From: Streptomyces mirabilis
Lineage (GTDB): Bacteria; Actinomycetota; Actinomycetes; Streptomycetales; Streptomycetaceae
Reading direction: 5' to 3'
Assembly: GCF_018310535.1 (NCBI RefSeq)
Contig: NZ_CP074102.1
Span: forward strand, 1,736,001 to 1,800,000
Length of the DNA stretch: 64,000 nucleotides
A program made the position numbers and the translations under genes. Shown in pieces: positions 1 to 64,000 of the stretch (its first letter is position 1; every line of letters begins with the position of its first letter). Below the pieces are notes generated by a model that saw nothing but the letters and a program-made list of their open reading frames with translations, was not told where the DNA came from and searched no databases.

Positions 1-228
1 TGCGCCGCCGCGGCCCTTGCCCTTGCCGCGCCGGACCAGCGCCACCGCGTCGACCTCCAGCAACAGCGCGGCCGTGCACCGCTCGACGGACGCCTCGGGG
101 TAGAGGACGTGCGCCGTGCCGTAGGAGGTCGAGAACACCTGCGCCTTGTCGGGATGCTTGTGCAGCAGGAAGCCGAGGTCGGTGGCGGGGCGCTCTGGGG
201 TACCGGTGGTACTGATCGTCAGGAACAC
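1..228 (-). CDS. hen1: Hen1-type 3'-terminal RNA ribose 2'-O-methyltransferase, N-terminal part only
   Basis: The first 76 codons of a minus-strand gene that runs off the left edge. From the GTG at 228 it reads MFLTISTTG...PATDLGFLLHKHPDK...GTAHVLYPEA...LLLEVDAVALVRR, which I recognise as the N-terminal domain of bacterial Hen1. Hen1 adds a 2'-O-methyl group to the 3' end of cleaved RNA during Pnkp/Hen1 RNA repair. The catalytic domain lies outside the window, as would any Pnkp partner. A purine-rich GAGGCAG precedes the start. The call rests on recognised N-terminal sequence only. Confidence 0.8.
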   Translation of the reverse strand, partial: MFLTISTTGTPERPATDLGFLLHKHPDKAQVFSTSYGTAHVLYPEASVERCTAALLLEVDAVALVRRGKGKGRGGA

Positions 229-459
229 TGGAATCTGCCTCGAAACATCTTCTGAGCTGTGAATACCTCACATGCGCCGAGCGCCGGTGAACCACAGCGG
301 GGGGAGAACGCGCCGGGGGATCACTACTCCCGGCCTGTCGTCGGCGCGCCCGCCCCAACGTATAGCGAACGCCCCAGGGGGACCCGAGAATTTTCCCGCC
401 GAGCTCCGTGGCAGCGGTTCCGGCTGGGTCGGCTGATGTGACCGGTGCATGATGGATGC

Positions 460-1383
460 ATGGATCTTCGAGTCTTCACAGAACCGCAGCAGGGAGCGAC
501 CTACGAGACGCTGCTCCGCGTCGCCAAGGCCGCCGAAGACCTCAACTACGGAGCCTTCTTCCGTTCTGACCATTACCTGCACATGGGATCCGTCGACGGG
601 CTCCCCGGGCCCACCGACGCCTGGATCACACTGGCCGGCCTCGCCCGCGAGACGAACCGGATCCGCCTCGGCACGCTCATGACGGCCGGTACCTTCCGCC
701 TCCCCGGCGTCCTCGCCATCCAGGTCGCGCAGGTCGACCAGATGTCGGGCGGACGGGTGGAACTCGGTCTGGGCTCCGGCTGGTACGAGGCCGAGCACGA
801 GGCCTACGGGATTCCGTTCCCCAAGGAGAAGTTCGGGCGGCTGGAGGAACAACTCGCCGTCGTCACGGGACTGTGGGCGACGCCCGTCGGTGAACGGTTC
901 ACCTACGAGGGGAAGTACTACCAGCTCAAGGACTCCCCCGCGCTTCCCAAGCCCGCGCAGCCCAAGGTGCCGGTCCTGATCGGCGGGCACGGTGCCAAGC
1001 GGACGCCCGAGCTGACGGCGCGGTACGCCGACGAGTTCAACATTCCTTTCGCCTCCCTCGGGGACACGGAGCAGCAGTTCCAGCGGGTGCGGGCGGCGGC
1101 CGAGCGGGCCGGGCGCAAGGGGGACGACCTTGTGTACTCGAACGCGCTCGTCGCCTGTGTCGGCAGGAACGACGCCGAGGTGAAGCGGCGCGCGGACGCC
1201 ATCGGGCGGGACGTCGACGAGCTCAAGGCGAACGGGCTCGCGGGCTCCCCGGCGGAGGTCGTCGAGAGGATCGCCCAGTATCAGGCCGTCGGGTCGCAGC
1301 GCATGTACATGCAGATGCTGGACCTCGATGACCTGGACCACCTGGAGTTGATCGCCGCGGAGGTCATGCCGCAGCTCGACTGA
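460..1383 (+). CDS. LLM-class F420-dependent oxidoreductase
   Basis: A 307-residue luciferase-like monooxygenase-fold protein. Such enzymes use coenzyme F420 or flavin in a TIM barrel; the substrate cannot be told from sequence. Visible family features are FRSDHYLHMG near the N-terminus, the glycine-rich ELGLGSGWYEAEH segment around residue 105, and the closing PAEVVERIAQYQAVG helix. I chose the ATG at 460 (MDLRVFTEP) because family members start here. An in-frame GTG lies 15 bases upstream at 445. No clear ribosome site precedes either start. The gene is transcribed away from hen1 and has no operon partner. Confidence 0.85.
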   Translation: MDLRVFTEPQQGATYETLLRVAKAAEDLNYGAFFRSDHYLHMGSVDGLPGPTDAWITLAGLARETNRIRLGTLMTAGTFRLPGVLAIQVAQVDQMSGGRVELGLGSGWYEAEHEAYGIPFPKEKFGRLEEQLAVVTGLWATPVGERFTYEGKYYQLKDSPALPKPAQPKVPVLIGGHGAKRTPELTARYADEFNIPFASLGDTEQQFQRVRAAAERAGRKGDDLVYSNALVACVGRNDAEVKRRADAIGRDVDELKANGLAGSPAEVVERIAQYQAVGSQRMYMQMLDLDDLDHLELIAAEVMPQLD

Positions 1384-1511
1384 GGTCGCGTTCCTCGGGC
1401 CCCGGCGGGCGAAATCCGTCGCCCCCTTGTGCGGCGCGGGTTCGTGGCAGTGACCCGGATAGGTGGTGATCGTCGGGCTCGGGCGGAGCCGGACCGCCCG
1501 GCTCATGGCGA

Positions 1512-1568
1512 CGCCCCGCCTGGGGGCCGCCCCTTCAGGGGCGCGGGGAACTGCGCGCCCGGCCCGCG
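1512..1568. repeat. Streptomyces-type interspersed hairpin repeat, probable bidirectional terminator
   Basis: Between the converging oxidoreductase and DUF6099-like genes lies a CGCCCC-TTCA-GGGGCG hairpin (1528-1543) followed by CGGGGAACTGCGCG. From general knowledge this hairpin plus GGGGAACTGCGCG tail recurs between genes in many Streptomyces genomes. Its position between two 3' ends suits transcription termination on both strands. Confidence 0.6.
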
Positions 1569-1569
1569 C

Positions 1570-2046
1570 CTACCCCGTCGCCCACCCCCGCTCCACCACC
1601 CCCTGATCCCGCGCCGCCAACCGTCTCAGCATCTCCAGGACCCGGTCCCGGGACTCGTCCGCCGCGTCGATCGCCTCCATGCACTGCCAGTACGTCCCCT
1701 GTTCGTCCGCCGCGCAGGCGATACCGACGAGAGCGATACCGACCTCGCCAAGAAGACCCCCGAGGCACAGCAGGGACTCTCGCGCATCACCCAACTCGGT
1801 GAGCTGAGCGGCGCGTAAGTCGGCCATGTCGAGCGGCGGCGCGTTCAGCACACCGCAGCCCCGGCCCGCCAGCTCCGTCAGTCCAAGCGCCTCGCCCCGG
1901 AGTTCCGGCGGCCCCGAGACGGCGAAGCGACTCCCTATGGCCTGGGCCAGGGCCTGCGCCTGCCACGCCTCCGCGATCACTTCGACCGTGTCCCCGCTCC
2001 CCGCGAGGGCACGCCTGCTCGCCCCGATGAGCCGCACCGCGTCCAT
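1570..2046 (-). CDS. DUF6099-like hypothetical protein
   Basis: A 158-residue soluble, mostly helical protein of unknown function, beginning MDAVRLIGASRRAL and containing SGPPELRGEA, RGCGVL and YWQCMEAIDAADES. The sequence resembles a small Streptomyces family I recall as DUF6099. The frame is open 20 codons further upstream, but the ATG at 2046 is preceded by a GGGGG run at good spacing and begins with the family's conserved N-terminus. No catalytic motif, signal peptide or membrane segment is visible. Confidence 0.6.
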   Translation of the reverse strand: MDAVRLIGASRRALAGSGDTVEVIAEAWQAQALAQAIGSRFAVSGPPELRGEALGLTELAGRGCGVLNAPPLDMADLRAAQLTELGDARESLLCLGGLLGEVGIALVGIACAADEQGTYWQCMEAIDAADESRDRVLEMLRRLAARDQGVVERGWATG

Positions 2047-2236
2047 GCGCTGCCCCCGTCTGTCCCGACGTGCTCGTCGCACGTCTGCCCGAACTCCCCT
2101 GTCCACTACCCAGAGTGAGAGCCCGCGAGACGAAAAGCCAGAGGAAGACCGAAATCTGTGGACACGAAGTTGAATGTGGACAACTCAACGACCCCGGAGA
2201 GTGACCGTCGGACTCGCCACTTCCCCGGCCCGCCCC

Positions 2237-2575
2237 CTACGCCCCCTCCCCCACCGGAAACCTCCGCTCATTCCGGTCGATCTTCGCGTCGAGCGCCGCC
2301 AGCGCGTCGATGCCGAGCACCTCGCACAGCTGGAGCAGGTACGCCAGCACGTCCGCCACCTCGTCCGTGACGCGGTGCGCGGTGTCCGCGTCGTCCATGA
2401 CCCGCGCCGACTCCTCGGGCGTCAGCCACTGGAAGATCTCGACCAGCTCGGACGCCTCCACGCTGAGCGCGGCGACCAGGTTCTTCGGCGTGTGGTACTG
2501 CTGCCAGTTCCGCGCGGCCGCGAACTCGGCCAGCCTGCGCTGCAACTTCGCCACGTCCAGTTCACTTTCACTCAC
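2237..2575 (-). CDS. MazG-like nucleotide pyrophosphohydrolase
   Basis: A 112-residue all-alpha protein with the ExxE (E40, E43) and ExxD (E72, D75) metal-binding motifs of the MazG/dCTPase family, seen as VEASELVEIFQW and DEVADVLAYLL. Such enzymes hydrolyse (d)NTPs to the monophosphate and pyrophosphate, often to clean the nucleotide pool. The GTG start at 2575 overlaps the stop of the upstream ATPase gene by four bases, so the two are probably translated together. The single-domain length fits the short MazG-like subfamily. Confidence 0.85.
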   Translation of the reverse strand: MSESELDVAKLQRRLAEFAAARNWQQYHTPKNLVAALSVEASELVEIFQWLTPEESARVMDDADTAHRVTDEVADVLAYLLQLCEVLGIDALAALDAKIDRNERRFPVGEGA

Positions 2576-3729
2576 GGCGTCAGGTCTACCACCGTGACCC
2601 CCGGCACCTCGCACACCCGGACGACATCGCCCACCGCACCCACCAGCCGGATGTGCCCCCGCTCGCACATCCGCGCCGCCAGCCGCACCAACTCCCCGGC
2701 CTGCCGCATGTCCAGCCCCCGGTCGAGGCCGTCGGCCAGCACCGTCAGCGTCTGCAGCGCGGCCGGGACCTCCCCCGCCGGGTCGACCTCCAGCACGCCG
2801 GGCCCGGTGAGCAGTACCAGGGCCAGTGCCAGATACCTCAACTCGCCGTCCCCGAGCAGCCCCAGGTGCGTACGGACGCCGTCCCCGCGGTCGAGGAGCG
2901 CGCGCACCGTGCCGTCGCCGAGCGGCTCGGCCAGGACGTCCGTGACCGGGCCCGCGCAGCCATCCCGTACCGCCGTGACCAGGTGCGCGTAGCGGTGGCC
3001 GCACTCCGATCGGGTACGCCACAGCACTTCGGCGAGGTTGTCGCAGCCCCGGAGCAGCCGTCCCGCGCCGAGCGGGGTGGCGGCGCGCATCCGTCGGGGG
3101 CTCGGGTCGCAGGCGTACACGGACCGCAGGGCGACCACCATCTGCTCGGCCGCGGCGAGGACCCGCCGTTCGCCGTCCGTCCGGCCGGCCACGCGCAGTG
3201 GCAGGAGCGCGGTGCCGAGGCGGTCGTCGGGAAGGGGGCCCCGGGTCACCGCCGACGAGCCCGCCGTGTACCAGGCCGCCTGGACGACCCGGCGGCCCGG
3301 GTCCCGTAGCGCGGTCTCCAGGAGAGTCAGGCCGCCCGCGGTCAACCGCTCGCCGACGATGCGCAGTTCGGGCTCGGCCTGTACGGCGACATCGAGCCGT
3401 ACGGGTCCTTCGGGGCCGTCGACCGTGCAGCCGATGCGGAAGCCGCGCCGTCGCTGGGCGTCGGGCCGGGCGCGTTCGGGGACGCAGGAGGACGGGTCGG
3501 GGAACACTTCGCCCAGCGCGGCGCCGCCGCCGAGCCGCGCCAGTGCCTCGTACGCCCGCAGGGCACCGGTCTTGCCGCTGCCGCTGGGCCCGGTGAAGAG
3601 AGTGAGGGGGCCGAGCGGGAACCGGGCGCGCCGGTGTGCCGCGAAGGCGGCGAGCCTGAGTTCGGTGGCGCCGGGCCGGTCGGGGCGCGCCTCGGCCTGG
3701 GCGGGGGCCGCCAGAGATGACACGGTCAT
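2572..3729 (-). CDS. P-loop ATPase (AAA/SMC-like) coupled to the MazG-like gene
   Basis: A 385-residue protein with a clear Walker A (GPSGSGKT, about residue 50) inside LTLFTGPSGSGKTGALRAYEAL, as in ATPases that use AAA_15/SMC-type heads. The C-terminal half has LGDGELRYLALALVLL followed by a weak Walker B-like GPGVLEVDP, so the ABC signature and Walker B are divergent. No membrane segment is present. Substrate and role are unknown. The four-base overlap with the downstream pyrophosphohydrolase suggests a shared task, perhaps in nucleotide or nucleic-acid quality control, but that is inference. Confidence 0.7.
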   Translation of the reverse strand: MTVSSLAAPAQAEARPDRPGATELRLAAFAAHRRARFPLGPLTLFTGPSGSGKTGALRAYEALARLGGGAALGEVFPDPSSCVPERARPDAQRRRGFRIGCTVDGPEGPVRLDVAVQAEPELRIVGERLTAGGLTLLETALRDPGRRVVQAAWYTAGSSAVTRGPLPDDRLGTALLPLRVAGRTDGERRVLAAAEQMVVALRSVYACDPSPRRMRAATPLGAGRLLRGCDNLAEVLWRTRSECGHRYAHLVTAVRDGCAGPVTDVLAEPLGDGTVRALLDRGDGVRTHLGLLGDGELRYLALALVLLTGPGVLEVDPAGEVPAALQTLTVLADGLDRGLDMRQAGELVRLAARMCERGHIRLVGAVGDVVRVCEVPGVTVVDLTP

Positions 3730-3805
3730 ATGTGGACGGTAAGCGCCCCCTGCCGGGCGAACCGCAGGCGAACCGTTACAGCCCGGTGGCCTTCCTACGA
3801 TCGGG

Positions 3806-3839
3806 GGACCGGCGCGCGCCCGCGCGCGGGGGCCGGTCC
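3806..3839 (-). terminator. Hairpin terminator after the SepF-like gene
   Basis: GGACCGGC (3806-3813) pairs perfectly with GCCGGTCC (3832-3839), with further GC pairing inside. It lies 14 bases past the stop of the minus-strand sepF-like gene and before the ATPase gene. There is no T-tract, which is usual in Streptomyces. Confidence 0.55.
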
Positions 3840-3852
3840 TGGTCGCCCCTGA

Positions 3853-4242
3853 TCAGATCCCAGGAACCCCCGCCCCTTCCATCAGCCCTCGCACCTCGGT
3901 CCCACGCGGTGTCAGCAGGAACACGTTGCGGTCGACCCGGTGCATGCCGCTCGCCAGACCGAAGACCACCCCCGTGCTGAAGTCCAGCACCCGCTTGGCG
4001 ACCTCGGTCTCCGCACTGGTCAGGTCAAGCAGGACCGGGATGCCCGACATCAGCGTCTCGGCGACGTCGCGGGCATCCGCGAACACATTGACCCGCAGGA
4101 CCACGAAGCGGCGCCGCGCCTCGGTCACGGCCTCGGGTATCGACCGGTGATTCACCGCCGAGGGCCAGGCGTCCCGGCCCCGCAGCGGAACGACCTGGGC
4201 GAGCCCTTCCCACTGCTCGTCGGTGACGTCGTGGCTGTTCAC
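3853..4242 (-). CDS. SepF-like cell division protein
   Basis: A 129-residue SepF/DUF552-family protein. SepF binds FtsZ and helps anchor the division ring at the membrane. The core reads FVVLRVNVFADARDVAETLMSGIPVLLDLTS...AKRVLDFSTGVVFGL, the beta-alpha-beta fold with the conserved PV-DL and FSTG segments. At about 130 residues it is shorter than the main Streptomyces SepF of the division cluster and lacks a long N-terminal linker and clear amphipathic helix, so it is more likely a SepF-like paralogue. The GTG at 4242 has GGGGTGGG upstream; the open frame extends 15 codons further. Confidence 0.8.
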   Translation of the reverse strand: MNSHDVTDEQWEGLAQVVPLRGRDAWPSAVNHRSIPEAVTEARRRFVVLRVNVFADARDVAETLMSGIPVLLDLTSAETEVAKRVLDFSTGVVFGLASGMHRVDRNVFLLTPRGTEVRGLMEGAGVPGI

Positions 4243-4396
4243 TGGCCCACCCCGTCCTGGCTCGCACTCATTGTCTGCACCGGCCAATTCTTACGCATGG
4301 TCACCCGTTCGGCCCAACAGCGACACGGTCCGCGACACCCTCACATCGCCCGCCGGCCGGTTGTGCAGCGGGCGTAACCCTCCAAGATCAGACCAT

Positions 4397-4412
4397 GTGA
4401 CATCCGCGTAAC
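4397..4412 (+). promoter_or_regulatory. GlnR-like nitrogen-control box before the nitrate reductase gene
   Basis: GTGAC, six bases, then GTAAC (4397-4401 and 4408-4412) closely fits the actinobacterial GlnR pattern gTnAC-n6-GaAAC. A further GTAAC stands at 4374-4378, about two turns upstream. The box ends 23 bases before the ATG of the nitrate reductase gene. GlnR control of nitrate assimilation is established in Streptomyces and related actinobacteria; binding here is inferred. Confidence 0.5.
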
Positions 4413-4435
4413 GGGCAATTCGTACTGTCGTCGGC

Positions 4436-7400
4436 ATGACCACGACCCCCCGCCCGGAGCAGGTCCGGACCGTCTGCTCGTACTGCGGTGTGGGCTGCGG
4501 CATGGTCCTCGACATCGGCCGGGGGCCGGACGGACGGCGTACGGTCCTGAAGGCGTCCGGGGACAAGGAGCACCCCGCCAACTCCGGTCGGCTGTGCACC
4601 AAGGGCGCGACCACGGCCGACATGCTCGCCGCGCCCGGCCGGCTGACCACCGCGCTCGTGCGGGAGGACCGCGGCGAGGAGCCGCGGCCCGTCCCCGTCG
4701 ACACGGCCCTCGCCGAGACCGCCCGGCGCCTGCGCGCGATCATCGACGAGCACGGCCCGGACGCCGTCGCCTTCTACGTCTCCGGGCAGATGACCCTAGA
4801 AGCGCAGTACCTGGCCAACAAGCTGGCCAAGGGCTTCGTACGGACGAACCAGATCGAGTCGAACTCACGGCTGTGCATGGCGAGCGCGGGCACCGGCTAC
4901 AAGCTGTCGCTCGGCGCCGACGGACCGCCGGGATCGTACGACGATCTCGACCGGGCGGACGTGTTCCTCGTCATCGGGTCCAACATGGCCGACTGCCATC
5001 CGATCCTCTTCCTGCGGCTCATGGAGCGTGTGAAGGCCGGGGCCAAGCTGATCGTCGTCGATCCGCGGCGCACCGCGACGGCGGCGAAGGCCGATCTGTT
5101 TCTGCAGATCAGGCCCGGGACCGACCTCGCGCTGCTCAACGGACTGCTGCACCTGCTGCACGAAGGCGGCTACACGGACCCGGACTTCATCGCCCGGCAC
5201 ACCGAGGGCTGGGAGGCGATGCCCGCGTTCCTCGCCGACCATCCGCCCGCGGCCGTCGCCGAGATCACCGGCATCCCGGAGGACGACATCCGGGCGGCGG
5301 CGCGGCTGATCGGTGAGGCCGGGGAGTGGACGAGCTGCTGGACCATGGGGCTCAACCAGTCCACGCACGGCACCTGGAACACCAACGCGCTCGTCAATCT
5401 CCACCTCGCCACGGGCGCCATCTGCCGGCCCGGCAGCGGGCCCTTCTCCCTCACCGGGCAGCCCAACGCCATGGGCGGGCGCGAGATGGGATACATGGGT
5501 CCCGGGCTGCCCGGACAGCGATCGGTGCTGGTGGACGAGGAGCGTGCCTTCGTCGAGGAGTTGTGGGGGCTGCCGGTCGGGAGCATCCGGAAGGACGGGG
5601 TGGGGCAGGGCACCGTCGAGATGTTCCGGAAGATGGCCGAGGGGGACATCAAGGCCTGCTGGATCATCTGCACCAATCCCGTCGCCTCGGTCGCCAACCG
5701 CCGGACCGTCATCGAAGGGCTCGAAGCCGCCGACTTCGTCGTCACCCAGGACGTCTTCGCCGAGACCGAGACCAACGCGTACGCCGATGTCGTGCTCCCC
5801 GGCGCGCTGTGGACGGAGGCCGAGGGCGTCCTGGTCAACAGCGAGCGGACGTTGACCCTGGCACGGTCCGTAGTCGACCCGCCCGGGGAGGCGCGGGCGG
5901 ACTGGCGGATCATCGCGGCCGTCGCCCGCGCCATGGGGTACGAGAAGGAGTTCTCGTACGACAGTGCCGAGCAGATCTTCGAGGAGATCAAGGAGGCGTG
6001 GAACCCGAAGACGGGGTGGGATCTGCGGGGTGCCTCCTACGAGCGGCTGCGGGGCGGGCCCGTGCAGTGGCCCGTCGCGCGGGAGGACGGGCCCGCGCGG
6101 AATCCGATCCGGTACGTGGAGAAGGGGGGCGACGGTGACCTGTCGTTCCCCACCGCGAGCGGGCGGGCCGTCTTCTACGCACGGCCCCATCTGCCGCCCG
6201 CCGAGATGCCCGACGACGACTTTCCGTTCGTGCTCAACACCGGGCGTCTGCAGCACCAGTGGCACACGCTGACCAAGACGGGGAAGGTGGCGAAGCTCAA
6301 CAAGCTCGATCCGGGGCCGTTCGTGGAGCTGCATCCGCAGGACGCGGCCGCGCTCGGGGTCGTGGAGGGTGACTCGGTGGAGGTCGCCTCCCGGCGGGGG
6401 CGGGCGGTGTTGCCGGCGGTGGTGACGGACCGGGTGCGGGTGGGGTGCGTGTTCGCGCCCTTTCACTGGAACGACCTGTTCGGGGAGTACCTGAGCATCA
6501 ACGCGGTGACCAGTGACGCGGTGGATCCGGTTTCGTTCCAGCCGGAGTTCAAGGTGTGTGCGGTGTCGCTGGCGCGCGTTGCCGCCCGAAGGGCTCTTCC
6601 GAAGACGCCGGACGGGCCGAGGGCGCCCGGCCCAGTCGAAACGACGCCCGGAGGCTTCGGCACGACGCCCGGAAGCGTCGGCGCGTCACCCGGAGGCTTC
6701 GGCCTGGAGCTCGCTCCCCCGCCCGTGCTCTCCTCCGTCGAACGCCAGTACCTCAGCGGCTTTCTCGCCGGGCTCTCCTCCGGGCTCCCGGGCGTGCCCG
6801 TCCTCCCCCCGGACGCCCCCTTCGGCCCCGAGCACGCCCTCTGGGTGAACGGCGTGCTCGCCGGGATGTACTCGCGCTCCGCGCCCCCGGCGGCTCCGGC
6901 GCCGGAGTCCGCGGGCCGTGAGGTGGTGGTGCTGTGGGCCTCGCAGACCGGGAACGCGGAGGAGTTCGCGACGGCCACCGCCGAGCGGCTCGCCGCCACC
7001 GGGCACCGGGCGCGACTGGTCGGCATGGACGAGGCGGACGTCGGCGCGCTCGCCCGCAGCGCCGATCTGCTCTTCATCACCAGCACCTTCGGGGACGGTG
7101 ACGCGCCCGACAACGGGTCCGGACTGTGGGACACCCTGTCCGGGCAGGAGGCCCCACGGCTGGACGGCGTGCGTTATGCCGTGCTGGCCTTCGGCGACTC
7201 CTCGTACGACGACTTCTGCGGGCACGGGCGCCGGCTGGACGCGCGCCTGGACGAGTTGGGCGCCGTACGCCTGGCTCCCCGTACGGACTGCGAACCGGAC
7301 TACGAGCCGAACGCGGGCGCCTGGCTGGAGCTGATCCTCACCGCGCTCGGCGGGCGGCCCGAGACACCCGAGGCGCCCAGGGCACCCGAGGCGCCCCGGA

Positions 7401-8542
7401 CCGCCAAGCCCGCCAAGCCCGCGCCGGCCGCCGCCACCGCCCGACTCACCGGCAACCGGCTGCTCAGCCTGCCCGGCGCCGGCAAGGAAGTGCGCCGGTT
7501 CACCTTCGACACCCGGGACAGCGAGAGCCCGCTGCCGTACGAGGCGGGGGATGCGCTCGGCGTACGGCCCGTCAACTCACCCGGCCTGGTTGCCGAATGG
7601 CTGGAGACGATCGGGGTCGAGCGTTCAACGGACGTCGAAGTGACGGGTGTTGGTGGGGTCTCCTTCGGCGAGGCTCTGCTTCGGCATTTCGACATCACGC
7701 GGATCACGCCGGACCTGCTGCGCTTCGTCGTCGAACGGACGCGTGATGGCCGCGAGTTGAGGAAGCTGCTGCGTCCGGACAACAAGGGAGAGCTGGCACG
7801 CTGGTCCTGGGGGCGGCAGGCCGTGGACGTGGTGGCCGAGCATCCGGTGCGCGCGTCGGCGGCGGAGTGGGCCGAGGTGTTCAAGCGGTTGCAGCCCCGC
7901 CTGTACTCGATCTCGTCGAGTCCACTCGTCGACCCGTACCTCGTCTCGCTGACCGTCTCGGTGGTGCGGTACGAGAATCCGGGCGGCCGGCCGAGGGGCG
8001 GGGTGTGTTCGCCCTTCCTCGCCGATGCCGAGCCGGACGCGGAGGTCCCGGTCTTCGTGCAGCGGTCGCCGCACTTCAGGCCCCCGGCGGACGCGACGAC
8101 ACCCATGGTGATGGTGGGGCCCGGTACCGGAGTCGCGCCGTTCGTCGGCTTCCTGGAGGAGCGCCGGGCGCTCGGCCATCGGGCGCCGAACTGGCTGTTC
8201 TTCGGCGAGCAGCACCGCGCCACCGACTTCTACTACGAGGACGAGCTGACCGGACTGCTCGACGACGGCTCACTCACCCGGCTCGACACGGCGTTCTCGC
8301 GCGACCAGCGCGCCAAGGTCTACGTCCAGGACCGGATGCGTGAGCACGGGCCCGAGCTGTGGCACTGGCTCCAGGACGGCGCCCGCTTCTATGTGTGCGG
8401 AGACGCCTCGCGGATGGCCAAGGACGTCGACCGGGCACTGCGGGACATCGCCGTCTCGCACGGCGGTCTGGGCGAGGCGGAGGCCATCGCGTACGTCAAA
8501 CAGCTGGCGGCGGAGAAGCGGTACGTACGGGACGTGTACTGA
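4436..8542 (+). CDS. Nitrate reductase fused to a CysJ-like diflavin reductase
   Basis: A 1368-residue soluble fusion that should carry electrons from NADPH through FAD and FMN to a molybdenum site. Residues 1 to about 715 form an assimilatory molybdopterin oxidoreductase: four 4Fe-4S cysteines (C14, C17, C21, C54) and a likely molybdenum-ligand C147 in [12 protein letters not shown] Pro/Gly-rich linker carries a three-copy repeat. From about 828 comes a flavodoxin domain ([20 protein letters not shown]), then an FAD domain with RLYSISSSP, then an NADPH domain with GPGTGVAPF and [14 protein letters not shown]. This matches the known Streptomyces class of bifunctional nitrate reductase/sulfite reductase flavoproteins. 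No nitrite reductase or transporter lies next to it. Confidence 0.9.
6641..6703 (+). repeat. Three 21-bp repeats in the interdomain linker
   Basis: Three consecutive in-frame 21-bp units (6641-6661, 6662-6682, 6683-6703), each near ACGACGCCCGGAGGCTTCGG, encode [14 protein letters not shown] and ASPGGFG. They sit between the molybdenum and flavodoxin domains and probably form a flexible tether whose copy number could vary among strains. Confidence 0.85.
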
Positions 8543-8668
8543 GACACGGGAGACACGGGGTGTGGTGAGCCCACCGAGGGTCGCGAGCTGCACATAATTG
8601 GCGAAACTCAACTATTCCCACCGCACCGACATCCGTTGCCCCTCCGCACCGCACATTGAGGCGTACTA

Positions 8669-9088
8669 GTGAGCCTGAGCATCCGCAACCAGCTCCCCGG
8701 AACCGTCACCTCCGTCACCCCGGGCGAGGTGATGGCGACGGTCAAGGTCCGTCTCGACGGTGGCCAGGACCTCACCGCGGCCATCACCGCGGACGCGGTC
8801 GAGGACCTGGGTCTCGCAGCGGGGTCCACGGTCCGCGCCCTGGTCAAGTCGACGGAGGTGTCCCTGGCCACCGGGCCGGTCGACGGGGTGAGCATCCGCA
8901 ACCAGTTCCCCGGCACGGTGACGGAGGTCTCCACGGGCGGGGCCATGGCCCGCGTCAAGGTCGAGGTCCCGGGCGGCGAGCTGACCTCCGCGATCACCAA
9001 GGACGCGGTGACGGAGCTGGGCCTGGCGGCCGGATCGACGGTCGTGGCGCTCATCAAGTCCACCGAGGTGTCCCTCTCCAACGCCTGA
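8669..9088 (+). CDS. Tandem Mop (TOBE) domain molybdate-binding protein
   Basis: A 139-residue cytoplasmic protein made of two similar Mop/TOBE domains, each starting with SIRNQ(L/F)PGTVT and ending with LAAGSTV-AL-KSTEVSL (about residues 4-68 and 73-137). Di-Mop proteins of the ModG type bind molybdate oxyanions and store or buffer molybdenum. The gene follows a molybdenum-dependent nitrate reductase on the same strand after a 126-base gap, so supply of molybdate to that enzyme is a reasonable inference. The GTG at 8669 was chosen because the first Mop repeat begins right after it. Confidence 0.85.
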   Translation: MSLSIRNQLPGTVTSVTPGEVMATVKVRLDGGQDLTAAITADAVEDLGLAAGSTVRALVKSTEVSLATGPVDGVSIRNQFPGTVTEVSTGGAMARVKVEVPGGELTSAITKDAVTELGLAAGSTVVALIKSTEVSLSNA

Positions 9089-9251
9089 GACACCCCCATA
9101 TGCCCCGTCGAAGCATGAGACGCCCTTATATGAGACGCCCCCATACGACACGCACCCACATCGGCCGTAAACACTCTTCTTACCGCCCTCATACCGGACT
9201 CTTCACGTCCGGCATCACGGCCTTCATCTGCGGGAATTACCGTCCAATCCC

Positions 9252-10982
9252 GTGTACTTGGCAGAAATGAGGCCGTCGACCACCGGCCAGAAGGCCCTCA
9301 CGAAGGCGTCGCCCGACGAGACGCCCGCGCAGTGGCACCGCGTCCTGACCCTGCTCGCCGACGTCAGCCTCTTCATCGGTACGCGCCCGATGTGGACGGC
9401 GGCCGCGAGCCACCGGCTCGCCGTCGCGGCGGTGATCTCGGTCTGCTACGCCTCGATCCTGGTGACGGGCGTCCTGACGCTGACCGTGCGTCGGAGTCGC
9501 TCGCTGGCCCGCCTCGACCTGGTGGTCCTGGTGACGGCCGTCATGCTCGCGGTGTGCGGGTTCGCCATCTACCACGGCGGCGGTGACGAGTCCGTCCTCA
9601 CCGCGCAGGCCGCCCGCGAGTTCGTCGCCGGGCACCAGGTCTACGACCAGCCGTGGCCCTGGCTCTTCGGGCAGCACGGGGTCGCCCTCACCCCGACGAT
9701 GACCGGCGGGTACGACTACACGTACGGCTATCCGCCGCTGCCCCTGCTGCTCACCGCGCCGCTGCTGTGGGTCGGGCACGGGGCCACCCCCGCAGTCCTG
9801 ACCGCCACGGGCGCCCTGATCGTGGCCACGATCGTGATGTGGCGGATGCTGCCCACACAGTGGCGGTCCGCGGCCACGCTGGTCTGCCTCGGCCTCGGCC
9901 TGCTGCCCGCGTACGCCCGGCTCGGCTATCCGGCGATCGTCGCCTGCGCCTTCCTCATCCCGGTGGTGGTGGGCTGGCCGCGGATGGGCTACGGCGGGTG
10001 GAGCGACTGGGCGCGGGCGGCGTGCCTGGGCGCGGCCTGCGCCTCGCAGCAGCTGCCGTGGTTCCTCACTCCGTTCCTGCTGGCCGGGGTGTACGCCCTG
10101 CGCCGCGGCGATCTCGGAGCGCGTGCGGCGGCGGCCGCCGTGGGCCGGATCGCGGGGGTGGCCGCCCTGACCTGGCTGCTGATCAACGCGTACTTCATCG
10201 TGAGCGAGCCACGCAGCTGGCTCGCCGGGATCGCGCTCCCGCTCACCCAGAAGGCGAACCTGCACGGCCAGGGCCTGGTCGGCATCTCGCTGTACTTCAC
10301 CGACGGCAGCGACCGGCTGTCCTGGTACTCGCACGCGAGCATGCTGCTGGCCGCGGGGCTGCTCGGTCTGTTCGTGTTCTTCGTGCGACGGCTGGGACCG
10401 GCCGCGGTGGTCCTGCCGTGGTGCGCGTTCTTCCTGGCGACGCGTTCGCAGGACGGCTACTACCTGATGATGACGCCGCTCTGGCTGGCCGCCGCCGTGA
10501 CCGCGCCGCCGTCGGCCTTCACCACGGCGTGGCAGCCCCGGCCCGCCTTCCTGCGCGGCCCGCACCGGCAGCGGGCGCGCGTCGCCACGGGCGTGCTGCT
10601 GATCGCCCCCGCCCTGGTCGCGTCGACCCTGGCGGTGACGGGCTCACCGCCCCTGAAGATGCGGCTGCTCGGCGAGAGCCGGACCACCACCGCCAAGGCC
10701 GTGACCGCGCTCACCGTCCGCGTCACCAACCTCGGCGACTCGGCCCTCACCCCGCACTTCACCCTGACCACGGGCCAGGGCATGGGCCGCTACTGGTCCA
10801 TCAAGTCCGGCCCCGCCACACTCGGCCGGCACTCCTCGGCCAGCTACGAGCTCCTGCCGCCCTCCGGCAGGTTCACCCTCCCCCGCGCCGGAGTACGCAT
10901 CCGGCTGCGGGCCGTATCGGCCACGCCGATGACGCTGTCCAGCACGGATCTGCACCTGAAGGCCCCGGCAAGCACCCGCTAG
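9252..10982 (+). CDS. Polytopic membrane protein, glycosyltransferase-like
   Basis: A 576-residue integral membrane protein with about nine to eleven hydrophobic segments between residues 55 and 430. A hydrophilic loop after the second segment carries HGGGDESVLTAQAAREF and YTYGYPPLPLL. This layout resembles lipid-linked-sugar glycosyltransferases of the GT-C type (GT39/GT87-like), but no catalytic motif can be claimed. The last 110 residues form a beta-rich, probably extracytoplasmic domain. The GTG at 9252 is used; an ATG at 9267 is an alternative, and neither has a good ribosome site. A strong hairpin follows the stop. Confidence 0.55.
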   Translation: MYLAEMRPSTTGQKALTKASPDETPAQWHRVLTLLADVSLFIGTRPMWTAAASHRLAVAAVISVCYASILVTGVLTLTVRRSRSLARLDLVVLVTAVMLAVCGFAIYHGGGDESVLTAQAAREFVAGHQVYDQPWPWLFGQHGVALTPTMTGGYDYTYGYPPLPLLLTAPLLWVGHGATPAVLTATGALIVATIVMWRMLPTQWRSAATLVCLGLGLLPAYARLGYPAIVACAFLIPVVVGWPRMGYGGWSDWARAACLGAACASQQLPWFLTPFLLAGVYALRRGDLGARAAAAAVGRIAGVAALTWLLINAYFIVSEPRSWLAGIALPLTQKANLHGQGLVGISLYFTDGSDRLSWYSHASMLLAAGLLGLFVFFVRRLGPAAVVLPWCAFFLATRSQDGYYLMMTPLWLAAAVTAPPSAFTTAWQPRPAFLRGPHRQRARVATGVLLIAPALVASTLAVTGSPPLKMRLLGESRTTTAKAVTALTVRVTNLGDSALTPHFTLTTGQGMGRYWSIKSGPATLGRHSSASYELLPPSGRFTLPRAGVRIRLRAVSATPMTLSSTDLHLKAPASTR

Positions 10983-10998
10983 GCCCCCCTGGTGTACG

Positions 10999-11028
10999 CC
11001 GCCGGTCGCGGTTCTCCGCGGCCGGCGG
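10999..11028 (+). terminator. Terminator hairpin after the 9.3-11.0 kb membrane protein gene
   Basis: A 13-base stem (10999-11011 with 11016-11028, one T/G wobble) closes on a TTCT loop, 16 bases after the stop codon. It separates this gene from the MMPL transporter downstream. Confidence 0.7.
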
Positions 11029-11169
11029 TAGACGTCAGGAGGATGATCCGGAAGCGGCGTACTGCGTTCTCAGTAGTCGGAAATGTCGGCACGTGCACGA
11101 CGACGGGAGGGGTCTGCCACGGGGAACCTGATGGGGTTCCCGAGATCGGACGAGTGGAGACCTCAGCCC

Positions 11170-13380
11170 GTGGCTACTTTCCTCTATCGACTGGGCCGTA
11201 CGGCCTTCCGGCGGCGCTGGTACGTCGCCCTCATATGGATGGCCGTCCTGGCCGCTGTCGGCTTCGGCGCCGCCAAGGCACCCGCCGCCCCCGACGCTTC
11301 GAACTCCATGCCGGGGATCGAGTCCCAGAAGGCGTTCGACCTCATGGAGCAGCGCTTCCCCGGGGCGAAGGCCGACGGGGCGAACGCCCGGATCGTCTTC
11401 GTGGCCCCCGACGGACAGAAGATCACCGCCGCGGAGAACAAGAAGACCATCGACAAGCTGGTGGACGAGGCGGCCGACGGCTCGCAGGTCGCGAGCGCGG
11501 TCAGCCCGTTCCAGGCGAACGCGATCAGCAAGGACGCGACGACGGCGTACGCCACCGTCTCTTACAAGGTGAAAGCCGACGACCTCACGGACGCCAGCAA
11601 GAACTCCCTGAAGGACGCGATAGCGCAGGCCAAGCACGCGGGTCTGACGGTCGAGGTCGGCGGTGACGCGCTGGCGACCCAGCCCGCCGCGGGCGGCTCC
11701 GCCGAGGCGATCGGTATCGCGATCGCCGCGCTGGTCCTGCTGATCACCTTCGGTTCGATGGCCGCCGCCGGGCTGCCGCTGCTCACCGCGATCATCGGTG
11801 TGGGCGTCTCGATGGCCGCGATCATGGCCCTGTCCAGCGCGTTCGGCCTCTCCTCGACCACGGGCACGCTCGCCACCATGCTCGGCCTCGCCTGCGGGAT
11901 CGACTACGCCGTCTTCATCGTCTCCCGCTACCGCGAGGAACGCGCCAAGGGCCACACCCCGCAAGAAGCCGCGGGCCTCGCCACCGGCACCGCGGGATCC
12001 GCCGTCGTCTTCGCCGGCCTCACCGTCGTCATCGCCCTCGCCGGCCTCTCCGTCGTCGGCATCCCCATGCTCACCAAAATGGGCCTCGCCGCCGCCGGAG
12101 CCGTCATGGTCGGCGTCTTCATCGCGCTGACACTGGTCCCGGCCCTCCTCGGCTTCTGGCCCAACGCCGTACTCTCCCGCCGCTCCCGCAAGACCGGAGA
12201 GATCAAGGAAGGCGGCGAGAACAACGGCGGCAGCCGCTGGGCACGCTTCGTCCTGCGCCGCCCCCTCCCGGTGCTCCTGCTGTCGGTCATGGGCCTGGGA
12301 ACGCTCGCCGTACCCGTCATGGACCTCCAGCTGGGCATGCCCGGCGCCGAAGCCAAGCCCACCTCGACGACCGAGCGCCGCGCCTACGACGACCTCGCCA
12401 AGGGCTTCGGCCCCGGCTTCAACGGCCCCCTGACCATCGTCGTGGACGCCAAGGGCGCCGCGAACCCCAAGACCGCGGTCACGACCATCGAGAAGAAGAT
12501 CAAGGCCACCGACGGGGTCGTGTCCGTCTCCCCCGCACGCTTCAACACCGCGGGTGACACCGCGGTCTTCTCCGCCGTCCCCTCCACCGCACCCACGGAC
12601 AAAAAGACCCAGGACCTCGTCAAGACCATCCGCAACGAGCGCCCCGCCACCGAGGCCTCGACCCGCGCCGAGTTCGAGATCACCGGCACCACCGCCCTGA
12701 ACATCGACATGGCGGACAAGACCCAGAACGCCCTGCTCCCCTACCTGATCGTGGTCGTCGGCCTGGCCATCCTCCTCCTGATGGTGGTCTTCCGCTCGAT
12801 CCTGGTCCCGATCAAAGCGGCCGTCGGCTTCCTCCTCTCGGTGCTCGCCGCCCTCGGCTCCGTCGTCGCGGTCTTCCAGTGGGGCTGGCTGGCCTCGCTC
12901 CTCGGCGTCGAGACCACCGGTCCGATCATGAGCATGATGCCGATCTTCCTGGTGGGCATCGTCTTCGGCCTCGCAATGGACTACGAGGTGTTCCTCGTCG
13001 CCCGGATGCGAGAGGCATACGTCCACGGCGACAGCCCCAGCCACGCCATCCAGAACGGCTTCCGCCACAGCGCCCGCGTCGTGGCCGCCGCCGCGCTGAT
13101 CATGATGGCCGTGTTCTCCGGGTTCATCGGCGCCGGCGAGTCGATGATCAAGATGATCGGCTTCGGCCTCGCGATCGCCGTCATGTTCGACGCGTTCATC
13201 GTCCGCATGGCCTTCGTACCAGCCGTCCTGGCCCTGCTCGGCAAGGCCGCCTGGTGGATGCCGCGCCGACTGGACCGGATCCTGCCCAAGGTCGACGTGG
13301 AAGGCGAAGCGCTCACCCACCAGTCCGCCGCCGCCCCAGCACACGACGACCCGGCCACACAGGAACCAGCCCCCGTCTGA
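11170..13380 (+). CDS. MMPL family (RND-type) transporter
   Basis: A 736-residue membrane transporter with the two-half MMPL layout. TM1 is near residue 18, followed by a large extracytoplasmic domain, five TMs (about 175-340), a second outer domain with DLQLGMPGAEAKP, and five final TMs. Family landmarks are GLACGIDYAVFIVSRYREE in the first half and GLAMDYEVFLVARMREA in the second, whose membrane Asp-Tyr pairs couple transport to protons. MMPL proteins export lipids, siderophores or toxic compounds; the substrate here is unknown. The GTG at 11170 (VATFLYRLGR) is the likely start. The next gene is a broken histidine kinase, suggesting a former regulated pair. Confidence 0.88.
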   Translation: MATFLYRLGRTAFRRRWYVALIWMAVLAAVGFGAAKAPAAPDASNSMPGIESQKAFDLMEQRFPGAKADGANARIVFVAPDGQKITAAENKKTIDKLVDEAADGSQVASAVSPFQANAISKDATTAYATVSYKVKADDLTDASKNSLKDAIAQAKHAGLTVEVGGDALATQPAAGGSAEAIGIAIAALVLLITFGSMAAAGLPLLTAIIGVGVSMAAIMALSSAFGLSSTTGTLATMLGLACGIDYAVFIVSRYREERAKGHTPQEAAGLATGTAGSAVVFAGLTVVIALAGLSVVGIPMLTKMGLAAAGAVMVGVFIALTLVPALLGFWPNAVLSRRSRKTGEIKEGGENNGGSRWARFVLRRPLPVLLLSVMGLGTLAVPVMDLQLGMPGAEAKPTSTTERRAYDDLAKGFGPGFNGPLTIVVDAKGAANPKTAVTTIEKKIKATDGVVSVSPARFNTAGDTAVFSAVPSTAPTDKKTQDLVKTIRNERPATEASTRAEFEITGTTALNIDMADKTQNALLPYLIVVVGLAILLLMVVFRSILVPIKAAVGFLLSVLAALGSVVAVFQWGWLASLLGVETTGPIMSMMPIFLVGIVFGLAMDYEVFLVARMREAYVHGDSPSHAIQNGFRHSARVVAAAALIMMAVFSGFIGAGESMIKMIGFGLAIAVMFDAFIVRMAFVPAVLALLGKAAWWMPRRLDRILPKVDVEGEALTHQSAAAPAHDDPATQEPAPV

Positions 13381-13489
13381 CCGTCCCACACGCCGGAAGG
13401 CCACCCGCGCCGAACACGGGCGGCCCTCCGGGCCGTTCGCCGGCGACGTCACCCACCAGGGCCGCCACACCCGACAGGAAGCCCTCCCG

Positions 13490-14310
13490 ATGATCACCAA
13501 CTGGCAGCGGTTCGCCAAGGACCATCCCCGCGCCGTCAACGCGATGGTCATCCCGGCGGTCTTCGCGCTCTCCGTGGTGGGCAGCGAATGGAGCAGTTCG
13601 AAGCCCTCCGGCGAGCGGATCGAGTGGTGGCCGGCCGTCCTCCTCGAGGGCGTCGCCTGCGCCACCCTGTGGTGGCGTCGCTGTCACCCCCGTACGGTTG
13701 TCGCGGTGACCGCCGCCTGCGTCAACACCGGCACCGGGGCGGGCTATCGCGCGCGACCTCTACGACGTCGTCGCCCACCACCTCGCTCCCGGCCAACGCC
13801 CTGGCCGGGACCGCCGCGCACCTCGCCCGCAGCCACCCCGACCAGACGCGGCGGATCCTGGGCGACCTCGCCGACATCACCTCCTCGGCGCTACGTGAAC
13901 TCAAGGCCACCGTCGGCCTGTTGCGCCAGGCCAACGATCCCGACACGCCCCTGGAACCGTCCCCCGGACTCGGCCGGCTCTCCGAACTGACCGCCGCGTT
14001 CGCCTCCACGGGGCTCGACGTCGTCGTCACCACCGAGGGCGAGGTACGACCGCTGGCCCCGAGCGTGGACCTGACCGCCTTCCGGATCGTCCGGGAGGCG
14101 CTCACCAACGTCACCAAACACGCCGCCGTGAAGGAGGCGCGCGTACTTCTCTCGTACTCGAAGGACAAGGTGCGGATCACGATCGACGGCGGCGCCGACG
14201 ACGACGACAAGGCTCCCGCGCTGCCGGCCCCGGGCAGTGGCTTCGGCGTCATCGGCATGCGCGAACGCGCCAGTTCGGTGGGGCACCGCAGGCACCCCCA
14301 CACCCCTTGA
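13490..14310 (+). pseudogene. Broken two-component sensor histidine kinase (NarL/DesK-type)
   Basis: The reading is split across all three frames. The N-terminal segment starts at 13490 (MITNWQRFAKDHPRAVNAM) and runs into a junction near 13735. There ARDLYDVVAHHLA, the phospho-acceptor box, appears in another frame for about 13 codons. A third frame then gives LRELKATVGLLRQ, an N-box-like FRIVREALTNVTKHA, and GFGVIGMRERASSVG. Most of the transmembrane sensor region is missing, and the C-terminus dissolves after the G-box. No response regulator follows. The remains clearly belong to the HisKA_3/HATPase class. Confidence 0.8.
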
Positions 14311-14429
14311 CACCCCGTTTAAGTAAGCGATCTACGTAGTTCCACGGACGACTTCAGAGCGTGCGGCCGGAAAAATCACGAGCTGAGCACCGGGCGGCGC
14401 ACGCTGCCCACGGACAGGGCGGAGGCGGC

Positions 14430-14531
14430 ATGGGCCGGGCACGAGAGACGGGCACGGGCTCGACCCTCTGGAGAACGCTGGTCCTTGCCGGCGTGATCGG
14501 GCTGTCCGTGGCCCGGCGGAGGCAGTCGTAG
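14430..14531 (+). CDS. Small 33-residue predicted membrane ORF
   Basis: An ATG at 14430 with GGAGG five bases upstream opens a 33-codon frame (MGRARETGTGSTLWRT, then a hydrophobic LVLAGVIGLSVA stretch and a basic ARRRQS tail). It stops three bases before the ATG of the next membrane protein, and that gene's own GGAGG lies inside this ORF, so translational coupling is plausible. No family is recognised. Support is the ribosome site, spacing and one TM-like segment. Confidence 0.45.
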   Translation: MGRARETGTGSTLWRTLVLAGVIGLSVARRRQS

Positions 14532-14534
14532 AAG

Positions 14535-14969
14535 ATGTCGACCTGGAATGGAATCGGAACCAAGTACCTCGGGTACGGCAATCGGAACCGCGACGGCAGT
14601 CACCACGCCACCCAGTGGGCGGTCCTGTTCGACATGCCGGTCATCCCGCTGCGCCGCCACCGCCTGACCGTCGGCAGCACGGTGTTCAAGGCCACCGGCA
14701 ACGGCAGCAGATCGGTCACCCAGTACACCGTACACGAGGAGACCCCCCTCGAAGGCCGCGAGATAGCCCGCACCTACCTGATCTGGTGGCTCCTGGGCCC
14801 ACTGCTCGCGGGCGGACCGGCAGCCCTCCTGCTCTGGTCGGTGAGCGACAAGCAGGACGGCGGCTTCGGCTTCTGGGCGTTCGTCCTGGGCACCTCCGCC
14901 GCCTGGGTCATCGGCGTACTGGCGGCCATGAGCACCTACAACCGCCGCCGCCGCGGTCTCCCGAAATGA
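14535..14969 (+). CDS. Hypothetical membrane protein with two TM segments
   Basis: A 144-residue protein of unknown family. The first 70 residues are hydrophilic (STWNGIGTKYLGYGNR...WAVLFDMPVIPLRRHRL) and look like a small beta-rich domain. Two hydrophobic helices follow at about residues 84-104 (WWLLGPLLAGGPAALLLW) and 113-133 (FWAFVLGTSAAWVIGVL), then a short basic tail. GGAGG lies about 12 bases before the ATG. A 33-residue membrane ORF ends three bases upstream. No enzymatic motif is seen. Confidence 0.6.
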   Translation: MSTWNGIGTKYLGYGNRNRDGSHHATQWAVLFDMPVIPLRRHRLTVGSTVFKATGNGSRSVTQYTVHEETPLEGREIARTYLIWWLLGPLLAGGPAALLLWSVSDKQDGGFGFWAFVLGTSAAWVIGVLAAMSTYNRRRRGLPK

Positions 14970-14979
14970 CGCCCGCCCC

Positions 14980-16446
14980 TCACACCAGACGCCTGATCTC
15001 TCCACGCACCCGGTAGAAACCACCCGATGAGGAGTGCAGCGCGTCCACCACATAGCGGGCGCCGGGCTGGCGTATCGCACGCGGGAACTGGACGTTCCAA
15101 CTCGGCTCGTAGCCTTCGGAGACCACGTGCACGCGCACTCGGCCTCCTTCCTGAGTGCACTCCACGACGACCCCGCTCCCCGGTGCGGGGACGGCGCTGA
15201 CCGTGGCCACGGAGGCGGCGGTGGTCAGCGGTGCGTACGTCGGCAGGGCGGCCGCCAGTTTGATGTCCGCGGCGACCGGGACGGTGCCCGACTGGGCGGC
15301 GTTGATCGCGGCCTCGCTCGCGTCGATGCAGGCGAGCGAGCCGTCCGTGGAGACGATGTACAGCCTTTCGTCGTGGTACTGCATGGACAGCGCCGAGCCG
15401 CCGCCCGTGCCGAGCTTCCACAGCCGGGTGCCGTCGGCGGTGAAGCAGTAGACGGAGGAGGCGGAGTCGCCCGCGAAGACGTACCGCCCGCCGGGGGACG
15501 TGGCACACGAGTACACCGCGGCGTCGCACGCGTAGGAGGCCTCGATCCGCCCGTCGGACTTGGCGAGCCGCTGGACGACCCGCCGTCCCGTCCCTGCGTA
15601 GACCGCGTTCTCCTCCTGCCATCCGAAGAGCACATTGCCGCTGGTCGCGGTGTGCCAGAGCTGGCTGGTGCCGTCCGCCGCGTAGGCCGTCACACCGCGG
15701 CTGTGCCCGTGGTACACGGCATGGTCGTCGGCCCGCACCATCCACGCGTTGTCCCCGGACGAGTTGCGCGACCACTGGAGCTCGTCCTCGTGGTCGATGA
15801 CCGTCAGACCGCCGTTGCGGTCGGAGACGTTCAGCACGCCCGCGTGGATGTCCAGCCAGAAGATGTCCACTTCGGCCGCTATCTCGTAGGCCGCGAACGG
15901 CACCTTCGAGGAGAGGTCGTACACCCGGCCGTCGTCACAGCCCGCGTAGATCCAGAAGTCGTCCGCCACCAGGCACTTCACACCGTCCGGCAGGGAGTAG
16001 TGAGCCAACACCTCACCGTCGTGGCTCAGGTTGTAGACGCTGCCGTGCTGGTTGCCGACCCAGCAGCGGTCCTCGTCGACATGGATGCCGAACGCCGAGG
16101 CGCCCGTACGGAACCGCCACAGCACCGGGGCCGTCGCCCGCGCCGTGGACGGGGCCGACGTCACCTGACGGTGCGTCACGGGCCGGGCCGCGCGCTGCCC
16201 TCGAACGGCGGGTGCGTACCCCTTTCGCACCTTCTCCGCTATCTTCTTCGCCGCCGCCGCGTTCGCCTTCTCCACGGTCGGGAACGCGGAGGTCTGACGC
16301 TGCCCGTCCACACCGATCCGTCCGTACCGCACGGAGACGGTGGTCCCCTCGACCGTCACCTCGTAGAACTTGTGGGCACCGCCGCTTTCCTGGGACAGCT
16401 CCAGATACGTCGTGTTCCCCGACTGTCGTGCCTGCGCAGCGGACAC
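14980..16446 (-). CDS. WGR-domain protein with a beta-propeller
   Basis: A 488-residue soluble protein. Residues about 10-75 are a WGR domain (YLELSQESGGAHKFYEVTV, VRYGRIG, KANAAAAKKIAEKVRKGY), known from PARP-type and MolR-like proteins where it contacts nucleic acid or partners. After a basic linker comes a WD40/PQQ-like propeller (about 108-380) with repeated blades such as CWVGNQHGSVYNL, IYAGCDDGRVYDL and YVFAGDSASSVYCF. The C-terminal 100 residues form a separate domain. No signal peptide is present, so it is cytoplasmic. Function is unknown; a DNA-linked sensor or scaffold is a guess. It converges with the small membrane protein gene. Confidence 0.75.
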   Translation of the reverse strand: MSAAQARQSGNTTYLELSQESGGAHKFYEVTVEGTTVSVRYGRIGVDGQRQTSAFPTVEKANAAAAKKIAEKVRKGYAPAVRGQRAARPVTHRQVTSAPSTARATAPVLWRFRTGASAFGIHVDEDRCWVGNQHGSVYNLSHDGEVLAHYSLPDGVKCLVADDFWIYAGCDDGRVYDLSSKVPFAAYEIAAEVDIFWLDIHAGVLNVSDRNGGLTVIDHEDELQWSRNSSGDNAWMVRADDHAVYHGHSRGVTAYAADGTSQLWHTATSGNVLFGWQEENAVYAGTGRRVVQRLAKSDGRIEASYACDAAVYSCATSPGGRYVFAGDSASSVYCFTADGTRLWKLGTGGGSALSMQYHDERLYIVSTDGSLACIDASEAAINAAQSGTVPVAADIKLAAALPTYAPLTTAASVATVSAVPAPGSGVVVECTQEGGRVRVHVVSEGYEPSWNVQFPRAIRQPGARYVVDALHSSSGGFYRVRGEIRRLV

Positions 16447-16570
16447 AGCACACCCCTCCCCAAAGGCCCGGTCGGCCGGTTCGGCCGTCTTCCAGTGACT
16501 CCAAACTAGTGGTCACCACTGACAACGCCGGGGTGGGACCGCGTACAGATCACATGAGGCAGCACAGACC

Positions 16571-17222
16571 ATGAAACTGACCTTCGACAACGAGTACCGG
16601 GCGACGGTGACGGACGATCCGCTGCACATCACCCCCCGCTTCACAAGCAACTCTGTGGACGTGGCGCACTACGCGGACGCGAAGGAACGTGAGCGGTTCC
16701 TCGCGGACGCCTTCGGCAACCGGGACTGGCTGTAGGACAGCCCGGACGTCCTCCGGTTCGCCCCGGCCGGCCGGAAGCTGGTCGGGGCCGAATTCCAGCT
16801 GCCGAAAGAATCCGCTTCCGCCGAGGACTCCGCCCGTGTTCCCGACACACCCGCGGTACGCCCTGGTGGGCTCCGCGCCGACGAGGTCCGGGACTTCCGG
16901 CTGGAGATGTGCGCGGTGCTGTGCCGCACCCCCGGGGACGACGTGCTCACCGGCCTGCGCGATCTCCACGTCCTCGACGAGCCCCTGGAGGCCCGCGTCG
17001 GCATTACCTGACCACCGCGTTCGCGGCCCCCACCCCGGCGACGCCACCCGGCGACTGCTCACCGAGTGCCTGGATCTGGTCACCCTGCCGGTGACCTACG
17101 ACGTGGAGGACCGCGAGCCGACCGCCCTCGCCCGACTCCGTGCGGTCGACCGAGCCCTGCGCGACCAGCGCGAGGACCGGCACCGGGCCGATGTCCTGCT
17201 CTCACCCGTGGAATCGAGGGGC
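16571..17222 (+). pseudogene. Decayed hypothetical gene with an in-frame TAG and a frameshift
   Basis: From the ATG at 16571 the frame reads MKLTFDNEYRATVTDDP and so on for 54 codons to a TAG at 16733. It stays coding-like in the same frame for 91 more codons (DSPDVLRFAPAGRKLVGAEF ... DDVLTGLRDLHVLDEP) to a TGA at 17009. The coding signal then continues in another frame as DATRRLLTECLDLVTLP...ALARLRAVDRALRDQRE to about 17222. One nonsense change plus one frameshift explain this. The family is not recognised. The stretch to 17400 shows nothing further. Confidence 0.55.
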
Positions 17223-17403
17223 CAACGCCAGAGGCCCCCTGACCGGCAAGCGCCAGATCAGTGGCATGGAGAGGCGGCAGGAGTCACGGGCGTAGGGAGA
17301 ATCTTCAGGCACCCGGCCGTTGCGAGGTCTTCCACCGGCCTGACAGTTCCAGCCCGTCATTCGTCACACAGCCCCTCCTGTGATGCGGCCGGGCGACGGG
17401 GCG

Positions 17404-17431
17404 TTGACACATTCCGATATAGGCATACGAT
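17404..17431 (+). promoter_or_regulatory. HrdB-type promoter for a leaderless arsR-like transcript
   Basis: TTGACA (17404-17409) and TACGAT (17426-17431) are separated by 16 bases. The ATG of the ArsR-type gene begins seven bases after the -10 box, where transcription would be expected to start, and no ribosome site precedes it. The mRNA is therefore probably leaderless. The overlapping CGATATAGGCATACG could hold an autoregulatory site. Confidence 0.65.
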
Positions 17432-17437
17432 GGCGCC

Positions 17438-17800
17438 ATGGCGCGAGCGGCGACGACCTCGGACGCGTTCAACGCGATCGCCGAACCGCAGCGGCGGGAG
17501 ATCCTGCTACTGCTGCGGGGCGGCGAGCGGCCGGTGACCGACCTGGCGCGGGACCTGGGGATGACCCAGCCCCAGGCGTCCAAGCACCTGCGGGTCCTCC
17601 GGGAGGTCGGGCTGGTGCGGGTCCGCGGGGCGGGCAGGCAGCGGCTGTACGGCCTGGACGCCCGCGGGCTGCGGCCGGTCCACGAGTGGGTGGGCGGCTT
17701 CGAGCGGTTCTGGAGCGAGAGCTTCGACCGGCTGGACGAGTACGTGCAGGAGTTGAAGCAGGCAAGGCAGGAGGGACCACACGATGGCGACGACCAGTAG
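17438..17800 (+). CDS. ArsR/SmtB-type winged-helix repressor
   Basis: A 120-residue DNA-binding protein: FNAIAEPQRREILLLLRGGERPV, then the recognition helix in DLGMTQPQASKHLRVLREVGLV, and the wing VRGAGRQRLYGLD. No metal-binding cysteines (such as CxC in the recognition helix) are present. It thus belongs to the metal-independent ArsR branch usually paired with SRPBCC proteins. Its end overlaps the SRPBCC gene by 17 bases. It probably represses its own three-gene operon; the inducer is unknown. Confidence 0.88.
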   Translation: MARAATTSDAFNAIAEPQRREILLLLRGGERPVTDLARDLGMTQPQASKHLRVLREVGLVRVRGAGRQRLYGLDARGLRPVHEWVGGFERFWSESFDRLDEYVQELKQARQEGPHDGDDQ

Positions 17801-18356
17801 CGGCGGCGAGGCTGCGCACACGTCCGCGGACCGCGAGGTCGTGATCTCCCGGGTGATCGGCGCCCCGCGGGAGCTGGTGTTCGAGGCGTTCACGCGGGTT
17901 GGGCACCTGTCGCGGTGGTGGGGACCGGAGGGCTTCACCACCACGACGCGGTCCTTCGAGTTCCGCGTCGGCGGGGCGTGGGACTTCGTGATGCACGGGC
18001 CGGACGGGACCGACTACCAGGAGTGGATCACCTGGCGGGAGATCGTCCCGCCGGAGCGGATCGCGCTGCTGCACGGCGAGTCCCGCGACGACCCGAACGC
18101 CTTCGAGTCGGTCCTGACCTTCGAGCCGGCCGGCGAGCAGACCCGGATCGTGATGCGCACGGTGTTCCCCACCAAGGAACTCCGCGACGAAGCCGTGGAG
18201 AAGTACCACGCGATCGAGGGCGGCGAGCAGACGCTGCGCAACCTGGCGGCCTACGTCACGGAGGTCGCCCGCGAGCGGTCCACGGGCCGCGGGCCGGCGA
18301 CCGCCGGCGAGACCATGACCGAGCAGGAGACCGGGCAGGAAGGGACGGTGCGCTGA
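17784..18356 (+). CDS. SRPBCC (AHSA1-like) domain protein
   Basis: A 190-residue START-like ligand-binding protein. Landmarks are VISRVIGAPRELVFEAFTR, HLSRWWGPEGFTTTT, FRVGGAWDFVMHGPDG and the C-terminal helix GGEQTLRNLAAYV. These domains form a hydrophobic pocket, and members next to ArsR repressors are usually of unknown substrate. AGGAGG lies upstream of the ATG at 17784 inside the arsR-like gene. The final 25 residues are a low-complexity tail. Its stop shares one base with the next start. Confidence 0.88.
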   Translation: MATTSSGGEAAHTSADREVVISRVIGAPRELVFEAFTRVGHLSRWWGPEGFTTTTRSFEFRVGGAWDFVMHGPDGTDYQEWITWREIVPPERIALLHGESRDDPNAFESVLTFEPAGEQTRIVMRTVFPTKELRDEAVEKYHAIEGGEQTLRNLAAYVTEVARERSTGRGPATAGETMTEQETGQEGTVR

Positions 18357-19024
18357 TGGCCGGGAAGGTGTTCTTCAGTGTGACGATGTCACTGGACGGC
18401 TTCATGGCGCCGGAGGCCGTGCCCGTCGAGGACGTCTTCTCGCCCGAAGGCCAGAACGACCCGAGGGTCCAGCGCTGGATGACGAAGTGGTCGGAGCTGC
18501 AGGCGTGGCTGTTCCCGCAGCGGTGGTTCCGGGAGAACCTCAAGCTCGGTGAGGGCGGCGAGGAAGGACTCGACAACGACATCGCACGGGCGACGTACGA
18601 GCGCACCGGCGCGAGCGTCATGGGCAAGCGCATGTTCGACGGCGGCGAGCTGGCATGGCCGGAGGAGGCGCCGTTCCACACCCCGGTGTTCGTCGTCACC
18701 CACACCAAGCGTGACCCGTGGGAGCGGCCGGGCGGCACCACCTTCCACTTCGTCAACGACGGCATCGAGAGCGCGCTGCTCCAGGCCCGCGAGGCCGCCG
18801 GCGACCGCGACGTGCGCATCGCCGGGGGCGCCGAGACGATCCAGGAGTACCTGGACAGCGGCCTGATCGACGAGTTCTCGATTACGCTCGCGCCCGTGCT
18901 GTTCGGCACCGGTATCCGCCTGTTCGACCGCGTGGACCCCGCCCGCCTCGCGCTGAACCAGACCCGCACGGACGCATCGTCCCGGGTGACCCACCTGACC
19001 TACACCGCCGTGAAACGCTACTGA
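18356..19024 (+). CDS. Dihydrofolate reductase family (RibD C-terminal-like) protein
   Basis: A 222-residue protein with the DHFR/RibD-C fold: VFFSVTMSLDGFMA at the start, GASVMGKRMFDGG in the middle, VRIAGGAETIQEYLDSGLIDEFSITLAPVLFGTGIRLF near the end. Such stand-alone actinobacterial proteins are probable NADPH-dependent reductases and are rarely true DHFR. Compared with short family members there is an insertion between residues 25 and 75 (EDVFSPEGQNDPRVQRWMTKW). It is the third gene of the ArsR-SRPBCC operon. Confidence 0.85.
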   Translation: MAGKVFFSVTMSLDGFMAPEAVPVEDVFSPEGQNDPRVQRWMTKWSELQAWLFPQRWFRENLKLGEGGEEGLDNDIARATYERTGASVMGKRMFDGGELAWPEEAPFHTPVFVVTHTKRDPWERPGGTTFHFVNDGIESALLQAREAAGDRDVRIAGGAETIQEYLDSGLIDEFSITLAPVLFGTGIRLFDRVDPARLALNQTRTDASSRVTHLTYTAVKRY

Positions 19025-19054
19025 ACTTGAATACGTGATGTCGGCTTGGTTGGG

Positions 19055-19390
19055 TCAGCTGTCCATGGCCAGGCCGGTGCCCGCGAGGCAGCCGTCGATG
19101 AAGTGCGGACGGTACTGGGTCTTCTTGAGGCTGTGTTCCACTGCGGTGGCGAGCTGGTGGAGGTTCGTGGCGGCGAGGTTGCCGATGGTCCGTTTCACCA
19201 GTGACCAGATACCTTCCTGTGGGTTGAGGTCGGCTGCGTGGGCGGGAAAGTGGAAGACGGTCAGCCACTCCTCGTTCGACCGGACACCTTCCTCGCCCTG
19301 CTCCCGCCACTGCCGACGCCAGCGTCCTACCGACCGCTCACTCACCCTGGCAGCAGCTGGGTCGCCCCGTGGCCGGCCGGCGGGAATGAG
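19055..19390 (-). mobile_element. IS630-family transposase remnant, internally deleted
   Basis: Reading right to left, the frame joins an N-terminal IS630 piece (SERSVGRWRRQWREQGEEGV) straight onto the C-terminal DDE part (FPAHAADLNPQEGIWSLVKRT...KKTQYRPHFIDGCLAGTG). Roughly 200 residues between them, including most catalytic residues, are missing, so it cannot transpose. No terminal inverted repeats were found. It adjoins a LysR fragment on its upstream side. Confidence 0.75.
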
Positions 19391-19439
19391 GTTGACCGAG
19401 GCCAGCCGGTCCAGCCCCGAAGCCGGGGTGCCCTCACCG

Positions 19440-19608
19440 TCGCCGGGGTGAGCGTGACGCCGCTGCCCTGCCGGACGACGAGCTCGTCGCCCAGCAGACG
19501 CCGCATCCTGGTCAGGGCGTGGCTCATGGCGGGCTGCGACAGCCCGACCCGTTCCGCCGACCTGGTCACCGAGCGCTCCTCGAGGAGTGCGAGGAGGGGC
19601 ACCAGCAG
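19440..19608 (-). pseudogene. LysR-family regulator fragment (HTH only)
   Basis: In one minus frame about 55 residues match the LysR N-terminal helix-turn-helix: [45 protein letters not shown], ending at GSGVTLTPA. The start and the whole effector domain are absent. The fragment is cut on one side by IS630 sequence and on the other by a plus-strand DUF5753 fragment. Confidence 0.75.
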
Positions 19609-19619
19609 GTGACGACGTG

Positions 19620-20019
19620 GCGGCGGCCGTCGAGGTGCGTGTGGAGAAGCAGCAGATCGTGTACGGCAACCACACGTTCGCGATCCTGCTGGAAGCAGGG
19701 AGCACTCCGAAAGCACATAGGCGGAGCGGACATGATGGCCGGCCAACTCGGCTATCTGCTCAGCGCCATGGCGCTGCCTTCGGTGAGCATCGGCATCATT
19801 CCTGAGGACGCCGACCGTTCAAGCCTCTGGCCCGTCGAAGGCTTCTTCCTGTATGACGGCCACACGGTCCACGTCGAACTCGTCTCGGCCCACCTCGCCG
19901 TCACGCAGAAGCATGAACTTGCCATGTATGCCCGGACGTTCACGGATCTGGCCGAACTAGCCGTCTACGGCCCGGCGGCACCCGAACTCGTCATGGCAGC
20001 CATCGAATCCCTGGGGTGA
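19620..20019 (+). pseudogene. DUF5753 (XRE-type regulator) C-terminal fragment, frameshifted
   Basis: The effector half of an actinobacterial XRE/DUF5753 regulator. One frame gives [21 protein letters not shown]. After a frameshift near 19695 a second frame gives [53 protein letters not shown] and LAELAVYGPAAPELV. The helix-turn-helix half is missing, and no DUF397 partner follows. The remnant is not expected to function. Confidence 0.75.
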
Positions 20020-20423
20020 ACGCCGGGCAAGTTGACACCTCCCTGCCGGAGATCGTCGGGCACCTCAACCTTCTGCTCGGTGAGGATCCGGGGCGGACGG
20101 GGACGAGGACTACGGGAGCTGTTCCGCGAGGGGTACCGGCTCCTCGACTTGCAGAGCCGTCCGACCGCGGAGACCCCGTCGTTCGGCGCCTTCGTCTACC
20201 TCCGGGATGCCGCAGACGTCACGCGAAGGCTTCTGTGGATCTACACGCAACGCCACGGGCTCGGTGCCCCGCGAGTGTCCGGGAGGACCAGATGGTCCGG
20301 GAGCTGTCCCACTACATCTACGAACACCCTGACGAGCAGATGGCGTTGATGCCCACCTACGCCGCCGCCCGCGACCACGCACAGCGCGGGACCTGCGCCA
20401 CAGCCGGCGCTGCCCCCTCGTGA
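20016..20423 (+). pseudogene. Unrecognised degenerate coding remnant
   Basis: Coding-like sequence switches frame here. One frame has LPEIVGHLNLLLGE at the start and MVRELSHYIYEHPDEQMALMP...AARDHA at the end. Another frame, about 20108-20280, has LRELFREGYRLLDLQSRP, SFGAFVYLRDAADVTRRLLWIY. Together they look like one gene with two frameshifts. I do not recognise the family. Confidence 0.35.
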
Positions 20424-20560
20424 CGACGGGCGCGGTCGTCGTCGATGAGCGCAATCGAGTCCTGTCCTTGCGGCACGAAGGCACCTTCACACTCGCCGAA
20501 GCGGAGCCGGAGGATCAGGACGACTCGCTCGGAGGGGCGGCCCTGCGTCTGTTGACCAGT
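20420..20560 (+). pseudogene. NUDIX-like N-terminal fragment
   Basis: TTGAVVVDERNRVLSLRHEG, then FTLAEAEPEDQDDSLGGAALRLL, resembles the first two strands and part of the NUDIX box region of a NUDIX hydrolase. Homology stops near 20560. The true catalytic GX5EX7REUXEE box is not present. Confidence 0.45.
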
Positions 20561-20790
20561 CATGCGCCTCGCTGTCCGGGTCGATCGCCCCGCCCACCTC
20601 GGGCACCCACAGGGGCACGCCGTAGTGCACGAACAGCGGGAAGTTGTTCCCGAACCGGGCGCCGCGGAGGGCCCGCTGCAGCTCGCCGATCACTACCGCG
20701 CAGAAGCCGCGCCCGGGGGCCGGGCGAGCTGCTGGAGCGCGCGGTGGCGTCAAGGCACCCATAGGCGGTAACCAATCGGTGCATCCAGCC
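20561..20790 (-). other. Possible gene remnant, unidentified
   Basis: A minus-strand frame gives FCAVVIGELQRALRGARFGN followed by NFPLFVHYGVPLWVPEVGGA, which looks protein-like. It is short, lacks a convincing start and ends inside the NUDIX remnant. I cannot name it. Confidence 0.2.
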
Positions 20791-20840
20791 TCACAACTCG
20801 AGCACAAATTACATACATCCCTCTCTTCATACTGGCCCCG

Positions 20841-20858
20841 ATGGTCTAGATTGACCAT
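20841..20858. promoter_or_regulatory. Inverted repeat upstream of the polysaccharide locus
   Basis: ATGGTC, six bases, GACCAT is a perfect inverted repeat about 370 bases before the first polysaccharide gene. A TTGACC (20851-20856) overlaps its right half and could be a -35 box, though no good -10 follows at 17 bases. It is a candidate operator only. The rest of 20860-21107 shows nothing coding that I can support. Confidence 0.3.
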
Positions 20859-21107
20859 GCTTCAGCCGTTCGGACACGAGGCGACCAATAATGATCTATA
20901 GGTCCGGCGCTACCGAAAGCCAGCAGTCGCGTCCCCGGCGCCAGACGTGGGGGTGATCAATTCTTGGAGCCCGAGCGGGGGCCTTGGGTGCGGGGAGCGC
21001 CCGAGGTTGCGACGGGTCCCGTGCGCCTCGAGAGTCTGGCAGGACATGCGAGTCCGCTGCCGCCAGGGTGGGTTGTTCAAGTAGCTCTGAAATAGCCGGG
21101 ATGTCAT

Positions 21108-21180
21108 GCGGGGGGCGGGGGCCTCCCGCGGGGAGGAACAGCGCGGCGCGGGGGGCGGGGGCCTCCCGGGGCGAGGAACA
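21108..21180. repeat. Two-copy GC-rich 40-bp tandem repeat
   Basis: Two copies of a unit built as GCGGGGGGCGGGGGCCTCCC plus GAGGAACAG start at 21108 and 21148. The first contains the perfect hairpin CCTCCC-GCG-GGGAGG, and the second a weaker version. The pair lies 45 bases before the first gene of the polysaccharide operon and may affect read-through or leader structure. Confidence 0.7.
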
Positions 21181-21224
21181 GTGTTGGGCGAACACGTCGA
21201 GTCACTGGGGACCTGGGGGGTTCT

Positions 21225-22703
21225 GTGCCGCAAGGGGGACTAGTCGGCCCGTTTCCGTCGGCGCGCGAGCGTCTGGCGAACGGCGCAATCAGACAGCCCG
21301 CGATCGAATGGGAGCAGCGGTACCGCCGTGCCGTGATCACCAGCGATACCGTGGCCACCGCCTTCGTGGTGGCGGCGATCGGTAACTTCTTCGGGGCCCG
21401 GGACGCGGCCAACTGGCACGAGAAGTGGGGGATTCTCGCATTCGGCACCGAGCTGCTGGTGCTGGGGACGCTTGCGGTGAGCCGGTCGTGGGCTCCGGCC
21501 GTGCTCGGCCAGGGCGCCGAGGAATTCCGTCGGCTCGGACGCTCACTGTTCACGGCAACGGTCGTCCTGGCGCTCGGTGGGATCGCTCTGACCTCGCGCA
21601 ACATCAAGCTCTGGATCTTCGTCGCGGTCCCCGCCATCGCGCTCGTCACCATGACCGAGCGGTATCTGCTCCGCCTCTGGCTGCACAAACAGCGCAAGGA
21701 AGGCAGGTGCCTGAGACCGGTGCTCGCTGCCGGGAGCCCGGCCACCGTGCGCGACCTGATCACCCGAACCCGTAAGTTCCCGCACCTCGGCTGGCGGGTG
21801 GATGCGGTGTGCACGACGGACGGTCTCGGGTTCGACGGTGACCAACTGGACGGAGTGCGGGTCGTCGGCCGACTGGCGGACGTCGCGGGCCACGTCCACC
21901 GCGACGGCTACCGTGTCGTCGCGATCACACCGGACCCGCACTGGTCACCGGACCGGCTGCAGCGGCTGGCCTGGAACCTCGAAGGCAGCGACGCCGAGAT
22001 GGTCGTGGCCCCCGTGCTGATGGAGGTGGCCGGCCCGCGGCTGCACATCGACGCGGTGCTCGGGATCCCGCTGCTGCGGGTCAGCATGCCGACCTTCACC
22101 GGGGGCCGCCGGGCGATCAAAGGGGTCGTCGACCGGATGGGCGCAGCGATCCTGCTGATGCTGTTCGCGCCGCTGATGGTGTTCGTCGGGCTGCTCGTGC
22201 TGGTGGACAGTCGGGGTGGGGCGTTCTACCGCCAGCGCAGGGTCGGCAAGGACGGCCGCGAGTTCACCATTCTCAAGTTCCGCACCATGGTCGCCGGGGC
22301 TGACGGGGCACGTGCCGAGCTGGCCGACCGCAACGAAGGCGCCGGCCTGCTGTTCAAGCTCCGCCGGGATCCGCGGGTGACCCGGGTGGGAGCAGTGCTG
22401 CGCCGGTACTCGATCGACGAGCTCCCGCAGCTTTTCAACGTGCTCACCGGATCGATGTCGCTCGTCGGTCCGCGGCCTCCGTTGCCGGAGGAGTCCGCTG
22501 CGTACGGCCCGGACATCCGGCGGCGTCTGCTGGTCAAGCCCGGACTCACCGGCCTGTGGCAGATCAGCGGACGCAGCGACCTGTCGTGGGAGGAGGCGGT
22601 TCGGCTGGACCTGCGGTACGTGGAGGACTGGTCGCTCGCCCTGGACACAGTGATCTTGTGGAAGACGCTGCGTGCGGTGCTCTATGGGCAGGGGGCCTAC
22701 TGA
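21225..22703 (+). CDS. Polyprenyl-phosphate sugar-1-phosphate transferase (initiating enzyme)
   Basis: A 492-residue PHPT-family protein, which loads the first sugar-1-phosphate onto undecaprenyl phosphate at the membrane. The N-terminal half has four TM segments and a CoA-binding-like domain (LAAGSPATVRDL, VVGRLADVAGHV). The catalytic half has FYRQRRVGKDGREFTILKFRTM, RRYSIDELPQLFNVLTGSMSLVGPRPP and PGLTGLWQISGRSDLSWEEA, the hallmark block of WbaP/CpsE-type enzymes. The GTG at 21225 has a GGGGGG run just upstream. It is the first gene of the locus, as usual for an initiating transferase. The sugar may be Gal, Glc or another hexose; sequence does not decide. Confidence 0.92.
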   Translation: MPQGGLVGPFPSARERLANGAIRQPAIEWEQRYRRAVITSDTVATAFVVAAIGNFFGARDAANWHEKWGILAFGTELLVLGTLAVSRSWAPAVLGQGAEEFRRLGRSLFTATVVLALGGIALTSRNIKLWIFVAVPAIALVTMTERYLLRLWLHKQRKEGRCLRPVLAAGSPATVRDLITRTRKFPHLGWRVDAVCTTDGLGFDGDQLDGVRVVGRLADVAGHVHRDGYRVVAITPDPHWSPDRLQRLAWNLEGSDAEMVVAPVLMEVAGPRLHIDAVLGIPLLRVSMPTFTGGRRAIKGVVDRMGAAILLMLFAPLMVFVGLLVLVDSRGGAFYRQRRVGKDGREFTILKFRTMVAGADGARAELADRNEGAGLLFKLRRDPRVTRVGAVLRRYSIDELPQLFNVLTGSMSLVGPRPPLPEESAAYGPDIRRRLLVKPGLTGLWQISGRSDLSWEEAVRLDLRYVEDWSLALDTVILWKTLRAVLYGQGAY

Positions 22704-22776
22704 TGCGCAGGTGTCGCCGTCCGGCCGGCGCGCGGACCGCAGGCCGGGAAGGCCTGCTCGGGGGGAGGAACGGGTC

Positions 22777-24082
<1,306 letters not shown>

Positions 24083-24093
<11 letters not shown>

Positions 24094-25348
24094 CGCGAGC
24101 AGCGGCGACGGGCAGGGCCGGCGCGCGCTGATTCTGGTGGAGAACCTGTCGGTGCCGTTCGACCGGCGGGTGTGGCAGGAGTGCACGACGCTGCGCGACG
24201 CGGGCTGGGAGGTGCACGTCATCTGTCCCCGGGGGGCGAAGCGGGACACGGAGCCGGAGGCCGTGATCGACGGGGTGCGGATCCACCGCTATCCGCTGCG
24301 CGCGGCCACCGGAGGGCCGGCCGGCTACCTGCGGGAGTACGGATCGGCGTTGTGGCACACGGTCCGGCTGGCCCGCAGGGTCGGCCCGGTCGACGTGGTC
24401 CACGCCTGCAACCCGCCCGACCTGTTGTTCCTGCCGGCACTGTGGATGAAGCGGCGCGGTGCGCGGTTCGTCTTCGACCAGCACGACCTGGTACCCGAGC
24501 TGTACCTCTCCCGGTTCGACCGCGGCGAAGACCTGCTCTACCGCGCCGTGTGCGCGCTGGAGAGGCGGACCTACCGGGCCGCGGACATCGTGCTCGCCAC
24601 GAACGAGAGCTATCGGGACGTAGCGCTGCGTCGTGGCGGCAGGCGGCCGGAGGACGTCTTCGTGGTGCGCAGCGCGCCCGCGACCGACCGGTTCCAACCG
24701 GTGCCGCCGGAGCCGGAGTTGAAGCGCGGCAAGCCTCATCTGCTGTGCTACCTCGGCGTCATGGGTCCTCAGGACGGCGTCGACTACGCCTTGCGGGCCC
24801 TCGCGAAGCTGCGCGACGAGCTCGGGCGGACCGACTGGCACGCGGTCTTCGTCGGCGGCGGCGATGCCTTCGACGCGATGGTGGAGCTGTCCCGGCGGCT
24901 CGGTCTCTCCGAGCAGGTGCAGTTCACCGGGCGCATCCCGGACGCCGACCTGGTGCGCTACCTGTGCACCGCGGACGTGTGCCTTTCCCCCGACCCGCGC
25001 AATCCGCTCAACGACGTGTCGACCATGAACAAGGTCCTGGAGTACATGGCGATGGGACGGCCGATCGTCTCGTTCGACCTCCGGGAGGCGCGCGTCTCCG
25101 CCGGTGACGCCGCCCTCTACGCGCCCGACGACGACGAGGCCCAGTTCGCCAAGCTCATCGCGCTGCTCCTCGACGATCCGCAGAAGCGGGCCCGGATGGG
25201 CAGGATCGGCCAGGAGCGGATCAGCGGCCCGCTCTCCTGGCGGAACTCGCAAGCGTCGCTGCTCGCCGCCTATGCCGCCGCCTGCCGGGACCATGCCCCG
25301 GTGTCGGCACGTGGGCCGGTCCGTACGGGGAAGAGGCCGCACCATTGA
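24083..25348 (+). CDS. Glycosyltransferase family 4
   Basis: A 421-residue GT-B fold enzyme. The N-terminal domain has RRALILVENLSVPFDRRVWQ and VHACNPPDLLFLPALW; the C-terminal domain has LLCYLGVMGPQDGVDYALRA, GGGDAFDAMVELSR and the donor-site block LNDVSTMNKVLEYMAMGRPIV. It should add a sugar to the lipid-linked repeat on the cytoplasmic face. The only workable start is a TTG at 24083, overlapping the dehydrogenase end by 11 bases. The end overlaps the next gene by four bases. Confidence 0.88.
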
Positions 25349-26715
25349 GTGATGACACGATCCGCCTGGTCACGATCGGACGGATTCTCCGTCGGCGGTG
25401 GCGGCTTCTCGCCGTACTCGCCGTAGTGGGTGCGCTCTTCGGCTACGGCACCTCGGTGCTGCTGTTGCCGCCGCGCTACACGGCAGAGGCATCGGTGCTG
25501 CTGCCGGGTCAGTGGGAAGAGCGCGAACTGCTGACCCAGGTGGACATCGCGACCAGTTCGACGGTGGTCGACCGCGTGGCCGCCACGCTCGGCTGGAAGG
25601 GCGTCAGCGGCGCCGACCTGCGGGATCAGGTGAGCGCCAAGGCCGACGACGGGAACATCATCAAGATCTCGGGTACGGCCGACACCCCGGAGCGCGCGCA
25701 ACGGCTCTCCGACCAGGTGGCCCAGCAGTTCGTCACCTTCGCCGTACGCATCGCGGGCGGCAGCACCGACCCCGAGGCGGATACGGCGACAGAGGCGCTG
25801 CGGAAGCAGGTGGCGGAGACCAACCGCCGTATCACCGACCTGGCCAAAGCGGCCGATCCGGGGCAGACCGTGGAGGGTGTGCAGGCCCGCACCGAGCTTG
25901 AGGGTCTGCGCACCGGGCTGCAGGACGCCATGAAGAAGCTGGAGGAGGCCAACCCGGCGACCGCCAAGGCCAGCTTGGTCGTCATGGGGCCGGCGCCCCG
26001 GCCGACCGGCGCGGCAGCCCCGACGAGAACACAGCTCATCGCCGCCGGGGCGCTGCTGTTCTTCCTGCTCGCGGTCGTCGGCCATCTCGCCGCCGCACGC
26101 GTGAGCCGCCGGCTGCGCACCGACCCGGAGATCGCCGCGGCGCTCGGCTCGCCGTTCCTCGGCACCGTCGACGTGCCCGGTGAACGGCGCGGGCACCGCC
26201 CCGAAGGCCGTGGCTCACGGACCCGGCTCCGCCGGCTTCTCGGCATCGACACCCGATGGGACATACCGACCCCGCAGCGGTCCGGCGACGAGGCCGAGAG
26301 GCGGATCCGCTACCGGCGGGTGTGCGCCCGCCTCCGGGACCAACTGCCCGCCCCCCGGCGGCTGCTGGTCGTCGTACCGGAAGGCGACGAGGTCGCCCGG
26401 CTGGCCGCCGGGCAGCTCGCCGCCGAGGCCACCAGTGATCCGCTGCTGCGGGTGGTGGAGGTCTCGGTGGACCGGCCGATCGTGCCGGACCGCGACACCG
26501 AGTCCGGTGCCCTGGCCGTCCTCAGCGCGGGGAGCTGGACCGCCAGGGAACTCGCCGGCATCGCCGAGGCGTGTGCGGACGGCGGGCACGAGCTCGTCGG
26601 CGTCGTCGTCGCCGGCACGGTCCGCCCCCGCCCGGCGCGGACTGCCGACCGCCCTTCTGACGAGGCCACCCTGGCGCTCGCGGTTCACGGCCACGCGACA
26701 GGAGACTCAGCGTGA
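25345..26715 (+). CDS. Wzz-like polysaccharide co-polymerase, kinase-like domain degenerate
   Basis: A 456-residue chain-length determinant. TM1 is at about residues 20-42 (LAVLAVVGALFGYGTSVLLL), followed by an external domain with a helical DTATEALRKQVAETNRRI region and TM2 at about 230-252. The cytoplasmic tail keeps a bacterial tyrosine-kinase-like outline (RRLLVVVPEGDEVARLAAGQLA) but no Walker A lysine or tyrosine-rich tail. The TTG start shares TTGA with the upstream stop. It probably sets polymer length together with the next gene. Confidence 0.78.
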   Translation: MSDDTIRLVTIGRILRRRWRLLAVLAVVGALFGYGTSVLLLPPRYTAEASVLLPGQWEERELLTQVDIATSSTVVDRVAATLGWKGVSGADLRDQVSAKADDGNIIKISGTADTPERAQRLSDQVAQQFVTFAVRIAGGSTDPEADTATEALRKQVAETNRRITDLAKAADPGQTVEGVQARTELEGLRTGLQDAMKKLEEANPATAKASLVVMGPAPRPTGAAAPTRTQLIAAGALLFFLLAVVGHLAAARVSRRLRTDPEIAAALGSPFLGTVDVPGERRGHRPEGRGSRTRLRRLLGIDTRWDIPTPQRSGDEAERRIRYRRVCARLRDQLPAPRRLLVVVPEGDEVARLAAGQLAAEATSDPLLRVVEVSVDRPIVPDRDTESGALAVLSAGSWTARELAGIAEACADGGHELVGVVVAGTVRPRPARTADRPSDEATLALAVHGHATGDSA

Positions 26716-28232
26716 CGACGAGCACGACTTCGGAGTCGTCGGCCGCCACTCCGCTCCTCGACCTGCAGGCGCTGGTGGTCGCGGTGCGCAGACGCCGCCG
26801 CCTGTGGGGCGCCATGGCGCTGCTCGGACTGCTGATCGGCGCGGCCGTGGCGGTCCTGCTGCCGCCGGCACCGGCCGCCGTGACCAAGGTGCTGGTCGCG
26901 CATCAGGAGGACCAGCCCAACGACACCGGAACGCTGATCCGCACCGACGCCCAGCTGCTGGTGACGTCGCGGATCGCCGGCCAGGCCCTCCGGATCCTCA
27001 AGTCCTCGGAAAATCCAGAGGACTTCATGCGGGACTACCGGGGCACCGGACTGACCAACAACGTCCTCCAGATCGATGTGACAGGCAAGACCGACGCGGA
27101 AGCGGTGGCCCGGGCCAAGGCACTGGCCGAAGCGTTCGTCGCGGACCACGCCAAGCGCATACAGGGCATCGCCAACGCCAACGCCCAGGGCCTGCTCGAC
27201 CAGCGTGACCGCATGCAGGCGGAGCTCGCCGACGTGAACAAGGAGATCGGCGGCCGGTCGCCCGACACCGACCCCAAGGACGCGGCGAACATCGAGTCGC
27301 TCTTCGCCCGGCGGGCCGAACTCACCTCGCAGATCTCCGACTTCGGCCAACGCGCCGAGGAGGCGCGCGTCGGCGCGCCCCAGCTCGTCGCCGGCACACA
27401 GATCGTGGACGCTCCGCGCGCGGTGCGGCACTCCCTGCCCAAGGCCGTCGTCACCAACGGAGTGATCGGACTTGTCCTCGGGCTCTTCCTCGGGCTCGCG
27501 CTGGCCGCGGTCGGCGTGGTGGTGGCGGACCGCCCCGTGCTGCGCCGGGACATCGCGGGGAACCTCGGCGCCTCGGTCATCGCGGAGCTGCCCCGCCGTT
27601 CCGGCAGGCTGTGGCAGCGCCGGCGGACCCGGGTGGCACGCGAACGGCTCACCACGACGCTGGCCCGCACCGCGCGCGGCTCCGCGGAACCGCTGTCTCT
27701 GCTGGAACTGGGCTGCGCGCGCAGCACGACCGTGATCGCCCTCGGCCTCGCCCGGGCGCTGGCGGAGGACGGGCCGGTGGTCGTCGTCGACGGTCTCCCC
27801 GGCCCGCAGCTCGCCCGCCGCCGCCCGAAGCCAGGAGACCCCACGGTGGTCGGCGGTGAACACGCCGCGGCCGTGTCGCCCCAGGACCAGCGGATCGGCG
27901 TCGGCTCGGTGGCGCCCGGCACGGCGTGGACCGACCTCCAGTACCTCGGAACCCAGACCGTGCTCGTCGTGCGTGCCGGGCACGGCAGCGCCGCCTGGCT
28001 GCACACCGTGGCGCGGCAGCTCGCGGACCAGCGCATTCCGGTGATCGGTGTGGTGCTGATCGACCCCGATCCGCGGGACCGGACCGACGGCACGCTGTGG
28101 GACGGACTGCACACCGCGCTGCGTGGCCGGAGCGAGCGGCCGGTCCTGCAGAACGGCACGGGCCGGCGGCGCGCGGACCGGCAGCCGATACGGGCCGCAC
28201 GGGTCCCGGACGACGACCAGGAGGTGAGGTAG
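26712..28232 (+). CDS. Second Wzz-like polysaccharide co-polymerase, Walker A lost
   Basis: A 506-residue paralogue of the preceding protein. TM1 is at about residues 33-53 (MALLGLLIGAAVAVLLPP), a coiled region reads RDRMQAELADVNKEIGG, and TM2 (VIGLVLGLFLGLALAAVGVVV) is at about 255-275. In the cytoplasmic domain LLELGCARSTTVIALGLARAL stands where BY-kinases have GxGKST. The lysine is missing although the following VVVVDG strand survives. It is likely structural. The GTG start overlaps the previous stop by four bases. Confidence 0.78.
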   Translation: MTTSTTSESSAATPLLDLQALVVAVRRRRRLWGAMALLGLLIGAAVAVLLPPAPAAVTKVLVAHQEDQPNDTGTLIRTDAQLLVTSRIAGQALRILKSSENPEDFMRDYRGTGLTNNVLQIDVTGKTDAEAVARAKALAEAFVADHAKRIQGIANANAQGLLDQRDRMQAELADVNKEIGGRSPDTDPKDAANIESLFARRAELTSQISDFGQRAEEARVGAPQLVAGTQIVDAPRAVRHSLPKAVVTNGVIGLVLGLFLGLALAAVGVVVADRPVLRRDIAGNLGASVIAELPRRSGRLWQRRRTRVARERLTTTLARTARGSAEPLSLLELGCARSTTVIALGLARALAEDGPVVVVDGLPGPQLARRRPKPGDPTVVGGEHAAAVSPQDQRIGVGSVAPGTAWTDLQYLGTQTVLVVRAGHGSAAWLHTVARQLADQRIPVIGVVLIDPDPRDRTDGTLWDGLHTALRGRSERPVLQNGTGRRRADRQPIRAARVPDDDQEVR

Positions 28233-28235
28233 GAC

Positions 28236-30170
28236 ATGTGTGGCATCGCAGGCACTTACCGATGGCCGGACGGAAAGGCCGTGACCGACCGGCTCACCGA
28301 CACCCTCGCCCACCGCGGCCCGGACGGCGCGGGCCGCTACGGTCACCCCGTCGGTGACGGCGAAGTACAGCTCGGGCACCGCCGGCTGGCCATCATCGAC
28401 CTGTCCGAGACCGGCGCCCAGCCGATGGTCTCGGACGGCCTCGCCCTGACGTACAACGGCGAGCTGTACAACGCGCCCGAGCTGCGCGCCGAGCTGGCGG
28501 CCACCGGGGTGCGCTTCCGCGGTACTTCCGACACCGAGGTAGTACTTGAGGCCTGGCGGCGCTGGGGCACGGACTGCCTGTCCCGGCTGCGCGGCATGTT
28601 CGCGTTCGGCATCTTCGACGAACGCACCGGTGACCTGGTGCTCGCCCGCGACCAGCTCGGCATCAAGCCGCTGTTCCTGCTCCGGCGCGGCGGGGGCCTG
28701 ATGTTCGCCTCCGAGCTCAAGGCGCTCGCCGCCGCGACCGGCGGGTCGCTGGAGGTGGACCAAGCGGCGCTGGTGGCCTCACTGCTGTACTACTGGGTGC
28801 CGGACTCGCGCTGCGCGTTCCGCGAAGCGGAGAAGCTGCCCCCGGGGAGCTGGCTGCGGTGCCGGCCCGACGGCCGGGTGGAGCGCGGCCGGTTCTGGAA
28901 CCTGAAGGACGTCGCCGCCGAGGGCCGGGACCGAGCCCTGGCCGGTGAGCGGCCGGACCTGGCCGCCGTCGTCGAGGAGTCGACCCGGCGCCACCTGCTC
29001 TCCGACGTACCCGTGGCGACCTTCCTCTCCGGCGGCCTCGACTCCAGCTACCTGACCGCGCTGGCGGCCCGCCACCAACCCGGGATCTCCGCCTACACGA
29101 TCGGCTTCCGCGCCGAGGACGCCAGATTCGAGGCGATGCCGGACGACCTGCGCTACGCCCGGCAGGTCGCCGAGCAGTTCGGCGTCGACCTGCACGAGAT
29201 CGAGATCGCCCCGAACGTGCTCGACCTGCTGCCGCAGATGACGTACAGCCTGGACGAGCCGATCGGCGACCCCGCCGCGATCAACACGTACCTGATCTGC
29301 ACGGCCGCCCGGGAGGCCGGGGTCAAGGTGATGCTCTCGGGGATGGGGGCCGACGAGCTGTTCGCGGGGTACCGCAAGCACCTGGCCAACCTGCTCGCGC
29401 TGCGCTACCAGCGCGTCCCGCGGCCACTGCGCCGCGGGGTGTCCGGAGTGGTGGACCGGCTGCCGGTCGCCACGGCCCGCCGGGGGTACCGGTCGGTGCG
29501 CTTCGCGAAGCGGTTCCTCTCCTTCTCCGATCTGCCGGAGGAGACCGCGTTCCGGCGCAGCTACACCATGTACGACCAGGACGAGCTGCTCGCCCTTCTC
29601 GATCCCGACCTGGCCGGGACCGTCGACGACGTGCTGACCGAACACGCGGACGTCTACCAGGACAACGACCTCGACGACTTCGTCAACCGCATGTGCCTGA
29701 CCGACGCCCGGATGTTCCTGCCGGGCCTGAACCTCGCTTACACGGACCGGTCGAGCATGGCCGCGTCGACCGAGGTACGGGTGCCGTATGTGGACGTCGA
29801 GGTGGTCAAGGCGGCGTTCGCCGTGCCCGGTGATCGCAAGATCGTCGGACGACAGGGCAAGGCCGTCCTCAAGGAGGCGGCCACCTCGGTCCTGCCCCGG
29901 GAGATCGTCTACCGGCCCAAGGGCCTGTTCAGCGCCCCGCTGCGCGCCTGGATGAGCCGGGACCTGGCACCGCTGGTGCGCGAGGTGGTGAACGACGGCC
30001 TGCTCGTCAGTTCCGGGTTCCTGCGCCGCGACGCGCTGGCACGCATGGTCGCCGAGGACGCCGCCGGGCAGCGGGACTTCTCCAAACATCTGTGGCACGT
30101 ACTGACCCTCGAGTACTGGTATCGCGACGCGACCTCCGGGTCCGGCCAGAGCACTCGGTTGACGGCTTAG
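28236..30170 (+). CDS. Asparagine synthase-like glutamine amidotransferase
   Basis: A 644-residue class II amidotransferase. Cys2 (MCGIAGTYRW) is the glutaminase nucleophile, with RGPDGAG, GHRRLAIIDLS and YNGELYN in the N-terminal domain. The synthetase domain has the PP-loop FLSGGLDSSYL and MLSGMGADELFAGY. In a polysaccharide locus such enzymes are thought to amidate the carboxyl of a uronic acid, as reported for O-antigen amidotransferases, rather than to make asparagine. With an AlgD-like dehydrogenase in the operon, a mannuronamide-type residue is a plausible product. The ATG lies four bases past the upstream stop. Confidence 0.88.
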   Translation: MCGIAGTYRWPDGKAVTDRLTDTLAHRGPDGAGRYGHPVGDGEVQLGHRRLAIIDLSETGAQPMVSDGLALTYNGELYNAPELRAELAATGVRFRGTSDTEVVLEAWRRWGTDCLSRLRGMFAFGIFDERTGDLVLARDQLGIKPLFLLRRGGGLMFASELKALAAATGGSLEVDQAALVASLLYYWVPDSRCAFREAEKLPPGSWLRCRPDGRVERGRFWNLKDVAAEGRDRALAGERPDLAAVVEESTRRHLLSDVPVATFLSGGLDSSYLTALAARHQPGISAYTIGFRAEDARFEAMPDDLRYARQVAEQFGVDLHEIEIAPNVLDLLPQMTYSLDEPIGDPAAINTYLICTAAREAGVKVMLSGMGADELFAGYRKHLANLLALRYQRVPRPLRRGVSGVVDRLPVATARRGYRSVRFAKRFLSFSDLPEETAFRRSYTMYDQDELLALLDPDLAGTVDDVLTEHADVYQDNDLDDFVNRMCLTDARMFLPGLNLAYTDRSSMAASTEVRVPYVDVEVVKAAFAVPGDRKIVGRQGKAVLKEAATSVLPREIVYRPKGLFSAPLRAWMSRDLAPLVREVVNDGLLVSSGFLRRDALARMVAEDAAGQRDFSKHLWHVLTLEYWYRDATSGSGQSTRLTA

Positions 30171-30187
30171 GAATCAGGAGTTCTCGG

Positions 30188-32380
30188 GTGAAGCAGGTCG
30201 TACAGAACTACAAGAGCGGCGAGCTGGCGGTGCTCGACGTTCCGACGCCGGGGTGCAAGCCGGGCGGTGTGCTGGTCCGCAGCGCCTTCTCACTGATCTC
30301 CACCGGGACCGAGCTCATGAAGGTCTCCGAGGCCGGCATGTCGATGCTGGGCAAGGCCCGCTCCCGGCCGGACCAGGTGGCCAAGGTCATGCAGAGCGTC
30401 GCCACCAACGGGGTGCCCGCCACCTACCGCAAGGTGATGGGCAAGCTGGACTCCTACACGCCGCTGGGCTACTCGCTGTGCGGGGTGGTCGAGCAGGTCG
30501 GTGCCGGGATCGAGGACGTGAAGGCCGGCGACCTCGTGGCCTGCGCCGGCAACGAGCACGCGCTGCACGCCGAGCTGAACTGGGTGCCGAAGAACCTCTA
30601 CGCCCCGGTCCCCGACGGCCTCGCCCCGCGGCACGCGGCCTTCGGCACCGTCGGGTCGATCGCGATGCAGGGCGTCCGCCAGGGCGAACCGCAGCTCGGC
30701 GAGGTGGCGCTGGTCATCGGCCTCGGGCTGATCGGGCAGCTGGTGGTGCAGCTGCTCGCCGCCGCGGGAGTCCGCGTGGTCGGAGCCGACCCCGACCCGG
30801 TGCGTTGCGAACTCGCCGAGCGCCTGGGCGCCGCGGCCTGCGGCGATCCCGCGTCCGCGGCCGTGGAAGCCGCCGTCGCCGAACTCACCGGCGGTCACGG
30901 CGTGGACCAGGTGTACCTGGCCGCCGGCGGCAGCAGCAACCAGCCCGTCGAGCTGGCCGCCCACCTCTGCCGGGACCGCGGCCGGGTCGTCGACATCGGC
31001 AAGTGCCGCCTGGACCTGCCGTGGAACGCGTACTACGAGAAAGAGCTCGACGTCCGCTTCTCGCGCTCGTACGGCCCCGGGCGCTACGACCCGGAGTACG
31101 AGCTCGAGGGGCGGGACTACCCGATCGGCTACGTGCGCTGGACCGAGCGCCGCAACCTGGCGTGCTTCCTCGATCTCCTCGCCCGCGGCAGCGTCGACGT
31201 GGAGCCCCTGGTCTCCCACATCGCAGACTTCGATGACGCCGTCGACACGTACCGGCGGCTGAAGGACGGCGACCTCAAGGCCGTGGCCGTGCTGTTCCGG
31301 TACCCCGAACCCGAGGCGGAGGCGGAGGAGGCGGGGACCCCGGCGATCGTCGTGCCCGCGGTGAAGCGATCCGGCGGCGGAGCGTCCACCCGGGCCCGGG
31401 CCGACAGGACGCCGGTGCGCCTCGCGTTCGTCGGCGCGGGAAACTACGCGACGTCGATGCTGCTGCCGCACCTGGCACAGCGTGAGGGCGTCGAGCTGTC
31501 GACAGTCGTCACCACCACGGCGCTGTCTGCGGCCAACGCGCAGCGGAAGTTCGGCTTCGCCGAGGCGACCACCGATCTCGACGCCGTGCTCGGCGACAAA
31601 TCCATCGACGCGGTGTTCGTGGTCACCCGGCACAGCTCGCACGCCGAACTGACCCGCAGAGCACTGCTGGCAGGCAAGACCGTGTTCGTGGAGAAGCCCC
31701 TGGCCCTCACCGAGGACGAGCTGGCCGGCGTACTCGCGGCGGTGGAGGAGTCCGGCAACGACCGGCTGCAGGTGGGCTTCAACCGCCGGTTCGCGCCGCT
31801 GCTGCAGGAGAGCAGGAAGCGGTTCGGTGCCCGGACCGGTCCGGCGAGCCTCCGCTACCTGGTCAACGCGGGCCGGCTGCAGCACGGCAGCTGGTACCTG
31901 CGACAGGGCACCGAGGGCTCGCGGTTCGCCGGCGAGGGCGGACACTTCATCGACACGGCGAGCTGGCTGCTGGAGGCCGACCCGATATCGGTGTACGCGA
32001 CAGCCGCGCCCGGCAACGAGGACCTGCAGGTCCTCCTGCGCTACCCGGACGGGTCCACCGCCACCATCAGCTACGTCACCACGGGCGCACCCGGCTTCCC
32101 CAAGGAGACGCTGGACCTGGTCGCGGACGGCAAGGTGCTGCGGCTCGACGACTTCGTCCGTGCCTCGGTCTACGGCCGTAAGAAATGGGTCAGTTCGCGG
32201 CTGCCCAAGGCCCGGGACAAGGGCCAGTCCGCCGAGCTGGCCGCGTTCATCAAGGCCGTGCGGACCGGTGGGCCGATGCCGGTGCCGCTGGAGTCGTTGG
32301 TCGCCACCACCTCGGCCACCCTCGCCGTGCAGACCGGCCTGGCCGGCGGTGTGCCGGTGGCGTTGGCGGGGACGCGATGA
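30188..32380 (+). CDS. Bi-domain oxidoreductase (zinc-less MDR plus Gfo/Idh/MocA)
   Basis: A 730-residue fusion. Residues about 1-375 are a medium-chain dehydrogenase-like domain (LISTGTELMKVSEAG, YSLCGVVEQVGAG, LVIGLGLIGQLVVQLL). Residues about 410-730 are a Gfo/Idh/MocA NAD(P)-dependent sugar oxidoreductase (LAFVGAGNYATSMLLPHL, VVTRHSSHAEL, FVEKPLAL, GFNRRFAPL, GGHFIDTASWLL). The fused arrangement is common in Wzx/Wzy loci beside heparinase-like genes, with an unsettled reaction, perhaps oxidation of a sugar nucleotide or lipid-linked sugar. The GTG at 30188 begins the conserved MKQVVQNYKSG. Confidence 0.85.
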   Translation: MKQVVQNYKSGELAVLDVPTPGCKPGGVLVRSAFSLISTGTELMKVSEAGMSMLGKARSRPDQVAKVMQSVATNGVPATYRKVMGKLDSYTPLGYSLCGVVEQVGAGIEDVKAGDLVACAGNEHALHAELNWVPKNLYAPVPDGLAPRHAAFGTVGSIAMQGVRQGEPQLGEVALVIGLGLIGQLVVQLLAAAGVRVVGADPDPVRCELAERLGAAACGDPASAAVEAAVAELTGGHGVDQVYLAAGGSSNQPVELAAHLCRDRGRVVDIGKCRLDLPWNAYYEKELDVRFSRSYGPGRYDPEYELEGRDYPIGYVRWTERRNLACFLDLLARGSVDVEPLVSHIADFDDAVDTYRRLKDGDLKAVAVLFRYPEPEAEAEEAGTPAIVVPAVKRSGGGASTRARADRTPVRLAFVGAGNYATSMLLPHLAQREGVELSTVVTTTALSAANAQRKFGFAEATTDLDAVLGDKSIDAVFVVTRHSSHAELTRRALLAGKTVFVEKPLALTEDELAGVLAAVEESGNDRLQVGFNRRFAPLLQESRKRFGARTGPASLRYLVNAGRLQHGSWYLRQGTEGSRFAGEGGHFIDTASWLLEADPISVYATAAPGNEDLQVLLRYPDGSTATISYVTTGAPGFPKETLDLVADGKVLRLDDFVRASVYGRKKWVSSRLPKARDKGQSAELAAFIKAVRTGGPMPVPLESLVATTSATLAVQTGLAGGVPVALAGTR

Positions 32381-34335
32381 CCATGAGCGCGGGCTGGTAC
32401 CTGCGGCGGCTGTCCCGGATGGGACCGCGGGAGGTCGCGGGCCGGGCGGGGGACGCCGTACGCAGGCGGCGGTGGCGGTCGGCGCGGCCGGACTGCCCGA
32501 GCGTGACCGGCGCCCGGTTCACCGCGGTCCTGCCCGCGGGAACGGTCGCCGCGGTGCCACCGGACGCCGCGAAACGGCTCGTCGCCGAGGCGGACCGGCT
32601 GATGTACGGGCACGCCGAGTTCTTCGGGGTGGTCCGAGACGACCTGGACGACCCGGACTGGTGGTGCGACCCGAAGACCGGGCGCCGGGCTCCGTGGGGC
32701 TACGCCTTCGACGTGCCGTACCGGAACGAGGACGTGGTCGGGGACATCAAACAGATCTGGGAGCTGTCCCGGCATCAGTACCTCACCGTGCTCGCCGCCG
32801 CCTACGCGGTCACCGGGGACGAGCGGTACGCCGAGCGCGTCGCCGAGCATCTGCGGTCGTGGTGGGCGGCCAACCCACCGCTGCGCGGTGTGCACTGGAT
32901 CAGCGGCATCGAGCTGGGCATCCGGCTGCTGTCCTGGGTGTGGATCCGGCGGCTGCTCGACGGCTGGCCGGGCGCGACCGGGCTGTTCGAGGGCAACCCG
33001 GTGGCGCTGAACCAGATCTGGCACCACCAGCGCTGGCTGGCCGCCTTCCCCAGCCGGGGGTCCTCGGCGAACAACCACGTCATCGCCGAGACCGCCGGGC
33101 AGTTCGCCGCGGCCTGCGCGTTCGACTGGTTCCCCTCCTCGGCGCGTTGGCGAGCCGGCGCGCTGCGGTCGCTGGAGCGGCAGCTGCACAGCAACACCTT
33201 CGACTCCGGCCTCAACCGTGAGCTGGCCACCGAGTACCACGGACTTGTGCTGGAGCTCGGGCTGGCCGCGGTGGCCGAGGCGGATGCCGCCGACGTGCCG
33301 GTCCCCGAGTCGATCCGGCTGGTACTGCTGCGGATGACGGACGCGCTCGCGGCCGTCGTGGACAACCGGCTGCGGCCGCCGCGTCAGGGGGACGCGGACG
33401 ACGGACACGGTCTGGTGGTGGACGGCGCGGGCACCGACCGCTGGGCCTCGCTGCTGGCCACCGGCGACGCCGTGTTCGGCCGGCTCGCCTGGTGGCCGAC
33501 GGTGACCGGGGCCGATGTGCGTACCCCGCTGCTGGCCGCGCTCATCCGGCCGTACCCGGAAAGCGGAACCGCATCGGCCGTGACCCGCCCGGCAAGCCGA
33601 CCGACCCACTTCGCCGACGCGGGGCTCACCGTCCTGCGCGGTCCGGGGGAGATCTGGGCCCGCTGCGACGGAGGTCCGCACGGCTTCCTGTCCATCGCCG
33701 CGCACGCCCACGCGGACGCGCTGTCCGTGGAGGTCCGGCACGACGGGGTCGACGTGCTCGCCGACCCGGGGACGTACTGCTACCACGGGCAGCCCGAGTG
33801 GCGGCAGTACTTCCGGTCCACCCTCGGCCACAACACCGTCCAACTGGACGGCGGTGACCAGTCCGTCTCCGGCGGCCCGTTCCTGTGGACCCGGCATGCC
33901 CGCAGCCGTGTCCTGGTCGCGGACGCGTCCGGCGAGGGGGTGGCCCGCTGGTGTGCCGAGCACGACGGCTACCAGGGCTCCGTGCACCGCCGCCGGGTGG
34001 AGCTGACGGCCGCGAGCCAGGAGCTGCGGGTGGTCGACGAGGTGCGCGGCCCGCGCCGGGCCGTGCGCCTGGCGTTCCACCTCGGCCCTGCCGTCGCCGC
34101 GGACCTGGTGGGGCACCGGGCAGTGCTCACCTGGATCCGGGACGGTGAGGGGCGTTCCGCCGTGCTGGACCTGCCCGGGCAGTTGTCCTGGCAGGCGCAC
34201 CGCGGCGAGACCGAACCGCCGCTGGGCTGGTACTCCGCGGGATTCGGGCGCAAAGAACCCACCACCACGCTGGTCGGCACCGGCTTCGCCGACGGCACGG
34301 ACGGGTTCACCACCGTGCTCAGGTTCCACGGCTAG
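32377..34335 (+). CDS. Heparinase II/III family polysaccharide lyase-like protein
   Basis: A 652-residue protein with an (alpha/alpha) toroid N-terminal half (YLTVLAAAYAVTGDERYAER, ISGIELGIRLLSW, SSANNHVIAETAGQFAAACAF, NRELATEYHG) and a beta-sandwich C-terminal half (FLSIAAHAHADALSVEV, GTYCYHG, RSTLGHNTVQLDG). These contain the His/Tyr/Asn residues typical of heparinase II/III and alginate-lyase relatives acting on uronate polymers. No signal peptide is evident. Family members in Wzx/Wzy loci always seem to accompany the bi-domain oxidoreductase, here coupled by ATGA. Substrate is unproven. Confidence 0.85.
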   Translation: MTMSAGWYLRRLSRMGPREVAGRAGDAVRRRRWRSARPDCPSVTGARFTAVLPAGTVAAVPPDAAKRLVAEADRLMYGHAEFFGVVRDDLDDPDWWCDPKTGRRAPWGYAFDVPYRNEDVVGDIKQIWELSRHQYLTVLAAAYAVTGDERYAERVAEHLRSWWAANPPLRGVHWISGIELGIRLLSWVWIRRLLDGWPGATGLFEGNPVALNQIWHHQRWLAAFPSRGSSANNHVIAETAGQFAAACAFDWFPSSARWRAGALRSLERQLHSNTFDSGLNRELATEYHGLVLELGLAAVAEADAADVPVPESIRLVLLRMTDALAAVVDNRLRPPRQGDADDGHGLVVDGAGTDRWASLLATGDAVFGRLAWWPTVTGADVRTPLLAALIRPYPESGTASAVTRPASRPTHFADAGLTVLRGPGEIWARCDGGPHGFLSIAAHAHADALSVEVRHDGVDVLADPGTYCYHGQPEWRQYFRSTLGHNTVQLDGGDQSVSGGPFLWTRHARSRVLVADASGEGVARWCAEHDGYQGSVHRRRVELTAASQELRVVDEVRGPRRAVRLAFHLGPAVAADLVGHRAVLTWIRDGEGRSAVLDLPGQLSWQAHRGETEPPLGWYSAGFGRKEPTTTLVGTGFADGTDGFTTVLRFHG

Positions 34336-34343
34336 GGGGGCGC

Positions 34344-35891
34344 GTGGGGATCAAGAGGCGGCACTGGGCGTTGGCGGCGGCACCGCTGGCGCTGGCCCTG
34401 CTGACGACGACCGGCTGTGAGAGCACGTCGGGAGCCGAGGCGGACCCGAAGGCCGCGCCATCCGCATCTGCATCCGCCGCGTCCGCGGCCCGATCCGTGG
34501 CCCGGGTGTGCGCCCACCCCGCGGCCGGGCCGGCGAAGGCGCCGGCAGGCGCGGTGACCGTCGACCCCGCGGTGGTCGGTGACCTGGCCGCGAAGACCAA
34601 GAGCAGCCCCCCGAACACCACGTTCTGGCTTCGACCTGGCAGGCACAGGCTCGACCCGGACCGCTACGCCCAGGTCATCCCCAAGAAGGGGGACCACTAC
34701 CTGGGTGCGCCGGGCGCGGTGCTCGACGGCCGGAAGAAGAACCAGTACGCGTTCGCCGGTACCGCCCGCGATGTCACCATCCGCTATCTGACCGTGCAGG
34801 GTTTCGTCGCGCCGCAGGACGAAGGCGTCGTCAACCACGACTCGGCCGACGGGTGGGTGATCGAACACACGACGATCCAGGACAACTCCGGCGCCGGGCT
34901 GATGGCCGGTGCCCGCCAGCAGGTCCGCGCCAACTGCCTGCGCGACAACGGCCAGTACGGCATGAACGCGTACAAGGGCAACGGCCGCATCACCGGCCTG
35001 GTCGTCGAGGGCAACGAGATCGTGGGCAACAACACCGGCGACTGGGAGCGGCGGCGGAAGGGCTGCGGCTGCACCGGAGGCATCAAGTTCTGGGCCGTCA
35101 ACGGCGCCGACGTGAGCGGCAACTGGGTGCACGACAACCGCGGACCCGGGCTGTGGGCGGACACCGACAACAACGACTTCCGCATCGAGAACAACGTGAT
35201 CGAGGCCAACGACGGTGCCGCACTGATCTACGAGACCAGCTACAACGCGGTCATCCGGGACAACACGATCCGGCGGAACAACTGGGTCGAGGGCCGCAAG
35301 GCGGCCGACAGCGGCGACAACTTCCCGTACGCGACCGTCTACCTGTCCGAGTCCGGGGGCGAACCACGGGTCCCGGCCCGCACCGACAAGATCGAGATCT
35401 ACCGGAACGTGCTGGAGGACAACTGGAACGGGATCACCCTCTGGGAGAACGCCGACCGGTTCTGCAACAGCCCGGCCAACACCTCGTCCGGTGACTGCAC
35501 CCTGCTGGTGAAGAAGACCGCCAGCTGCGCGAAGCCGGCCATCGCCAAGGCACCCCTCTACTCCGACTGCCGGTGGAAGACCCAGCGGGTCGACATCCAC
35601 GGCAACCGCTTCGTGCTCGACGAGTCCGTCGTCAAGTGCGCGGAGAAGTGCGACCGCATGGCGGTGCTGTCCAACTACGGCACCTATCCGGACTGGTCGC
35701 CGTACCAGGGCGAGGGCGTGGCCGACGCGATCACCGAGAAGCAGCACAACCGCTGGCACGACAACACCTACGTCGGGCCATGGAAGTTCGTCGCCCAGGA
35801 CCAGAGCCGGGTGCTCGACTTCGGGCAGTGGCAGGCGACGCCGTACCTGCAGGACAAGGGCAGCACCCTCGACCTACAGGCCGGTGGTTGA
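34344..35891 (+). CDS. Right-handed beta-helix lipoprotein
   Basis: A 515-residue exported protein. The N-terminus (MGIKRRHWALAAAPLALALL, then TTTGC) is a lipoprotein signal with Cys25 as anchor, followed by an Ala/Ser-rich linker. The mature part has repeated parallel beta-helix coils (VIEHTTIQDNSGAGLMAG, LVVEGNEIVGNNTG, VSGNWVHDNRGPGLWAD, IENNVIEANDGAALIYE, VIRDNTIRRNN). This fold occurs in mannuronan epimerases, pectate lyases and polymer-binding proteins. Acting on, or holding, the secreted polymer at the cell surface is a reasonable inference; no catalytic triad can be assigned. Confidence 0.82.
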   Translation: MGIKRRHWALAAAPLALALLTTTGCESTSGAEADPKAAPSASASAASAARSVARVCAHPAAGPAKAPAGAVTVDPAVVGDLAAKTKSSPPNTTFWLRPGRHRLDPDRYAQVIPKKGDHYLGAPGAVLDGRKKNQYAFAGTARDVTIRYLTVQGFVAPQDEGVVNHDSADGWVIEHTTIQDNSGAGLMAGARQQVRANCLRDNGQYGMNAYKGNGRITGLVVEGNEIVGNNTGDWERRRKGCGCTGGIKFWAVNGADVSGNWVHDNRGPGLWADTDNNDFRIENNVIEANDGAALIYETSYNAVIRDNTIRRNNWVEGRKAADSGDNFPYATVYLSESGGEPRVPARTDKIEIYRNVLEDNWNGITLWENADRFCNSPANTSSGDCTLLVKKTASCAKPAIAKAPLYSDCRWKTQRVDIHGNRFVLDESVVKCAEKCDRMAVLSNYGTYPDWSPYQGEGVADAITEKQHNRWHDNTYVGPWKFVAQDQSRVLDFGQWQATPYLQDKGSTLDLQAGG

Positions 35892-35892
35892 G

Positions 35893-37197
35893 ATGGGCGG
35901 CGACCTGACGCGCGGTGGCCTGCCGGGCGGACCGGACACGGCGGGAACGCGACCCGGCGCCGAAGCGCGCCCGGCCGGCACACCGAGGATCGTCGGGATC
36001 GTATGGGGGCTGCTGGTCCTCAACACGCTCGGCTCCGCCGGCGCCAAGACCATCGTCCCGCTGCCCCGCTCCCTCATCCAGATGGTCACCATGGGCTCGC
36101 TGGTCGCCGCGTTCACGCTGGCGCTCGCGGTCAACCAACGGCTGCGCATCCGGCCCAGCGCCTACGTGCTCCTGCTCACCCTGCTGCTGGTGTCGAGCGT
36201 GATCTCCAGCGCGAGCCTGGAGTCCGGGCTCGGCGCGTTGTTCCGCTGCTTCCGGCTGGCTCTCTTCATCGGCACACTGTGGCTGCTCAGCCGCTGGTGG
36301 GACGGCAGCCTGACGTTCGTCCGCCACCACATCCGGATGTACTTCGCGGTGCTCGCGTCGGTGGCCGCCGGCCTGGTCGTCTCACCGGGCGCGGCCCTGC
36401 CCGGCCTCTACGGCGGACGCCTCGTCGGCGCGCTGTGGCCGCTCACCCCGCCGCAGATCGGGCAGTACGCGGCGGTGATCATCGGGCTCACCGTGCTGCT
36501 CGTCCTGGGCCGCCGGACCGACAGGGCCAGCGCCGTGGCGGTCATCGTGCCGTCCTTCGTGCTGCTCGCGCTGACCCATACCCGGACGGCCACGCTCGGC
36601 CTGTTCATCGGACTGGCCCTGGCGATCTGCTCGCTCATCCTGACCAGCGCCGCGGCCCGCCGGTTCTTCACCTGGGCGGTGCTGTGCGCCGTGGTGGCCG
36701 CGGTCGGGTTCGCCTCCGCGCTGCAGTCGTGGTTCCTGCGCGGACAGAGCCAGGAGAACTTCTCCAGTCTCACCGGCCGGGCCAAGGTCTGGAACGCCCT
36801 GCTGGCCGCACCCCGGTCGACCTCGGAGCAGGTGTTCGGCGTGGGCCTGGGCGACAAGTCGTTCGGCGGGCTGCCGATCGACAACAGCTGGCTGGCCGTC
36901 TACAACGAGCAGGGTCTGATCGGCGTCACCCTCGTCGCGGCGATCATCATCGTGCTGGGCGGCGTCGCGCTGCTGCGGCCACCGTCGCTGCAGAGGGCCT
37001 GCGCGATCTTCCTGATCAGCTACTGCGCCATCGCGTCGTACACCGAGGCCGGTCTCGGCGACGCCTCGCCGTATCTGCTTCATCTGGCCCTGGCCGCCGC
37101 GCTGCTGGCGGCACCCGCCGAGGCCGCTGCCCTCCCGATGCCCGAAGTCCCTCGACGACACATCCCGCGCTGGGCCCGTAGATCGGAGGTGACCTGA
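35893..37197 (+). CDS. O-antigen ligase/polymerase (Wzy-like) membrane protein
   Basis: A 434-residue polytopic protein with about ten to eleven TM segments. The large outer loop has ENFSSLTGRAKVWNALLAAP and GVGLGDKSFGGLPIDNSWL, matching the Wzy_C/O-antigen ligase signature (TGR-xx-W and the N-S-W-L segment). It should polymerise lipid-linked repeats outside the membrane. The ATG at 35893 has GGTGG upstream; a GTG at 35884, overlapping the previous stop, is the alternative start. Confidence 0.82.
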   Translation: MGGDLTRGGLPGGPDTAGTRPGAEARPAGTPRIVGIVWGLLVLNTLGSAGAKTIVPLPRSLIQMVTMGSLVAAFTLALAVNQRLRIRPSAYVLLLTLLLVSSVISSASLESGLGALFRCFRLALFIGTLWLLSRWWDGSLTFVRHHIRMYFAVLASVAAGLVVSPGAALPGLYGGRLVGALWPLTPPQIGQYAAVIIGLTVLLVLGRRTDRASAVAVIVPSFVLLALTHTRTATLGLFIGLALAICSLILTSAAARRFFTWAVLCAVVAAVGFASALQSWFLRGQSQENFSSLTGRAKVWNALLAAPRSTSEQVFGVGLGDKSFGGLPIDNSWLAVYNEQGLIGVTLVAAIIIVLGGVALLRPPSLQRACAIFLISYCAIASYTEAGLGDASPYLLHLALAAALLAAPAEAAALPMPEVPRRHIPRWARRSEVT

Positions 37198-37199
37198 GC

Positions 37200-38441
37200 A
37201 TGCACGTCCTCGTGGTGCACAACCGCTACGCCTCCGCGCAGCCGAGCGGGGAGAACAAGGTCGTCGACCAGGAGGTGGCGCTGCTGCGTGCGGCCGGCCA
37301 CCGGGTCGAGGTGTTCGAGCGGCGCAGCGACGACATCGGCTCCCGTTCCCTCCTCGGCAAGGTCGCGGTGCCGCTCCTCGTGCCGTGGAACCCGGCGGTG
37401 CGCACGGAGCTCGCCGCCCTTCTGCGCACCGAGCGGCCGGACGTGGTGCACGTCCACAACGTCTTCCCGCTCCTGTCGCCCGCGGTGCTCGCCGCCTGTG
37501 CCGACGCCGGTGTGCCCGCCGTCGCCACGCTGCACAACTACACCCAGGTCTGCCCGCCCGGCACGCTGCAGCGGGACGGCCGGCCGTGCACCGAGTGCGT
37601 CGGATCCGCGCCGCTGCCCGCCGTCCGGCACGGCTGCTACCGGAACTCCCGCCTCGCGACGGTGCCGCTCGCGGTCAGCATGTCGGTCAACCGGCGCCGG
37701 TGGTGGTCCGGCGTGGAGCGGTTCTTCTGCATCTCCGCGGCGCAGCGCGACGTCCTGGTGCGGGCCGGCATGCCACCCGAGCGACTGGCGGTGAAGCACA
37801 ACTTCGTGCCCGAACCGGGCGCCTGCCGAGCGGGCGCAGGCGAGCATCTGCTCTATCTCGGCCGGCTCGCGGAGGCCAAGGGCGTGCGGCTGCTCATGGC
37901 CGCGTGGGACGAACTCGCCGCCGACGGCGGAGTGGGCGTCCCGCTCGTGATCGCCGGTACGGGGCCGCTGGAGCCGGAGGTGACCGCCTGGGCGGCGGGC
38001 CGGGACGACGTCCGGTACGTCGGCCTTTACGACACGGCGGAGTGCCGGGAGGCCATCGCGCGGTCGGTCGCCGTGGTGGCTCCCTCGACGTGGCTGGAGG
38101 CGTTCGGCCTGGTGGTCGTGGAGGCGATGGCGGCCGGGGTCCCGGTCGTCGCCGCCGGTCACGGCGCCTTCGTCGAACTCGTCGAGGACGGGGTGACCGG
38201 GCTTCTGCACCTGCCGGGCGAGTCCGCATCACTCGCGTCCTGCCTGCGCCGGATCACGGCCGAGTCGGCCCGCAACCGGGAGATGGGCCAGGCGGCCCGG
38301 CGCCGTTACGAGCAGGACTTCAGCCCGGCCGTCGGCCTGGAGCGCCTGTTGGAGGAGTACCGCACCGCCATCGCGGGTCGGTCAGCAATGGCTCGCGGTG
38401 GGGACACCCGCGCGAGCAGGGGGGATGGGGACAGCAGATGA
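37200..38441 (+). CDS. Glycosyltransferase family 4
   Basis: A 413-residue GT-B enzyme. The acceptor side has MHVLVVHNRYASAQPSGENK, VVHVHNVFPLLSPAVL and VATLHNYTQVCPPGTL. The donor side has LLYLGRLAEAKGVRLLM, VIAGTGPLEPEV, WLEAFGLVVVEAMAAGVPVVA, with the E-F-G-x7-E retaining motif. CPPGTLQRDGRPCTECVG is a cysteine pair region seen in this GT4 subgroup. It starts two bases after the polymerase stop and overlaps the next gene by four. Confidence 0.88.
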   Translation: MHVLVVHNRYASAQPSGENKVVDQEVALLRAAGHRVEVFERRSDDIGSRSLLGKVAVPLLVPWNPAVRTELAALLRTERPDVVHVHNVFPLLSPAVLAACADAGVPAVATLHNYTQVCPPGTLQRDGRPCTECVGSAPLPAVRHGCYRNSRLATVPLAVSMSVNRRRWWSGVERFFCISAAQRDVLVRAGMPPERLAVKHNFVPEPGACRAGAGEHLLYLGRLAEAKGVRLLMAAWDELAADGGVGVPLVIAGTGPLEPEVTAWAAGRDDVRYVGLYDTAECREAIARSVAVVAPSTWLEAFGLVVVEAMAAGVPVVAAGHGAFVELVEDGVTGLLHLPGESASLASCLRRITAESARNREMGQAARRRYEQDFSPAVGLERLLEEYRTAIAGRSAMARGGDTRASRGDGDSR

Positions 38442-39673
38442 CACGATGCCGACTCTGCGGCTCGGAAGCTCTGGTGAGCGTCGTCGATCTTGGGGCGACG
38501 CCACCGTGTGAGAGCTTTCTCGCCGCGGACCAACTGGACCAGCCGGAGCCGGCGTACCCGCTGCACCTGCGGGTCTGCACCGACTGCTGGCTCGCGCAGA
38601 TCCCGCCGCTGATCACGCCGGAGGAGACGTTCAAGGAGTACGCGTACTTCTCCTCGTTCTCTACCTCCTGGGTGGAGCACGCGCGCACGTTCGTCGCCGA
38701 CGCCGTACAGCGGCTGGGTCTCGGCACCGACGCCTTCGTGGTCGAGGTGGCGAGCAACGACGGGTACCTGCTGAGGCACGTGGTCGACCGCGGGATCCGC
38801 TGCCTCGGCATCGAGCCGTCGGTGAACGTCGGCGCCGCGGCACGGGACGCGGGTGTGCCCACGCTCACGGAGTTCCTGTCCCCGGACACGGGCTCGGCCG
38901 TCCGCGCCGAGCACGGCCCGGCGGACCTGGTCGTGGCCAACAACGTGTACGCGCACATCCCCGACGTGGTCGGGTTCACCCAGGGGCTGCGCGCCCTGGT
39001 CGCCGACGACGGCTGGGTCTCCATCGAGGTGCAACACCTGCTGACCCTGATCGAGGAGAACCAGTACGACACGATCTACCACGAGCACTTCCAGTACTAC
39101 ACGGTGGCGTCCGCGACCCGAGCCCTCGCGAGCGGCGGACTCGCGCTCGTGGACGTCGAGTTGCTCCCTACGCACGGCGGCTCGATCCGGCTGTGGGCCC
39201 GGCCGGCCGAGGTGGCCGGCGAGCCGACCCGGCGGGTGGCCGACGTGCTGGACCGGGAGAAGGCCGCCGGACTGCAGGAGCTGTCCGGGTACACCGAGTT
39301 CTCCGCCCGGGTGGCCAAGGTGCGCCGGGACCTGCTGCGGTTCCTCATCGACGCGGCCGAGCGCGGCGAGACGGTCGTCGGCTACGGCGCCCCTGGCAAG
39401 GGCAACACCCTGCTCAACCACTGCGGCATCCGGCCCGACCTGCTCGCGTACACGGTCGACCGCAACCCCTACAAGCACGGCAGGTTCACCCCGGGCACCC
39501 GCATCCCGATCCTGCCGCCCGAGCAGATAGCCGCCGACAAGCCGGACTACGTCCTCGTCCTCCCATGGAACCTGCGGGCCGAGCTGGTCGAGCAACTGTC
39601 CTTCGTGCACGACTGGGGCGGCCGGCTGGTCTTTCCGATCCCGGAACTGAGCATTGTCGAGGTCAAGTCATGA
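38438..39673 (+). CDS. Sugar C-methyltransferase (TylC3/NovU-like), SAM-dependent
   Basis: A 411-residue three-part enzyme. The N-terminal zinc domain has cysteines in MTRCRLCGSEA and VCTDCWLAQI. The middle SAM-binding domain has VVEVASNDGYLLRHV and DLVVANNVYAHIPDV. The C-terminal Rossmann-like C-methyltransferase domain has VVGYGAPGKGNTLLNHCGI and PDYVLVLPWN. The architecture equals that of nucleotide-sugar C-3 methyltransferases in antibiotic and lipopolysaccharide pathways, where a methyl branch is put next to a keto group. The first gene of a tightly coupled five-gene sugar module. Confidence 0.87.
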   Translation: MTRCRLCGSEALVSVVDLGATPPCESFLAADQLDQPEPAYPLHLRVCTDCWLAQIPPLITPEETFKEYAYFSSFSTSWVEHARTFVADAVQRLGLGTDAFVVEVASNDGYLLRHVVDRGIRCLGIEPSVNVGAAARDAGVPTLTEFLSPDTGSAVRAEHGPADLVVANNVYAHIPDVVGFTQGLRALVADDGWVSIEVQHLLTLIEENQYDTIYHEHFQYYTVASATRALASGGLALVDVELLPTHGGSIRLWARPAEVAGEPTRRVADVLDREKAAGLQELSGYTEFSARVAKVRRDLLRFLIDAAERGETVVGYGAPGKGNTLLNHCGIRPDLLAYTVDRNPYKHGRFTPGTRIPILPPEQIAADKPDYVLVLPWNLRAELVEQLSFVHDWGGRLVFPIPELSIVEVKS

Positions 39674-40464
39674 AGGTCGTTCTGTTCTGCGGCGGTTACG
39701 GGATGCGCATGCGCAACGGAGCCTCCGACGACGTGCCCAAGCCGATGGCGATGGTCGGGCCGCGACCGCTGATCTGGCACGTCATGCGCTACTACGCGCA
39801 CTTCGGGCACACGGAGTTCATCCTGTGTCTCGGGTACGGGGCTCACCACATCAAGAACTTCTTCCTCAACTACGAGGAGACGGCGTCCAACGACTTCGTG
39901 CTGCGGGGCGGTCGGACCGAGCTGCTGTCCACCGACATCGCGGACTGGACGATCACGTTCGCGCAGACCGGCATCGAGTCGCCGATCGGGGAGCGGCTGC
40001 GCCGGGTGCGGCACCATCTGGACGGCGACGAGATGTTCCTCGCCAACTACGCCGATGTGCTCACCGATGCCCCACTGCCGGAGATGATCGACCGGTTCGC
40101 CCGGCGCGACGCCGGTGCGTCGATGATGGTGGTGCCGCCGCAGTCCTCGTTCCACTGCGTGGAGCTGGGCGAGGACGGCCTGGTGGGGGGCATCACCGCG
40201 GTGAGCGAACTGCCGCTGTGGGAGAACGGCGGCTACTTCGTGCTCCGCCAGGAGGTCTTCGACCACATACCGGAGAACGGGGACCTGGTCGCCGACGGAT
40301 GTGCCCAACTGGCCAAGCGCGGGCGGCTGGTGGCGCACCAGCACCGCGGCTTCTGGAAGCCGACCGACACCGTGAAGGAGCGGGCCGCGCTCGACGACTC
40401 CTACGCCCGGGGCGACCGTCCGTGGGCCGTGTGGGAGCGGAACAGTGCCGGAGTCGGAGCGTGA
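39670..40464 (+). CDS. Sugar-1-phosphate nucleotidyltransferase, cytidylyltransferase-like
   Basis: A 264-residue nucleotidyltransferase with the RfbF-like signature VLFCGGYGMRMRN...PKPMAMVGPRPLIWHVM, KNFFLNY, ERLRRVRHHLDGDEMFLANYAD and RGFWKPTDTVKE. This pattern is nearest to glucose-1-phosphate cytidylyltransferases, which make CDP-glucose for 3,6-dideoxy or branched sugars, rather than to RmlA. The overall length fits. It overlaps the methyltransferase before it and the PIG-L gene after it by four bases each. Confidence 0.82.
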   Translation: MKVVLFCGGYGMRMRNGASDDVPKPMAMVGPRPLIWHVMRYYAHFGHTEFILCLGYGAHHIKNFFLNYEETASNDFVLRGGRTELLSTDIADWTITFAQTGIESPIGERLRRVRHHLDGDEMFLANYADVLTDAPLPEMIDRFARRDAGASMMVVPPQSSFHCVELGEDGLVGGITAVSELPLWENGGYFVLRQEVFDHIPENGDLVADGCAQLAKRGRLVAHQHRGFWKPTDTVKERAALDDSYARGDRPWAVWERNSAGVGA

Positions 40465-41108
40465 TCCGGCTCGGGGCCGGACCCCTTGACCGGATCGTCG
40501 CGGTGGGCGCGCACTGCGACGATATCGCCATCGGCGCCGGCGGCACGCTGCTGACGCTGTGCCAGGCCCGACCGGGTATCCGTGTCGACGCGCTGGTGCT
40601 CTCCGGCGGCGGCAGCGAGCGGGAGCAGGAGGAGCGGGCCGCGCTCGCCGCCTTCTGCCCGGGCGCCGACCTGCGGCTGACCGTGCTCAAGCTGCCGGAC
40701 GGCCGGCTGCCCGCGCACTGGGAGGAGGCCAAGGCCGCGGTCGAGGAGCTGCGCGCGCAGACCGAGCCCGATCTCGTACTGGCCCCGCGCACCGATGACG
40801 CGCACCAGGATCACCGCGGCCTGGCGAAGCTGGTGTCCACCGCGTTCCGCGACCACCTCGTGCTCCGCTACGAGATCGTCAAGTGGGACGGCGATCTCGG
40901 CCGTCCGGTGGCGTACCAGCCGCTGTCCCCGGAGATCGCCGAACAGAAGGTGCGGCTGCTGCAGGAGCACTACCCCTCGCAGCGGCACCGGCCCTGGTAC
41001 GACCGGGAAGCCTTCCTCGGGCTGGCCCGGATCCGCGGCATCGAAAGCCACGCGCGCTACGCCGAGGCGTTCGCCGTCACCAAACTCACTCTCGACCTGG
41101 GGGATTGA
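40461..41108 (+). CDS. PIG-L family deacetylase
   Basis: A 215-residue zinc hydrolase of the LmbE/PIG-L fold, which removes N-acyl groups from amino sugars. The metal motif appears as GAHCDDIAIGAGG (H18, D21; the usual proline is cysteine) and the second as TDDAHQDHRGLAKLV. The C-terminal ARIRGIESHARYAEAF segment is typical of PIG-L members in sugar clusters. It implies that an N-acetylated sugar is deacylated during biosynthesis. The GTG start shares GTGA with the upstream stop. Confidence 0.87.
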   Translation: MIRLGAGPLDRIVAVGAHCDDIAIGAGGTLLTLCQARPGIRVDALVLSGGGSEREQEERAALAAFCPGADLRLTVLKLPDGRLPAHWEEAKAAVEELRAQTEPDLVLAPRTDDAHQDHRGLAKLVSTAFRDHLVLRYEIVKWDGDLGRPVAYQPLSPEIAEQKVRLLQEHYPSQRHRPWYDREAFLGLARIRGIESHARYAEAFAVTKLTLDLGD

Positions 41109-41111
41109 ACC

Positions 41112-42137
41112 TTGCGCGTACTGCTGACCGGACACCAGGGCTATCTGGGCACCGTGATGGCCCCGGTCCTCGCGGCCGCCGGGCACGAGGTCGTCGGTCT
41201 TGACGCCGGCCTGTTCGCCGACTGCGTGCTGGGCCCGCAGCCCGCGGACCCGCCGGGGCCGCGGGTGGACCTGCGCGACGTCACGGCCGAGCACGTGGCC
41301 GGGGTGGATGCCGTGATCCACCTGGCCGCGCTGTCCAACGACCCGCTGGGATCGCTGGCGCCGGAGCTCACCTACGACATCAACCACCACGCGTCCGTGC
41401 GGCTGGCCCGGCTGGCCCGCGACGCCGGAGTGCGGCGCTTCCTGTACGCGTCGACCTGCTCGGTCTACGGCGCCGCAGGCGGCGGCGACCTGGTGACCGA
41501 GGACGCCCCGCTGCGACCGGTGACGCCGTACGCGGAGTCCAAGGTGCGGGTGGAGGACGACCTGCACGCGCTGGCCGACGGCGACTTCAGCCCGGTGTTC
41601 ATGCGCAACGCCACCGCCTTCGGCTACTCGCCCCGGCTGCGCGCCGACATCGTGCTGAACAACCTGGTGGGGCACGCCCTTTTGTCCGGCGAGGTCCTTG
41701 TGCTCTCCGACGGCACCCCCTGGCGCCCGCTGGTGCACGCGGCCGACATCGCACGGGCCTTCGCGGCCGCGCTGACCGCGCCGCGCGAAGCCGTGCACGA
41801 CCGGGCGTTCAACATCGGCAGCGAGATCAACAACGTCACGGTCGCCGAGATCGCCGAGCAGGTCGCCGAGGCGGTAGCCGGCGCGAAGGTGGTGATCACC
41901 GGAGAGACCGGTGCCGATCCGCGGTCGTACCGGGTGGATTTCTCCCGGTTCCGCGCCGCGCTGCCCGGCTTCGACTGCGAGTGGACGGTGAAGCAGGGTG
42001 CGCTCGAACTCGCCGACGCCTACAGGAAACACGGACTGACCCGGGAGGACTTCGAGCGACGCTTCACCCGGCTGGCCGTGCTGCGCGCGGCGACCGAAGC
42101 CGGCGCCGTCGACGACACCCTGCGGTGGCGCCGATGA
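41112..42137 (+). CDS. NAD-dependent sugar-nucleotide epimerase/dehydratase
   Basis: A 341-residue extended short-chain dehydrogenase. It has the TGHQGYLGTVM nucleotide loop, ASTCSVYGA, the YAESK catalytic pair (Tyr-x3-Lys) and FGYSPRLRADIVLNNL. Members next to cytidylyltransferase-like and C-methyltransferase genes probably do epimerisation, reduction or dehydration of the activated sugar. There is no separate CDP-glucose 4,6-dehydratase in the locus, so this enzyme may supply the keto intermediate. Start is a TTG at 41112 three bases after the previous stop. Confidence 0.82.
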   Translation: MRVLLTGHQGYLGTVMAPVLAAAGHEVVGLDAGLFADCVLGPQPADPPGPRVDLRDVTAEHVAGVDAVIHLAALSNDPLGSLAPELTYDINHHASVRLARLARDAGVRRFLYASTCSVYGAAGGGDLVTEDAPLRPVTPYAESKVRVEDDLHALADGDFSPVFMRNATAFGYSPRLRADIVLNNLVGHALLSGEVLVLSDGTPWRPLVHAADIARAFAAALTAPREAVHDRAFNIGSEINNVTVAEIAEQVAEAVAGAKVVITGETGADPRSYRVDFSRFRAALPGFDCEWTVKQGALELADAYRKHGLTREDFERRFTRLAVLRAATEAGAVDDTLRWRR

Positions 42138-43408
42138 CCACGGCCGGCGAAGAGATGCACACGCTGGTGGAACGGTTGTACCCGCTGTGCCGGAGCATCA
42201 CCGGCGACGGTGTGCGCGCCACTCTGGAGATCGTCGGCGAGTACGTCCCGCTGCAGGTGCACGAGGTGCCGACGGGGACTCAGGTGCTCGACTGGACGGT
42301 GCCGCAGGAGTGGAACATCCGGGACGCGTACATCGCCAACACCGCCGGCAACCGGGTCGTCGACTTCGCCGCGTCCAGCCTGCACGTGCTCGGCTACAGC
42401 GTGCCGGTGGCTGCGACCATGCCGCTGGCCGAGCTGCGCGGACATCTGCACACCCTGCCGGACCACCCGGCCTGGGTGCCGTACCGCACCAGCTACTACA
42501 AGCCGGAATGGGGGTTCTGCCTGGCCCAGGAGACCTTGGACGCGCTGCCGGACGGCGAGTACGAGGTGCGCATCGACTCCACACTCGCCGATGGCCACCT
42601 CACCTACGCCGAGCACGTGGTCCCCGGGCAGGTCGCCGACGAGGTGATCGTCTCCTGCCACGTCTGCCACCCGTCGCTGGCCAACGACAACCTGGCCGGC
42701 ATCGCGGTGGCGACGTTCCTGGCGCGAGCGCTGGCGGAGGAGCAGCCGTACTACACCTACCGGTTCCTGTTCGCGCCCGGCACCATCGGGGCGATCACCT
42801 GGCTGGCCCGAAACGCGGAGCGGATCGAACGGGTCAAGCACGGCCTCGTGCTGGCCTGCGCCGGAGACCCGGGACAGGTGACGTACAAGCAGAGCAGGCG
42901 CGGCGACGCGGAGATCGACCGGGTGATGCGGCACGTGCTGGCCGCATCCGAACGCCCGCACCGCGTCAACGAGTTCACTCCGTACGGCTACGACGAGCGG
43001 CAGTTCTGCTCGCCCGGGTTCAATCTGGGCGTGGGCTCGCTCACCCGGACCCCGTACGCGGGCTACCCCGAGTACCACACCTCGGCGGACAACCTGGACT
43101 TCGTCTCCCCGACGGCGATGGCGGACACCCTCGCGGTCTGCCGCGAGGCGTTCGCGGTCCTCGACCGCAACCGGCGGTACCTCAACCTCAGCCCCTACGG
43201 CGAACCGCAGCTGGGCCGGCGCGGGTTGTACGACGCGCTCGGTGGCCGCAGTGACACCAAGCAGGCCCAGATGGCCATGCTCTGGGTGCTCAACCTCTCC
43301 GACGGCGAGCACAGTCTGCTGGACGTCGCCGAGCGGTCCGGGCTCCCGTTCGACACCGTCGCCGGCGCGGCCGGTGCTCTGCACGAGGCCGGGCTGATCA
43401 AGACATGA
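42134..43408 (+). CDS. DUF4910/DUF2172 aminopeptidase-like protein with winged-helix tail
   Basis: A 424-residue protein of the DUF4910 family, an M28-like peptidase fold. Residues about 1-130 carry SITGDGVRATLEIVGEYVPL and VPQEWNIRDAYI, then a small inserted domain. The putative zinc site is in SCHVCHPSLANDNLAG, with a later GYDERQFCSPGFNLGVGSL and YPEYHTSADNLDFV. The last 60 residues (MLWVLNLSDGEHSLLDVAER) form a winged helix. No signal peptide is seen. The family recurs in polysaccharide clusters with unknown chemistry; amide-bond hydrolysis on a sugar is one idea. Confidence 0.8.
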   Translation: MTTAGEEMHTLVERLYPLCRSITGDGVRATLEIVGEYVPLQVHEVPTGTQVLDWTVPQEWNIRDAYIANTAGNRVVDFAASSLHVLGYSVPVAATMPLAELRGHLHTLPDHPAWVPYRTSYYKPEWGFCLAQETLDALPDGEYEVRIDSTLADGHLTYAEHVVPGQVADEVIVSCHVCHPSLANDNLAGIAVATFLARALAEEQPYYTYRFLFAPGTIGAITWLARNAERIERVKHGLVLACAGDPGQVTYKQSRRGDAEIDRVMRHVLAASERPHRVNEFTPYGYDERQFCSPGFNLGVGSLTRTPYAGYPEYHTSADNLDFVSPTAMADTLAVCREAFAVLDRNRRYLNLSPYGEPQLGRRGLYDALGGRSDTKQAQMAMLWVLNLSDGEHSLLDVAERSGLPFDTVAGAAGALHEAGLIKT

Positions 43409-44712
43409 CGCCGATGACCACCGAGGGGGAGAATCCGCAGACAACGGCGCCACCGGCCCGATCCGCCAAGCGGGCCCTCGTCGGCCGGCTCTCCTGGGGA
43501 CTGGCCGACCAGGCGGCCTCCAGCGTGAGCAACTTCGCGGTGGGCATCTACGTGGCCCGCTCGCTGGGGGTGACCGCGTTCGGTGTGTTCAGCCTCGCCT
43601 GGGTGACGTACGGCGTGGTGCTCAACGTCTCCCGCGGCCTTGCCACCGACCCACTCGTGGTGCGCTTCAGCGGGGTGCCGGAGGAGTCCTGGCGCGGGGC
43701 GGTGGCCCGCTCGACGGGTACCGCACTCGGCGTCGGTACGGCCCTCGGAGTGGTGTGTCTGGTGGCCGGGCTCGGCCTCGGCGGCCGGGTGGGGCCCGCG
43801 TTCGCCGCCCTCGGTGTCATGTTGCCGGGGCTGCTGCTCCAGGACGCCTGGCGGTTCTCGTTCTTCGCCGCCGGCAACGGGCGGAAGGCGTTCGTCAACG
43901 ATGTCGTGTGGGGCATCGCGCTCGTCCCGGCCATGGTGGTGGCGGCCCATGTGGGCAGCGTGGCCGCCTTCGTGCTCGCCTGGGGCGCGTCCGCCACGGT
44001 GGCGGCGGGGTACGGCTGCGTCCAGTCCGGCATCCGGCCCCGGACGGCACAGGCACGCGGGTGGCTGCGCGAACAGCGTGATCTCGGCTACCGGTATCTG
44101 GTCGAGAACGTCAGCCTCAGCGGCGCGAGCCAGCTGCGGGCGTACGGGCTCGGCGCGATCGTCGGAGTGAGCGCGGTGGGCGCGGTGCGGGGCGCCGAGC
44201 TCCTGCTCGGCCCGTTCCTCGCCGTACTGATGGGGCTTTCGCTGGTCACCGTCCCGGAGGCGGCACGGGTGCTGCGGCAGGCCCCGCGTCAACTGGGCAG
44301 GTTCTGTCTCCTCCTCGGCGGGGGGCAGGCCGCCGGAGCACTGCTCTGGGGCTCGGCGCTGCTGCTGATGCCGGGCCGGCTCGGCGAGCTGGCGCTCGGC
44401 GACGTCTGGCACTCCTCCTCACACCTCATCGTGCAGATCACCCTCAGCGTCGCGGGAGCGGGCCTCGGCACCGGCGCGGCGGCCGGGCTGCGCGCGCTCG
44501 GCGCGGCCCGGCGCAGCCTGCGCTGCCAGCTGTTCGCCTCCGCCTGCTACGTCGGCGGCGGGCTCGGCGGGGCGGCCCTCGCCGGCACGGCCGGCTCGGC
44601 CTGGGGCGTCGCCGCCGCGACCATCAGCGGCTCGGTCGTGTGGTGGCTGCAACTGCGCTCCGCCCTGCGCGAGCGCCACCGCGATCCCATCCCCGAAGTG
44701 AGGACCTCATGA
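43405..44712 (+). CDS. Wzx-like oligosaccharide flippase
   Basis: A 435-residue MATE/MOP-superfamily protein with about twelve hydrophobic segments. It starts after a 25-residue cytoplasmic lead with RLSWGLADQAASSVSNFAVGIYVARSLGVTAFGV, the usual opening of Wzx and related flippases. It should move the completed undecaprenyl-linked repeat to the outer face. Both ends overlap neighbours by four bases. Confidence 0.82.
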   Translation: MTPMTTEGENPQTTAPPARSAKRALVGRLSWGLADQAASSVSNFAVGIYVARSLGVTAFGVFSLAWVTYGVVLNVSRGLATDPLVVRFSGVPEESWRGAVARSTGTALGVGTALGVVCLVAGLGLGGRVGPAFAALGVMLPGLLLQDAWRFSFFAAGNGRKAFVNDVVWGIALVPAMVVAAHVGSVAAFVLAWGASATVAAGYGCVQSGIRPRTAQARGWLREQRDLGYRYLVENVSLSGASQLRAYGLGAIVGVSAVGAVRGAELLLGPFLAVLMGLSLVTVPEAARVLRQAPRQLGRFCLLLGGGQAAGALLWGSALLLMPGRLGELALGDVWHSSSHLIVQITLSVAGAGLGTGAAAGLRALGAARRSLRCQLFASACYVGGGLGGAALAGTAGSAWGVAAATISGSVVWWLQLRSALRERHRDPIPEVRTS

Positions 44713-45656
44713 CCGACCGACCGAGGCTGAGCATCGGCCTGCCCGTGTACAACGGCGAGGAGTACCTGGCCGAGTCGTTCGACGCCCTGCTCGGCCAGAC
44801 CTACGAGGACTTCGAACTGGTCGTCTCCGACAACGCCTCGACCGACGGGACCGAGGACATCTGCCGCAAGTACGCCGCGCAGGACTCCCGCATCCGGTAC
44901 CTCCGGCTGCCCCGGAACATCGGCGCCACGCCGAACCACAACCATGTGTTCGCCGAGTCCCGCGGCGAACTGTTCAAGTGGGCCTCGCACGACGACCTCT
45001 ACGGCCGCGACCTGCTGCGGCGCTGCGTGGAAGCCCTGGACGAGCGGCCGGACGTGATCCTCGCACACACCGACCAGGCGGTCATCGACGGCGACGGCCA
45101 GGTGACGGTGCCCTACGAGTACACGCTCGCCACCGACTCCCCGCACGCGCCGGAGCGCTTCCGCAGTCTGTTGTTCGAGCCGGGAGGCGACGACTTCTAC
45201 GGGGTGATGCGGGCCGACATGCTGCGCCGGGTGAGGCCGCTCGACAGCTACCACCACGCGGACCGCACCTTCGTCGCCGAGATCACCCTGCACGGGCCCT
45301 TCCACCAGGTGCCGGAGCTGCTGTACTTCCGCCGCGACCACCCCACGCGCGCCGAGCGGGCGAACCCTTCAAAGCGCTCCCGGTGCGTCAACCTGGACCC
45401 GCGCCGGGCAGGCCCGCTGCACCCGACGCCCCGGCTGCTCGCCGAGTACGTCTGGGGCTTCGCCTCGGCGATCCGGCGGGCGCCGCTGTCCCCGGCCGAC
45501 CGGCGCGCGTGCTACCGCCACCTGGCCGCGTGGATGACCAGCCGGGTCCGGCCCGGCGCCGGCGAGCGGGTCGAGGACCGCGCCCCCGTCGACCCGGCCC
45601 AGCTCACGGTCTCCGTCGACGCCCTCGTCGCCGGTCGTGAGGGGAGGCACGCATGA
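44709..45656 (+). CDS. Glycosyltransferase family 2
   Basis: A 315-residue GT-A enzyme. Diagnostic pieces are LSIGLPVYNGEEYLAESFDA, LGQTYEDFELVVSDNASTDG, a DxD-like block around WASHDDLYG, and YHHADRTFVAEI. Inverting addition of a sugar to the lipid-linked intermediate is expected. It is the third and last obvious glycosyltransferase of the locus, which together with the initiating enzyme suggests a repeat unit of about four sugars if each acts once. Confidence 0.87.
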   Translation: MTDRPRLSIGLPVYNGEEYLAESFDALLGQTYEDFELVVSDNASTDGTEDICRKYAAQDSRIRYLRLPRNIGATPNHNHVFAESRGELFKWASHDDLYGRDLLRRCVEALDERPDVILAHTDQAVIDGDGQVTVPYEYTLATDSPHAPERFRSLLFEPGGDDFYGVMRADMLRRVRPLDSYHHADRTFVAEITLHGPFHQVPELLYFRRDHPTRAERANPSKRSRCVNLDPRRAGPLHPTPRLLAEYVWGFASAIRRAPLSPADRRACYRHLAAWMTSRVRPGAGERVEDRAPVDPAQLTVSVDALVAGREGRHA

Positions 45657-46885
45657 CGTCCGCCGACCGAACTCCGGTGCGCGTCGGGGTGTTCGGCCTG
45701 CTCGGCTCCGGCAACCTCGGCAACGACGGCTCGCTCGAAGCCGTCCTCGGATACCTCCGCGCCGACCACCCGGAGGCGGTCGTGGACGCCCTGTGCGGCG
45801 GGCCCGAGGCCGTGACGGCCCGGTTCGGGATCCCCGCCACACGGATGCACTGGAACCGCGCCGAGTACCGGACCGCGTCACGTGCGGGCGCGATCGCGGC
45901 CAAGGGGCTCGGCAAACTCGTCGACGTCTTCCGCACCGCCGCCTGGGTGCGCCGGCACGACGTGGTGATCGTGCCGGGCATGGGCGTCCTGGAGGCCACA
46001 CTGCCGCTGCGGCCGTGGGGCTTTCCGTACTCGCTGTTCCTGCTCTGCGCGAGCGGCCGGCTGCTGCGCACCCGGGTCGCGCTGGTCAGCGTCGGCGCCG
46101 CCGAGATCGGCAACCGGCCCACCCGGGCCCTGGTGCGCTGGTCGGGGCGGCTGGCCGCGTACCGGTCGTACCGGGACGCCCAGTCCCGCGACGCGATGCG
46201 GGCGATGGGCGTGGACACCGCGCGCGACGAGGTCTACCCGGACCTCGCGTTCGCCCTGCCGACGCCACGGGCGAGCGCGCCCTCGGCCCCGCCGGGCCCT
46301 GTCTGCGTCGGCGTCATGGACTTCCACGGCGGCAACGACGATCGCGCCCGGGCCGAGGAGATATACCGGCGCTACCTCGACGGGACGGTCCGGTTCGTCC
46401 GCGCGCTGGTCGAGGAGGGCAGGGCTGTCCGGCTGCTCACCGGTGACGAGTGCGACGCGTCGGTGGTCGCCTCGATCCTCGACGCGGTGGATTCACCGCT
46501 GGTCACCGCTGCCGAGCCGTCCTCACTGGCCGACCTGATGAAGGAGATGGCGGCTGCCGACACCGTGGTGGCGATCCGTTACCACAACCTGATCTGCGCG
46601 CTGAAGACCGGTACGCCGGTGCTCGCTCTCTGCTACGCGGCGAAGAGCGACGCGCTCATGGCGGAGATGGGCCTCGGCGCGTACTGCCACCCGGCGCGCG
46701 AGGTCGACGCCGACCGACTGCTCGAGCAGTTCCGTGCGCTGGAGAAGCGTTCGGCCGAGCTGCGGCAGACCCTCACCGAGCGGAACCTGGCCGCCGCCCG
46801 GCAACTCGAGCACCAGTTCAACTCCTTGACCGCGGCCCTGTTCCCGGCGACCGACCACGCCCACACCTTGCGGAAGGCTCCATGA
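45653..46885 (+). CDS. Polysaccharide pyruvyl transferase family protein
   Basis: A 410-residue CsaB/WcaK-type enzyme that puts a pyruvate ketal on a sugar using phosphoenolpyruvate. Landmarks are VFGLLGSGNLGNDGSLEAVL, VVIVPGMGVLE, GFPYSLFLLCA, and the C-terminal VVAIRYHNLICALKTGTPVLALCYAAKSDALM, which holds the conserved His and donor-binding residues. Pyruvyl groups would add negative charge to the polymer. Four-base overlaps join it to both neighbours. Confidence 0.87.
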   Translation: MTSADRTPVRVGVFGLLGSGNLGNDGSLEAVLGYLRADHPEAVVDALCGGPEAVTARFGIPATRMHWNRAEYRTASRAGAIAAKGLGKLVDVFRTAAWVRRHDVVIVPGMGVLEATLPLRPWGFPYSLFLLCASGRLLRTRVALVSVGAAEIGNRPTRALVRWSGRLAAYRSYRDAQSRDAMRAMGVDTARDEVYPDLAFALPTPRASAPSAPPGPVCVGVMDFHGGNDDRARAEEIYRRYLDGTVRFVRALVEEGRAVRLLTGDECDASVVASILDAVDSPLVTAAEPSSLADLMKEMAAADTVVAIRYHNLICALKTGTPVLALCYAAKSDALMAEMGLGAYCHPAREVDADRLLEQFRALEKRSAELRQTLTERNLAAARQLEHQFNSLTAALFPATDHAHTLRKAP

Positions 46886-47433
46886 AGGCGACCGAAGTCC
46901 CGGAGATCACCGGCGCGTACCTCTTCGAGCCGACGCCGTACGCCGACGAGCGCGGCTTCTTCTGCCGCACGTTCGACGCCGACGTGGTCCGCTCGGTGGG
47001 CCTCGACCCGGACGCCTTCGTCCAGGACAGCCTGTCCCGCTCGGTCCGGGGCGTGCTGCGCGGCCTGCACCTGCGCTCCGGCGCAGGCGAGGCCAAGCTG
47101 GTGCGGTGCTCGTACGGGAGGATCTTCGACGTCGTCGTGGACCTGCGGCCGGACTCGCCGACATACCGGAACCGGGCCTTCTTCGAGCTGTCCGGCGAGA
47201 CGCAGGTGACCTTGTACATCCCGGCGGGGTGCGCGCACGGCTTCCAGGCGCTGACCGAGACCGCCGACACCTCGTACCGGATCGACCGCCCGCACGATCC
47301 GGCCGAGGACGTGACGATCGCCTTCGACGACCCCGAGCTCGCCATCCCCTGGCCGCTGCCGGTCACATCGATGTCCCAGCGGGACCGGGAGGCGCCGAGC
47401 CTCGCCAAGGTCCTGCAGCACAAGGAAAGTTGA
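46882..47433 (+). CDS. RmlC-like dTDP-sugar 3,5-epimerase (cupin)
   Basis: A 183-residue cupin with the RmlC layout: DERGFFCRTFD, QDSLSRSVRGVLRGLHLRSG, KLVRCSYGRIFDVVVDLR, YIPAGCAHGFQAL, TSYRIDRPHDPAEDVTIAFDDPELAIPWP. Catalytic His (in RGLH) and the Tyr (TSYRID) are in place. The locus has no rmlABD partners, so it probably acts on the keto sugar made by the coupled module rather than in rhamnose synthesis. It overlaps the pyruvyl transferase gene by four bases. Confidence 0.85.
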   Translation: MKATEVPEITGAYLFEPTPYADERGFFCRTFDADVVRSVGLDPDAFVQDSLSRSVRGVLRGLHLRSGAGEAKLVRCSYGRIFDVVVDLRPDSPTYRNRAFFELSGETQVTLYIPAGCAHGFQALTETADTSYRIDRPHDPAEDVTIAFDDPELAIPWPLPVTSMSQRDREAPSLAKVLQHKES

Positions 47434-47440
47434 GGTCGGC

Positions 47441-48775
47441 GTGCCCACCGAAGACACCGAAGAACTCCTTCTGCCCCGCTCGCGGGTGGCGAACGAGCGG
47501 CTGCACGCCATGATCCCCGGGGGCGCGCACACCTACGCCAAGGGCGACGACCAGTACCCCGAGAACCTGGCCCCGGTCATCAGCCACGGCCGCGGTGCCC
47601 ACGTGTGGGACATCGACGGCAACCGCTACGTCGAGTACGGCTCCGGCCTGCGGTCGGTCAGCCTCGGCCACGCCCACCCACGCGTGATCGAGGCGGTGCG
47701 GCGGGAACTCGACCGCGGCAGCAACTTCGTCCGGCCGTCCATCGTGGAGGTCGAAGCCGCGGAACGCTTCCTGGCCACGGTGCCGACGGCCGAGATGGTG
47801 AAGTTCGCGAAGAACGGCTCCGACGCCACCACCGCCGCGGTGCGCCTCGCCCGCGCCGCCACCGGGCGCCCGCGGGTGGCCATCTGCGCCGACCATCCGT
47901 TCTTCTCCGTCGACGACTGGTTCATCGGCACCACGCAGATGTCCGCCGGCATTCCGGCGGCGACCAACGAGCTCACCGTGGCGTTCCCTTACGGGGACCT
48001 GGCCGCCACGCAGGAGCTGCTCACCCGGTACCAGGACGAGGTCGCCTGCCTGATCCTGGAACCCGCCACCCACACCGAGCCGCCGCCCGGGTACCTCGCC
48101 GGCCTGCGCGAGCTGGCCGACCGGCACGGCTGCGTACTGATCTTCGATGAGATGATCACCGGCTTCCGCTGGTCCGAGGCGGGCGCCCAGGGCCTGTACG
48201 GCGTCGTCCCCGACCTCTCCACGTTCGGCAAGGCGCTGGGCAACGGATTCGCCGTCTCCGCGCTGGCCGGGCGGCGCGATCTGATGGAGCGGGGCGGGCT
48301 GCGTCACTCCGGAGACCGGGTGTTCCTGCTGTCCACCACGCACGGTGCGGAAACACACTCCCTGGCAGCAGCGATGGCCGTGCAGACCACCTACATCGAG
48401 GAGGGCGTCACCGCGCGGCTGCACGCCCTGGGCGAGCGGCTGACCGCCGGTGTCCGCGACGCCGCGGCCGCCATGGGCGTCGGCGACCACGTCGTCGTCC
48501 GGGGCCGGGCCAGCAACCTGGTCTTCGCCACCCTCGACGAGAACCTGCGGCCGTCGCAGCGGTACCGCACCCTGTTCCTGCGCCGACTCCTCGCGGGCGG
48601 GGTGCTGGCCCCGTCGTTCGTGGTGAGCAGCGCGCTCGACGACGCCGACATCGATCACACCGTCGACGTGGTGGCCCAGGCATGTGCGGTGTACCGGAAG
48701 GCACTGGACGCCGCTGACCCCACCCCCTGGCTGGCCGGACGACCGGTGAAGCCCGTATTCCGCCGCCGGGCGTGA
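47441..48775 (+). CDS. PLP-dependent aminotransferase/aminomutase (GSA-AT-like), sugar locus type
   Basis: A 444-residue class III PLP enzyme. It has IPGGAHTYAKGDDQYPENLAP, VWDIDGNRYVEYGSGLRSVSLGH, FAKNGSDATTAAVRLARAATG, LIFDEMITGFRWSEAGAQ and the Schiff-base lysine in STFGKALGNGF. It resembles glutamate-1-semialdehyde aminomutase, but position at the end of a polysaccharide operon argues for transamination of a keto sugar. It starts at GTG 47441, seven bases after the epimerase gene, and is the last gene of the operon. Confidence 0.85.
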   Translation: MPTEDTEELLLPRSRVANERLHAMIPGGAHTYAKGDDQYPENLAPVISHGRGAHVWDIDGNRYVEYGSGLRSVSLGHAHPRVIEAVRRELDRGSNFVRPSIVEVEAAERFLATVPTAEMVKFAKNGSDATTAAVRLARAATGRPRVAICADHPFFSVDDWFIGTTQMSAGIPAATNELTVAFPYGDLAATQELLTRYQDEVACLILEPATHTEPPPGYLAGLRELADRHGCVLIFDEMITGFRWSEAGAQGLYGVVPDLSTFGKALGNGFAVSALAGRRDLMERGGLRHSGDRVFLLSTTHGAETHSLAAAMAVQTTYIEEGVTARLHALGERLTAGVRDAAAAMGVGDHVVVRGRASNLVFATLDENLRPSQRYRTLFLRRLLAGGVLAPSFVVSSALDDADIDHTVDVVAQACAVYRKALDAADPTPWLAGRPVKPVFRRRA

Positions 48776-48782
48776 CGTGACG

Positions 48783-49463
48783 TCAGAGACGCTCCCGCCG
48801 ACCGGCGTCGGCCATCCGATCGACCAGCCGGTCAGCCATCCGGTCGACCAGCCACGCGGTCGCCGGTATCACCGCCAGCGCGGTGCACCAGCCGCCGAGG
48901 ACGTCGGTCGGGTAGTGCGCGCCCAGGGCGACCTGCGCCCAGCCCATGACGGCGCCGGCAACCAGCGCCGCGGCGAGCACGAGTATCGTGTCGGCCGTCC
49001 TGCCGAGGCCGAGCCGGCCGGTCGCGAGCAACGCCACCACGAGGGCGAGCGCGGTGGCGAAGGCGGTGTGCCCGCTCGGGTAGGACAGGTTCCCGTCGTG
49101 GATGGTGCGTCCCACCAGGGACTTGAGCAGCGTCGCCGTCCCCACGGCCATGCCGACGCCGGCCACGACGAGCACCGCCGCGCGAGGACGCCGAAGCAGC
49201 AGGCAGCCCGTCACGGCGGCCACGACCAACGTCGCCGCCCCCACGGGCTCCCCCAAGAAGTCCATGACCAGAGCGACGTGCCGCCACGGCGGCCGCACAC
49301 CGTCCACCGCCGCCGAGATCCGCGCGTCCACCATGCTGGGCCTGCTGTCGTCGGCATACAGGGCCCCGAGCGCGACGACCACCAGCGCGGCGAGGGCCGC
49401 AATCGGCCCGAGCCGCACGCGCAGCGATGGGGGCAGCACCGCGGGCGCCGACCGGCCGGTCAC
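48783..49463 (-). CDS. PAP2 superfamily phosphatase
   Basis: A 226-residue membrane phosphatase with five to six TM segments and all three acid-phosphatase motifs: KSLVGRTIH, YPSGHT and GWAQVALGAHYPTDVLGG. Members hydrolyse lipid phosphates such as undecaprenyl diphosphate. Its position, converging with the polysaccharide operon with only seven bases between stops, hints at carrier-lipid recycling for that pathway, but it has its own strand and promoter. The C-terminus carries a duplicated LVDRMAD from a 24-bp repeat (48811-48853). Confidence 0.87.
   Translation of the reverse strand: MTGRSAPAVLPPSLRVRLGPIAALAALVVVALGALYADDSRPSMVDARISAAVDGVRPPWRHVALVMDFLGEPVGAATLVVAAVTGCLLLRRPRAAVLVVAGVGMAVGTATLLKSLVGRTIHDGNLSYPSGHTAFATALALVVALLATGRLGLGRTADTILVLAAALVAGAVMGWAQVALGAHYPTDVLGGWCTALAVIPATAWLVDRMADRLVDRMADAGRRERL
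48811..48853 (-). repeat. 24-bp direct repeat in the 3' end of the PAP2 gene
   Basis: GCCATCCGATCGACCAGCC at 48811 is repeated with one change at 48835, giving the duplicated LVDRMAD in the protein tail. It is in frame and probably came from slippage. Confidence 0.7.
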
Positions 49464-49534
49464 ACGCCCACCGCGTCCGGTCGACCTGAGGTGCTTTGCT
49501 CATGCCCGCGCCGGCGACCGCGCCCCACGACGGC

Positions 49535-49654
49535 GGGGCGTTGTTTCCGGACGACTCCAGTGACCGTAAGTCCGGCCACGCCACGGCCTATGTGTCCCGT
49601 CAGTACCTCGGCTCCCGCGGGCAGGCCGGAAACGGCGTGGTCGCGGCCACGACC
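49535..49654 (+). mobile_element. IS701-like transposase remnant
   Basis: About 37 codons read FPDDSSDRKSGHATAYVSRQ then YLGSRGQAGNGVVAATT. This matches the DDE region around the first catalytic aspartate of IS701-type transposases (DDSGDRK-G--TA-V-RQYLG). Everything before and after is missing or unrecognisable, and no inverted repeats were found. The surrounding gap 49464-50051 shows no other gene I can support. Confidence 0.55.
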
Positions 49655-50051
49655 GCCCGCGCCGCGCGCATCGCGTCTCGGGCTCTGGTCGCCGGCTGCC
49701 GCCACAACCCCAGCGGAAGCCCGCACACCGTCGCAGACCATCCGGCAGATGCGATGCACCTTCCCCCTCCCGTCGGGGCCGACGCCATGTCACCCGCCGC
49801 TACGGCGATGCCGCGCCCCCGAGAACTGCCCGCTGCCGCCCGCCGACATGCCTTCTGGTGCCAACTCCCCACCAACGAGCCCCCCGCCGTCCACTTGGCA
49901 CCCTAACCAACAACGCGGTCGCGGCAAACCGCCGTCGGAAAGTCCGCGTGTCAACACTCCTCGAATTTTGCTTCTGGATGGTTCTCCGCATCCACCTGTT
50001 GCATCCACCGGAAACAGGTCGAACCTATGCCCATTCCCGAGAAGCCACAGG

Positions 50052-51380
50052 TCAGACGGCCTGTCGGACCGGCTCAAGAATGGCGACGCACTCCACATGA
50101 TGCGTCATCGGGAAGAGATCGAACGCCCGCAGCGTCCGTACCTTGTACCCGCCGTCGCGGAAGTACCCGAGGTCGCGGGCGAGCGCCGCCGGGTCGCAGG
50201 CGACGTACGCGATGCGGCGGGCGCCCAGGGACGAGAGTTGCTCGACCGTCTTCTTGCCGGCGCCGGCGCGGGGCGGGTCGAGGACGATCAGGTCGACCTC
50301 GGTGATGCCGGTGCGCGGGAGGACCGACTCGACCTTGCCCTGTTCGATGCGGACCCGCTCGAAGGCGGTGAGGTTGTGCCGGGCGTCCTCGACCGCGCGC
50401 TTGCCGGACTCGATGCCGAGGACCGCGCCCTTGTCGCCGAGGCGGTCCGCGAGGGCGCCCGCGAAGAGGCCGACGCCGCAGTACAGGTCGAGCGCCATCT
50501 CGCCCTTGCGCGGCATCAGGCCCTGCATGACGGCCTTGACCAGGGTGTCGGCCGCCATCGGGTGGACCTGCCAGAAGCCGCCGCTGCCGACACGGTACGT
50601 ACGGCCGTCGGCCCGCTCGCGCACGAACGCGCGGCCGTGGACGCGGTGGATGCCGCCGTCGTGCTCCTCGACGCGCATCACGGAGACGGGCTTGTCGAGC
50701 TCCACGAGGGGCAGTCGGGCGCCGGGGCGGGGCTCCAGGATGACCATGCGGTCCTGGGAGCCGGTCGCGGCGATCGCGTCGACCGAGGCCATGCCGGACC
50801 AGTCGCGCTCCTCGATACCGAGTTCGCTCACGCCCGGCGCCGCGATCATGCAGTGCTCGATCGGCTCGACCTCGTGCGAGCGGTGGCGGCGCAGTCCGGC
50901 GTTGCCGTCCGCGTCCACGGCGTACTGCACACGCGTGCGCCAGGCCGGGACCTCGCCGGCGGGCAGCTTGTCGCCCTCGGCGGGCATCACCGTGCCGTCC
51001 CAGCCCGCCTCCTCGGGCGTGAGGCCCGCGAGCCGCTGCAGCTGCTCGGCGATGACCTCGCCCTTGAGGCGGCGCTGCGCGCCCGGCTTGGCGTGCTGCC
51101 AGTCGCAGCCGCCGCAGCGGCCGGGTCCCGCGTAGGGGCAGGGGGCTTCGACGCGGTCCTTGGACGCCGAGAGGATCGTCACCGCGTCCGCGCGCAGGAA
51201 GCGCGCGCCCTCCTCGCCCTCCGTGACACGCGCGACGACGCGCTCGCCGGGCAGGGCGTGCCGGACGAAGAGGACCTGGCCCTCGGCCGAACGGGCGATG
51301 CAGTGCCCGCCATGGGCCACGGGGCCGATCTCGACCTCGTACTCCTCCCCCACCAGCGATTTCTTCGGTTCTGCCTGCAT
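50052..51380 (-). CDS. TRAM-domain class I SAM-dependent RNA (uracil-C5) methyltransferase
   Basis: A 442-residue TrmA/RlmD-type enzyme. An N-terminal TRAM domain (VGEEYEVEIGPVAHGGHCIAR) binds RNA. Cysteines in CPYAGPGRCGGCDWQH plus EHCMI can hold a 4Fe-4S cluster. The methylase core has ALDLYCGVGLFAGALADR, VDLIVLDPPRAGAGKK, and the nucleophile cysteine in YVACDPAALARDL. It methylates a uracil C5 in rRNA or tRNA. The ATG at 51380 (MQAEPKKSL) fits; the frame is open 22 codons upstream. It lies downstream of the KimA-like gene on the same strand, 139 bases away. Confidence 0.88.
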   Translation of the reverse strand: MQAEPKKSLVGEEYEVEIGPVAHGGHCIARSAEGQVLFVRHALPGERVVARVTEGEEGARFLRADAVTILSASKDRVEAPCPYAGPGRCGGCDWQHAKPGAQRRLKGEVIAEQLQRLAGLTPEEAGWDGTVMPAEGDKLPAGEVPAWRTRVQYAVDADGNAGLRRHRSHEVEPIEHCMIAAPGVSELGIEERDWSGMASVDAIAATGSQDRMVILEPRPGARLPLVELDKPVSVMRVEEHDGGIHRVHGRAFVRERADGRTYRVGSGGFWQVHPMAADTLVKAVMQGLMPRKGEMALDLYCGVGLFAGALADRLGDKGAVLGIESGKRAVEDARHNLTAFERVRIEQGKVESVLPRTGITEVDLIVLDPPRAGAGKKTVEQLSSLGARRIAYVACDPAALARDLGYFRDGGYKVRTLRAFDLFPMTHHVECVAILEPVRQAV

Positions 51381-51519
51381 GGCGGGGTGACTCCAGATGC
51401 GAAAGGGGATGAGGAAGGGGTCGCGGAACCGCGAACGGCCGGACAACAGCCCACCAGTCTACGTGGACGTTGCCCGGCCGCTCACCACAAGGCCGTCGGC
51501 CCCTGCGGTCGCAAGGCCG

Positions 51520-53571
51520 TCAGCCCTTGGCGTTCGAGGACTCCTTCGGGCGCTCCTCCGCCGGACCCCGGCGCACCGCACCCGGCGCGTTCCACTCCTG
51601 CCGCTTACGGGCCCGGTTCCTCGCGACCTCCGAGGACTCCAGCTGGTAGGGCACCGAGGTGACCATCACACCGGGTGTGAACAGCAGCCGGCCCTTGAGC
51701 CGCAGCGCGCTCTGGTTGTGCAGCAGATGCTCGTACCAGTGGCCGACCACGTACTCGGGGATGATGACCGAGACCGCGTCGCGCGGGGACTCCCGGCGCA
51801 GGCCCTTCACGTACTCGATGACGGGCCGGGTGATCTCGCGGTACGGCGAGTCGAGGACCTTCAGCGGTACGTCGATGCCGCGCCGCTCCCACTCCTCGCG
51901 CAGTGCCTTGGTCTCGGCCGGGTCGACGTTGACGCTGAGCGCCTCGAGGGTGTCGGAGCGCATCAGCTTGGCGTAGGCGAGGGCCCGCAGGGTCGGGCGG
52001 TGGATCTTGGAGATCAGGACCACCGAGTGGACCCGGGAGGGGCGGACACTGTCGTCGGAGGGCCCCTCGGGGGCGGCGATCTCCTCGGCGACGCGGTCGT
52101 AGTGCTTACGGATCGCGCTCATCGTCGCGTAGAAGATCACCATGCCGAGCAGGGCGACCCAGGCGCCGTGCGTGAACTTGGTGACGAGGACGACGACCAG
52201 CACCAGGCCGGTGAAGAAGGCGCCGAAGGCGTTGATCGCGCGAGAGCGGAACATGTGGCTGCGCTTGGCCGGGTCCTTCTCGGTGCGCAGGTGGCGGTTC
52301 CAGTGCCGGACCATGCCGGTCTGGCTGAGCGTGAAGGAGACGAAGACGCCGACGATGTAGAGCTGGATCAGCCGGGTCGAGTCGGCGCCGTAGATGACGA
52401 CCAGGAGCGTGGCCGCGCCCGCGAGCAGGACGATGCCGTTCGAGAAGGCGAGGCGGTCGCCGCGGGTGTGCAGCTGGCGCGGCAGATAGCGGTCCTGGGC
52501 GAGGATCGAGCCGAGCAGCGGGAAGCCGTTGTACGCGGTGTTGGCCGCGAGGAACAGGACCAGCGCGGTGGCGGCGGCGAGCACGATGAACAGGAAGCTG
52601 CCCTTGCCGAAGACCGCCTCGGCGACCTGAGAGATCACCGGGTTCTGGACGTAGCCGGAGCCGATCGGGACGCCGTTGTGGATCAGGTCGGTGGCTGGGT
52701 TCTCGGCCATCCGGACCTTGGTCGACATGGCCAGGGCGATGATGCCGCAGAACATGGTGACGGCCAGCAGGCCCATCGCCGCGAGAGTGGTCGCGGCGTT
52801 CTTCGACTTGGGTTTGCGGAAGGCGGGGACGCCGTTGGAGATGGCCTCGACGCCGGTGAGCGCCGCGCAGCCGGAGGAGAAGGCGCGCAGCAGCAGGAAG
52901 ACGAGCGCGAAGCCCGCGAGCCCCTGGTGCTCGGCCTTGATGTGGTAGTCGGCGGTCGGGGCGCGCATGGTGTCGTTCAGGACGAGCCCACGGAAGGCGC
53001 CCCACGCGATCATGATGAAGACGCCCGCGACGAAGACGTACGTCGGAATCGCGAAGAGCTTTCCGGACTCCTTCACTCCGCGCAGGTTCATCAGCGTGAG
53101 CAGCACGATGACGACGACGGCGCACAGCACCTTGTGCTCGACGACGAAGGGGATGGCGGAGCCGAGGTTCTCGATGCCGGACGAGATCGACACGGCGACG
53201 GTGAGGACGTAGTCGACGAGCAGCGCGCTGGCGACGGTGAGGCCGGCCCTGGGGCCGAGGTTGGTGTTGGCCACCTCGTAGTCGCCGCCACCACTGGGGT
53301 AGGCGTGCACGTTCTGTCGGTAGGAAGCGACCACCGTGAACATCAGCACGACGACCGCGAGCGCGATCCAGGGGCTGAAGTGGTAGGCCGACACGCCCGC
53401 GATGGAGAGGACCAGAAGCACTTCCCCGGGTGCGTAGGCCACGGAGGAGAGCGGGTCGGATGCGAAGACGGGGAGTGCGATGCGCTTCGGCAGGAGGGTT
53501 TCCCCGAGCCGATCACTGCGCAGTGCGCGCCCGATCAGGATCCGTTTGGGCACGTCGGTCAGTTTGGACAC
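51520..53571 (-). CDS. KimA/KUP-like APC-family potassium transporter
   Basis: A 683-residue membrane protein with about twelve TM segments and a 190-residue cytoplasmic tail. Recognisable blocks shared with Bacillus KimA (YdaO) are ASDPLSSVAYAPGEVLLVL, YPSGGGDYEVANTNLG, LLVDYVLTVAVSISSG, LLRAFSSGCAALTGVEAISNGVPAF, GDRLAFSNGIVLL and, in the tail, HLLHNQSALRLKGRLLF. KimA imports potassium with protons. Placement beside TrkA-type and KdpDE genes supports a potassium role. The GTG at 53571 is the only suitable start; a TACGAT box seven bases upstream suggests a leaderless transcript. Confidence 0.82.
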   Translation of the reverse strand: MSKLTDVPKRILIGRALRSDRLGETLLPKRIALPVFASDPLSSVAYAPGEVLLVLSIAGVSAYHFSPWIALAVVVLMFTVVASYRQNVHAYPSGGGDYEVANTNLGPRAGLTVASALLVDYVLTVAVSISSGIENLGSAIPFVVEHKVLCAVVVIVLLTLMNLRGVKESGKLFAIPTYVFVAGVFIMIAWGAFRGLVLNDTMRAPTADYHIKAEHQGLAGFALVFLLLRAFSSGCAALTGVEAISNGVPAFRKPKSKNAATTLAAMGLLAVTMFCGIIALAMSTKVRMAENPATDLIHNGVPIGSGYVQNPVISQVAEAVFGKGSFLFIVLAAATALVLFLAANTAYNGFPLLGSILAQDRYLPRQLHTRGDRLAFSNGIVLLAGAATLLVVIYGADSTRLIQLYIVGVFVSFTLSQTGMVRHWNRHLRTEKDPAKRSHMFRSRAINAFGAFFTGLVLVVVLVTKFTHGAWVALLGMVIFYATMSAIRKHYDRVAEEIAAPEGPSDDSVRPSRVHSVVLISKIHRPTLRALAYAKLMRSDTLEALSVNVDPAETKALREEWERRGIDVPLKVLDSPYREITRPVIEYVKGLRRESPRDAVSVIIPEYVVGHWYEHLLHNQSALRLKGRLLFTPGVMVTSVPYQLESSEVARNRARKRQEWNAPGAVRRGPAEERPKESSNAKG

Positions 53572-53578
53572 GCAGAGG

Positions 53579-53584
53579 ATCGTA
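53579..53584 (-). promoter_or_regulatory. Candidate -10 box for a leaderless KimA-like transcript
   Basis: On the minus strand TACGAT (53584-53579) ends seven bases before the GTG start, so transcription would begin at the start codon. No strong -35 box stands 16-18 bases upstream (GGCGAC only). A GTTCGAAC palindrome (53588-53595) abuts it. Confidence 0.3.
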
Positions 53585-53730
53585 AGCGTTCGAACGGGGG
53601 GTCGCCCACCCGCCGCTCGACATCTGCTCTCCGAGTGAAAACGGGGAGGGGCCCCGTTGCGGATTCCGCGGCCCCGCACTTCCGCATGTCTATATGACAA
53701 AGCCCCTGTTTATCCCACTATGGAGGTTCC

Positions 53731-53826
53731 ATGCACGCGACCGCTGAGCTCATCGGCGCCACCGCAGGACTCGTCTGCCTCGGAATCCTGACTCTTCTCA
53801 GCGTGCGCAGCTTCAATCGCCGCTGA
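53731..53826 (+). CDS. 31-residue predicted single-pass membrane protein
   Basis: A 31-codon ORF with GGAGG five bases before its ATG: a short N-terminus (MHATAEL), one hydrophobic helix (about residues 8-24, IGATAGLVCLGILTLLSV) and a basic tail (RSFNRR). It lies between the divergent KimA-like and TrkA genes, 126 bases ahead of trkA on the same strand. Size and form recall small transporter accessory peptides such as KdpF, but there is no sequence match to it. Partner and function are unknown. Confidence 0.55.
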   Translation: MHATAELIGATAGLVCLGILTLLSVRSFNRR

Positions 53827-53952
53827 TCGCCGGGAACGCGCAGGCGAACGTGCACAGGGGTGCCCCTGATCGACCGCGCGTGTGTAGCTTGGGCGGCGGT
53901 CTGAGACCCTGTTTAGCCTGAGCCGTAACCATTTACATTCGGAAGGACGGTC

Positions 53953-54624
53953 GTGCACATCGTCATCATGGGCTGCGGAAGAGTGGGTTCCGCTCTGGCC
54001 CAGACCCTGGAGCAACAGGGGCACACGGTCGCTGTGATCGATCAGGACCCCACCGCCTTCCGACGACTGGGCTCCGGCTTCGGCGGCCGTCGTGTCACCG
54101 GAGTCGGCTTCGACCAGGACACCCTGCGCGAAGCGGGTATCGAGGAGGCCGGCGCCTTCGCCGCCGTTTCCAGCGGTGACAACTCGAACATCATCGCCGC
54201 CCGGGTGGCCCGCGAGATGTTCGGCATCGAGAACGTCGCGGCGCGGATCTACGACCCGCGCCGCGCCGAGGTCTACCAGCGCCTGGGCATCCCGACCGTC
54301 GCCACCGTCCGCTGGACGGCCGACCAGATGCTGCGGCGGCTGCTCCCCTCGGGTGCCGAGCCGCTGTGGCGCGACCCCACCGGCGGGGTGCAGCTCGCCG
54401 AGGTACACGCCTCCGCCGCCTGGGTCGGCCACAAGATCAGCCGCCTCCAGGACGAGACCGGGGTGCGTGTGGCCTTCCTCACGCGGCTGGGCGAGGCGAT
54501 CCTGCCCACCTCGCAGACGGTGCTGCAGGAGGGCGACCTCGTGCACGTGATGATGCGCACGAACGACGTCGAGAAGGTCGAGGCGTCGTTCGCCGAGGGC
54601 CCCGAAGAGGAGAGCGGTCACTGA
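53953..54624 (+). CDS. TrkA-family (CeoB-like) potassium uptake regulatory subunit
   Basis: A 223-residue cytoplasmic RCK protein. The N-terminal Rossmann domain (MGCGRVGSALAQTLEQQGHT, VIDQDPTAF, AVSSGDNSNIIAARVARE) binds NAD(H) or ATP. The C-terminal TrkA-C domain is about residues 140-213 (GGVQLAEVHASAAWVGHKIS). It gates a TrkH/Ktr-type potassium channel, absent from the window unless it serves the KimA-like transporter. The GTG start has GGAAGGACGG upstream. It shares one base with the second trkA-like gene. Confidence 0.88.
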   Translation: MHIVIMGCGRVGSALAQTLEQQGHTVAVIDQDPTAFRRLGSGFGGRRVTGVGFDQDTLREAGIEEAGAFAAVSSGDNSNIIAARVAREMFGIENVAARIYDPRRAEVYQRLGIPTVATVRWTADQMLRRLLPSGAEPLWRDPTGGVQLAEVHASAAWVGHKISRLQDETGVRVAFLTRLGEAILPTSQTVLQEGDLVHVMMRTNDVEKVEASFAEGPEEESGH

Positions 54625-55301
54625 TGAGGGTCGCCATTGCCGGTGCCGGTGCCGTCGGTCGCTCCATCGCGGGCGAGCTCCTGGAGAACGGGCACGAGAT
54701 TCTGCTGATCGACAAGGCGCCGACCGCCATCTCGGTCGAGCGCGTCCCGCAGGCGGAGTGGCTGCTCGCCGACGCCTGCGAGATCACCTCGCTGGACGAG
54801 GCGGCGCTGCAGCGCTGCAACGTGGTCATCGCGGCCACCGGTGACGACAAGGTCAACCTGGTCGTCTCACTGCTCGCGAAGACCGAGTACGGTGTCCCGC
54901 GCGTCGTCGCCCGTGTGAACAACCCCAAGAACGAGTGGCTGTTCAACGAGGCCTGGGGCGTGGACGTGGCGGTCTCCACCCCGCGTCTGATGTCGGCCCT
55001 GGTCGAGGAGGCGGTGAGCGTCGGCGACCTGGTCCGGCTGCTGCGCTTCAGCCACGGCGACGCCAACCTGGTCGAGCTGACCCTCCCGCCGGAGTCGGCC
55101 CTGGCCGGCACGCAGGTCGGCGACGTGGAGTGGCCCGAGGACACCTCCCTGGTCACGATCATCCGTGGCACCCGCGTCCTCACGCCCTCCCGGGAGGACT
55201 CCCTGGAGGCGGGCGACGAGCTCCTCTTCGTCGCCGCCCAGGCCCGCGAGGAACAGCTCGAGGACCTGCTCTCGGTCCGCCGCGACGACGCGACGAGCTA
55301 G
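54624..55301 (+). CDS. Second TrkA-family (CeoC-like) potassium uptake subunit
   Basis: A 225-residue paralogue of the upstream protein: Rossmann motif AIAGAGAVGRSIAGELLENG, acidic LLIDKAPTA, AATGDDKVNLVVSLLAK, and a TrkA-C domain from about residue 140 (VELTLPPESALAGTQVGDVEWPE). Paired RCK genes in tandem are the usual actinobacterial CeoB/CeoC arrangement and probably form a hetero-oligomeric ring. TGATG couples it to the first gene. A long perfect palindrome ends the operon. Confidence 0.88.
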   Translation: MRVAIAGAGAVGRSIAGELLENGHEILLIDKAPTAISVERVPQAEWLLADACEITSLDEAALQRCNVVIAATGDDKVNLVVSLLAKTEYGVPRVVARVNNPKNEWLFNEAWGVDVAVSTPRLMSALVEEAVSVGDLVRLLRFSHGDANLVELTLPPESALAGTQVGDVEWPEDTSLVTIIRGTRVLTPSREDSLEAGDELLFVAAQAREEQLEDLLSVRRDDATS

Positions 55302-55320
55302 TCGGCTCCGACAGCTGCGA

Positions 55321-55368
55321 TACGACGCAGGGGGCGCCCGGAGATCTCCGGGCGCCCCCTGCGTCGTA
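55321..55368. terminator. 48-bp perfect palindrome, bidirectional terminator
   Basis: The 24 bases 55321-55344 (TACGACGCAGGGGGCGCCCG plus GAGA) are exactly complementary to 55345-55368, with no mismatch and no unpaired loop. It sits between the converging trkA pair and the DUF3159 gene, 19 bases after one stop and 44 before the other, so it can end transcription from both sides. Confidence 0.85.
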
Positions 55369-55412
55369 CGGGGAACTACGTGGTAGCGGGAATTACCTCG
55401 TACGGGAAACCG

Positions 55413-56180
55413 CTACGCGTCGCGGCGGTGACGGCCGGCCGTGGCCTCGTCACCGGACTCGTTCGCGAGGGCGGCCTTGCGCTCCTTCTCGGCCTGCTCC
55501 TCCGCCTCCATCTCGGCGAACACGTCGATGGGGGCAGGGGCCTTTGCCAGGAACACCCAGGTGAGCCAGACGGCAAGCAGGAAGGGCGGGATCTTCAACG
55601 CGATCAGGACCCAGCCCAGTTGCGCGGTGTTGGCCCACCAGTAGAGCGGGAAGAGGATCGCGCACTTGGCGAGCAGAATCAGGCCCCAGGCCCAACTGGC
55701 CTTCGCGTACGCCTTCTTGCGGCCCGGGTTGCGGGTGCGCCAGGAGAGGTTCTCCTTGAAGACCGGGCCGAGGATCAGACCGATCAGAGGCACGCCCGCG
55801 AGGGTCGTCACGATGTACGCGACGGCCAGGCCGAGCGTGTAGAGCATGCCCGGCAGATAGAAGTCCTTGGCGTTGCCCGTCATCATCGCGAAGACCACAC
55901 CGAACGCGACGCCGAAGACGCCGCTGAAGGCGTGCTTGACGGTGTCCCGCATCGCGAGGCGGACCACGACCAGCAGCAGGGACACCGCGAGGGCGGCGAT
56001 CGCCGACCAGTGCAGGTTCTTGTTGATCGTGAAGATGGTGACGAAGAGCAGGCCGGGCACCACCGTCTCGACCATGCCCCGCACGCCGCCGAACGCCTCG
56101 AAGAGTGCGGCCTCGGTCACCGCCCGCGCATCCTGCTGGGCGTCCTGGGCGTCTTCGGTCGGCTTGTCGAGCGACGTCAC
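55413..56180 (-). CDS. DUF3159 family membrane protein
   Basis: A 255-residue actinobacterial DUF3159 protein with about six hydrophobic segments. Conserved parts include EAFGGVRGMVETVVPGLLFV, MRDTVKHAFSGVFGVAFGV, DFYLPGMLYTLGLAVAYIV and WRTRNPGRKKAYAKASWAWG. The C-terminal 45 residues are charged (EMEAEEQAEKERKAALANES). Function is unknown; the family resembles intracellular-septation-type membrane proteins. It follows the OB-fold gene by three bases in one operon. Confidence 0.82.
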   Translation of the reverse strand: MTSLDKPTEDAQDAQQDARAVTEAALFEAFGGVRGMVETVVPGLLFVTIFTINKNLHWSAIAALAVSLLLVVVRLAMRDTVKHAFSGVFGVAFGVVFAMMTGNAKDFYLPGMLYTLGLAVAYIVTTLAGVPLIGLILGPVFKENLSWRTRNPGRKKAYAKASWAWGLILLAKCAILFPLYWWANTAQLGWVLIALKIPPFLLAVWLTWVFLAKAPAPIDVFAEMEAEEQAEKERKAALANESGDEATAGRHRRDA

Positions 56181-56183
56181 CGG

Positions 56184-56582
56184 CTACTCCCGTCCAAGGG
56201 GTCTGAGTTCGTACTTCGGATTGAACAGCACCCTACGGCCCCGGCTCATCGAAATCCGGCCCGAGGCGATCAACTTGCGTCCCGGTTCTATGCCCACGAT
56301 GGAGCGTCTGCCGAGCCAGACCACGTCCAGGGCGGCCGAACCGTCGAACAGCTCGGCCTCCAGGGCCGGGACTCCGGCCCGTGGGCGCAGAGTGACCGTG
56401 CGCAAGGTACCAGTAACCGTGACGATCTGTCGGTCGTGGCAGTCACCGATCCGCGTACAGCCCGCGGTTTCGGAGTCCTCGCGCAGCTCCTCGGACTCCA
56501 GGTCCTCCTGGGACGAGGAGAGCCGGTCGATCATGCGCCGGAACCGGCCCGCCGGCTTTTCGGAACGAGGAACAGCACTCAT
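56184..56582 (-). CDS. OB-fold nucleic-acid-binding domain protein
   Basis: A 132-residue protein. A charged N-terminal segment with coiled potential (RMIDRLSSSQEDLESEEL) precedes an OB fold (VTVTGTLRTVTLRPRAGVPA, LEAELFDGSAALDVVWLGRR, GRKLIASGRISMSRGRRVLF). Such stand-alone OB proteins coupled to DUF3159 are a standard pair beside trkA in actinobacteria. The true role is undetermined. The ATG at 56582 is preferred over an open extension of 23 codons. Confidence 0.82.
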   Translation of the reverse strand: MSAVPRSEKPAGRFRRMIDRLSSSQEDLESEELREDSETAGCTRIGDCHDRQIVTVTGTLRTVTLRPRAGVPALEAELFDGSAALDVVWLGRRSIVGIEPGRKLIASGRISMSRGRRVLFNPKYELRPLGRE

Positions 56583-56700
56583 ATCCGAAAGCGTACCGGG
56601 GAGCACTGACGTCGGTTGAACGTGTGCGCCCTCCAGTGCTCTTTCGCGCACCCGTGCCCTTCCTGCATCCCTGCTCCCCCTGTACCCGTTCCCGCAAGGA

Positions 56701-57384
56701 CTACTTCTCGAACCGGTATCCCATCCCCGGCTCCGTGATGAAGTGCCGAGGATGCGAGGGGTCCACCTCCAGCTTGCGGCGCAGCTGTGCCATGTAGACC
56801 CGCAGGTAGTTCGTCTCAGTGCCGTACGACGGTCCCCACACCTCCTGGAGCAGCTGCTTCTGGCTGACCAGGCGGCCGGTGTTGCGCACCAGCACCTCCA
56901 GCAGGTGCCACTCCGTGGGGGTGAGCCGTACGTCCCGTCCCTCCCGGTTGACCTTCTTGGCGGCCAGATCGACCGTGAAGTCCTCGGTGTCGACGACGAC
57001 GTCGTCCTCGCCGCCCCCGGTCGGCTCCGCGCGGCGCACGGCGGCGCGCAGCCGGGCCAGCAGTTCGTCCATGCCGAAGGGCTTGGTGACGTAGTCGTCG
57101 GCGCCCGCGTCGAGCGCCTCGACCTTCTCGTCCGAGGAGTGCCGGGCCGAGAGCACCAGGATCGGCACCCGGGTCCAGCCGCGCAGCCCCTTGATCACCT
57201 CTACGCCGTCCATGTCGGGCAGCCCGAGATCGAGGACGACGACGTCGGGATGGCGGGCGGCGGCGAGCTGGAGCGCGCCGGCGCCGTCGGCGGCCGCGTC
57301 GACCTCGTAGTGCCGTGCCTTCAGGTTGATCACGAGGGCACGTACGATCTGCGGCTCGTCATCGACCACGAGCACCCTGGTCAT
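56701..57384 (-). CDS. kdpE: KdpE response regulator
   Basis: A 227-residue OmpR-type regulator. The receiver has MTRVLVVDDEPQI, the phospho-aspartate in VVVLDLGLPDMDG and K in DYVTKPFG. The winged-helix DNA-binding part has RLTPTEWHLLEVLVRNTGRL and GTETNYLRVYMAQLRRKLE. The YLRVYMAQLRRKLE block and the adjacent KdpD identify it as KdpE, which activates the high-affinity Kdp potassium pump genes. Those genes are not in this window. It overlaps kdpD by four bases. Confidence 0.93.
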   Translation of the reverse strand: MTRVLVVDDEPQIVRALVINLKARHYEVDAAADGAGALQLAAARHPDVVVLDLGLPDMDGVEVIKGLRGWTRVPILVLSARHSSDEKVEALDAGADDYVTKPFGMDELLARLRAAVRRAEPTGGGEDDVVVDTEDFTVDLAAKKVNREGRDVRLTPTEWHLLEVLVRNTGRLVSQKQLLQEVWGPSYGTETNYLRVYMAQLRRKLEVDPSHPRHFITEPGMGYRFEK

Positions 57385-59918
57385 GAAGCCTGCCTTTCTG
57401 CTGTTGCCGTGGCCAGGTCGGGCAGCCTGTCCACCGCCCGAACCGTGAGCACCATGGTGAGTCCGCCGCCAGGCGTGTCCTCGGCGTTCAGTGTGCCGCC
57501 CATCGCCTCGGCGAAGCCGCGGGCGACCGCGAGGCCGAGGCCGACGCCCGCGCCGCGGGGAGCGTCGCCGTAGCGCTGGAAGGGCGCGAAAATTCGGTCC
57601 TTGGCCTCGTCCGGGACGCCGGGGCCGCGATCCACCACCCGTACCTCCACCCGGTTCGCCATGGCGCTCGCGGACACCAGGACCGGTTCGTCGGCGGGGC
57701 TGTACTTGACGGCGTTCTCGACGAGGTTGGCGACCGAGCGTTCCAGCAGACCGGGGTCGACGGCGACCATGGGCAGTGTCTCGGGGATGTCCAGCTCGGC
57801 ACTGCCCTCGGGTACGCCGCCCAGCGCCATCGGGACCACCTCGTCGAGGTCGATCTCGCGGATCAGCGGGGTGACCGTGCCGGTCTGCAGGCGGGACATG
57901 TCGAGCAGGTTGCCCACCAGGTGGTCGAGCCGGTCGGCGCCCTCCTCGATCGCCTCCAGGAGCTCCGCCTGGTCCTCCTCCGACCAGGCCACGTCGTCGG
58001 ACCGCAGCGAGGACACGGCGGCCTTGATCGCGGCCAGCGGGGTACGCAGGTCGTGGCTGACGGCGGCGAGCAGCGCGGTACGGATGCGGTTGCCCTCGGC
58101 CAGCTCCTTGGCCTGGTCGGCCTCGTGCTGGAGGCGCTGGCGGTCCAGGACGACTGCGGCCTGGGCGGCGAAGGCGGCGAGCACCCGGCGGTCGGAGGCG
58201 GGCAGCACGCGTCCGGAGAGCGCGAGCGCCATGTGGTCGCCGACCGGCATGTCCACGTCCGCGTCCTCGGGGCGCTTCGGTGACTGGGGGCCCACGCTGC
58301 CCGCGCACGTCCACGGGTCGACCTCGCCGGCTCGCTCCAGCAGGGCGACCGACTCCATGCCGAAGGTCTCCCGGACCCGTTCCAGCAGGGCCTCCAGGCT
58401 GGTCTCGCCGCGCAGCACACTGCCCGCGAGGAAGGAGAGGATCTCCGACTCGGCGCGCAGCCGGGCCGCCTGGTGCGTACGCCGGGCGGCGAGGTCCACG
58501 ACGGAGGCCACCGACACCGCGACCCCGACGAAGATCGCGATGGCGACGATGTTCTTCGGGTCGGCGATCGTCAGCCGGTGCAGCGGCGGCGTGTAGTAGT
58601 AGTTCAGCAGCAGCGAGCCGAAGGCCGCCGAGGCAAGGGCCGGGAAGAGTCCGCCGAGCAGCGCCGCCGCGACCGTCACCGTCAGGAACAGCAGCATGTC
58701 GTTGGCGAGGCCGAGGTCGATGGTGTTCAGCAGCAGAGCCAGCACCACCGGGCCGCCCACGCCGACCAGCCAGCCCCAGATGATCCGGGAGCGGCCGAGC
58801 CGCGCGCCCCGGGCGACCGGCAGTCCGCGTCCCTTGGCGACCTCGTCGTGGGTGACGATGTGGACGTCCAGGTCGGGACCCGACTCGCGGGCGACGGTGG
58901 CACCGACGCCGGGCCCGAAGACGTACTGCCAGGTCTTGCGGCGCGAGGAGCCGAGCACGATCTGGGTGGCGTTCACCCCGCGCGCGAAGTCGAGCAGCGC
59001 GACCGGTATGTCGTCCCCGACGACATGGTGGAAGGTGCCGCCGAGGTCCTCGGCCAGGGTGCGCTGGACGGCGAGTTCCTTGGGCGAGGCGGAGGTCAGT
59101 CCGTCGCTGCGGGCTATGTAGACGGCCATGACCTCGCCGCCCGCGCCCTTCTCCGCGAGCCGGGCGGCCCGGCGGATCAGCGTGCGCCCCTCGGGACCCC
59201 CGGTCAGCCCGACCACGATCCGCTCGCGCGACCCCCAGATCTTCGAGACCCGGTGCTCGCTGCGGTACTCGGTCAGGTACTCGTCGACCCGGTCGGCCAC
59301 CCACAGCAGGGCGAGTTCACGCAGGGCGGTGAGGTTGCCGGGCCGGAAGTAGTTGGACAGGGCCGCGTCGACCTTGTCGGACTTGTAGATGTTGCCGTGC
59401 GCCATACGGCGACGCAGCGCCTGGGGCGACATGTCGACCAGTTCGATCTGGTCGGCCCGCCGTACAACCTCGTCGGGTACGGTCTCGCGCTGCCGTACGC
59501 CCGTGATGGACTCCACGACGTCACCCAGCGACTCAAGGTGCTGGATGTTGACGGTGGAGACGACATCGATCCCGGCGGCGAGGAGTTCCTCGACGTCCTG
59601 CCAGCGCTTGGCGTTGCGGGAGCCGGGGACATTGGTGTGCGCGAGTTCGTCCACCAGGGCGACGGCCGGGGCGCGGAGCAGTACGGCGTCCACGTCCATC
59701 TCGGTGAAGACGGAGCCCCGGTAGTCGAGCTGTTTGCGCGGAACCTGCTCCAGGCCGTGCAGCATCACCTCGGTGCGCGGCCGGTTGTGGTGCTGTACGA
59801 AGGCGACGACACAGTCGGTGCCCCGCTCCACGCGGCGGTGCGCCTCGGAGAGCATCGCGTACGTCTTGCCGACCCCCGGTGCCGCACCGAGGTAGATCCG
59901 AAGCTTGCCGCGTCCCAT
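57381..59918 (-). CDS. kdpD: KdpD sensor histidine kinase
   Basis: An 845-residue KdpD. The N-terminal domain has the Walker A LGAAPGVGKTYAML, LVDELAHTNVPGSRNAKRW and DVVSTVNIQHLESL, then a universal-stress-type domain (VVGLTGGPEGRTLIRRA, QIVLGSSRRKTWQ). Four TM segments lie about residues 385-490. A GAF-like region is followed by AAVSHDLRTPLAAIKA (phospho-His), VENAVKYSPA and RGAGVGLGLAVARG. KdpD senses low potassium and controls KdpE. All domains look intact, and a promoter lies 26 bases upstream. Confidence 0.94.
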   Translation of the reverse strand: MGRGKLRIYLGAAPGVGKTYAMLSEAHRRVERGTDCVVAFVQHHNRPRTEVMLHGLEQVPRKQLDYRGSVFTEMDVDAVLLRAPAVALVDELAHTNVPGSRNAKRWQDVEELLAAGIDVVSTVNIQHLESLGDVVESITGVRQRETVPDEVVRRADQIELVDMSPQALRRRMAHGNIYKSDKVDAALSNYFRPGNLTALRELALLWVADRVDEYLTEYRSEHRVSKIWGSRERIVVGLTGGPEGRTLIRRAARLAEKGAGGEVMAVYIARSDGLTSASPKELAVQRTLAEDLGGTFHHVVGDDIPVALLDFARGVNATQIVLGSSRRKTWQYVFGPGVGATVARESGPDLDVHIVTHDEVAKGRGLPVARGARLGRSRIIWGWLVGVGGPVVLALLLNTIDLGLANDMLLFLTVTVAAALLGGLFPALASAAFGSLLLNYYYTPPLHRLTIADPKNIVAIAIFVGVAVSVASVVDLAARRTHQAARLRAESEILSFLAGSVLRGETSLEALLERVRETFGMESVALLERAGEVDPWTCAGSVGPQSPKRPEDADVDMPVGDHMALALSGRVLPASDRRVLAAFAAQAAVVLDRQRLQHEADQAKELAEGNRIRTALLAAVSHDLRTPLAAIKAAVSSLRSDDVAWSEEDQAELLEAIEEGADRLDHLVGNLLDMSRLQTGTVTPLIREIDLDEVVPMALGGVPEGSAELDIPETLPMVAVDPGLLERSVANLVENAVKYSPADEPVLVSASAMANRVEVRVVDRGPGVPDEAKDRIFAPFQRYGDAPRGAGVGLGLAVARGFAEAMGGTLNAEDTPGGGLTMVLTVRAVDRLPDLATATAERQAS

Positions 59919-59943
59919 GGCCCCATTGTCTTCCTGTCACCGC

Positions 59944-59972
59944 TGTATACGCAGCGTCGACCTTACGGCCAA
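59944..59972 (-). promoter_or_regulatory. Candidate promoter of kdpDE
   Basis: On the minus strand TTGGCC (59972-59967) and TATACA (59949-59944) are 17 bases apart, followed within 26 bases by the kdpD ATG. The -10 lacks the final T, so this is tentative. Confidence 0.4.
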
Positions 59973-60020
59973 CAATCTCGACAAATGGGGTGGGGAGTCG
60001 GCCGACGGCCGTCTTTGACG

Positions 60021-60062
60021 CAACCCTGATGCGCCGGTCGGCACAACCCTGATGCGCTGGTC
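60021..60062. repeat. Two-copy direct repeat between the ABC gene and kdpD
   Basis: CAACCCTGATGCGCCGGTC at 60021-60039 recurs with one change at 60044-60062, a 23-base period. It lies between the kdpD promoter and the ABC gene terminator. It could be a regulator site pair or a simple duplication. Confidence 0.6.
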
Positions 60063-60081
60063 CGGGCCCTGTTGGGCCCGG
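60062..60081 (-). terminator. Terminator hairpin after the ABC ATPase gene
   Basis: CCGGGCCC-TGTT-GGGCCCGG (stems 60062-60069 and 60074-60081) is a perfect eight-base stem lying eight bases past the stop of the minus-strand ABC gene. Confidence 0.7.
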
Positions 60082-60089
60082 CGGTCGGC

Positions 60090-60788
60090 TCAGTGCTCGA
60101 CGATTCCTCCGTCGCGCAGCTCCAGGATCCGATCGGCCGGGTCGAGCGGGGTCGCCCTGGAGGGGGCGATCAGGGCCGTCACCTGTTCGCCGCGGACGAT
60201 CACGTGCAGCAGCTCCATCAGGGCACGGCCGGTCCCGGGGTCGAGCCCGGCCGCGAACTCGTCGGCGACGAGGAGCGCGGGTTCGCCCGCGAGGGCGCGC
60301 GCAATCGCCACGCGCTGTTGCTGCCCGCCGGTGAGCTCCCCGGGCCGGCGCGCCGCGTGGTCGGTGAGCCCGACGAGCGAGAGCAGCCGTGCGATCCGCT
60401 CCTCGCGCACGTGCTGCGCGACCCCGCGCAGCCGCAGCGGCACACCGACGTTCTCGGCGACCGTGAGCAGCGGGATGAGCCCGAGGGGCTGGAAGACGAA
60501 GCCGATCCGGTCCCGGCGCAGTTCCAGCAGGCCGTCCTCGCCGAGCCTGTCCAGTGCGAGCCCGTCAACGGTGATCCGCCCCGCGTCCGGTTCGTCGAGC
60601 CCGCCGACCATGTTGAGAAGCGTGGTCCTGCCGGACCCGGGGCAGCCGGTGAGGGCGACGAGTTCGCCGCGTGGCACATCGAAGGAGACGCCGCGCAGGG
60701 CGGGTACGACGGCGGCTCCACCGCCGTACCAGCGATGCACGTTCTCGACGCGCACCATGGTCTTCGTGGCGACCTCGACCTGGCTCAT
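60090..60788 (-). CDS. Orphan ABC transporter ATP-binding protein with degenerate ATPase motifs
   Basis: A 232-residue LolD/MacB-like ABC ATPase: VRVENVHRWYGGGAAVVPAL, Walker A TGCPGSGRTTLLN, signature LTGGQQQRVAIARAL, Walker B ALLVADEFAAGLDP. Three key positions are off: the Walker A lysine is Arg (AGG codon), the signature Ser is Thr, and the switch His after Walker B is replaced (IAPSRATP). Hydrolysis is likely weak or absent. No permease gene is adjacent. It is bounded by hairpins on both sides, so it is probably transcribed alone or as a tail of another unit. Confidence 0.8.
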   Translation of the reverse strand: MSQVEVATKTMVRVENVHRWYGGGAAVVPALRGVSFDVPRGELVALTGCPGSGRTTLLNMVGGLDEPDAGRITVDGLALDRLGEDGLLELRRDRIGFVFQPLGLIPLLTVAENVGVPLRLRGVAQHVREERIARLLSLVGLTDHAARRPGELTGGQQQRVAIARALAGEPALLVADEFAAGLDPGTGRALMELLHVIVRGEQVTALIAPSRATPLDPADRILELRDGGIVEH

Positions 60789-60834
60789 GTCCCTCCCCGG
60801 TCAGCCGGGCGATTCCCTCCCCCGCCGTTCGGGT

Positions 60835-60856
60835 GCCCCGGTGTCGCCACCGGGGC
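60835..60856 (-). terminator. Terminator hairpin after the alginate-lyase-family gene
   Basis: GCCCCGGTG (60835-60843) pairs perfectly with CACCGGGGC (60848-60856) around a TCGC loop, 18 bases beyond the stop of the minus-strand lyase gene. Confidence 0.7.
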
Positions 60857-60874
60857 GCCCGGCCGGAGAGGGCG

Positions 60875-62053
60875 TCAGTTGGGGTTGTCCCCGTCGGTGA
60901 GAGTCTCCCAGGCGACGAAGAGGTTGTTACTGCCGGACGGCCGGTTCTGCTCGGTCAGCTTCTGGGTGTTGGTCATGGCGATGCCCAGGCGGTTGTGCAG
61001 GGCGTTGTAGCCGGTCTCGGTCACGGGACCCAGCCCGAGGGTGAGGGAACCGCCGCACAGCCAGCTCGGCACCGCCTCGCCCAGCTGGTACTTCGCCTGG
61101 AATCCGAGCGCCTGCCGCAGCCGCTCGCCGACGTCGGTGCCGTACAGGTCCTCGCCCTGGATCCGGCTGGTCTCGGCGATGTGCGAGATGGCCGAGATGC
61201 CGTACCCGGTGTGCGTGAAGTCGCGGCAGGTCTCCTGAGTGAGCCCGGTGACGAAGGTGGACTGCCCCTGCCAGTAGTTGACGATCTTCGCGGTGGTGTC
61301 GAGGTTCTGGCTCGGCACGGTCTTGGGCAGCGCGCCGTCGGAGGAGAGATAGACGTACGCGGCCGTACGGGTCCGGAACTTCGCCATGGCCTTGTCGTAC
61401 GACGTCCGGTCCTCGAGGAAGACGGAGATGCCGACGGCGGCCTCCATCATCGACAGTTCCCAGTTCCCGTTGGAGTTCGAGCCGTTGATGACCTCGGGGA
61501 GGTAGACGGTGCGCAGCATGGTCGCGAAGCGGCCGGAGTTGGCCCAGGTGCCGGTGTAGGTGTACTTGATGAGCTCGGCGGCCTTGGGCCAGGAGGAGCC
61601 GGCCCAGCCGGTCTGCAGGGGCGCGTTGCTGTTGGTGTGCTCCTTGATCACGGCCGACCAGGCGTCCATCAGGGCGATGGACTTCTGCGCGTACCGGTCG
61701 TCGCGGGTGATGTACCAGGCGAGGGCGTCGGTGTACGCGGCTATCGCGTCCTCGCGCTCGTCCGTGCAGCCGTTGTTGGGGTTGGAGTAGGAGCCGCACT
61801 CCACGGTCGCGCGGGGCTTCGGGACGCGGTTCAGGTCGGCGTACTTGCTCGCCATCATCTGGTCGTACGCGGCCTTCCAGGGCTGGGCCCCGGCGTTGAC
61901 CTTGGTGCGGGCGAAGTCCAGCTGGCTCCTGGAGACCGTGACTCCGGGGTGCGCGAAGGTCACGGGGGCGGCGTCGGCCTGTCGGGCGGCGGGCCAGGCG
62001 AGGGCGCCCGCGACGAGGGCGGTGACGGTGGCGAGGAGTGCGGTACGGCGCAT
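60875..62053 (-). CDS. Secreted alginate-lyase-family protein
   Basis: A 392-residue exported protein. The signal peptide is MRRTALLATVTALVAGAL followed by WPAARQADA and likely cleavage near residue 28. The mature part is an (alpha/alpha) toroid like PL5-type alginate lyases: GAQPWKAAYDQMMASKYADL, TDEREDAIAAYTDALAWYIT, SSWPKAAELIKYTY, NGNWELSMMEAAVGISVFL, DFTHTGYGISAISHIAETSR. The NWELSMMEA and TGYG segments hold the residues expected for catalysis. It should cleave uronate-rich polymers outside the cell. The ATG at 62053 begins a canonical signal peptide. A strong promoter lies 68 bases upstream. Confidence 0.85.
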   Translation of the reverse strand: MRRTALLATVTALVAGALAWPAARQADAAPVTFAHPGVTVSRSQLDFARTKVNAGAQPWKAAYDQMMASKYADLNRVPKPRATVECGSYSNPNNGCTDEREDAIAAYTDALAWYITRDDRYAQKSIALMDAWSAVIKEHTNSNAPLQTGWAGSSWPKAAELIKYTYTGTWANSGRFATMLRTVYLPEVINGSNSNGNWELSMMEAAVGISVFLEDRTSYDKAMAKFRTRTAAYVYLSSDGALPKTVPSQNLDTTAKIVNYWQGQSTFVTGLTQETCRDFTHTGYGISAISHIAETSRIQGEDLYGTDVGERLRQALGFQAKYQLGEAVPSWLCGGSLTLGLGPVTETGYNALHNRLGIAMTNTQKLTEQNRPSGSNNLFVAWETLTDGDNPN

Positions 62054-62120
62054 GGTGGGGGGCCATCCGTTCTCGTATGTGAACGATGAACGCCTGTATG
62101 AACATAGGCGTTGGGCCGAG

Positions 62121-62149
62121 ACCATAGGTACAGACCAACTGTCCGTCAA
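62121..62149 (-). promoter_or_regulatory. HrdB-type promoter of the alginate-lyase-family gene with DasR-like site
   Basis: On the minus strand TTGACG (62149-62144) and TATGGT (62126-62121) stand 17 bases apart, a near-consensus housekeeping promoter. The spacer contains AGTTGGTCTGTACC (62140-62127), which resembles the DasR/secreted-hydrolase operator AGTGGTCTAGACCA in its GGTCT and ACC half-sites. Control by a carbohydrate repressor is inferred. Confidence 0.6.
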
Positions 62150-62164
62150 GGGATTGCACACGCG

Positions 62165-62198
62165 AAAGGGCCGCACCCGTCGAGGGGTGCGGCCCTTT
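62165..62198 (-). terminator. Terminator after the DUF3710-dut operon
   Basis: AAAGGGCCGCACCC (62165-62178) and GGGTGCGGCCCTTT (62185-62198) form a perfect 14-base stem around GTCGAG, 46 bases past the DUF3710 stop. On the minus strand the stem ends in TTT. Confidence 0.85.
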
Positions 62199-62244
62199 GA
62201 AGCCGTATGGCCGTTCTGCCCTCGGAGCGTCCGCCGGCCAGGCC

Positions 62245-63006
62245 CTAGCGGACCTCGGTGATCTCCGGTCCGCGCTGCAGCTGTCCCATGCCTCCGGAGA
62301 AGCGGGAACCGCTCTGCTCCTCCTGCTGGACACCCTCGGGCACCATCTGCGCGTCGTTCGGCAGCTTCAGGACGATCGGGTCGCGCGGGGCCATCGGACC
62401 CTCACCGCGTACGACGACCGTGTCCCGGAAGATCTGCTCCAGCAGGCCCGCGGCCTGCGGCTGCACGGCGCCCTGCCCGGAGATCACTCCGCGCAGGAAC
62501 CAGCGGGGGCCGTCCACGCCGACGAACCGCACGACCTGGAAACCACCCGTGCCGTCCGGCAGCTGCACCGGCACCTGCGCCCGCAGCTCCCAGCCCAGGG
62601 GGCCCTCGACCTCGTCGATGACACCGCCCTGCTGGGTGATGCCGGAGGCGATCTCTTCGCGCACCTCGCCCCAGATGCCCTCACGCTTGGGAGCGGCGAA
62701 GGCCTGCAGCTGGATGGCGCTGTCCTTGAGGACGACGGTGGCCGCGACGATCGCGTCGCCCGCGACCTCGACCCGCAGCTCCATGCCGTCGACTCCGGGC
62801 ACGAAGAGACCACCCAGGTCCACGCGGCCCTCGGCGGGGTCCCGCACCTCCGAGTCGTCCCAGGGTCCGTCGGGCCGCGGCTCCGGCTCGAGCCTCACGC
62901 GCTCCCGGTCCGCCTCGTCCGCCTCAGTGTCGACACTGTCGACGACCTGCTCGGCCTCGCCCGCCGCGTCCTCGGCGGCACTGCCCTTCTTGCGACGTCC
63001 GAACAC
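62245..63006 (-). CDS. DUF3710 family protein
   Basis: A 253-residue soluble actinobacterial protein, with an acidic N-terminus after MFGRRKKG and conserved GRVDLGGLFVPGVDGMELRV, IQLQAFAAPKREGIWGEVRE, GPLGWELRAQVPVQ and RFVGVDGPRWFLRGVISGQGA. The function of DUF3710 is not known; the gene nearly always follows dut in actinobacteria, and here starts (GTG 63006) one base after the dut stop. A strong hairpin ends the operon. Confidence 0.87.
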   Translation of the reverse strand: MFGRRKKGSAAEDAAGEAEQVVDSVDTEADEADRERVRLEPEPRPDGPWDDSEVRDPAEGRVDLGGLFVPGVDGMELRVEVAGDAIVAATVVLKDSAIQLQAFAAPKREGIWGEVREEIASGITQQGGVIDEVEGPLGWELRAQVPVQLPDGTGGFQVVRFVGVDGPRWFLRGVISGQGAVQPQAAGLLEQIFRDTVVVRGEGPMAPRDPIVLKLPNDAQMVPEGVQQEEQSGSRFSGGMGQLQRGPEITEVR

Positions 63007-63007
63007 G

Positions 63008-63532
63008 TCACTGTCCTTCCCGGTCGGATACGACCGAAGCGTATCGATTCCCACCCGTTGTGCCGCCCACGGCGGCATGACCGCCGGTGGACCCGAAGCC
63101 CCCTGCGGCCCGCGCCGAGTCGGGAAGTTCCGCGACCTCCTGGAAGCGGACCTTCTCGACCTGCTGGACGACCAGTTGAGCAATCCGGTCGAAGCGCTCG
63201 AACCGCACCGACTCGTGCGGGTCGAGATTCACCACGATCACCTTGATCTCCCCACGGTACCCGGCATCAACCGTCCCCGGGGCATTCACCAGGGCGACAC
63301 CGCAGCGGGCGGCGAGCCCGGAACGCGGGTGCACGAAGGCCGCGTACCCCTCGGGCAGCGCGATGGACACACCCGTGGGCAGTACGGCGCGTTCGCCCGG
63401 CTTCAGTTCACGGCTCTCGGTGGTGCGCAGATCGGCTCCCGCGTCACCGGGCTGCGCGTACTCGGGAAGCGGTACGTCCGGGTCGACGCGGCGGATCAGC
63501 ACGGCGAGTTCTTGACGGGGCTCGCGGGTCAC
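63008..63532 (-). CDS. dut: dUTP diphosphatase (dUTPase)
   Basis: A 174-residue trimeric-type dUTPase, which hydrolyses dUTP to dUMP to keep uracil out of DNA. All five motifs are visible: GDAGADLRT, HPRSGLAARCGV, NAPGTVDAGYRGEI with the catalytic Asp and Tyr, ERFDRIAQLVVQ and the C-terminal AAGGFGSTGGH lid. The tail after the lid is about 20 residues. The GTG at 63532 overlaps the thioesterase stop by four bases, so the three genes form one operon. Confidence 0.95.
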   Translation of the reverse strand: MTREPRQELAVLIRRVDPDVPLPEYAQPGDAGADLRTTESRELKPGERAVLPTGVSIALPEGYAAFVHPRSGLAARCGVALVNAPGTVDAGYRGEIKVIVVNLDPHESVRFERFDRIAQLVVQQVEKVRFQEVAELPDSARAAGGFGSTGGHAAVGGTTGGNRYASVVSDREGQ

Positions 63533-64000
63533 GGGTTCACCTCGAAGGCACGGACACGGCGGATCTGGTCCGGTTCGTTCATGGCGGCCCGGATCTCCTC
63601 CGGGCGGCCGTTGTCGATGAAGTGGTCGACCTTGACCTCGACGAAGAGGGCGTCCGCGCGAACGGCGACGGGCCCGTCGGGGCCACCGATCCGCCCGGTG
63701 GCGGTCGAGTAGATCTTGCGGCCGGCCACCGCCGTGACCTCGGCCTCCAGGTACAGCACCGTGTCCACGGGGACGGGCAGCACGAAGTCGGTCTCCAGGC
63801 GGCCGGTGACCGCGATGGTGCGCAGCAGCCAGTTCAGCGAGCCGAGCGTCTCGTCGAGGGCGGTGGCGAGCACTCCGCCGTGGGCGAGCCCCGGGGCGCC
63901 CTGGTGGGCAGGCCGTACCGTGAACTCCGCCGTGACGGTGACGCCCTCTCCTGCGCGGGCCTCCAGGTGCAGTCCGTGCGACTGGTCCCCGCCACACCCG
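63529..64000 (-). CDS. PaaI-type hotdog thioesterase, start beyond the window
   Basis: The C-terminal 156 codons of a hotdog-fold protein entering from the right edge. DQSHGLHLEARAGEG and VTVTAEFTVRPAHQG precede LAHGGVLATALDETLGSLNW, the catalytic HGG and Asp/Glu helix of PaaI-like acyl-CoA thioesterases. The C-terminal part has ETDFVLPVPVDTVLYLEAEV and FVEVKVDHFIDNGRPEEI. Substrate is unknown. It is the first visible gene of the dut-DUF3710 operon. Confidence 0.85.
   Translation of the reverse strand, partial: GCGGDQSHGLHLEARAGEGVTVTAEFTVRPAHQGAPGLAHGGVLATALDETLGSLNWLLRTIAVTGRLETDFVLPVPVDTVLYLEAEVTAVAGRKIYSTATGRIGGPDGPVAVRADALFVEVKVDHFIDNGRPEEIRAAMNEPDQIRRVRAFEVNP

Follow-up and report, generated by a model that had tools for sequence, protein, structure and literature searches.

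Five genes that lie head to tail inside a Streptomyces polysaccharide operon form a module that is a real, widespread and uncharacterised pathway variant, whose sugar product and DUF4910 reaction are predicted. We put the chance at about one half that the genes together yield a single C-methyl-branched sugar, activated with an NDP (probably CDP) and destined for an exported polysaccharide, without a 4,6-dehydratase. No description of the module was found in the open-access literature, most subscription papers being outside the search.

Layout and recurrence of the module

In the window, i.e. the whole 64,000-nucleotide stretch of Streptomyces mirabilis DNA that was analysed, all the genes discussed are on the forward strand, and the families of the five were assigned by hmmscan. 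They encode a sugar C-methyltransferase with Methyltransf_13, 23 and 14 domains (MT, 38438..39673), an RfbF-like sugar-1-phosphate cytidylyltransferase with changed motifs (CT, 39670..40464), a PIG-L/LmbE deacetylase with a GTG start (PIG-L, 40461..41108), an extended SDR with a TTG start (EPI, 41112..42137) and a DUF4910/DUF2172/HTH_47 protein (42134..43408). The surrounding host operon contains a Wzy-like protein (PF04932 below cut-off) and a GT4 glycosyltransferase (35884..38441) upstream, and downstream a GT2 glycosyltransferase and a polysaccharide pyruvyl transferase (44709..46885). The product of 43405..44712, which has no Pfam match and which we interpret as a flippase candidate, is outside the cross-phylum core. 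Further downstream are an RmlC-type 3,5-epimerase (46882..47433), which is a member of the module, and a class-III PLP enzyme (47441..48775).

The sequence-only reading had described the five genes as overlapping by four bases or sitting three apart, and the reading frames agree, with overlaps of 4 bases at MT/CT, CT/PIG-L and EPI/DUF4910 and a gap of 3 bases at PIG-L/EPI. The overlaps alone do not delimit the five genes, since flanking genes are likewise joined by 4-base overlaps, at GT4/MT, DUF4910/flippase candidate and GT2/pyruvyl transferase. The order MT-CT-PIG-L-EPI-DUF4910 on a single strand was found in 80/80 nearest DUF4910 loci, all from Actinomycetota. A 4-base overlap is available there for MT/CT in 69, for CT/PIG-L in 76 and for EPI/DUF4910 in 72 of the 80, and the PIG-L/EPI gap is 0-9 bases with the nearest start in 76/80. 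In Streptomycetaceae, the DUF4910 search matched 72 of the 297 genomes searched (E<=1e-3), and 69 of these were full after the partial matches in G017, G025 and G058 (1.7e-8 to 6.5e-7) had been dropped.

Rearranged versions of the module were found on Alphaproteobacterial plasmids. The search of plasmids gave 42 DUF4910 records, of which the regions of 15 were examined (L051-L060, L159-L161, L165, L166), together with five further regions from a search with the PLP enzyme (L157, L158, L162-L164). The order EPI-DUF4910-RmlC(-)-MT-CT-PIG-L was found in Agrobacterium, 'Roseateles', Qingshengfaniella and Mesorhizobium; 'Roseateles' is not counted as Betaproteobacteria because its record is marked UNVERIFIED_ORG. 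The gene for the PLP enzyme adjoins the plasmid module in Agrobacterium and 'Roseateles', lies approximately 6 kb off in Qingshengfaniella and was not seen in the Mesorhizobium plasmid stretch examined. Recurrence of the five-gene order in other polysaccharide loci, the check that had been suggested for it, is therefore borne out by the 80 nearest loci and the plasmid loci, and the proposal that the RmlC-like and PLP enzymes complete the set is supported by their accompanying the module in other bacteria. The module clade of DUF4910 comprises 21 sequence clusters; within limited flanks, MT was present in 21 of them, EPI in 20, CT in 20, PIG-L in 18, RmlC in 17 and the PLP enzyme in 9.

The steadier core of the module is MT-CT-PIG-L-EPI, and DUF4910 is optional. 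An obligate five-gene unit was rejected on account of nine loci, including one from a 5-kb contig, in which CT and PIG-L occur but DUF4910 does not, so that of the earlier view of the five genes as one unit the coupled sugar-nucleotide unit stands and its obligate character does not. A PIG-L probe matched in 14/396 genomes of the phylum, with up to seven candidates scored per genome, and seven of these genomes are outside the 20 with a DUF4910 match. MT-CT-PIG-L-EPI occur together in three of the seven (G333, G566, G613) and also in G412, where additional methyltransferases accompany them. In G391, CT-PIG-L-EPI are present with MT approximately 10 kb distant; in G466, CT-PIG-L-EPI are present but the region yielded no MT; and G309 has MT-CT-PIG-L on its 5-kb contig. 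A second C-methyltransferase replaces DUF4910 in five other actinobacterial loci, namely those of G333, G566 and G613 and those on Tsukamurella and Gordonia plasmids.

Sugar-nucleotide enzymes and the absent 4,6-dehydratase

By its domains MT fits a TylC3/TcaB9-type sugar C-methyltransferase (Methyltransf_13, 83.8 bits; Methyltransf_14, 215.6 bits). Its closest solved relative is TylC3, a D-mycarose 3-C-methyltransferase (295.5 bits), and an IYHEHF-type motif is present in the family. CT scored 183.4 bits against TIGR02623 (RfbF, glucose-1-phosphate cytidylyltransferase), below the cut-off of 300.25, and has lost two RfbF motifs; PPQSSFHC is present and EKP is not. The CT variants in two of the loci (L054, 402.5 bits; L159, 363.7 bits) pass the same cut-off. 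The products of RfbF are CDP-sugars. The activating nucleotide is probably an NDP, with CDP the likeliest to judge from the family of CT, and the nucleotide itself stays an inference because of the score below the RfbF cut-off and the two lost motifs. The earlier suggestion of CMP or a similar nucleotide is thus shifted from CMP to NDP, probably CDP, as CT is RfbF-like (183 bits versus 300).

PIG-L is above the cut-off for PF02585 (59.2 bits versus 28.2) with its metal motifs AHCDD and HQDH intact, and AHxDD and HxxH are present in 95/95 aligned rows. RmlC narrowly exceeds the TIGR01221 cut-off (156.4 versus 155.75 bits) and has the RGLH and YRID motifs, whose His and Tyr we take to be active-site residues. 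The PLP enzyme matches the profile NF004856/PRK06209, the 'glutamate-1-semialdehyde 2,1-aminomutase' family, with 715.6 bits (cut-off 486).

The unit contains no separate 4,6-dehydratase, as the sequence-only reading had pointed out, and a canonical CDP-glucose 4,6-dehydratase was not found in the window's own genome either (TIGR02622, best score 71.2 bits, cut-off 278.45, all 19 candidates scored). TIGR02622 was above cut-off in 3/297 Streptomycetaceae genomes, in none of the 69 genomes that have full DUF4910 (scoring 6 candidates for each genome listed) and in 0/12 other genomes or records. EPI carries STCSVYG and the YxxxK of extended SDRs, and it might itself act on a CDP-sugar as a 4,6-dehydratase of non-canonical type, which would give a 6-deoxy C-methyl sugar. 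Dehydratases generally keep Asp or Glu at this SDR stretch, whereas 0/98 EPI rows (one row, L058, being from outside the module) have an acidic residue within STCSVYG. The best sequence matches of EPI are a C4-dehydrogenase, Cj1427 (102.5 bits), and C4-epimerases, DesIV scoring 62.0 bits, and Cj1427 is also the best Foldseek match (28% identity in the alignment). Structural comparison of EPI with the C4-dehydrogenase, C4-epimerases and dehydratases gave a tie. We regard the dehydratase reading of EPI as improbable.

A somewhat less improbable, though still unlikely, alternative is an ordinary deoxysugar route with a borrowed dehydratase, in which housekeeping RmlA/RmlB would supply a 4-keto-6-deoxy sugar nucleotide to RmlC, MT and EPI (as C4 ketoreductase), while CT, PIG-L and the PLP enzyme would serve a second sugar. 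Relatives of MT and RmlC classically use dTDP-4-keto-6-deoxy sugars, and the genome from which the window comes has an RmlB match (440.9 bits). In a survey of 72 DUF4910 genomes, comprising the 69 with full DUF4910 and G356, G502 and G454, RmlB was found in 60 (E<=1e-60). However, 11 of the 12 genomes without an RmlB match carry all seven genes (the five, RmlC and the PLP enzyme), and a GMD match is also missing in 6 of the 12; the near absence of TIGR02622 from Streptomycetaceae likewise argues against a borrowed enzyme. Two separate sugars are disfavoured because CT sits between MT and PIG-L with 4-base overlaps available on both sides. The borrowed-dehydratase reading draws further support from Sinorhizobium meliloti, i.e. 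S. meliloti SMb21416-21418, where ddhA, ddhB and an NDP-hexose 3-C-methyltransferase are numbered consecutively (PMC4053727, in the portion available). This set resembles the module in combining CDP-sugar enzymes with a 3-C-methyltransferase, but it has a CDP-glucose 4,6-dehydratase (ddhB), which the module lacks.

A parallel to a C4-dehydrogenase function is the GDP-heptose route of C. jejuni (Cj1427, Cj1430), in which, according to the available text of PMC10680097, a C4-dehydrogenase is followed by a C3/C5 epimerase and then a C4 reductase. As would be the case for the module, a 4-keto sugar is formed there without 6-deoxygenation, and its first two enzymes have their counterparts in EPI and RmlC by resemblance; the substrate is however GDP-heptose, and that text includes no C-methyltransferase in the route.

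The DUF4910 protein and its metal site

The window protein matches PF16254 (390.9 bits), PF09940 (135.7 bits) and PF16221 (109.3 bits) in one chain, all above cut-off, and has the peptidase M28 fold; its predicted model has a pLDDT of 88.5. The zinc residues His189, Asp195 and His324 of C. acetobutylicum CA_C2195 (PDB 3k9t) correspond to H179, D185 and H315. Neither the catalytic Asp and Glu of M28 peptidases nor their full two-zinc ligand set is present in the window protein: Ser181 and Pro215 stand at the catalytic positions named in PMC4000134, and Gly216 at the next Glu.

The sequences of 122 loci and the window formed 46 clusters at 80% identity, of which 21 are of the module kind, 22 of another kind and 3 distant. 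Module DUF4910s form one clade with an altered metal site, H176 and G/A216, while their relatives have Y176/E216; CA_C2195 has Tyr and Glu. The other kind has nonulosonate genes in 12 of its 22 clusters, only an AAC(3)-like gene in 7 and neither in 3 (E<=1e-15), with MT in 0 and an EPI-like and an RmlC-like match in two each. In the tree a branch (100/96) sets off the module kind, with one change needed between the two kinds, and many independent events of metal-site change were therefore rejected. The match between metal site and gene context counts as one event, not as independent cases, since the tree needs one change. The other kind is not one clade, as L141 and L142 group with the module kind (91/72), with long branches flagged. 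Phage carriage was also rejected: a phage collection gave no match, and 16 IMG/VR DUF4910 loci were all of the other kind.

The claim that a DUF4910 role in sugar chemistry is undescribed does not hold, for both PMC4000134 and PMC3068675, in the parts available, contain published links. The former connects DUF4910 with sugar loci, and its Table 2 (Das et al. 2014) places the CA_C2195 gene near a sialic-acid-synthase-type gene; two clades, an MT-CT-PIG-L-EPI core or a missing dehydratase are not described in those parts. The latter ties the family to acyl modification of pseudaminic acid: without C. jejuni Cj1295, 2,3-di-O-methylglyceroyl pseudaminic acid is missing, and an expressed copy restores it. 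Cj1295, a DUF4910-family protein, differs from the module protein in belonging to a nonulosonate pathway.

For the chemistry of the module protein our first choice, at a little under even odds, is that it removes or transfers an N-acyl group, closely followed by some other zinc-assisted reaction on the C-methylated sugar. A non-catalytic part comes third, and we doubt that the module-clade protein is catalytically dead and serves as a scaffold or assembly subunit, a structural part of a co-inherited five-gene set. Such a role would accord with the presence of Ser and Pro instead of the M28 catalytic Asp and Glu and of Gly instead of the next Glu, and with the trimer formed via the winged-helix domain (Das 2014, available part). 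It fits poorly with the retention of His179 and His315 in 123/123 rows and of Asp185 in 105/123, the remaining 18 (Asn) being all of the other kind, and with the loss of a sugar acyl modification in the absence of the relative Cj1295.

Proposed pathway and significance

In the preferred reading, that of one C-methyl-branched sugar made without 4,6-dehydration, CT would activate a sugar 1-phosphate, probably other than plain glucose 1-phosphate since its motifs are observed to differ from those of RfbF, and PIG-L would act as an N-deacylase on that sugar or its nucleotide. EPI would oxidise C4 with NAD+ to a 4-keto sugar with the C6 hydroxyl kept, as Cj1427 does on GDP-heptose, and the C4 ketone may then serve RmlC for C3/C5 inversion and MT for C3 methylation. 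The class-III PLP enzyme could aminate a carbonyl; alternatively, the carbonyl could be reduced back to an alcohol by EPI or a different reductase. DUF4910 would be a late zinc-dependent finishing step, which lineages may omit or replace by a second C-methyltransferase, the gene swap itself being observed. A more specific and clearly more tentative version is that a C4-dehydrogenase replaces 4,6-dehydration, which would leave the C6 hydroxyl on the C3-methyl sugar. That sugar might be a CDP-2-amino sugar, as all 17 clusters with module-type CT also carry PIG-L. In this version the H176/G216 DUF4910 would represent a new class of zinc enzymes in which the metal site of a peptidase fold has been rebuilt, and its substrate would be the sugar nucleotide, either as such or in C-methylated keto form.

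The S. coelicolor 'deoxysugar/glycosyltransferase cluster' SCO0381-0401, known from expression and proteome data (available parts of PMC2000904, PMC3610822 and PMC4021200), shares gene order and annotations with the window operon (SCO0392-0396, 0400, 0401; a correspondence in order and names). Its 'deoxysugar' label is doubtful because the dehydratase is missing. A model organism thus expresses a 21-gene cluster for whose sugar no description was found. The two kinds of DUF4910, with different metal sites and sugar settings, offer a natural comparison, and together with the loci in which DUF4910 is exchanged for another enzyme they narrow the possible roles of the domain. The module provides a concrete and testable route, and predicts a class of C-methyl-branched, non-6-deoxy sugars that would be missed under the usual 'deoxysugar' label.

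Recurrence of the module and its host operon

Reading frames and family profile searches confirmed the gene coordinates, families and overlaps of the sequence-only reading. The order it proposed, C-methyltransferase (MT), RfbF-like cytidylyltransferase (CT), PIG-L deacetylase, extended SDR (EPI) and peptidase-like DUF4910 protein, recurs on a single strand in all 80 DUF4910 loci nearest to that of the window, which were picked by DUF4910 similarity and are all from Actinomycetota. RmlC (3,5-epimerase) and class-III PLP enzyme genes both lie within the available stretch in 66 of these. The closest DUF4910 proteins belong to Streptomyces and Kitasatospora; Amycolatopsis, Prauserella, Microbispora, Nonomuraea and Kutzneria are also represented among the 80 loci, and in these the surrounding operon largely differs. 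Alphaproteobacterial plasmids (Agrobacterium and a ‘Roseateles’ record) carry the module rearranged as PLP-EPI-DUF4910-RmlC(reverse)-MT-CT-PIG-L, and the same parts occur on a Qingshengfaniella plasmid, where some 6 kb separate the PLP gene from the others, and on a Mesorhizobium plasmid, with no PLP gene seen within the stretch examined. The distribution is patchy, DUF4910 being found in 69/297 Streptomycetaceae genomes (three partial matches dropped) and over the cut-off in 15/396 genomes of the phylum.

Gandjariella thermophila (Pseudonocardiaceae) has the entire Streptomyces-type operon, heparinase-like gene through PLP gene, with identities of 73-88%, unlike Amycolatopsis and Prauserella, where another operon surrounds the module; this looks like whole-cluster transfer. 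One draft genome has a PIG-L match with a single internal TGA (G502:C188:8672-9298) in an otherwise module-like locus, which may be decay or an assembly error.

The window comes from contig C1 of a genome of 9.62 Mb, and its five module genes sit within a long plus-strand operon together with genes for a sugar transferase, a pair of Wzz-type proteins, an enzyme resembling asparagine synthase, a bi-domain oxidoreductase, heparinase-like and Wzy-like proteins, glycosyltransferases, a candidate flippase, a pyruvyl transferase, RmlC and the class-III PLP enzyme. The heparinase II/III-like gene and a beta-helix-like candidate gene inside the operon (window 32374-35891) are a hint of a polymer with uronic acid. 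S. coelicolor SCO0381-0401 has the same order and annotations, as matched by order and names rather than sequence. Five proteins of that cluster were quantified in the proteome, the levels of four falling two-fold or more in a bldA mutant (PMC2000904), its transcripts were higher in the second mycelium, with log2 values for SCO0396 of 2.7 (24 h), 3.7 (48 h) and 3.4 (72 h) (PMC3610822), and several of its genes were listed among those affected by adpA deletion (PMC4021200).

Core and exchangeable genes

The proposed five-gene unit stands for MT, CT, PIG-L and EPI, while DUF4910 is not obligate. PIG-L as a probe matched 14/396 phylum genomes, seven of which lacked a DUF4910 match in the survey of those 396. 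Three of the seven, as well as Tsukamurella and Gordonia plasmids, show MT-CT-PIG-L-EPI-RmlC(reverse)-second C-methyltransferase. This second enzyme, in DUF4910's place, is divergent at L157:8871-9983 (Methyltransf_13/14) and L158:8851-9978 (57% identical to that of L157), and is also found at loci L213, L215 and L216; a PLP gene was found in 3/5 of these loci. Other lineages thus fill DUF4910's place differently, and a nucleotide sugar can evidently be completed in its absence.

Among 21 clusters of module-clade DUF4910 (80% identity, flanks limited), the partners, with the number of clusters that have them, were MT (21), EPI (20), CT (20), PIG-L (18), RmlC (17) and the PLP gene (9). The most constant partners are therefore MT, EPI and CT, not PIG-L or the PLP enzyme, which speaks against, but does not exclude, an N-acyl-only role for DUF4910. 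The claim that a role of DUF4910 in sugar chemistry is undescribed does not hold.

Both families occur in other settings. A distant DUF4910 (32% identity) on a Solidesulfovibrio carbinolicus plasmid has several radical-SAM genes and one for a sialate O-acetylesterase as neighbours, which gives this family a third setting. Relatives of the class-III PLP enzyme in two loci adjoin an SDR gene and lie near NeuB-type genes, in one of them behind split transketolase-like genes, so that family also occurs in nonulosonate-type loci.

Source of the keto group and nature of the substrate

The relatives of MT and RmlC (TylC3/TcaB9 and RmlC chemistry) require a C4 keto group, the usual source of which is a 4,6-dehydratase. 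CDP-glucose 4,6-dehydratase was over the cut-off neither in the window's genome (best 71.2 bits), nor in the 69 Streptomycetaceae DUF4910 genomes (6 candidates scored per listed genome), nor in 12 further genomes or plasmid records (for plasmids, the search covered the plasmid record); it was so in 3/297 Streptomycetaceae genomes (G291, G134, G211). dTDP-glucose 4,6-dehydratase is found in the window's own genome, and 12/72 DUF4910 genomes had no match to it at E<=1e-60 (every candidate scored in 11, 26/29 in G086). Eleven of these 12 contain all seven genes and the twelfth, G356, only MT, EPI and DUF4910; six also lack a GDP-mannose 4,6-dehydratase match. As a counter-point, other GDP_Man_Dehyd-type SDRs are present in all 12.

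The top PDB match of EPI by sequence is Cj1427 (6vo6, 102.5 bits), followed by C4-epimerases, with the 4,6-dehydratase DesIV at 62.0 bits. Cj1427 also ranks first in Foldseek with the predicted EPI model (pLDDT 82.2), while GalE, Cj1427 and DesIV tie with a finer structure aligner. Dehydratases have Asp or Glu in the stretch matching STCSVYG of EPI; EPI has this motif or near variants, and none of 98 rows (one, L058, from outside the module) has an acidic residue there. Cj1427 is described as a C4-dehydrogenase whose partners are a C3/C5 epimerase and a C4 reductase (PMC10680097). The most economical route would be that EPI acts as a Cj1427-like C4-dehydrogenase and provides the ketone for RmlC and MT without a dehydratase, in which case the C6 hydroxyl would be retained.

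Although related to RfbF (143.5 bits to 1tzf), CT scores 183.4 bits against an RfbF cut-off of 300.25. RfbF's Arg-[FY]-G is replaced by [FY]H in 94/97 rows, and the EK pair of its EKP is retained in only three of the 97. Among the rows listed, those with RfbF-like features are from loci L054, L159 and L183; the CTs of L054 (402.5 bits) and L159 (363.7 bits) pass the cut-off and have no PIG-L on the same sequence record, L183 (271.2 bits) has PIG-L, and PIG-L accompanies module-type CT in 17/17 clusters, with metal motifs intact in 95/95 rows. This co-occurrence weakly suggests that the changed CT uses an N-acylated amino-sugar phosphate and that PIG-L deacylates it.

The proposal of an unknown pathway is upheld: the module is real, conserved and uncharacterised as a whole, its individual parts being of known kinds. 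A more fitting description than a five-gene unit is a core of MT, CT, PIG-L and EPI, to which RmlC, the PLP enzyme and a finishing enzyme that can be exchanged are added.
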